Shown here: positions 1 through 25,603 of the stretch, piece after piece
Layout of the letters: every line of letters begins with the position of its first letter
Position numbering within the stretch: position 1 is the stretch's first letter
Virus record (IMG/VR): IMGVR_UViG_3300025115_000052
Location: 1-25,603 of that record
Source of the DNA: a virus
Direction: 5' to 3' (one strand)
DNA: 25,603 nucleotides
Translations under genes and position numbers: made by a program
The notes under the pieces: generated by a model
Seen by the model: the letters and a program-made list of their open reading frames with translations, nothing else
Told to the model about the DNA's origin: nothing
The model's database searches: none

Positions 1-2
1 AC

Positions 3-104
3 GGCCTCTACCACGACAAGCACCCCCCGAGGCGCAGAGCAGGGAGCCATCGCACGATGGCCGTCGTGCCGACCGTAGCGGACACGCAAGCACCGAGGCC
101 GTGA
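3..104 (+). CDS. Possible 3' end of a convergent plus-strand gene
   Basis: From the left edge one plus-strand frame is open for 33 codons and ends in TGA at 102-104. About 27 of the 33 third positions are G or C, with lower GC at positions 1 and 2, as expected for coding DNA here. It reads GLYHDKHPPRRRAG at the start and VADTQAPRP at the end, with no recognisable domain. If real, it marks the point where the leftward late module meets a rightward module. Competing minus-strand readings exist: a 48-codon frame at 154-8 starting five bases after the previous stop, and two frames open to the edge. The call is weak. The 55 bases between 105 and 159 show no clear terminator hairpin. Confidence 0.22.
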   Translation, partial: GLYHDKHPPRRRAGSHRTMAVVPTVADTQAPRP

Positions 105-159
105 AGCCTGGTGCGCTTCCCATCTGCTGTGCTGATGCCTGGACGGTAGCCCATCAGAC

Positions 160-498
160 CTACGGTTCCTCGACGAAGAGAACAGTGATGTGGGCGTTCG
201 TGGCTACGCTGGTTGTCCAGAGCAGGTCGGCCCCCGCCTCTGTCTCTGCCAGGTAGCAGCCGACAGGCGCCATGACATCCACCTGGGTGGTGGCTGCCAT
301 GTGCGCCCTGTAGAGGACTCGGTCCCCTGCGGCGTCGTCAGATTCGATGGTCACGGTCTGGGCGCCGTCGGTTGCGATGGCGAAGCCGACCACCTTGACC
401 TTGTTCCCCGTTGAGGGGGAGTGGAGGATGCCGTCCGTGGTTGCGACGCCGACGGTGGATCGGGCGTTCTGCACTGGCGCTCGGTAGATCACACTCAT
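160..498 (-). CDS. Small beta-rich virion protein
   Basis: This 112-residue protein is predicted to be almost wholly beta strand: VKVVGFAIATDGAQTVTIES, then DRVLYRAHMAATTQVDVMAP and AHITVLFVEEP at the end. The alternation of short hydrophobic strands with a final hydrophobic strand is typical of small phage decoration or tail-tip proteins. I recall many such 110-130 residue proteins next to lysis genes, but cannot name the family. The ATG lies three bases after the endolysin stop with AAGGAAGGGGG upstream, so it is co-expressed. It has no transmembrane segment, so it is not a holin. A capsid decoration, fibre-tip or adsorption role is possible, by inference only. Confidence 0.7.
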   Translation of the reverse strand: MSVIYRAPVQNARSTVGVATTDGILHSPSTGNKVKVVGFAIATDGAQTVTIESDDAAGDRVLYRAHMAATTQVDVMAPVGCYLAETEAGADLLWTTSVATNAHITVLFVEEP

Positions 499-501
499 GG
501 G

Positions 502-1281
502 TTACCCCCTTCCTTTCGCAAGTGACATGGCCTCGAAGGTGTCGTAACCCACGATGCCGTCAGGTTCCAGCCCCCTGTACACGGTCTGGAACTCTTTGAC
601 CCGCTTCTCTAGTCTGCGGGTGAAAACCTTGTCGTCGCCCAGGCCGAAGGCGGGCTTGAAGCCCAGGTCCTGCAGGCGGCGGCGGATGGAGAGGACGGTT
701 CTGCCCCGTTCTCCCCGCTGCCACACCCCCAGGTCGTCGATGAACAGCCTGCCGTCCACCCATGGCGTGAGATGTGCGCCTGGACAGGAGGTGTCTGAGA
801 GGTCGCTGTGGCAGTAAACAGTGCTGTCGAGGGGTGACTCTACCCAGAGACGGCCAAACGCCGTCCTGGCGGCTCTGGAGGGCCTCTGAGCGCCTCCCAG
901 GATGAAGACCACAGCACGGGAGTGGTAGTTGGCGGGTTCACCGTCGTCTGAGGGGCAGTCGTCGCTGCTCCACTGGCCCCCGTTGGAATGCTGAGGGCCT
1001 CTCAGCCAGTACACTCGGCCTGTCTGACCGATGCCGAAGTTGTAGGCGATGGCCCGCATGCCCTTGGAAGGACCCGTGTGGTACGCCTCCCAGGAGCGGA
1101 GAACACGGCATTCCGCCTCGAACGAGTACGGTGGCGTCCCCCATTCGGAGCCGCCAGCAGCGTTGGTGCCGCCCCCATAGTGGACGATGGTGAGATGCGG
1201 GGCGTACCGCTTGTCATCCGACCAGACCACCTTGTCGGTCAGAACCTTCGCCCCCCACTCTTCGGGCATCACGAAACGCAT
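502..1281 (-). CDS. Endolysin: amidase plus peptidoglycan-binding domain
   Basis: This 259-residue lysin cuts the bond between N-acetylmuramic acid and L-alanine, releasing progeny. An N-terminal amidase_2/PGRP domain covers residues 1-175. The zinc ligands are His34 (TIVHYGG), His158 (YCHSD) and Cys166 (TSCPG), with AIAYNFGIGQTG at 77-88. A C-terminal peptidoglycan-binding type 1 domain covers 195-255: VLSIRRRLQDLGF, then VKEFQTVYRGLEPDGIVGYDTF in two parts (VKEFQTVY, DGIVGYDTF). I start it at ATG 1281 because AGGAGG lies five bases before it. The GTG six bases upstream is part of that ribosome binding site. There is no signal peptide, so a holin is expected, but none is visible nearby. The gap to the giant gene carries a near-copy of the boundary palindrome. 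Confidence 0.92.
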   Translation of the reverse strand: MRFVMPEEWGAKVLTDKVVWSDDKRYAPHLTIVHYGGGTNAAGGSEWGTPPYSFEAECRVLRSWEAYHTGPSKGMRAIAYNFGIGQTGRVYWLRGPQHSNGGQWSSDDCPSDDGEPANYHSRAVVFILGGAQRPSRAARTAFGRLWVESPLDSTVYCHSDLSDTSCPGAHLTPWVDGRLFIDDLGVWQRGERGRTVLSIRRRLQDLGFKPAFGLGDDKVFTRRLEKRVKEFQTVYRGLEPDGIVGYDTFEAMSLAKGRG

Positions 1282-1289
1282 AGACACCT

Positions 1290-1315
1290 CCTACTACTAG
1301 GACATCCAGTCGACA
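1290..1315 (-). promoter_or_regulatory. Boundary element F (one-mismatch palindrome before endolysin)
   Basis: TGTCGACT on the minus strand (1308-1315) lies in the gap after the giant gene, 26 bases before the endolysin ATG. Eight bases separate it from TAGTAG, which runs into the AGGAGG ribosome binding site. It lacks the TGAG part and is the weakest member of the set, but shares the 26-base spacing with element A. Confidence 0.3.
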
Positions 1316-1324
1316 TCTTGGGCG

Positions 1325-4300
1325 CTACCCGCCACCAGGATAGAGGCGTGCCAGGATGCTTGCCAGTTCCCCATCGGACATTCCAGACTCGGCCCTGTAG
1401 GGAGTGGCCCATTGGCCCTGGAACTCCATGTCATCCCTCATCTGCCCCAACTCCTGCTGGCGACCGTATTGGGTCGACCTCGTGTTGGCTGGGGTGGCGA
1501 ACCTGAGGCCGAAGCCACCGCTGTTGCGGATGGCAAACCCCGTCAACCTGTCGATCCAGTCACGCTCGCCAGGGGTGTACCCGTACCGTTGAGCCGTCTT
1601 CGGGTCGAGCGGGAAGAACGGTTCCACCCAGGCGCCCACAGTCGGCTGCACCCACGGCAGCAGCAGGTTGAACAACTCCCGTGTCTTAGAATCCACCCCT
1701 ATCTGCCCTTCTGGTGTTTCAGCAAAGGGGCTGCCAGGCAGCAGGGCATTCGTCAGCTTCAGGGCCTGCATCAGGCCCATCGGAGCGTACACCGTGTAGG
1801 GGTCGTTGCGACTCGGATCGACCAGGAAAGCGGCAGGAATCTCCACCTGCGGACCCATCATGTTCGCCAGGAACGACAGCACCCCCATCGGTGACATGCC
1901 CACATCAGTTGCGTTAGCCACATCGAACAGGTCATTGATCGGCAGGTCAGGGTCGATGAACATCCTCGCCCACCAGGGCGTGTCCGCATTCAGGACAAGA
2001 CCAGTGCCCACAGCGCCCACCCCGTAGTAGTCGGGCTGTCCGTACCTGTCATACTCGTCGCCACCACCGAAGTTCTCTTGGATGTTGCGCATGATCTTGA
2101 AGTAGCGCATCAGAAGTTCGGGCCGTTCAAGTGCCATACGCACCTGCAGTTCCATGTTCCGCTTGCCCCACACATAGAAGGGGATCATGTGGTCCTTGAT
2201 CCAGCGTTCCATGTTGGTCAGGTCCGAGTAGTCGAAGTGGACCGCCATCGACATGGAGGCGCCGAAGCGTCCTGCCCCAGGAATGGTCGGGTCGTAGTGT
2301 CGGACAAAGGCGGCCAGACGCATCAGGTTCTCGGACGACTGCATGAGATGGACCCCAGCCCTGACATGCAGGGCCTCCTTGCGGTTCCACAGCTTCAGCG
2401 AGGACAGCCAGCCCCGCACCGTGGACAGGGGTGCGATACCAGACATCTGGTTCACGAACTCGGTGCTGGCGAAGGTGTTGAAGATGCCGTTCTCGTAGGC
2501 GTCCACCAGGGTTTTCTGGTCGCCAGGGGCAAGCTCCCTGAACGCAGTTGTGTCGAAAAGATCGTCGCCTGTACCCACCACCTCTTTGTGCATCTTGTTC
2601 CAGGCGTGCAGCAGCCTGCTGGAGCGAGCGTAGTCGACAGTGCGGACGCCGCTCGCCATGCCGTTCCACCAGCCGCCCCACAGGTTGCGGGGAATGAACG
2701 ACAAGAAGTTGCCCACTGTCACCTGGGTTTTCCAGTTGGCGTAGAGCCGCTGGAACCCTCGGGCGGCGGCCCGCATCGATGGGAACTGTGAGATGCGCCC
2801 AGCCACCTGGGCGTAGTTGTCGAACCACAAGCGCACCTCTGGGGTCACATTGCGACCCTCCAGGGGGCCTCCCGCATAGCCGAACTGTGCAGGGTTGGCA
2901 AACCCTGGAGTGTTAGCCGTGGTGGTGCGATTGCCACGGGTGGTGAGGACCTTCATCATCTTGCGGTACTGGCTCTCGGTCAGCACGCCCTGTTTCACCA
3001 GCTTCTTCGCACCCTTCCGCAGGCCCACCAGCGAATCCTCCAGTCTGTCCTCCACATCTACCAGCAAAGCATCATCTAGCAACAGCTTGCCCTCAGGGGT
3101 CATCACTGCGCCGAACTCGTCGAGCAAACCATCGAAGTCGTGCAGGAACTGCGCAACTGTGTCGAGCATCTCCTGGTTCGTGACCAGTTCCGACTTCTTC
3201 ATCGCTTCAACCTGCTCGATGGCGATCTTCACGCCCCTGCGGGCAGCCACAGGATCGAGGGTGCCAGCTATGCTGGCCTGCAGATGGAACGCCTTCTCGG
3301 CCTCATGGTACACGACCATAGCCTGATCGCCCATCGCTTCCAACTGCTCTGCCACCCTGAGGAACTCGGTCTGCGCCTGCAGGCGCTGCCAATCGTCAGG
3401 CTTCAGCAGCTTCTTCAGCTTCGCCCCGTCTTCCGTCAGCTTGCCCTTCGCATCGTACAGATGATCCCACAGGGCCTTGCCTGCGCCGTCAGACTGTCGA
3501 ACCGCCTGATTCAACTTCGGACGCAGACGAAGATACAGGTCCTCCAGTTCCTCCGCATCCTTGCGCAGCACCTGCAGAACAGTGCCCCTTTCGGGTGGGA
3601 TGCCAGCGTCCGCAGCAATCTCGGCCCCTGCCTGCAAGTACTGCCTGTGCGCTTGGTAGGCGCTGCGGTACAGGTCGAGGGTGTCTTCGATGCCCGCAAT
3701 CGTGTCAAGGGCACGCACGGCCACAGGATCATCCAGTAGCTCCTGTGTTAGGCTGGCAGTAGCGACTCTGCGGTCTGGGTCTGTGAAGAGTCCAACTGTC
3801 CACGCCTCGGGCGGCTCCCATATTGGCCCTTGCGGCGTGCCACCAGGAAGCTTTCGGCTGGACCGCACATGGGCTACGAGAGCGTCCACGAACCGTGTGA
3901 TCTCATCGTCGGCCAGAACAGCAGGCTCCCATTCTGTCAGCACCTTGCGCTGCTTTCCCATCTCCATTGTGTAGGCCCGCTTCACACGGGCACGGCCCAA
4001 CTGGGTGCGGGGCACGATCAGCGACCATTGCCCCGCTCTGCGCCAGGCAGGTAGTTTAGCCCTCTCGTCGGCTAGGGCCTCTTCCCATTCTGTGAGGGCC
4101 TTCGAGTAGTCGGACATTTGCATGCCCTTCTTCGGCTCCAACGCTTGCAGGCTACGGCGCACATCGTCCGACAGCCCTGCGTATATCTCCTTGCCGAGTG
4201 CGATGCGCAGGGCTGCGGCATCGCCGCCCTGACCAAGGACCTGCGCCGCAGTGTCGTCTGTCGGGTTCAGGTAGTCTTGGAAGTTCCCCAGGCCTGCCGC

Positions 4301-7300
4301 TGGCCTCTCAGTGCAGTTCCAGTAGGCGATGCCGTCGAAACCATCACGGGCCAGGGCATCGTCGAACACCTTTCCGAACATCTCACGGTTGGGACTGTGA
4401 TTGGTGGCTATGTCCTGCACGAGGTCGTTGATAAATCTGAGGGCAGAAGGAACCTCCCCGATCTGGGCGCCCCAATATGTGGAGGCATCTCGGAGAGCCG
4501 CCACGAAGGTTGGCTGCTGCATCAGCCACTCCCATATCTTCAGGTCGGGATCGGCCCGCAGGGCAGTGATCATCTGATCCCAATGGACCATGATCTCCCT
4601 GCGGATTTGCCTGTAGCCGAAGCCGCCGTAGCCCCCCGAGTTCTGGAAGTACGGATGTGTGGCGACATCGACGGGAGGCCCACCTCGGGCCGACCCGATG
4701 ATCACACGGTCGTCCTCGGGGAGCCAGTTGACCAGGTCCTCCATGTCTGCCGACCCCAGGGGGCCGTAGCGCAGGTTGGCGGCGAAGGCCTCAGCATTCA
4801 TCTCCCACTCAGCAACAGGCAAACCCCAAGGCCCTTGACCAGCCGCAGCGGCCAGGCCCTCCGTTTCGTCGGGCGCCCACTGGTCCATAGTGGCCCCCAC
4901 AGGGATGGGCTTGTGATGTGAGGTGGCAGTGAACACTCTAGGCTGCCGAAGATCAACGGCGTATTGGAACACACCCAAGTTAGGCCTTCTGAAGCCCTCG
5001 CTCAGAGCGATCTCTTCTACGGGTTCTCCCGCCTCATCGAGAACCCAAGCCTTACCGCCTCGGACGGGGTCGGCTGCCATGATTTCGGCGGCTGACCTGT
5101 CGGCGGTGAGGTGGGCGCCGTAGGTGCAGTTGATGTCGGGGGTGCGGCGGTCGCCGTGCCTGAGCGGATCGAATCCGATGTGCAAACCTGGCTCTTCAGC
5201 TTTGCTGGTGACATGGAACCATGCTGTTCCGCCCAACGAACGCCTATCGTAGACACCGAGCGGGCCTACCTCGTAAGGGACACTGGGTGCCGCTTCGTAC
5301 TTCGCCACTCTACCGTCGAAATCTCTTTGCGCCTGGTGCAGGCGCACCCGTCTCTCCTGCACTGTGCGGGTTGGGGGCACGATGGCGATCCCCCAGGTGC
5401 CATCGGGCCGACGCATGGGCTGCATGATGCTGCCATTGAACTCATGTACGAACTCGGAGATGGCAGCGAACCAGCGGTCACCCATGCGTTCGTCCAGTGG
5501 GAAGAACGGATTCGACTTGTAGCCTTCGGGTGGAATGGCAGGTGTAGCCCAGGCCTTAGGACTCCCCGTCATGTCCCCTGGGCGCAGTGGATTGGCCCGC
5601 AACGGGCGCTCATCGAAATGGGAGGTGACATCCCACATGAACCGCTCAAGTTCTTTCACACGGTTCTCAGCGATCCTGTACCAGTGGCCGACTATGGCCT
5701 GCTTCACCACCAGGTCGTCGGTCTGGGCAAACTTGCCTCCCTTGGCGAGCGAAACGACTAGGTCGCCAGAGCCTTCCAGCGTGTAAGGGGCACCAATAGT
5801 CCTCTCGACTATCTCCCTCACTTGCGACGGATGCATCTTCAGGCCTTCGGCCATGTTCAAGATAGCTTCCTCCGTCCACACTTTCGGCTTGCCAGTCGCA
5901 TCGTCGATGGCGTGACGCACCTTGCTTTCCAGCCACCACTGTTTCAGCAGCGCCCTGTCAGCCGAACGCTCTGGGGTGATCCCATAGCTGGAAGCTGTGT
6001 CCAGCAGGGGGCCGTCGTTCCAGTGGCGGGCCTGCCAGTGCAGAGTCTTGACCATCCGTTCGGCCTCGATCAGTCTCGCCTTGCGAACCAGTTCCTGGTT
6101 CTTCTTCGACACCACCATCAGGAAGTCGGCCTTCTTCCCCTTCACGCCCTTCTTCGCCGCCTTAGCCGCCGTCACATCTTCGGCGCCAGCCTGGAGGGCC
6201 TTGAACTCTGCCTCCCAGGCAGAGCTTGTGGCAACAGCATCATCAAGAGCTTGGCCTGTTAGACCAGCCTCACGGGCCATGGCCTCTTGCAAGGACTTGT
6301 TGGGTGCGTCCCAGGACCAGAGGTCCGAGGCGACTCGCAGATCGTCTTCGTCTACCAGGGACAACTCGCCTCTGCGGGCGGCCTCCTTCAGCCGCTCCTG
6401 CAGGGGGGGGAACGAGAAGAAGGCCTGACTGCCCACCGTTTCGGAGCCGCCCTTCTGCAGAATCTCCCTCACCAAGCGTTCCGCCTCCAGGCCTACTTCG
6501 GCAGGTGTCCAGTCGACCTCCTTGCCCAACCAAACCCCCTTCCACTTCTTCCACCCACCAAGGTCGCCAACGATCTCCAGAGCGGACAGTGCGGCTTGAT
6601 GTGAGTAGTACAGGCGAAGGTTGGTGGCCTCGTCCATGAACACGGTGGCTGCGGCGGCCTGCCCATTGTCCTTGGACAGGAGCAGTTTGCGCATGGCCGA
6701 CAGCCACTCATACCGTCTACCAGTCGAATAGTCGTAGCGGGCCACGGTCACCAGGTTCTTGTGCAGTTCCCGTAGGCGGTCGAGGATCGCCTTCGTCTGT
6801 TCGGCTTCGGCCAGCAGGGCGGACAGTGCCGTCGCATTAGCGGCCTCATCCTCACCGTAAGATGCAGGGTCGATGAGGCGGGTCTTCACATCTTCGGGGA
6901 GTTGCGCCTTGCCCATCTTGACTCTGGTAGCGTTGATCCCGTAAAGAGCGTTGTCCACCGAACCTGGCACACCTGGGGTGGAGGGGGTGCCCCGTTCCAG
7001 ACGAATGGCCTCCAGAAGCTGGAGTTCTTCCTGATGGGTGAACAGGCGCACCGAACGGCCCTGAGCCTCGTCCCATTCGGGATTAGGAATACGCCAAGCT
7101 GGATGCTTGGGCGGTTTCTTCTCTCGGCGGGCCGCAGCGATACGGCCAATCAGCGAATGGTACTCATGGTCCTTCGCTGCCAGTTCGGCCTCCACCTTGC
7201 CCAGGTCACCCGCCACGCCGTCGCCGTTCGGCATGTCGGCCCCCGCCTTGCGGGCCGCTTCAATCTCCCGCATTTCAAGATCGATCTCTCTCACCAAGGT

Positions 7301-10300
7301 CCTACGACGAGCCTCCACCCCTTCCCACAGGAAGGCGGCGACCTGCACCATGTCCTGCTCTTGCAGGAAGATAGGCCGCTGCATGGATTCCACCATGGGA
7401 AGTTCGTCGGTAGGGACGGCTTCCTCGAATCCGAGGGTGGTGCGTTTGGCCGCTGTTACCACTGGTATCCGCTTCGCCACCTCCCGCACCCGCTTCACCA
7501 GTGTTTTGTGGGCCTGTTCGACCGCCCGCTGGGCAGCCCTGTCAATCGAGGTCATGCGCCTTTCGAGGGCGTCCAGAGCGTTGTCGCCTGACCTGGCGCC
7601 CTTGCTCGCCAGCACCTTCGCCTTGGCTGTCGGACCCATCAGGTTGAGGGCACGGTCGAAGGACTCCCGCAGCCACCATTGCATGTCTTTGGCGGCGAGG
7701 CGAAGAGCGGCTGCCAGGTCGGCCACCGCCTCGTCGGGGCCGAGGTCCACGATGGCTTCTGCCATGTGGCGGGGTAGCTTGAACCGTTTCATCGCCTGCT
7801 TGACCATGCCTTCCCGTTCGGCGCTACGGGTGACATCCGCCGCAGGGGTGAACGCTTCTGCCTGTCTCAGCCGTTTGACGGCACGCTGCACGATGGGATG
7901 GTTGGCTATTCCCTCCCAGACTTCTATGGTTTCCCCACCACCCAGGTCGATGGTGGCCGTCTTCATCTTGGGGGCTGGGCCATTGGCGAGGATGTTGCGC
8001 AGATGCTTCTGGATGTCGTCGCCGCCCCAGTTCCCCGAGAAGATGTTGAGAAGCACATCCTGCACCTTCACACCCCGACCGTGGCCGAGTTTGCGGAGAG
8101 TGACAGTGCCGATCTTCTCCCACTCGGAGACAAGCGCCCACTCCTTCAAGGCCTCGCCCATGTCGAAGATGTAGTTGCGGATCAGGGTAGCCGACTGGTC
8201 CTCGAACACTCTGGGGACCATCCTTCCATCTGCCAGCGGCAGGGTGTCGGCCTTGCCAAGTTTGGGCAGGCGCAGTGAGGGGTTGCGGTCTATCACATCT
8301 TGCAGGGCCTCACCCATGAGACGGTTGGCCTCCACAGGGCCGATCCAGGTTCCACCGACGAGCCGACCGTTGACGGCAGAGTCCATCAGGCCGTTGCCTT
8401 CAGGACCCCACATGCGGAAGGCAACTCGCCCCAGGGTGCGCTCTTTCATTTCGGGGGCCATGCCGATCTTCGAGAAGGATGTCTTGATGGAGGTGGCAGC
8501 TATGAAATCGGACAGCATCTGATGGCCGATGCCAAGTTTCGGGTCAATGTCAATACCTTCCTTGGCAATGATTTCAGCGGCCAGTCTCATCCACGAACTT
8601 GTGACGACAGGCACATAGTTGTCAATGCTGCCCATGTCTTGGTTGTACTCTTTAGCCTTGCGCAGGAAGATGGCGTATATCTCACGAACCTTGTCGGCTT
8701 CCCGCATGGCAGCGTCGTGAATCTCCTTATCCCCGCCTATCAGCACTTGCCCAGAACGGTAGTCACGCTGCCGCTCTGCGGGGGCGGTGAGGAACTCGGT
8801 CACCTCACGCTCGATCTTGTCGAAGTCTACCCCCTTCCGAGCCGCCAGTTTGGCGACACGGGAAGTGACCCCGACCAGCCTAGCCTGGGCCTGCATCACC
8901 ATCACATTGATGGCAGGGATAGCTTTCGCTTCGGACATGGCTATGGCCGCAGCGTTCTTGCGGCGTCCTAGCCAGGTGAGCATGTGACCCCGACCGTGCT
9001 TGGCAATGAACTCGTCTGTCTTGCGGGCGAAGTGCCCGATGCTGGGGAAGGTTTCTGCGGTCTTCTCCCAAGCCTTGCCGAAGGTTGCGACCCTCAGTTT
9101 GCTTCCCAGCCCTCGGGTGCCAGGAACGGTGAACCATCCGTAGCGGCCAGTGATGCTGCCGAAGCGGATGCCGCCTGCCATGTAGGCGGGCATGCCTTCG
9201 CTAGGCCCTAGACGCACGATGTCGGCAAAGTCATCTTCAAGCTCGAAGAACCTACGCCGCACCGCCGCCTCGTAGGTGTGGATCAGGAAGTCGGACGACT
9301 GCGGAATGCCATTCACCGTCGTGTACATCAAACGGTTGACGGCGGTGTCCATGTGTTCCCAGGCCAGGGTGAGAGGGTCGGTGAACAGGGCTTTCGCCTC
9401 TTCGGGGCCGACTAGTTTGCTCAACTGGTTGTAACTGATTGGTTTGGGAACAGCCGTCATCTTTGACAGTGCGGCGTTGATCTTGTCAAAGTGTTCTGTC
9501 ACCACATCGTCCAGATGCTTGGAGAGCAGGCCGTAGGTGCGGGTGACGAACTTGGACTTCGCAAACCTTGGCATAGCCGCTTCCAGTTCTGCGACTGTTT
9601 TGTAACCTGCGCTGTTGAGCAGTCTGGGGATCAGGGCCTGCATGCCTGCCTGGTCGAACTTGCGGGCCGCTGCCACAGCAACGGCACGGCGAAGAACACC
9701 TGATGCGGCTTCACCTCTCGCAACCGCCCCCGTGAAAGTGCCGCCGAAGGTGATACGGGCCATAGGATCAAGGTAAACATCCAGCCACAAGGTCGGAATG
9801 AAACGAATGACACCCTCACCAATCGAAGTAGGGCTTGACCAGTCGACCCCGCCATCCTGGGCTTTCCAGCCCAGCATGTTGTGTATGTCAGAGCCGAAGA
9901 ACATGCCGTCCGCTCCGAAGGCAGCGGCCCTGTCTGTGGCGAGGCGTTCACGGTCGCCCGTGATGATGGAGGCGATGTCGGTGAAGGACACGCCACGCTC
10001 GTTGCCACCGCCCTCTTCTGGGCCGTCACCGCCGAAGTAATAGGTGAGCAGACCTGTCGAGGCCGCCACCACCTGGGTGGGCCTCAACAGGGCGTAGTCC
10101 AGAACCTTCCCGAACCAGCCCATGTTGCGGTTCCACCAGCCGCCGATGCTCCTGCCGCCTGTCATGTCCTGATAGGCGCCCGACAGGGCATCCCTCTCCT
10201 GCATTAGAGAGGCCCGTTCGTCGGTGCTGAGGTCAGGCTGGGCGAGCAGGTCGTTGATGTCGTCGATGGTGCGCTGAATCGACTTCAGGGCATCATCCGA

Positions 10301-10543
10301 GGACACCATGCCCGTGTTCGGTTGATCGTACTGCTCACCCATCCAACGGTCAGGATGTGCGGGAGAGAGGATCGTTGCCATCGTGCCAGGCTTCACAGCA
10401 TACAGACGGTCCATGAAGCTGCTGGCAATGCGCATGCTGCCATCGTTGTTCTGCCCCAACAACTGCCTGGCCTGATCAAGGCGCTGCTGGGTTTCCCACA
10501 CGCTGTTCGAGTAGATGCGGTTGACCGTGTCAGTGACGGTCAT
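1325..10543 (-). CDS. Giant 3072-residue internal virion/ejection protein
   Basis: This single intact frame takes 36% of the window. Residue numbers are approximate. Residues 1-300 hold an aromatic, partly hydrophobic stretch (PTQVVAASTGLLTYYFGG, ~155-172). Residues 300-1700 are mainly helical, with DNYVPVVTSS near 642 and charged coiled coils near 1080-1130. Residues 1770-2080 resemble an ART-like fold: AWFHVTSK, YGAHLTADRSAAE and GFDGIAYWN. Residues 2280-2530 are again helical. The C-terminal 500 residues carry NWKTQVTVGNFLSFIPRNLWGG (written in parts: NWKTQVTVGNF and IPRNLWGG) near 2603, and DYSDLTNMERW followed by IPFYVWGKRN near 2772-2796. That block recurs in very large phage proteins. 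It shares a TAATG junction with the M23 gene. The likely role is a channel or cargo protein ejected with DNA. Confidence 0.85.
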   Translation of the reverse strand: MTVTDTVNRIYSNSVWETQQRLDQARQLLGQNNDGSMRIASSFMDRLYAVKPGTMATILSPAHPDRWMGEQYDQPNTGMVSSDDALKSIQRTIDDINDLLAQPDLSTDERASLMQERDALSGAYQDMTGGRSIGGWWNRNMGWFGKVLDYALLRPTQVVAASTGLLTYYFGGDGPEEGGGNERGVSFTDIASIITGDRERLATDRAAAFGADGMFFGSDIHNMLGWKAQDGGVDWSSPTSIGEGVIRFIPTLWLDVYLDPMARITFGGTFTGAVARGEAASGVLRRAVAVAAARKFDQAGMQALIPRLLNSAGYKTVAELEAAMPRFAKSKFVTRTYGLLSKHLDDVVTEHFDKINAALSKMTAVPKPISYNQLSKLVGPEEAKALFTDPLTLAWEHMDTAVNRLMYTTVNGIPQSSDFLIHTYEAAVRRRFFELEDDFADIVRLGPSEGMPAYMAGGIRFGSITGRYGWFTVPGTRGLGSKLRVATFGKAWEKTAETFPSIGHFARKTDEFIAKHGRGHMLTWLGRRKNAAAIAMSEAKAIPAINVMVMQAQARLVGVTSRVAKLAARKGVDFDKIEREVTEFLTAPAERQRDYRSGQVLIGGDKEIHDAAMREADKVREIYAIFLRKAKEYNQDMGSIDNYVPVVTSSWMRLAAEIIAKEGIDIDPKLGIGHQMLSDFIAATSIKTSFSKIGMAPEMKERTLGRVAFRMWGPEGNGLMDSAVNGRLVGGTWIGPVEANRLMGEALQDVIDRNPSLRLPKLGKADTLPLADGRMVPRVFEDQSATLIRNYIFDMGEALKEWALVSEWEKIGTVTLRKLGHGRGVKVQDVLLNIFSGNWGGDDIQKHLRNILANGPAPKMKTATIDLGGGETIEVWEGIANHPIVQRAVKRLRQAEAFTPAADVTRSAEREGMVKQAMKRFKLPRHMAEAIVDLGPDEAVADLAAALRLAAKDMQWWLRESFDRALNLMGPTAKAKVLASKGARSGDNALDALERRMTSIDRAAQRAVEQAHKTLVKRVREVAKRIPVVTAAKRTTLGFEEAVPTDELPMVESMQRPIFLQEQDMVQVAAFLWEGVEARRRTLVREIDLEMREIEAARKAGADMPNGDGVAGDLGKVEAELAAKDHEYHSLIGRIAAARREKKPPKHPAWRIPNPEWDEAQGRSVRLFTHQEELQLLEAIRLERGTPSTPGVPGSVDNALYGINATRVKMGKAQLPEDVKTRLIDPASYGEDEAANATALSALLAEAEQTKAILDRLRELHKNLVTVARYDYSTGRRYEWLSAMRKLLLSKDNGQAAAATVFMDEATNLRLYYSHQAALSALEIVGDLGGWKKWKGVWLGKEVDWTPAEVGLEAERLVREILQKGGSETVGSQAFFSFPPLQERLKEAARRGELSLVDEDDLRVASDLWSWDAPNKSLQEAMAREAGLTGQALDDAVATSSAWEAEFKALQAGAEDVTAAKAAKKGVKGKKADFLMVVSKKNQELVRKARLIEAERMVKTLHWQARHWNDGPLLDTASSYGITPERSADRALLKQWWLESKVRHAIDDATGKPKVWTEEAILNMAEGLKMHPSQVREIVERTIGAPYTLEGSGDLVVSLAKGGKFAQTDDLVVKQAIVGHWYRIAENRVKELERFMWDVTSHFDERPLRANPLRPGDMTGSPKAWATPAIPPEGYKSNPFFPLDERMGDRWFAAISEFVHEFNGSIMQPMRRPDGTWGIAIVPPTRTVQERRVRLHQAQRDFDGRVAKYEAAPSVPYEVGPLGVYDRRSLGGTAWFHVTSKAEEPGLHIGFDPLRHGDRRTPDINCTYGAHLTADRSAAEIMAADPVRGGKAWVLDEAGEPVEEIALSEGFRRPNLGVFQYAVDLRQPRVFTATSHHKPIPVGATMDQWAPDETEGLAAAAGQGPWGLPVAEWEMNAEAFAANLRYGPLGSADMEDLVNWLPEDDRVIIGSARGGPPVDVATHPYFQNSGGYGGFGYRQIRREIMVHWDQMITALRADPDLKIWEWLMQQPTFVAALRDASTYWGAQIGEVPSALRFINDLVQDIATNHSPNREMFGKVFDDALARDGFDGIAYWNCTERPAAGLGNFQDYLNPTDDTAAQVLGQGGDAAALRIALGKEIYAGLSDDVRRSLQALEPKKGMQMSDYSKALTEWEEALADERAKLPAWRRAGQWSLIVPRTQLGRARVKRAYTMEMGKQRKVLTEWEPAVLADDEITRFVDALVAHVRSSRKLPGGTPQGPIWEPPEAWTVGLFTDPDRRVATASLTQELLDDPVAVRALDTIAGIEDTLDLYRSAYQAHRQYLQAGAEIAADAGIPPERGTVLQVLRKDAEELEDLYLRLRPKLNQAVRQSDGAGKALWDHLYDAKGKLTEDGAKLKKLLKPDDWQRLQAQTEFLRVAEQLEAMGDQAMVVYHEAEKAFHLQASIAGTLDPVAARRGVKIAIEQVEAMKKSELVTNQEMLDTVAQFLHDFDGLLDEFGAVMTPEGKLLLDDALLVDVEDRLEDSLVGLRKGAKKLVKQGVLTESQYRKMMKVLTTRGNRTTTANTPGFANPAQFGYAGGPLEGRNVTPEVRLWFDNYAQVAGRISQFPSMRAAARGFQRLYANWKTQVTVGNFLSFIPRNLWGGWWNGMASGVRTVDYARSSRLLHAWNKMHKEVVGTGDDLFDTTAFRELAPGDQKTLVDAYENGIFNTFASTEFVNQMSGIAPLSTVRGWLSSLKLWNRKEALHVRAGVHLMQSSENLMRLAAFVRHYDPTIPGAGRFGASMSMAVHFDYSDLTNMERWIKDHMIPFYVWGKRNMELQVRMALERPELLMRYFKIMRNIQENFGGGDEYDRYGQPDYYGVGAVGTGLVLNADTPWWARMFIDPDLPINDLFDVANATDVGMSPMGVLSFLANMMGPQVEIPAAFLVDPSRNDPYTVYAPMGLMQALKLTNALLPGSPFAETPEGQIGVDSKTRELFNLLLPWVQPTVGAWVEPFFPLDPKTAQRYGYTPGERDWIDRLTGFAIRNSGGFGLRFATPANTRSTQYGRQQELGQMRDDMEFQGQWATPYRAESGMSDGELASILARLYPGGG

Positions 10544-13137
10544 TAGGAGGGCGCTCCAGTGAAGAGGGCTGCCAGGAACGGGTAGGGGTTCACCCTTATC
10601 GAACTGCCAGGAGCGGTGACGCTGAAATGCAGGTGATTGGTGAAGGCGTTGCCCGAGTTGCCCACCCAGCCGATCTGCTGGCCTGTGGCGACCTTGGCGC
10701 CACGGGAGATGCCGATGGTGGCAAGTTGGGCGAGTGCCTGCTGGTAGGTGACCCCCTTCCCGAACATGTGAGCGTAGCGGTAGTGGCGGTTATCGAGGCC
10801 AAGCACATCCACGATCACGCCGCCACCAGCGGTGGGGTCAGGTTGAAAGTCGATTGCGTGGATGGTGCCGCCCATGAAAGCCATGATCGGGTTGCCTGCT
10901 GGGGCGTTTATGTCCACCCCGCCGTGGCTGGTGCCCGTAATGGGGCGCCACTCTCCGAAGTTGTTGGACACTCTGTCGAAGCTCACACCAGGCAGCACCC
11001 AGGCCAGATTCGGGGCGTTGATCTGCTCCTGGTCGGTGACCCACTGTGCAGAACCCGAGTTGAGAGCCTCGAAGCCGACACGGTACAGGTTGCGCATCCA
11101 GGGATCGATCCCACGGGGCCATTCGCCACTGTCAATCATCTGCTGACGGACAATGTCGTTGAGCGCATCACGCAGCGTCTGCGACTCAGCTACACTCAAC
11201 TCCCCGAAGCGGCGGGTGTTGGGGTCCAGGGGGTCCAGTACACTGCTGGCCCCCGCTATCCCTAGCCTTTGGGCAATCTGGCCCCGTTGCCGTGCGACAT
11301 CCTCATCCCAACTGCTGGTCAGTTGATGAACCTTTTCGGCTTGCTGCGCTTCGGCTGCGGCTTGGAGGTCGGCCATGTGGAGTTGGAACCCCTCGAAGGT
11401 TGTGATGCGCTGCCCCTGCAGCCCATCAGCCGAACCCGTCCAGAAGGCTGTTAGGTCAGCCATCAGGGTTTGCATGGCGACATCGTCGAAAACGGTTTCG
11501 TCGATGCCCGCCAGGTCGACCGCACGGGCTATCTCGTTGGCGGCGTAGGACAGAGCGTATTCGGACTGACCCACCTGTAGAGCATCTGCGTTAGCGTACT
11601 GGTTGTAGTAGTCCCATGTCATGCTGTCGATACCCTGCTGGCGCTGAGCCGCAGTGAGAGCGTAGTTCTGCTGCATTCTGCGCATCGTTTCGGAAAGCTC
11701 CCAGAACATGGCTTCGGCGCCTTCCTGGGCGGCCACCATGACCTGATCCTCCTGAGCATCCAACTGGTTGAGGATGTTCTGCAGGGCAGCGTCGTTGTTG
11801 GCGATGATCTGCTCCAGGCTGGCCCCAGACTGCTCCAGAAGCTGCGCCATCTGGGCGCTGCTCTGCGTCTGCAACTGGTAGCGGGTTCGTTCGGCATCCA
11901 TCACTGCCGAGTACCGCTGTCCCTCTAGGGTCTTCAGGCGGGCAGCCACCTGGTAGCGGGAAGCCTTACGGGCAAGGTCACCGAGTGACTCCTGTAGCTG
12001 CGTGCCCCACAGGCCCTCATACTCGGCCTGCTCCACGGCCACGGCGGCAACCTCACGAAGGTCGCCCATGACCTCGTCGACCAGGCCAGGATCGTCCGCA
12101 CCGATGACCCGCATGGCACGACGGAACTCAGCCGAGTTGGATTCGACTGCTTTGGCTATAGAGTCTGTTTCTGCCACCTCATGCTTGCGCACATGGGCGA
12201 TGGCTTTCATGTCGCCCACTGAAATGCGGTCTACCACCTTCTGCCAATACTTGGGGAGACGGCCCATGGCTCGTTCGTAGTCCTCGCCCGTGTAGGTCAT
12301 GTACTCGTTAAGCATGCGGTTCATCTTGTCCTGGTATTCACGCCAACGAGATTTCACTTCTGCGTCGTATTCCGAGTAACCCTGACGGACCAACCCCTCA
12401 TATTCCGTGTAAGCATCACGGGTTGCTTGGGCAGTGCGCTCGATTGCCGAAAGGGCGCCTTCACGCCAGGCGTTCCACAGGCCGTTCACACGGCCCTGGG
12501 CTGCAGTGATACGGGTCATCTCCCCATTCAGCAGGGAGAGTTGCTCGTTGAACACGCCAGCCGCAATGTCGGCGCCAACGGCGAGAGCATTCTGCATGTT
12601 GGTCAGATACTGCTTGCGCTGGGCTTCCACCGCACTAGTCCAGGCCGAGGGGTCCTGCTCTTCCATGGCCCCCCAGTAGATGGAATCGGGCCAGCCTGGA
12701 GGCTGGGTCAGTATGGAAACCCCATCGGGGCTGGAGGAACCACCCCAAGGCCCTATCGACGGGGTAGAGGACGGCCCCCATCCGCCTGGGGAAGACGGCC
12801 CCCATCCGCCTGGGGAACCAGATGCCCCAGGGGAGGGGAACAGGCTCATCTGATTCTGATAGGGGTTGGCCGCAGTGTACTGTTGGGCCTGCTGCTGGAT
12901 GCCCACATAGCTGAGACTCGGCATGTTGGAGGGCAGCACCGCCCCAGGCGGAATCCAACCACCCTGCGGGTAGGCAGCGTTCGGGCCGACCCACTGCCAG
13001 CCGACACCTGGCGACGGCGGTGCTGTGGAGGGAGGGATGACAGCCCCAATCGGCGGGATGGTGGTGCTGGTGGGTTCAGCCTGGGTCGACTGGCCCGTGC
13101 CGAAGAGTGCGGCACGGGTGCGGAACTTCAGCGCCAT
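10543..13137 (-). CDS. Virion-associated M23 endopeptidase, ejection protein
   Basis: This is an 864-residue multi-part protein. Residues 1-150 are Pro/Gly/Ser-rich and include repeated GGWGPSS. Residues 160-690 are mostly long helices with Gln/Glu/Ala, probably rod-like. The last 127 residues are an M23 peptidase that cuts peptidoglycan cross-links. It has His738 and Asp742 (HGGVD), His790 (YAHM), and His835 and His837 (NHLHF), the full zinc-site set. I start it at ATG 13137 (MALKFRTRAALFG), one base after the previous stop. The longer frame back to 13239 would overlap the upstream gene by about 100 bases and gives an Arg/Ser-rich peptide. Its TAA overlaps the ATG of the giant gene (TAATG). 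It probably opens the cell wall during DNA delivery, like T7 gp16's enzyme domain. Confidence 0.85.
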   Translation of the reverse strand: MALKFRTRAALFGTGQSTQAEPTSTTIPPIGAVIPPSTAPPSPGVGWQWVGPNAAYPQGGWIPPGAVLPSNMPSLSYVGIQQQAQQYTAANPYQNQMSLFPSPGASGSPGGWGPSSPGGWGPSSTPSIGPWGGSSSPDGVSILTQPPGWPDSIYWGAMEEQDPSAWTSAVEAQRKQYLTNMQNALAVGADIAAGVFNEQLSLLNGEMTRITAAQGRVNGLWNAWREGALSAIERTAQATRDAYTEYEGLVRQGYSEYDAEVKSRWREYQDKMNRMLNEYMTYTGEDYERAMGRLPKYWQKVVDRISVGDMKAIAHVRKHEVAETDSIAKAVESNSAEFRRAMRVIGADDPGLVDEVMGDLREVAAVAVEQAEYEGLWGTQLQESLGDLARKASRYQVAARLKTLEGQRYSAVMDAERTRYQLQTQSSAQMAQLLEQSGASLEQIIANNDAALQNILNQLDAQEDQVMVAAQEGAEAMFWELSETMRRMQQNYALTAAQRQQGIDSMTWDYYNQYANADALQVGQSEYALSYAANEIARAVDLAGIDETVFDDVAMQTLMADLTAFWTGSADGLQGQRITTFEGFQLHMADLQAAAEAQQAEKVHQLTSSWDEDVARQRGQIAQRLGIAGASSVLDPLDPNTRRFGELSVAESQTLRDALNDIVRQQMIDSGEWPRGIDPWMRNLYRVGFEALNSGSAQWVTDQEQINAPNLAWVLPGVSFDRVSNNFGEWRPITGTSHGGVDINAPAGNPIMAFMGGTIHAIDFQPDPTAGGGVIVDVLGLDNRHYRYAHMFGKGVTYQQALAQLATIGISRGAKVATGQQIGWVGNSGNAFTNHLHFSVTAPGSSIRVNPYPFLAALFTGAPS

Positions 13138-13138
13138 G

Positions 13139-13942
13139 CTAGATCGCCTTCGGGCTGGGTCCAGGTCGGACAGGCTGAGCGGGCGGGCGCACTGCAGGCT
13201 GCGTCTGCTGCTGACGGTACCACGCCTGATAGGCGGCAAGTTGGGCTGGCGTCATCGTCCCAGTGCCAGCACCAGTGAACCCGCCGCCGCCCGTGTAGGC
13301 AGGCTGAGGCGGGGTGATGCCCTGGTACCCGCCAGGCTGACCGTAGAGGTCCCACGGTGCAGGCTGCGGCGGCATCGGCTGTGCGGGCGGCACCACGACG
13401 GGCGGAATCACGGGGGCAGGTGGCGGCACAGGGGCCACGGGCTGCTGGGCCAGCAGGTTCGCCCACTGCTGCTGCTGGAGGAACTGGAGCATCGCCATGT
13501 CCGAGTCGCCCCGTGCGGCGGCGATCTCAGCGGACATGTCGCCCCGCAGGCGGTGCAGGGCGGTGTTGATCTGTTCACGCTGATTCTGCTCATTGGAACG
13601 AATCTGCATTTCGGCAGCACCCGCCTGTTCCAGCACATTGCCAACGCCCTTGGCGTAGACACCCGACTGCAGCATGCCCCGCTCAAGGGCGCTGTTCTGG
13701 GTGGCCTCCAGGGCATCATCCTTCTGCTGGCCGAGGGCGGTCATTTGGGTGTTGGTGGCCTCGTCGAGGCCCGCACGCTGCGCCCGTAGGTCTGTCCGTT
13801 GGGCACGGTAGTCGCCCCTGATCTGTTCCATCAGGGCACGGAGTTCCTCACGGTTCAGACGCTTGAACTCGGCCAGGCTCTCGGCAAGGAAGAGATCGGG
13901 GTCCTGCTGCGGCGTGCCCCGTTTGGGGTTCTTGGAAGGCAT
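13139..13942 (-). CDS. Coiled-coil/proline-rich internal virion protein
   Basis: This 267-residue protein has a charged, heptad-rich N-terminal half (residues 15-165, for example RLNREELRALMEQIRGDYRAQ). A Pro/Val/Gln-rich linker runs over about 165-200 and a Gly/Tyr/Gln-rich tail ends PSPKAI. The family is not recognised. It sits directly before the M23 and giant proteins with a one-base gap. This matches the position of small ejection proteins (T7 gp14-like), so a role as an internal core or ejection protein is likely but inferred. The ATG lacks a ribosome binding site. It follows TGAG, with TACTCT six bases upstream and an exact TGTCGACA palindrome 19 bases before the start, an arrangement also seen at the first fibre gene. 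Confidence 0.78.
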   Translation of the reverse strand: MPSKNPKRGTPQQDPDLFLAESLAEFKRLNREELRALMEQIRGDYRAQRTDLRAQRAGLDEATNTQMTALGQQKDDALEATQNSALERGMLQSGVYAKGVGNVLEQAGAAEMQIRSNEQNQREQINTALHRLRGDMSAEIAAARGDSDMAMLQFLQQQQWANLLAQQPVAPVPPPAPVIPPVVVPPAQPMPPQPAPWDLYGQPGGYQGITPPQPAYTGGGGFTGAGTGTMTPAQLAAYQAWYRQQQTQPAVRPPAQPVRPGPSPKAI

Positions 13943-13969
13943 CTCATAGAGTAGAAGAGGTTGTCGACA
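13943..13969 (-). promoter_or_regulatory. Boundary element D, possible leaderless promoter
   Basis: An exact palindrome at 13962-13969 lies one base after the fibre 2 stop. It is followed by 8 bases, TACTCT, A, TGAG and then the ATG of the coiled-coil gene. The 19-base spacing from palindrome to ATG is identical to element E, and the gene lacks a ribosome binding site. It is compatible with a TANNNT -10 box and a leaderless message. Confidence 0.42.
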
Positions 13970-13970
13970 C

Positions 13971-15143
13971 CTAGCCCCGCAGGATCAGGTAGCTGATCTG
14001 GGCACGGTTGATAGCGCCCGCCGCCGTCTGCCCACGGGCCTGCAGGCCGATGGTGATCTTGCCATCGCCCCCCTCTGTGACAGCACCCACCCAGAAGGTG
14101 GTGATCGTGTTGGAAGCCTGGCTGTGAGTGTGGGAGGGGCCAGCGTGAGTGTGGGCGATGGTGTGGGTGTGGGTGATGGTGTGGGTGTGGGAGATGGTGT
14201 GACGATGCTGCGAGCCTGCACCCGTGGTGAGTACCGACCAGTTGTAGGTGCCCGAAGTGTGGGTGTGGGCGGTGCCCGCCGATGCGGGGCCGCTGATGTT
14301 GTTGATGCTGGCACCACCCGCCGAATGTGTGTGCGCCGACTCGTAACCCGAGTTGGCGGCGCTGGAGCCGCCCGTGCTGGCGGCGCTGGAAGCGCCCGTA
14401 TTGGCGGCGCTGGAGGCGCCCGTGTTGCCCGTGCCGCCCGCCGTGCTGGTGTCGGCCTCCATGTAGATGCCCTTGGCAGCCCCTTCAACAGTGATCTGCA
14501 GGCGCCACCAGTCGCCTGTTGCCAGGCTTTCAGCAGTGGCAATCGCCCAGACGAGGACTATGACATCTGCCCCCGAGGTGATCGCTGGTTCGCAGACGAT
14601 GCCGATGTCGGCCAGGGCCGTGGTCAGCGAGTATGCTAGAGCGGTTGCTGTGACTGTTCCTGCTGCCAGGTAGTTGCCCGTCGCTGTGGCGCCGAGGAAC
14701 GAGGTCGGGCCGTACACCGAGTTGGCAAGTTCGCCACCTGCCGTAAGGGTGGGGAAGTTGCCTGCTGTGGCTGCCGCCACGATGCTGATGTAGTCGAGGT
14801 CATGGTTGTGGGCTGCTGTGGCAAAGTCGGCGGCGTCGAAGGCCGAGTCGATGAGTTCCCCACCTGCGGTCTGGTAGGGGAAGTGGTTGGCCGCTGGGGC
14901 GGCGATGATGCTGATGTAGGCCGTGTCGTGGTTGTGACCACCGAGTGCCACAGCAGCGGGTGTCCAGTTGGCGCCATCCCAGACAGGTGCGTCGTTGACA
15001 GAACGGGCCACATCAGGGTCGATGCGTACCAGCCAGTTGTTGAGGAACTCTTCCAGGTCGATACGGTTGCGTTCCAGCGTGGAGCAAAGCTCCGCTGTTA
15101 CCGTGGTGCGGTATCTGAGGGGATGCTCGTACTGTCTCGCCAT
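13971..15143 (-). CDS. Tail fibre 2 with HxH metal-site shaft
   Basis: This is a 390-residue fibre. Residues 1-50 are helical and may dock to the tail. Residues 69-110 and 111-152 are two copies of a 42-residue unit sharing HNHD, YISI and TAGGEL. Three 8-residue SSAAN-type repeats follow at about 241-265. Then comes a chain of HxH motifs at 271, 293, 313, 319, 325, 331 and 338, the central ones repeating every six residues as HxHTI. With the two HNH sites that makes nine HxH motifs. In known trimeric phage fibres (T4 gp37 and gp12), HxH from three chains binds a metal ion. The C-terminus (TFWVGAVTEGGDGKITIGLQ) forms a small beta head. The start is ATG at 15143, six bases after the previous stop, with a weak TAGG signal. 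Confidence 0.82.
   Translation of the reverse strand: MARQYEHPLRYRTTVTAELCSTLERNRIDLEEFLNNWLVRIDPDVARSVNDAPVWDGANWTPAAVALGGHNHDTAYISIIAAPAANHFPYQTAGGELIDSAFDAADFATAAHNHDLDYISIVAAATAGNFPTLTAGGELANSVYGPTSFLGATATGNYLAAGTVTATALAYSLTTALADIGIVCEPAITSGADVIVLVWAIATAESLATGDWWRLQITVEGAAKGIYMEADTSTAGGTGNTGASSAANTGASSAASTGGSSAANSGYESAHTHSAGGASINNISGPASAGTAHTHTSGTYNWSVLTTGAGSQHRHTISHTHTITHTHTIAHTHAGPSHTHSQASNTITTFWVGAVTEGGDGKITIGLQARGQTAAGAINRAQISYLILRG
14136..14207 (-). repeat. 18-base coding repeats for HxHTI units in fibre 2
   Basis: This is a low-complexity GT-rich tract (plus strand view) encoding HRHTIS, HTHTIT, HTHTIA and HTHAGP, residues 313-336 of fibre 2. The unit is 18 bases with small changes. 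Slippage or recombination between units would change shaft length by six residues and keep the frame. Confidence 0.75.
14346..14424 (-). repeat. 24-base tandem coding repeats in fibre 2
   Basis: Three near-identical 24-base units encode TGASSAAN, TGASSAAS and TGGSSAAN. They form a flexible Ser/Ala/Gly linker between the beta domain and the HxH shaft of fibre 2. Like the 18-base repeats, they can expand or contract in frame. Confidence 0.7.
14688..14939 (-). repeat. Duplicated 126-base unit in fibre 2
   Basis: Two adjacent 126-base units encode residues 69-110 and 111-152 of fibre 2. Each carries HNHD, YISI, Ala-rich turns and TAGGEL in the same order. The copies have diverged at many residues, so the duplication is old or under diversifying selection. 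Confidence 0.65.
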
Positions 15144-15149
15144 ATCGGC

Positions 15150-15989
15150 CTACGGTGCGAAGGTCGTGGTGGGGTAGAAGAGCGTCCAGGCGAAGAACTC
15201 ATCATTGACCCCGACAAAGTCGGCGTGGGTCATCAGCGTGAGGGAGTTCTGAGTGATGCGGTAGAACCGCACCGAGGTGGCGCTGACTCTGAAAGCCAGG
15301 TAGAAGTAGAGGGAAGGCCCAGCACCTGTGCCCGACACGCCGATGCCACAGATCGGGCCGAGGGCCAGGAAGGCGTCACTGTTCTCCGAGTTGACTGGCA
15401 GGTTGAGAGTCCAGGTGCCATTCCCTGGGGTCAACCCAGCACCCTTGAAGTAGATGTAGCCCTGCTCGTAGCACCATTCGTCCTGATGCCAGTAGCGTCC
15501 CACCAGGTAGCCTGTGGCACCCTTGTCGGGATTGGCGACCGAACCCGTGATGGTGGGCACCCTGGAGGTCATGTCCTTCAGGGCGTAGCGGGCATCGCCC
15601 GCCGTGCGACTGAGAGCGTCCCCGCCCGCCACGGCAGCTCCCAGGCCCGTGAGCAGGAAGCCGCCCATGGCCTGGTTGCCCGAAAAGGGGATGGTACCAT
15701 TTTCCCTGATGAATGCGGCGGCGTGGGCGCCGTCGACCGTGTCCGCATTGATGACAGCAGCCGTTTCGACCCAGGTCTTCGTGGCAGCATCCTGAGCGTT
15801 GACAGGGTCGCCTAGACCCGTGATCCTGTTGGTGCCCATGGCGAGTGCAGCGGCCATGGCGTTTGTGCCGTCTGTGCGAATGACGGATGCGTTGATGTAC
15901 GCCACCAGGTCAGAGAAGTTGGTGTTGACCTGGGTGGCGTCGGCTACAGAGCCGTTGACGAAGGTGTGGGTTACAGCAACAGCGGCCAT
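15150..15989 (-). CDS. Tail fibre / receptor-binding protein 1
   Basis: This 279-residue fibre protein opens with THTFVNGSVADATQVNTNFS (residues 7-26), a block frequent at the head of phage tail fibre genes. Two collagen-free fibre repeats follow: AALAMGTNRITGLGDPVNAQDAATK at about 47-71 and AMGGFLLTGLGAAVAGGDALS at about 106-126. These are the recurrent 'neat repeat' units of fibre shafts. The C-terminal 110 residues are beta-rich with many aromatics (LYFYLAFRVSATSVRFYRI), fitting a receptor-binding or trimer tip. The ATG has no purine-rich ribosome binding site; TGAG abuts it and a TACCTT hexamer lies just upstream. It follows the nozzle gene and is followed six bases later by the second fibre gene. 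Confidence 0.8.
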   Translation of the reverse strand: MAAVAVTHTFVNGSVADATQVNTNFSDLVAYINASVIRTDGTNAMAAALAMGTNRITGLGDPVNAQDAATKTWVETAAVINADTVDGAHAAAFIRENGTIPFSGNQAMGGFLLTGLGAAVAGGDALSRTAGDARYALKDMTSRVPTITGSVANPDKGATGYLVGRYWHQDEWCYEQGYIYFKGAGLTPGNGTWTLNLPVNSENSDAFLALGPICGIGVSGTGAGPSLYFYLAFRVSATSVRFYRITQNSLTLMTHADFVGVNDEFFAWTLFYPTTTFAP

Positions 15990-16016
15990 CTCAGAAGGTA
16001 GTCGTCAATGTCGACT
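15990..16016 (-). promoter_or_regulatory. Boundary element E, possible leaderless promoter
   Basis: A one-mismatch palindrome (AGTCGACA on the minus strand, 16009-16016) overlaps the nozzle stop. It is followed by 8 bases, TACCTT, C, TGAG and then the ATG of fibre gene 1. TACCTT fits the actinobacterial -10 pattern TANNNT and ends five bases before the ATG, so a transcript could begin at or near the start codon. No ribosome binding site is present. Confidence 0.4.
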
Positions 16017-17637
16017 ACGGCTCTCCCCTCACTCTCTCCAAGCTGGAGTAGACGATGTGGACATAGTTCAACTGCATGCTCTCGTCCGCACCGTCGATGT
16101 AGAACTTGTACTGGATGGCCCGCCAGCGGTGGTTGCCCCAGCCTGTGCCACGGTCGATGATCGAGTCGAAGGCGGCTCCCCATAGGGTGGGGGTGCCCCA
16201 CGGGCTTCCTGCTGGCAGGGCTGCCCCCCAGGTCATGCCACCAGCGTCCGTGTTCACCGTCTTGGTGATGGTTGGGCTGGCGCTGAGGAAGTCACGGTAG
16301 GACTCCAGGTGCATGTCGAAGTCACCAGCAGCAGCCCAGATGGTGTCCATGCGCACCGTGCGATGCTTCGAGTGGGGCAGGCCCTGGGGCATCATCCAGG
16401 GCGTGTAGCAGTAGGCGGCGATGGCCGACCCTGTTCGGGCTGGCGCTGGGGTCGTCTCATCGTAGTGCCCGTACTCTAGGCGCTGGATGCTTTCCAGGTC
16501 CCTCGACCCGTAGCCGAGCAGCACATTGTTCGAGCAGACAGCGACAGCCTGCACCCCGTAGTCGTACTCGGTCCAAGCGCCCGTGGACAACTCCAGCACG
16601 AAGGTGCGATTCGGGTAGGCAGCAGCCCCCCAAGGCAGGGAGACATAGAGGCGATCATCCCATACCCACACGACGGCACGGTAGATGTTGGTGCGGTTCA
16701 TCCCACCCAGCATGTAGTTCTTGATGGCGGGGTCCAGCGAGGTGAACTGTGCCCCGTCGAAGGCCCACACCCCCGTGTTCGGGTCGAAGAAGTAGGCCAT
16801 GCCGCCCTGCACGGCCACACCCTCAGGGCATTCGGTGCCAATCTGGGATTCCACCTTGTACCGCTGGAACGAGTCCTCGCTCTTCCCTGTGAGCAGATGC
16901 ACGGCGTGCTGCTTCAGCACCAGCAGCGCCTCCCCGAAGGGCACCATCGCCATGATCTCGCCGCCGTCGTTGGGGTCGAAGTCGATGAACTGCGAGGCAG
17001 GCCAGGTTTCTGGGGTGAGGGCGTCAGAGTAGTACACCCTCGACGGGTAGCGGGTGGCAGCGTTCAAGATGTTGCCCGCCCACAGGCGGTCATGGTGGGT
17101 GCAGAGGAACCGTGCGACAGGGAACCTGTTGGGGGTGCCGTCGAAGGTGGTGGCGGTGACATCTGCCCAGGCGGCGCCCGTGAACGAATGCCCGCCCGTA
17201 GCGGACAGGCTGGTCAAGTACATGGTGTTGTTCAGCACGGCGAAAGCCACATGCCAGTTGTAGTAGTTGGTGGCAGGGCCGATGTTGTGTGCCGAAGAGG
17301 CCAGGGCGTTGCCGTAGATGCCCGCCCAGATGTCGCTGACTGCACCACCAGCGTTGTCCGTCTCGCAGACCGAGACGATGTACTCGGAGCCGCCTGTCAC
17401 ATGGAAGGAGAACAGGGCACGGGCGTCATGGGCGCCAGCGCCAGGGGCGGCGCCTGCGCAGGTGTCGTCGTAGTAGGTGTAGCCCTTGCGGGAGATGATC
17501 TCGCCTTTCGGGCCGAAGTTCACATTCAGGCAGTCGGGGGACTGGGTCGGCTCGACCATCAGAGGGTCGGCCTCTCGGTTCAGCCCGCCAGGGAGGCCCA
17601 TGAGGATGAAGGAGTTGAGGGAGGACTTCAACGCCAC
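16015..17637 (-). CDS. Tail nozzle / tubular protein (beta-propeller-like)
   Basis: This 540-residue protein is likely the tail nozzle below the adaptor (T7 gp12 / P22 gp10-like role). The opening GLPGGLNREADPLMVEPTQS and CLNVNFGPKGEIISRKGYT at residues 15-55 is the signature start of many such proteins. Repeated blade-like motifs follow, including HDRLWAGNI, HAVHLLTGK, DDRLYVSLPWG and FVLELSTGAWTEYDY, with regular beta strands and Trp/Tyr pairs. It starts with GTG two bases after the adaptor stop, with GGGGTG upstream. The internal Met13 has no better signal. The stop TAG is embedded in a near-copy of the boundary palindrome. A tail stabilisation protein of the same class is the only close alternative. 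Confidence 0.82.
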   Translation of the reverse strand: MALKSSLNSFILMGLPGGLNREADPLMVEPTQSPDCLNVNFGPKGEIISRKGYTYYDDTCAGAAPGAGAHDARALFSFHVTGGSEYIVSVCETDNAGGAVSDIWAGIYGNALASSAHNIGPATNYYNWHVAFAVLNNTMYLTSLSATGGHSFTGAAWADVTATTFDGTPNRFPVARFLCTHHDRLWAGNILNAATRYPSRVYYSDALTPETWPASQFIDFDPNDGGEIMAMVPFGEALLVLKQHAVHLLTGKSEDSFQRYKVESQIGTECPEGVAVQGGMAYFFDPNTGVWAFDGAQFTSLDPAIKNYMLGGMNRTNIYRAVVWVWDDRLYVSLPWGAAAYPNRTFVLELSTGAWTEYDYGVQAVAVCSNNVLLGYGSRDLESIQRLEYGHYDETTPAPARTGSAIAAYCYTPWMMPQGLPHSKHRTVRMDTIWAAAGDFDMHLESYRDFLSASPTITKTVNTDAGGMTWGAALPAGSPWGTPTLWGAAFDSIIDRGTGWGNHRWRAIQYKFYIDGADESMQLNYVHIVYSSLERVRGEP

Positions 17638-17639
17638 GA

Positions 17640-18308
17640 CTACACCCCGTCGAGCCAGGGCATGTTCGTCGTGTACGGTGCGGGGGTCGGACCCGCCCCG
17701 TAGACACGGGGGTAGTCCTCGGCTTCCTTGATGTAGAGGGCGACCATTTCGCCCACCTCGTTGTCGAAGCGACCGTCGAAGTACAGCGACTTCTCCATGT
17801 CCTCTTCATGCTCCCACACACGGGCGATGGCGTAGGAGGCGAGGACATAGTGGAACTCGACATCGAACTCTGGGCTGTCGCCATCGTTGACCAGCGCAGT
17901 CGGCGCCTTCAGGTAGTACAGGGTGTAGGTCTTGGCCGCAGTGGAGGGCACGGGGACCAGACTGATCTGATCCTCGTAGATGAAGTACCAGGAGGCACGG
18001 TTGGCGTCGGGGAAGTCGTCGCCCCACTTGGAGATCGCCTGCTCCCAGGAGAGGCGGGTGAGGCGCCTGTCGTATCCTACCTCGGTGATGCCCAGGGCCT
18101 TGCGGAAGTCGGCGGGCTTAGAGTAGACCCGCTGCGCAGCCACAGTGGTGATGGTGGCCGTCTCATGCAGCCACGGCCACGGCCAGCGGTTGGCGAGACG
18201 GCGCAGACCCTCGTTGAGCCACACGGTCAACTCGGAATCCTGAATGTCGTCCAACTCCACCAGCGTCATGTGCCGCACATAGGTGCGGAGTTCGCTAAGG
18301 GTTGCCAT
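17640..18308 (-). CDS. Head-tail connector (adaptor) protein
   Basis: This 222-residue adaptor forms the ring between portal and tail. It begins MATLSELRTYVRHMTLV, followed by DSELTVWLNEGLRRLANRWPW at about residues 23-43. This helical pattern is typical of podovirus adaptors (T7 gp11 / P22 gp4-like families). The middle has VYSKPADFRKALGITEV and the beta segment DQISLVPVPSTAAKTYTLYY. The end is helical, with a Tyr/Asp-rich tail. The ATG at 18308 overlaps the zinc-finger gene by 14 bases and has AAGGTGAAGG upstream. The following gene starts two bases past its stop. Its place after capsid and before the nozzle gene strongly supports the call. Confidence 0.85.
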   Translation of the reverse strand: MATLSELRTYVRHMTLVELDDIQDSELTVWLNEGLRRLANRWPWPWLHETATITTVAAQRVYSKPADFRKALGITEVGYDRRLTRLSWEQAISKWGDDFPDANRASWYFIYEDQISLVPVPSTAAKTYTLYYLKAPTALVNDGDSPEFDVEFHYVLASYAIARVWEHEEDMEKSLYFDGRFDNEVGEMVALYIKEAEDYPRVYGAGPTPAPYTTNMPWLDGV

Positions 18309-18579
18309 CCTTCACCTTCTTCGCCATCTGCTTCTGATGGCCGACACAGAAGAAGGACCCCTTGGTCGGCGGTGCCGTGCAGGCTTCGCCGCCACGGGTG
18401 GTCCCCTGGCAGTTGGTTGGGACGAACGGAAGCCCAGGGGCCGTCACCAATCTGGCGTCCCCTGAACTGACCGCTCGGGGGGCATCCTGCAGCGGACGGC
18501 CCGCCGTGGAAGCCCCTGCCATCACAACAGGGCGTGGTTTGTCTGTCATAGTGGCGTGAGCAGCTTTGACACCGATCAC
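18295..18579 (-). CDS. Small C3H zinc-finger protein in head operon
   Basis: This protein is 94 residues from a GTG at 18579, or 84 residues from the ATG at 18549. Neither start has a good ribosome binding site, so the choice is open. The first half is low-complexity (Ala, Pro, Ser, Gly). The C-terminal half holds Cys57, Cys67, Cys78 and His81 in the pattern C-x9-C-x10-C-x2-H (CQGTTRGGEAC, then FFCVGH). This resembles a short zinc-binding domain common in phages and bacteria, recalled as the type 'C-T-GxxC-P-C-H'. It lies between the capsid and connector genes, and its end overlaps the connector start by 14 bases, so translation is probably coupled. The role is unknown; capsid or neck binding is a guess. 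An alternative frame over the same DNA (18589-18266) lacks this motif and is arginine-rich noise. Confidence 0.75.
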   Translation of the reverse strand: MIGVKAAHATMTDKPRPVVMAGASTAGRPLQDAPRAVSSGDARLVTAPGLPFVPTNCQGTTRGGEACTAPPTKGSFFCVGHQKQMAKKVKDGNP

Positions 18580-18615
18580 GCCGACGCACTCACAGGTGTG
18601 CGCAACCGCACTGGC

Positions 18616-19569
18616 TTAGGTCAGGCCAGTCAGCTTCCCGTGCCTCTTGCAGTTGGACGGAACGAAGTTGCCGTAGCACAAGATGTGCTTGTACCAGACA
18701 TCCTGATTCGTGGGCGCCCGCATCTCGCTGGGCTTGAACCACACGCCGCTCAGGTACTTCAGGTACAGGTACTTCAGGTTCAGCATGTACATGTAACCAG
18801 AGGTGCAGTTCGCAGAGAACGCCATGGGCGCCCCCTTGAACATGAGATTCTGGAAACCTGCATCTGCCATCTTCGGGTCCTCGAAACGCTGGTTCGTCTG
18901 AATCAGCGCCTCGTAGTCCCCGAACCGCTCTGCATCGGTGAACACATTGGTCGGATGATCGTTGCCTTCGGAGATTCCGTTGTACAAGGTCACCATCGCA
19001 GCGACGCTCAGAGCGCCGCCGACAGCGGTTTCCGTTGCACGCCAGTAGGCCCCTCCAGCAACAGTACGGTCGATCCCACCAAGGTCGCCCCAGGCTGGGT
19101 CTGCCGAATCAACGATGGCCTCCAGACCGTAGAAGTCCTTGCCAGCGTTGCCAGAACCGTCTCCGAACAGCATCACTTCGAGTTGTTCGGACATGGTCAA
19201 CTCCAGTTGCTGCAGCCGAGCCGAGAGCAGCGAGAGCAGGGCTGCACGGCCCTTGTTCTTCGCAACCTCGATCCCCTCGATGGAGAACAGTCCGTAGAAC
19301 TGCTTCCAGGGGAACTCAGCGGCAGAAATACCAGTGTTCGCATTGGTCGTGAACGGATCACTACCCGAGTAGGAACCCTTGTTCGCAGCCTGAGCGTACA
19401 CCAGAGGCTGGACGATCTTCTCGCCACCCTCCTGGTTCTCGATTCGGCCAGCAGCCTTCAGCACCCAGAGCAACGGCTTCGAGGTGAAGACATTGTCTGC
19501 GAGCGTCGGGATGTAGTGCTTCAGCGTGGTAGCCAACAGGCCATCCGTGCCGTAAGTCGAGTTTGGCAT
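18616..19569 (-). CDS. Major capsid protein (HK97 fold)
   Basis: This 317-residue coat protein builds the icosahedral head. The N-terminal part has the family pattern KPLLWVLKAAGRIENQEGG followed by KIVQPLVYAQ and SYSGSDPF at about residues 31-70. A central helix follows, with LLSARLQQLELTMSEQLE (about 111-128). Later come FKGAPMAFSAN and a beta-rich C-terminus. No delta domain or protease site is evident at the N-terminus. The start ATG at 19569 is preceded directly by an in-frame TAG, so it cannot be further upstream. The AGGAGG site ends 14 bases before it, unusually far. The segment encoding LKYLYLKYL contains a short 12-base direct repeat. It follows the scaffold gene, as expected. Confidence 0.92.
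   Translation of the reverse strand: MPNSTYGTDGLLATTLKHYIPTLADNVFTSKPLLWVLKAAGRIENQEGGEKIVQPLVYAQAANKGSYSGSDPFTTNANTGISAAEFPWKQFYGLFSIEGIEVAKNKGRAALLSLLSARLQQLELTMSEQLEVMLFGDGSGNAGKDFYGLEAIVDSADPAWGDLGGIDRTVAGGAYWRATETAVGGALSVAAMVTLYNGISEGNDHPTNVFTDAERFGDYEALIQTNQRFEDPKMADAGFQNLMFKGAPMAFSANCTSGYMYMLNLKYLYLKYLSGVWFKPSEMRAPTNQDVWYKHILCYGNFVPSNCKRHGKLTGLT
18752..18778 (-). repeat. 12-base direct repeat in capsid gene
   Basis: AGGTACTTCAGG occurs at 18752-18763 and again at 18767-18778, 15 bases apart. It encodes LKYL twice within LKYLYLKYL near the capsid C-terminus. It is probably a chance or recent small duplication. Confidence 0.6.
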
Positions 19570-19583
19570 CTAGTTTTTGCGAC

Positions 19584-19589
19584 CCTCCT
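19584..19589 (-). promoter_or_regulatory. Distant ribosome binding site of the capsid gene
   Basis: This is a consensus AGGAGG, part of AAAAGGAGGG. It is separated from the capsid ATG at 19569 by 14 bases, including five A residues and an in-frame TAG. The usual spacing is 5-9 bases. No alternative start codon in frame lies closer, because TAG directly precedes the ATG. Confidence 0.6.
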
Positions 19590-19612
19590 TTTCTCTGTCA
19601 GGGATAGGTAGG

Positions 19613-20536
19613 CTAGGCCGACAGTGCGCCTAGCTCCTGTAGCGCCAGGTCCATGGCCTGCGCAGGCGTCAGCTTCCCCACGGGCTTGGGCGGGGCCTCT
19701 GTCGAGGTTCCCATCGTGGTCCGTTGGGTGCCAGCCTTCTGCATGCCTTTCCGCTGGGCAATCTTCTGACTCCCCTGATACAGGAGAGCTTGGAAAACGA
19801 AGTCAAGGTCGGTGACACCACGCTTCTGCGCCTCTTCCAGAACGAGCATGCGATGCTCGTTGGACAGCTTCGTGTTGTACTTCTGCTCCAGAGCGTCGAA
19901 AGCCTTGGTCACCGCAGCGACCGCTTCCTGCTCCTGAGCCTTCTTGACCATCGGGTGTTCTGCGAGCTTGGCGTCCACTCGCTTCGTCACCTCGGCGTCC
20001 ACATCTGCATCGGTCCACAGCTTGACATCCTTCACGGGTGCTTCGCCGTCTTCGATCAGACCAGCCTTGGCTGCGATCATGCGGGCGAAGCCCTTCGGGT
20101 CTTCGAGCATGGCCTTATGGAGTGCGACTGCTTCAGCCGTCAGTTCTCGTTCCCGAGCAAGCTCCTGCGTCTTCTTGGTGTAGTCAGCTTGACGCATGTA
20201 CCCCTTGCGGAGTCCGTCAATGGACTCGGTCTTAGGGCCATCGCTTGTCTCCACATCCACCATAACCTCCCAGAACTCGTCAGAGTTCAGGTCGACCATG
20301 TTCTCGGCGCCTTCGGTCTTTTCGACCGTGGCCTCCAAGAGGGATGCGATTTCGTCCCCGCCCTTGGTGGGTTGTTCCACACCTGTCGTGTCGTCAGCGT
20401 GCTGGAAGTAGAAGTCGCCGTCTTCGCTCACAGAGGGCAAGTCTGTGGCGTCTCCGTCTGGGATTGCCACCCCAGACTCGGTGACCGCTGCGTCCAGTGC
20501 TGCCGCAAGTGACGGTGCGAATCCGTCGTTGGGCAT
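19613..20536 (-). CDS. Capsid assembly scaffolding protein
   Basis: This 307-residue scaffold directs capsid shell assembly around the portal and is then removed. The first 100 residues are strongly acidic and disordered (PSVSEDGDF, EKTEGAEN). They are followed by GLRKGYMRQADYTKKTQELA at about 109-128, a block seen often in phage scaffold proteins. A long charged coiled coil extends to about residue 250. The C-terminus is a basic/proline segment followed by a short helix (AMDLALQELGALSA), suited to binding coat protein. It starts at ATG with AAGGAAG upstream. Its position directly between portal and major capsid protein is the standard one. There is no visible protease motif, and no separate maturation protease was found in this window. 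Confidence 0.88.
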   Translation of the reverse strand: MPNDGFAPSLAAALDAAVTESGVAIPDGDATDLPSVSEDGDFYFQHADDTTGVEQPTKGGDEIASLLEATVEKTEGAENMVDLNSDEFWEVMVDVETSDGPKTESIDGLRKGYMRQADYTKKTQELARERELTAEAVALHKAMLEDPKGFARMIAAKAGLIEDGEAPVKDVKLWTDADVDAEVTKRVDAKLAEHPMVKKAQEQEAVAAVTKAFDALEQKYNTKLSNEHRMLVLEEAQKRGVTDLDFVFQALLYQGSQKIAQRKGMQKAGTQRTTMGTSTEAPPKPVGKLTPAQAMDLALQELGALSA

Positions 20537-20564
20537 TGGTACTTCCTTTCTCGAAGGAGCAGAT

Positions 20565-20586
20565 GCTCCCTCATAGAAGAGGGAGC
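20565..20586 (-). other. Hairpin between portal and scaffold genes
   Basis: GCTCCCTC and GAGGGAGC form a perfect eight-base stem with a six-base loop. The 3' arm can instead pair with the next bases: GGAGCA then TGCTCC around TC. The two stems are mutually exclusive. No U-tract follows, so I read it as a possible attenuator, RNase site or mRNA-stabilising stem, not a terminator. Confidence 0.5.
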
Positions 20587-20596
20587 GGTGTCGACA
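20570..20596 (-). promoter_or_regulatory. Boundary element C (TGTCGACA-N8-TCTTCT-A-TGAG)
   Basis: An exact palindrome at 20589-20596 lies eight bases after the portal stop. It is followed by 8 bases, TCTTCT, A and TGAG, then GGAG. It lies in the 67-base gap before the scaffold gene. Its right half is also the 5' arm and loop of a hairpin (20565-20586), so DNA-level and RNA-level readings overlap here. Confidence 0.5.
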
Positions 20597-20603
20597 TTCT
20601 GTT

Positions 20604-22484
20604 CTAGGCGGGCGGCATCTGACCCGTGTTGAGGGCGCTCAGAGCCTCAGTTGGGGGCACAGCCGAAGCCAGGTTGGGTTGTGCGTTGACGAGGGAGGAC
20701 AGGTCGCCTGGCCCCTGCTGCTGGCCCATGCCAGGCTGGGGCGGCATCCCGCCCATGCCCATGGGTGCGGGCGGTTGGGGCTGCTGGAACATGGCGTCGA
20801 CATCGAGGATGCCAGCCGCCTCGAACCACAACTCGAACACCCGTCGCAGGTTCAGGTTCACCCCGAACTGCATGAGGCCAGGTGCCAGTTGGGCAAGCTG
20901 CACAGCCATCTCACGGAACTTCTGCTCCTTGAAGATGGGGTTGCGCAACTCGGTGGAGTTCTGCAGCACCTCGATGTTGTACACACCGACGAACATGTCG
21001 GCGCCGAGGGAGACTTCGACATCGCCGTTGACGGGGGTGCCTGCCATCTCGGCGGCGAGGACTTCGGGTTTGGCGCCCTTGGCGGCGATGGAGTCCATCT
21101 TCTCCCGCATCGCAGCCTTGTTGATGGCCTCCGCATCCCGTCCAGAGATGAGCAGGGCTGTCTCTTCGTAGTCGGTGACGGGGAAGACATCGGCGGCGAA
21201 GCCGAGGACGAGGGTGGCTGCCAGGCGGGTGAACTGCTCCACTTTGCGCAGCTTGTGGGCGGTCTTGATGTTGGAGGCGCCTTCGATGATGGACGCTTCG
21301 GTGGCGGTGCGCCTGATCTCAGGGGTGGCGCCCCTCAGGTACTCGTTGACACCTGTGACCTCGTAGACATCCCGCTGGATGAGGTCGGAGACATTGTACT
21401 GCTCCGAGGTGAGCGGGGTGAGGCCGATAGCCTGGATGACATCCATCAGCGGACGGTCGCCCTTGATCTTCACCATCTGGTTGACGACCTGGGAGGTGAG
21501 GGCGTCCTCTGTCTCTGCGTCGAGGACATCGGCCTTCACCAGGAACTTGGGGATGTTGCGGCGCCGATGCGTGAGCATCTGGCTGCGGCTCTTGTTCAAC
21601 TCCTGCTGCAGGGACCATATCTGCTCCAACTCGCCCATGTGGTAGGGCATCTTCGGGAGCCAGTGGTTGGGCAGGTTGATGATCGGGCACTTGGCCTGTT
21701 CGATCACACGGAGGGGGCGGTCGCCTGCGGCGCCGAAGACGATGAGGCGGTCTTCGATGCGATCCCAGAACTCGTAGATGTCGACCCACTGTTTGCCGTC
21801 GTCGGCAGGACGGAAGTGGGCTTCGTCTTCGGTGGCGATCTCAGCCTGGTCGATGCCGAGCAGATCGTCGGGGAGGGCGTCGTACAGGCCAGAGTCTTCA
21901 AGCTCTTCCTTCGTGGTCCTGATCTTCTCGCACACCCAGCGGGCGTCGATGAAGTCTCTTGCCATCGGGTCAACCCAGATGTTCCAGGGGTCGACGGCGT
22001 CGAGCATGATGTCGGCCTTGGTGTACTGGCCTTCCTTCGAGAACTTGTAGGACACCTTGGCGTAGCCGTCGCCGTAGATGAGGGAGTCGAAGGCCACGGA
22101 CTGGACGGCTCTGGCGGCGCCCGAGTCGAGGGACTGCCACCAGCGGTTCAGCCACGCCTCCTGGGCACGGGCGTTCGACATGGTGGCGTCGAGGGACCAG
22201 GGGGTGATCACGAAGTTGGGGTCGGACCCTGAGATGTAGGGGACGATGGTGTTGACGGTGGAGAAGCTGATGTTGATGGTGATCAGGTCGGCGGTGGGGT
22301 CCTGTGAGGTAGGGGTGGTGGCCCACTGGTCGCCCTGGTACTGCTGCTCCGACTGTTTCCAGGCTGTCTCACGCTTGGAGGTGCGCTGCTGCTGCGCCAC
22401 TGTCAGAAGCTGGCGGGCGTAGTTGACAGCCTCAGACCACTCTTCGGCTCTGAGGTTCTCTGCGGCGACACCTACATAGCGCAT
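20604..22484 (-). CDS. Portal protein
   Basis: This is the 626-residue portal subunit, which forms the dodecameric channel at the capsid vertex that the terminase docks on and the connector closes. It starts with ATG behind an AGGGG site. The N-terminal region holds a helical start (residues 1-45), then QYQGDQW and TINISFSTVNTIVPY. This layout is typical of podovirus and P22-like portals. It is followed by a long alpha/beta body with VNQMVKIKGDRPL and a helical region near residues 380-470 (EYLRGATPEIRRTATEAS). The C-terminus is a Pro/Met/Gly-rich tail (QPPAPMGMGGMPPQPGMG). Length and neighbours (terminase upstream, scaffold and capsid downstream) agree. It ends in TAG 67 bases before the scaffold gene, in a gap that carries hairpins and a TGTCGACA element. 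Confidence 0.92.
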   Translation of the reverse strand: MRYVGVAAENLRAEEWSEAVNYARQLLTVAQQQRTSKRETAWKQSEQQYQGDQWATTPTSQDPTADLITINISFSTVNTIVPYISGSDPNFVITPWSLDATMSNARAQEAWLNRWWQSLDSGAARAVQSVAFDSLIYGDGYAKVSYKFSKEGQYTKADIMLDAVDPWNIWVDPMARDFIDARWVCEKIRTTKEELEDSGLYDALPDDLLGIDQAEIATEDEAHFRPADDGKQWVDIYEFWDRIEDRLIVFGAAGDRPLRVIEQAKCPIINLPNHWLPKMPYHMGELEQIWSLQQELNKSRSQMLTHRRRNIPKFLVKADVLDAETEDALTSQVVNQMVKIKGDRPLMDVIQAIGLTPLTSEQYNVSDLIQRDVYEVTGVNEYLRGATPEIRRTATEASIIEGASNIKTAHKLRKVEQFTRLAATLVLGFAADVFPVTDYEETALLISGRDAEAINKAAMREKMDSIAAKGAKPEVLAAEMAGTPVNGDVEVSLGADMFVGVYNIEVLQNSTELRNPIFKEQKFREMAVQLAQLAPGLMQFGVNLNLRRVFELWFEAAGILDVDAMFQQPQPPAPMGMGGMPPQPGMGQQQGPGDLSSLVNAQPNLASAVPPTEALSALNTGQMPPA

Positions 22485-22487
22485 CCG

Positions 22488-22784
22488 CTAACCCCTGTAC
22501 CGTTCGATCTCACGACCGTCACGCTTGGCGGTTTCGACGATCTCCCGCCCGATCTCGTTCTGGGTGACATGGGAGGCGTTGTCTGACTTCAGGCGCATGA
22601 TGTTCGCCATCACAGTGCCGCCGTTCTTCGCAGCACGCATGTCTGCGAGGGCACGCTTGCAGAAGCCGCAGTCGTCTGGGCCTCCTGGCAGCCATTCGTC
22701 GGTGTGGGCGATGCCGCCCTGGTGCATTTCGGGTTCGTGGTTCATGGTGGTTCGGGGTGGGGGGCCGAAGCCCCCCACACCCAT
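22488..22784 (-). CDS. Small CxxC protein ahead of portal
   Basis: This is a 98-residue protein of unknown function. Its ATG at 22784 has an AAAGGA site five to six bases upstream, so I prefer it to the internal Met14 (22745), which has no ribosome binding site. Cys39 and Cys42 form a CGFC knuckle, and His21 and His27 lie upstream, so a single zinc site is possible. The C-terminal half is charged and probably helical (EIGREIVETAKRDG). Codons 2 to 9 coincide with a very stable UUCG-loop hairpin, an odd feature for the start of a gene. Its stop lies three bases before the portal start, so the two are probably translationally coupled. It could be a portal chaperone or a packaging accessory protein. 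No family was recognised. Confidence 0.7.
   Translation of the reverse strand: MGVGGFGPPPRTTMNHEPEMHQGGIAHTDEWLPGGPDDCGFCKRALADMRAAKNGGTVMANIMRLKSDNASHVTQNEIGREIVETAKRDGREIERYRG
22757..22778 (-). other. UUCG-tetraloop hairpin at start of a coding region
   Basis: On the minus strand GTGGGGGGC and GCCCCCCAC form a perfect nine-base stem around the extra-stable loop TTCG. It lies at codons 2-9 of the 98-residue CxxC gene, or in its leader if Met14 is used. There is no U-tract downstream, so intrinsic termination is unlikely. Such a stem would hinder ribosomes or protect the RNA from decay. Confidence 0.7.
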
Positions 22785-22798
22785 CGGTTCCTTTCGGA

Positions 22799-23536
22799 CT
22801 ATCGGCTGACGGGGATTCTCATCATGAAAGCGTCGATGAGGAAACCCTTCTCGCCAGCCGCCTCGGTTGCGACCTTGAATCCAGCGGTGAGTCCTTCATC
22901 GTCGGGAATGTTGGCGCTACGGGTGTAGGCTTTCAGTACGCCGTCGATGAACAACTGGCACTCATCTTCGTGCGCCAGAATCTCGATCAGATACCAGGTG
23001 TCAATCACAGCGGTGACATCGGTGGCGACCGCCGTGGCGGCGGAACCATCGACCACGACCAGATTGAACTCGGTGTCTGCCGAGATGTCCAACTCGCAGG
23101 ACACGGAGTTGACTCCACGCCCCGCAGCGTTGTACGCATCGAACAGGCCGAAGTTGAACTCAATCGCAGTGACCGAGGGGAAACGGACAATCGCCGCCAG
23201 GTAAATCGCTTCCGATTCACCGTCAGGCAGAATGACCGCATCGGGGTGCGCCAGGAACAACGATCCTTCGTCGCCGATGGCGGGCGTGGTGGGGCCAGTG
23301 TTCAACTGGATCACGCCAGGATGGTCCTGCACTGTGGCGGCGGTGGCGACAAGGTCCACATCGGACCCTGCAGCACCGACCACAGAGGTGACCACCCACC
23401 CGAGTTCCCCAATCAGAGCCGTGGTGACAGGCCCGTGGCAGAAGTCATCCCGAAGGATGACATGCTTCCGCAGGCTCGCCACTCCGTCAAAGGGCGGATG
23501 GGCGATGGAGTTCAAGGGCTGAGGCAGGTATGACAT
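22799..23536 (-). CDS. LamG/concanavalin-like beta-sandwich virion protein
   Basis: This 245-residue protein begins with ATG after a strong AAAGGAGG site seven bases upstream. From about residue 30 it follows the pattern common in phage jelly-roll proteins. An opening DDF is followed by a long run of alternating beta strands, then FNFGLFDAYNA, then a segment with WYLIEILAHEDECQLFIDGVL near residues 190-210. That segment is the typical 'measured property plus ligand loop' of LamG/ConA-like folds. It ends with DAFMMRIPV. It has no signal peptide or membrane helix. Such proteins usually decorate capsids or bind surface glycans. The location among head genes favours a capsid decoration or head fibre role, which is inference. 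It is separated from the gene before it by an 81-base gap holding a dyad and a TGTCGACA site. Confidence 0.7.
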   Translation of the reverse strand: MSYLPQPLNSIAHPPFDGVASLRKHVILRDDFCHGPVTTALIGELGWVVTSVVGAAGSDVDLVATAATVQDHPGVIQLNTGPTTPAIGDEGSLFLAHPDAVILPDGESEAIYLAAIVRFPSVTAIEFNFGLFDAYNAAGRGVNSVSCELDISADTEFNLVVVDGSAATAVATDVTAVIDTWYLIEILAHEDECQLFIDGVLKAYTRSANIPDDEGLTAGFKVATEAAGEKGFLIDAFMMRIPVSR

Positions 23537-23567
23537 TGCAAGCCTCCTTTCCTTGTTTCAGACAGCG

Positions 23568-23585
23568 GAGTCACAGGTGTGACTC
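23568..23585 (-). promoter_or_regulatory. Perfect dyad before the LamG-like gene
   Basis: A 7-base stem GAGTCAC pairs with GTGACTC around a four-base loop. It lies about 20 bases upstream of the ribosome binding site of the LamG-like gene and just after element B. No T-run follows, so it is not a classical terminator. It may be an RNA stem-loop or a protein-binding dyad. The 11-mer TCACAGGTGTG inside it also occurs at 18590-18600. Confidence 0.4.
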
Positions 23586-23586
23586 T

Positions 23587-23614
23587 CTCACAAGAAAGGG
23601 GTTGCGTGTCGACA
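23587..23614 (-). promoter_or_regulatory. Boundary element B (TGTCGACA-N9-TTTCTT-G-TGAG)
   Basis: An exact palindrome at 23607-23614 lies directly after the stop of the 104-residue gene. Nine bases later comes TTTCTT, one base, then TGAG. It lies in the 81-base gap before the LamG-like gene, whose start is 70 bases further on. It is one of four copies with the full TGTCGACA...TGAG layout and may act as a promoter or operator for the genes that follow. Confidence 0.45.
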
Positions 23615-23617
23615 GAC

Positions 23618-23932
23618 CTACTTGGGTACGAAGTGGACGGGGCCACGCTGCTTGAACAGCGGGATGCCATCGTCACCGTTCCACGCCACAGGAGCGACAC
23701 GATCCTCAGTGAGGGTGTTCTCCAGGTGGGAGCCGCTGGGGGCCACCTGGCCCAGGAAGTCTGGGCTGGGCGGGTTCAGGCCGATCTCGGCGGGTCCACG
23801 GGCACCCTTGAAGGGGCCGCTCACAGCACGGTCAGCAACGGCTGACTCGTCGGGCCGTACACGGCCCAGCCCAGGTTCCTCTGCCTTCCGCACAGGAATC
23901 TCGCAGGGGTGAGTGTCGGGGTAGCTACTCAT
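23618..23932 (-). CDS. Unknown 104-residue proline-rich protein
   Basis: I do not recognise this gene. It starts with ATG directly after the terminase stop, with a GAGG ribosome binding site formed by the bases following that stop. The product is 104 residues, rich in proline and glycine and mixed in charge. It has no membrane segment, no cysteine cluster and no obvious fold motif (for example GLNPPSPDFLGQ near residue 52). It ends with FVPK just before an 80-base gap. Its position between terminase and a virion protein suggests a small packaging or structural accessory protein, but nothing in the sequence proves that. The gene is bracketed by exact TGTCGACA palindromes, one in the end of the terminase gene and one after its own stop. 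That could mark it as a separately transcribed or moved cassette. Confidence 0.75.
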   Translation of the reverse strand: MSSYPDTHPCEIPVRKAEEPGLGRVRPDESAVADRAVSGPFKGARGPAEIGLNPPSPDFLGQVAPSGSHLENTLTEDRVAPVAWNGDDGIPLFKQRGPVHFVPK

Positions 23933-23939
23933 AGGTCCT

Positions 23940-23966
23940 CCTACACATCAGGGTCAGGTGTCGACA
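23940..23966 (-). promoter_or_regulatory. Boundary element A (TGTCGACA, terminase end)
   Basis: An exact TGTCGACA palindrome at 23959-23966 lies in the last codons of the terminase gene. It is followed on the minus strand by 8 bases, then TGATGT, G and TAGG. The palindrome is 26 bases before the ATG of the 104-residue gene. The downstream half departs from copies B-E because it is also the terminase stop and a ribosome binding site. Function is unknown. Confidence 0.4.
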
Positions 23967-25603
23967 GGATGTTGGCGGGGAGCATCTCCCAGGAGCGATG
24001 ATCGTAGTCGCTGTCTGTGCGCCTGCCCAACGGTGTGTACAGCGGGGAGCTTCCCTTCTGGACGGCTTTCGGCATGGTGATGGCGAGAACCTCGTCGATG
24101 GTGATGGGCCGCTTCGTGTGATCCACCCACACCCGAGGGTACTTGCCGATGTCCAAGCATGCCTGGTAGCCGATCAGGTAGGCCATGATCAGGTCGTCGT
24201 GGTTGCCGTCGGAGGCCCCGTAGGAGCCTGCGCCGTCCGACAGGAAGGTGCGGGCCTCATGCAGGAAGCGGGGGTCACGCAGACGGATGGTGTCTTCCCG
24301 CACCGCTTTGGCGAACTCGATCACCATCTTCGGCTTGGTGCTGCGGTTGGTGTGCCACCCGTAGCGTGGGGTGCGGTCACCCCGTTTGATGCTGGCGATG
24401 CTGTCCATGCGCATGAGACGAGGGTACTGCCGCTGCGACAGGTAGGTGAGGGGCACCAGGCCCTGGTTGTTGCGTTCCACCGCCACCAGGGCGGTGTAGT
24501 ACCAGTAGCCGAGCCATTCGATCATCTGCCCCAGGTCCTCAACAGGGATGTACGCTTTGGCTGCTGCTACGACCTCCAGGGTGTTCGCATCCCACACGCA
24601 GATAGCCGAGTAGTCCAGGTCTTCCAGGCCCTCGGACACATCGGCGCCGACCACGAAGTTCGGCTGCTGCACCACGATGCCGTAGTCGTCACGCAGCACA
24701 TACGGCCAGGTCCAGATGGAAAGCTCGAAGTCACGCTCGTCGCCTGGCAGGATTTCGGCCAGGGCGAGAGCAGCATCCACCTTCGGTCCTTGCAGCAGGG
24801 TGAGGTCCAGCCGCCAGTTGGCAGGCCCCCAATCATGGTTCGCCTCCAACAGGTCGAGGGCGAAAGCGGTGCGGCCCGACTTGGCGAACGCCTCCGCAGC
24901 GGTGGTCGGGTACTCCTGGTAGAACAGCCATTCACGGCCACGGTACCTGCGCAGGGTGCGCTTGAACCAGTCTTCGCTGCGCCCAGGCACCACCGACCAC
25001 GGGTGGAAGGCACGCTCCCATTCGGAGTCGGGAAGCTCCGCATCCTGCCAGGTGTCAGCGAAGAAGTTCCCCAGGCCATTCGCCGTGGAGAACAGGAACA
25101 GGGGACCGTAGGTCAGCGGGTCGAGGGCGGCAAACAGCGACTCGGCATCCTCCATGAAGGCGGCTTCATCCATGATCGCACCATAGACCGCACGGCCACG
25201 AGCAGCCGCAGCACCAGAATGCACAGCGCTGAAAGAACTTCCATTGTCGAACCCCAACTCCTGTGAGTTATCGACGATCACCCGAGGCCCACGGCTGCGC
25301 ATCCATTCGGGGAGCATCGAATACGGAATCTTCACTTTCGACAGCAGCGTCTTCTGCGCCTCATCCTCTGACTGCTGCGCAGCCAGCCACGGATGATGGG
25401 CGTTGAAGAAAGCATTGTGGAATCCGAAGCCGCAGGCGACCGTCGTGTACCCGATCTGCCGTGCTTTCAGACGAACCTGCCGCTGCTTCGCCTCCCCCTT
25501 ACAGGCCGCAACCATCAGACGCACATCCGCCTGCTGGTAATCACGCAGCCCAGCAACACTGTAACCCTTCCCAATCACCTCGATGTTCCAGTAGGTGTTC
25601 AGG
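23941..25603 (-). CDS. terL: Terminase large subunit, 5' end beyond window
   Basis: This is the ATP-driven DNA packaging motor with a headful or end-cutting nuclease. Numbering is from an internal GTG at 25578. A Walker A-like loop, KARQIGYTT, lies at residues 38-46. Walker B is IMDE at 135-138, followed by a coupling motif FLFSTANG at 161-168. The RNase H-like nuclease shows Asp313 (GADVSEG), Glu369 (AVERNNQ) and Asp461/462 (GNHDDLI). The frame stays open upstream of the GTG to the window edge (NTYWNIE precedes it). That upstream peptide resembles the usual start of this family, so the true start is probably outside the window. The visible part is about 553 residues. The gene leads the late module, and its stop codon runs straight into the ribosome binding site of the next gene. 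The family call is secure; only the N-terminus is unknown. Confidence 0.95.
   Translation of the reverse strand, partial: LNTYWNIEVIGKGYSVAGLRDYQQADVRLMVAACKGEAKQRQVRLKARQIGYTTVACGFGFHNAFFNAHHPWLAAQQSEDEAQKTLLSKVKIPYSMLPEWMRSRGPRVIVDNSQELGFDNGSSFSAVHSGAAAARGRAVYGAIMDEAAFMEDAESLFAALDPLTYGPLFLFSTANGLGNFFADTWQDAELPDSEWERAFHPWSVVPGRSEDWFKRTLRRYRGREWLFYQEYPTTAAEAFAKSGRTAFALDLLEANHDWGPANWRLDLTLLQGPKVDAALALAEILPGDERDFELSIWTWPYVLRDDYGIVVQQPNFVVGADVSEGLEDLDYSAICVWDANTLEVVAAAKAYIPVEDLGQMIEWLGYWYYTALVAVERNNQGLVPLTYLSQRQYPRLMRMDSIASIKRGDRTPRYGWHTNRSTKPKMVIEFAKAVREDTIRLRDPRFLHEARTFLSDGAGSYGASDGNHDDLIMAYLIGYQACLDIGKYPRVWVDHTKRPITIDEVLAITMPKAVQKGSSPLYTPLGRRTDSDYDHRSWEMLPANILSTPDPDV

Follow-up and report, generated by a model that had tools for sequence, protein, structure and literature searches.

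The late gene cassette and the giant frame

The window (the whole stretch of DNA analysed here, a 25,603-base fragment from an IMG/VR virus record) carries a late gene cassette on its minus strand, in the order terminase, portal, scaffold-like gene, major capsid protein (MCP), adaptor, a virion-structural-type protein, fibre-like ORFs, a 267-aa protein, an M23 protein, the giant and a lysin (Table 1). The giant is encoded by a single 3,072-codon frame (9,219 nt) with one stop, specifying a product of about 341 kDa. An earlier, sequence-only reading had described this 9.2-kb frame as intact, and this is borne out: zero stops across 3,072 codons at 61% GC would have a chance of about 10^-41, the codon-position GC (0.64/0.45/0.75) is even along the gene, and the frame is kept in a relative, G001, as a 3,007-aa ORF with 26-31% identity over nearly the whole length. 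The position of the frame stands as described; the strand, left unsaid at that time, is the minus strand, the plus-strand reading of the same interval showing stops throughout and the longest stop-free run opposite the giant gene spanning 369 codons. The TAATG overlap between the giant and an M23 gene was also found, the ATG of the former sharing letters with the TAA stop of the latter (...CCTCCTAATGACC...), and the upstream product matches Peptidase_M23 (E=1.3e-14). The TAG stop of the small gene lies one base before the ATG of the medium gene, and the lysin begins 37 nt after the giant. One of the fibre-like ORFs (13971-15143) possesses many His-Thr repeats (HTHTITHTHTIAHTH), and is possibly metal-binding.

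Table 1. Features of the window, ordered by position.
Feature	Position	Strand	Remarks
Lysin	502..1287	-	Amidase_2-like + PG_binding_1
Giant gene, 3,072 aa	1325..10543	-	2 Cys
C-module, residues 2598-2966	1646..2752	-	NWKTQVTV..F..RNLWGG..N ... HFDYSDLTNMERWIKDHMIPFYVWGKRN
Variable middle / putative cargo, residues 933-2345	3509..7747	-	common to closest relative G001 only
Candidate H-Y-D ADP-ribosyltransferase-like stretch, residues 1770-2200	3944..5236	-	motif level only
N-terminal conserved core, residues 73-932	7748..10327	-	common to G001 and L068; in part to L032/G010 and L070
N-module, residues 101-333	9545..10243	-	window sequence left out of the HMM, E=2.3e-5
Medium gene, 864 aa, ATG at 13137	10543..13137	-	C-terminal M23 peptidase, 1 Cys
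Small gene, 267 aa	13139..13942	-	Pro-rich C-terminus, 0 Cys
Fibre-like ORFs	13971-15989		
SU10-type adaptor protein	17640..18308	-	PF24175 E=2e-24
Major head protein	18616..19569	-	phrog_9953 E=2.4e-61; bait for relatives
Scaffold-like gene	19613-20536		
SU10-type portal protein	20604..22484	-	PF23899 E=1.4e-12
Terminase large subunit	23941..25603	-	phrog_2 E=2.9e-19; 5' end off contig

The giant of the window has no match in Pfam or PHROGs, LPD38 and ART-PolyVal (PF18760) failing to appear even in Pfam scans run to E=10, and neither tblastn against the phage collection nor a scan of IMG/VR with the whole protein returned a match. No classical transmembrane segment was seen in it. The earlier description of the interior as having little recognizable sequence holds for public family libraries; residues 73-932 are nevertheless conserved in several relatives.

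A family with two conserved end modules and an exchangeable middle

Relatives were reached by a search of IMG/VR with the MCP, which gave ten, and four of these have a giant in the equivalent position: G001 (3,007 aa), G005 (3,693 aa), G010 (1,890 aa), and G004 (>1,748 aa). Each of the four giants begins at the stop of the preceding gene, and the locus consists of a small gene, a peptidoglycan-hydrolase gene, the giant (1,890-3,693 aa), and then a lysin downstream. The similarity of the G005, G010, and G004 giants to that of the window lies mainly in the two terminal regions. Searching with a profile built on the C-terminal blocks and with the sequence of one relative then led to DS1, and on to Jasmine, Shocker, and Podoviridae ctEqG8. 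Overall, the family is present in at least 461 IMG/VR viral contigs, and in 13 bacterial-genome contigs with labels including Gemmatimonadota, Acidimicrobiia, Paenibacillus, and Cohnella, a set insufficient to name the host of the window phage. The actinobacterial members (Arthrobacter Jasmine gp29, Microbacterium Shocker gp37, and Cellulosimicrobium DS1 QSJ04773) are all annotated as hypothetical. In the loci collected, 114 ORFs encode the C-module, 70 of them complete, at 848-3,693 aa save one split 405-aa ORF. The giant is thus a member of a large, mostly unnoticed protein family with two conserved end modules and an exchangeable middle, and the minimal members, of about 850 aa, are composed of the end modules and a short middle only.

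Very large structural genes of actinobacterial podoviruses had been mentioned in the earlier reading. The giants probably meant, those of cluster EK/Burro (>4,400 aa; PMC7302621, PMC8281081), show no match to either module; the actinobacterial homologues are the proteins of Jasmine, Shocker, and DS1. Two collected loci deserve mention on their own. In L066, from a Clostridiales genome, the N-module and the C-module are encoded by two adjacent ORFs that overlap (7932-9158 and 9119-10336), so that the gene has either been split or survives as a remnant with a frameshift. In L058, from a bacterial MAG, a 1,243-aa member (2490-6218) is weakly matched by RelA/SpoT (E=0.007) ahead of the C-module.

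The C-module lies near the C-terminus in every member, ending 35-207 aa from it in unsplit complete members, and the N-module is found in nearly all. The C-terminal blocks had been said to resemble those of other giant phage proteins, and the relatives indeed conserve an invariant R-N..GG, HFDY, and PF.VW..RN. The C-module of the window is matched at E=3.8e-78 by a profile whose seed includes the window, and independent BLAST support comes from an alignment with L054 (28% over 521 aa, E=1e-36). The family motif of the N-module, GF..DV..DPLTY..GA, is divergent in the window (LDVYLDPMARITFGG), and the N-module profile, with the window left out of its seed, matches 72 family ORFs, the window among them (E=2.3e-5). 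Both modules are therefore present in the giant of the window, one near each terminus; the E-values refer to the small set of loci searched. Beyond these 72, among 7,834 ORFs, only truncated or split members were matched; as the loci had been gathered mostly by way of the C-module, this exclusivity holds only within them.

As to the middle region, residues 933-2345 of the window giant are conserved in G001 only. Among the 36 members scanned, the middles of relatives contain ddrB-ParB (3.6e-15), cpYpsA (4.4e-22), and DUF4326 (2.2e-6) domains, each in a single member, as well as a weak GNAT match; the ddrB-ParB and cpYpsA domains lend support to the effector role that had been raised as possible. 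The G005 giant carries cpYpsA and DUF4326 in one polypeptide, the cpYpsA SLOG domain (PF12694) adjoining DUF4326 at residues 1563-1867 of the 3,693-aa ORF (L033), and both of its cysteines (1674, 1683) are inside this cargo. The middle of the window giant is a putative cargo as well, and it contains a candidate ADP-ribosyltransferase-like stretch, judged by the motifs WFHVTS / TYGAHLTADRSAA / FDGIAYWN. The H, Y, and D motifs were seen by eye in both the window and G001, with Y in different alignment columns; a scan of IMG/VR with this stretch returned no relatives, and a two-sequence AF2 model of it (pLDDT 36) had an unreadable fold. Both cysteines of the giant (1806, 2077) fall inside this stretch.

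Structure prediction was carried out on an 876-aa relative (L057), for which AF2 with 26 sequences gave a mostly helical model (pLDDT 69, pTM 0.68). Foldseek of this model against BFVD returned 87 matches at E<=1e-3, many named LPD/LPD38 (Large polyvalent protein associated domain; E 4e-14 to 4e-7, TM 0.26-0.50) and others named ART-PolyVal-like, RelA/SpoT, Zeta toxin, helicase or methylase, and the Shocker protein was among these viral-model matches; against PDB, nothing scored below E=0.38. The Pfam LPD38 profile (PF18857) matched none of 26 records, nor any of the control genomes, and what the model suggests is thus a resemblance in fold of this one relative to LPD38-type polyvalent proteins, not LPD38 membership.

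Gene order and cysteine depletion

The small, medium, and giant genes measure 267/864/3,072 aa in the window, 336/824/3007 aa in G001 and 321/647/3693 aa in G005. Their order and size grading match those of the known ejection cassettes of T7 (gp14/15/16, 196/747/1318 aa), P22 (gp7/20/16, 229/471/609 aa), and N4 (gp52/51/50, 150/644/3500 aa). The wall hydrolase of the upstream partner varies, being M23 in the window and G001, VanY in G010, and Phage_lysozyme2 in G005; across the wider family, Pfam gives no match for the majority of the proteins encoded upstream.

A second line of evidence is presented by cysteine content. The 70 complete members contain 12 cysteines in 129,057 residues (0.009%), and 66 of them contain none, compared to 0.41% in the other ORFs of at least 500 aa in the same loci and 0.045% in the upstream partners. 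For the giant of the window, two cysteines in 3,072 residues correspond to p=4e-6 when set against 0.57% in the remaining late proteins of the window. The other rare residues, W, M, and H, show no comparable depletion. The reference ejected proteins (T7 gp14-16, P22 gp7/16/20, and N4 gp50-52, assigned as such per PMC8954989, PMC12633501 or the sequence records) possess a single cysteine in 7,864 residues, versus 80 in 11,129 for other late proteins (p=1.4e-17), and SU10 gp20-24 and lambda gpH possess none. The proposal of a large virion or ejection-type gene next to an M23 ejection protein is thus supported by a depletion that the family shares with known ejection proteins. Scaffolds, the N4 MCP, and lambda V are Cys-free yet not ejected, and 44 of the 146 other ORFs of at least 500 aa in the loci are Cys-free; among these 44 are partners, truncated members of the family, and the Burro/Akoni giants. 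The signal is therefore at its strongest in long proteins.

Family-wide cysteine depletion is new here; in the open-access papers searched, no mention came up of ejection proteins being poor in cysteine, and the papers on ejection that were consulted say nothing of this residue, which does not prove the depletion unreported. Its simplest cause may be that thiols are selected against in proteins which exit the virion, unfold, and traverse an oxidizing compartment. A separate observation concerns SU10, where gp23 (L149 23951-25606) and gp24 (L149 25674-30095; 1,473 aa, hypothetical), both Cys-free, come after the annotated ejection proteins, gp24 closing the late cluster as its largest gene; both look like further ejection proteins.

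Proposed role, alternatives, and known systems

Gene order and sizes, the modular layout, the effector-type middles of relatives, and the cysteine signature, taken together, make the giant best read as an ejected protein of the polyvalent type. Members of the family very probably reside in the virus head and are driven into the bacterium along with the DNA, and we consider it likely that the giant is such a virion-packaged protein, a Cys-depleted delivery chassis with a swappable cargo. According to this model, the giant would be the last and largest product of a three-gene ejection cassette (267 aa, M23 864 aa, 3,072 aa) of a short-tailed phage, packed within the virion and passing by way of portal and tail into the host as infection begins; in transit it would probably be unfolded in part, and it would refold afterwards. 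The N- and C-modules would act as the chassis, serving in packing, docking to partner proteins and membrane, and DNA guidance, while the poorly conserved middle would be a cargo active inside the new host, in the style of polyvalent proteins, here with an ADP-ribosyltransferase as a possible part of it. The need to pass the narrow tail and the host envelope would have led selection to remove nearly all cysteines. The channel role envisaged earlier is possible, but the scaffold role finds no support, as a separate scaffold-like gene is present.

The alternative to be weighed most seriously is that the whole giant is an ejectosome subunit of the T7 gp16 or N4 gp50 type, a channel or motor component whose middle is structural and not cargo. 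We regard this as rather unlikely: gene order and cysteine profile are indeed those of T7 gp16 and N4 gp50, a weak DPLSYVP/DPLTY match exists to T7 gp16 residues 335-430, and the minimal members offer little besides the end modules, but the middles of relatives contain ddrB-ParB, cpYpsA, and DUF4326 (the cargo enzyme of the window itself being only putative), and the Foldseek matches of L057 point to polyvalent proteins. In T7 gp16 (L148), the VDPLSYVPMVG stretch within those residues scores above shuffles with the N-module profile, and a distant link is possible. Homology to T7 gp16 is not claimed, as the N-module score of 11.8 bits exceeds the shuffle maximum of 5.9 but the hhalign probability is 16%.

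A tail fibre or host-specificity protein is suggested by the name of phrog_19395 ("tail fiber protein; host specificity"), which matches the C-module of several short members. This is most improbable, and we reject the name for the C-module: fibre-type proteins are not depleted in cysteine (9 in SU10 gp17, 8 in the P22 tailspike, 11 in lambda J), the window encodes separate fibre-like ORFs, the modelled relative is nearly all helical, and the gene follows the M23 partner. A third alternative, that a divergent giant conceals a virion RNA polymerase like that of N4, draws on the size, position, and lack of cysteine of N4 gp50 (3,500 aa); it is scarcely credible, as no polymerase-like match was found at accepted significance with Pfam or PHROGs in the window or relatives, and members as short as about 850 aa have no room for a polymerase.

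With the reading as an ejected, cargo-carrying protein, a set of unannotated giant phage genes becomes one family with a testable job, in which actinobacterial podoviruses available in culture are joined to environmental phages in the hundreds, and a simple sequence rule for ejected phage proteins emerges: long, cysteine-free, and last of a small-medium-giant cassette. If the chassis-and-cargo model is true, effectors of early infection are catalogued in the middles, and the chassis amounts to a natural protein-translocation system. The broader proposal, that the two modules serve short-tailed phages generally as a chassis for protein delivery, a Cys-purged carrier threading through tail and host envelope with interchangeable enzymes between its modules, and that a near lack of cysteine over very long frames predicts ejection from sequence alone, EK/Burro giants included, could in our judgment go either way.

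Among known systems, the actinobacterial podovirus proteins (phrog_36598) Jasmine gp29 (1,803 aa), Shocker gp37 (1,743 aa), and DS1 QSJ04773 (1,783 aa) possess both modules, with the C-module near the C-terminus and a lysin gene downstream, as in the window; they have zero cysteines where the giant of the window has two, are about 1,300 residues shorter, and their middles are unrelated to it in sequence. The polyvalent LPD38-type proteins (Iyer et al. 2017, PMC5512222) resemble the family in being giant and multidomain, with virion gene contexts and variable effector-type domains, and ddrB-ParB in one relative and the fold of the modelled one add to the likeness; unlike them, the giant of the window matches neither the LPD38 nor the ART-PolyVal profile of Pfam, and the M23 and VanY hydrolases of the family sit in a separate upstream gene. 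The EK/Burro giants (PMC7302621) are also products of very large podovirus genes, Cys-free over the parts read (4,220 residues of Burro gp27, L052, and 3,815 of Akoni gp31, L053), and Burro virions hold a protein of ~250 kDa presumed to be gp27 (PMC7302621). Unlike in the window, the giant gene of these phages immediately precedes that for the portal, and homology is rejected, the profiles of both modules giving no match; they may be functional analogues. Like T7 gp16 and N4 gp50, the giant is last and largest of a small-medium-giant set and Cys-free or nearly so; T7 gp16 has its own transglycosylase and N4 gp50 an RNA polymerase, and sequence homology of the window giant with either is not established. 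N4 gp50, the giant product of the last ejection-cassette gene, brings an enzyme into the cell (PMC12633501), and by this analogy it would be the closest functional parallel to the giant of the window.
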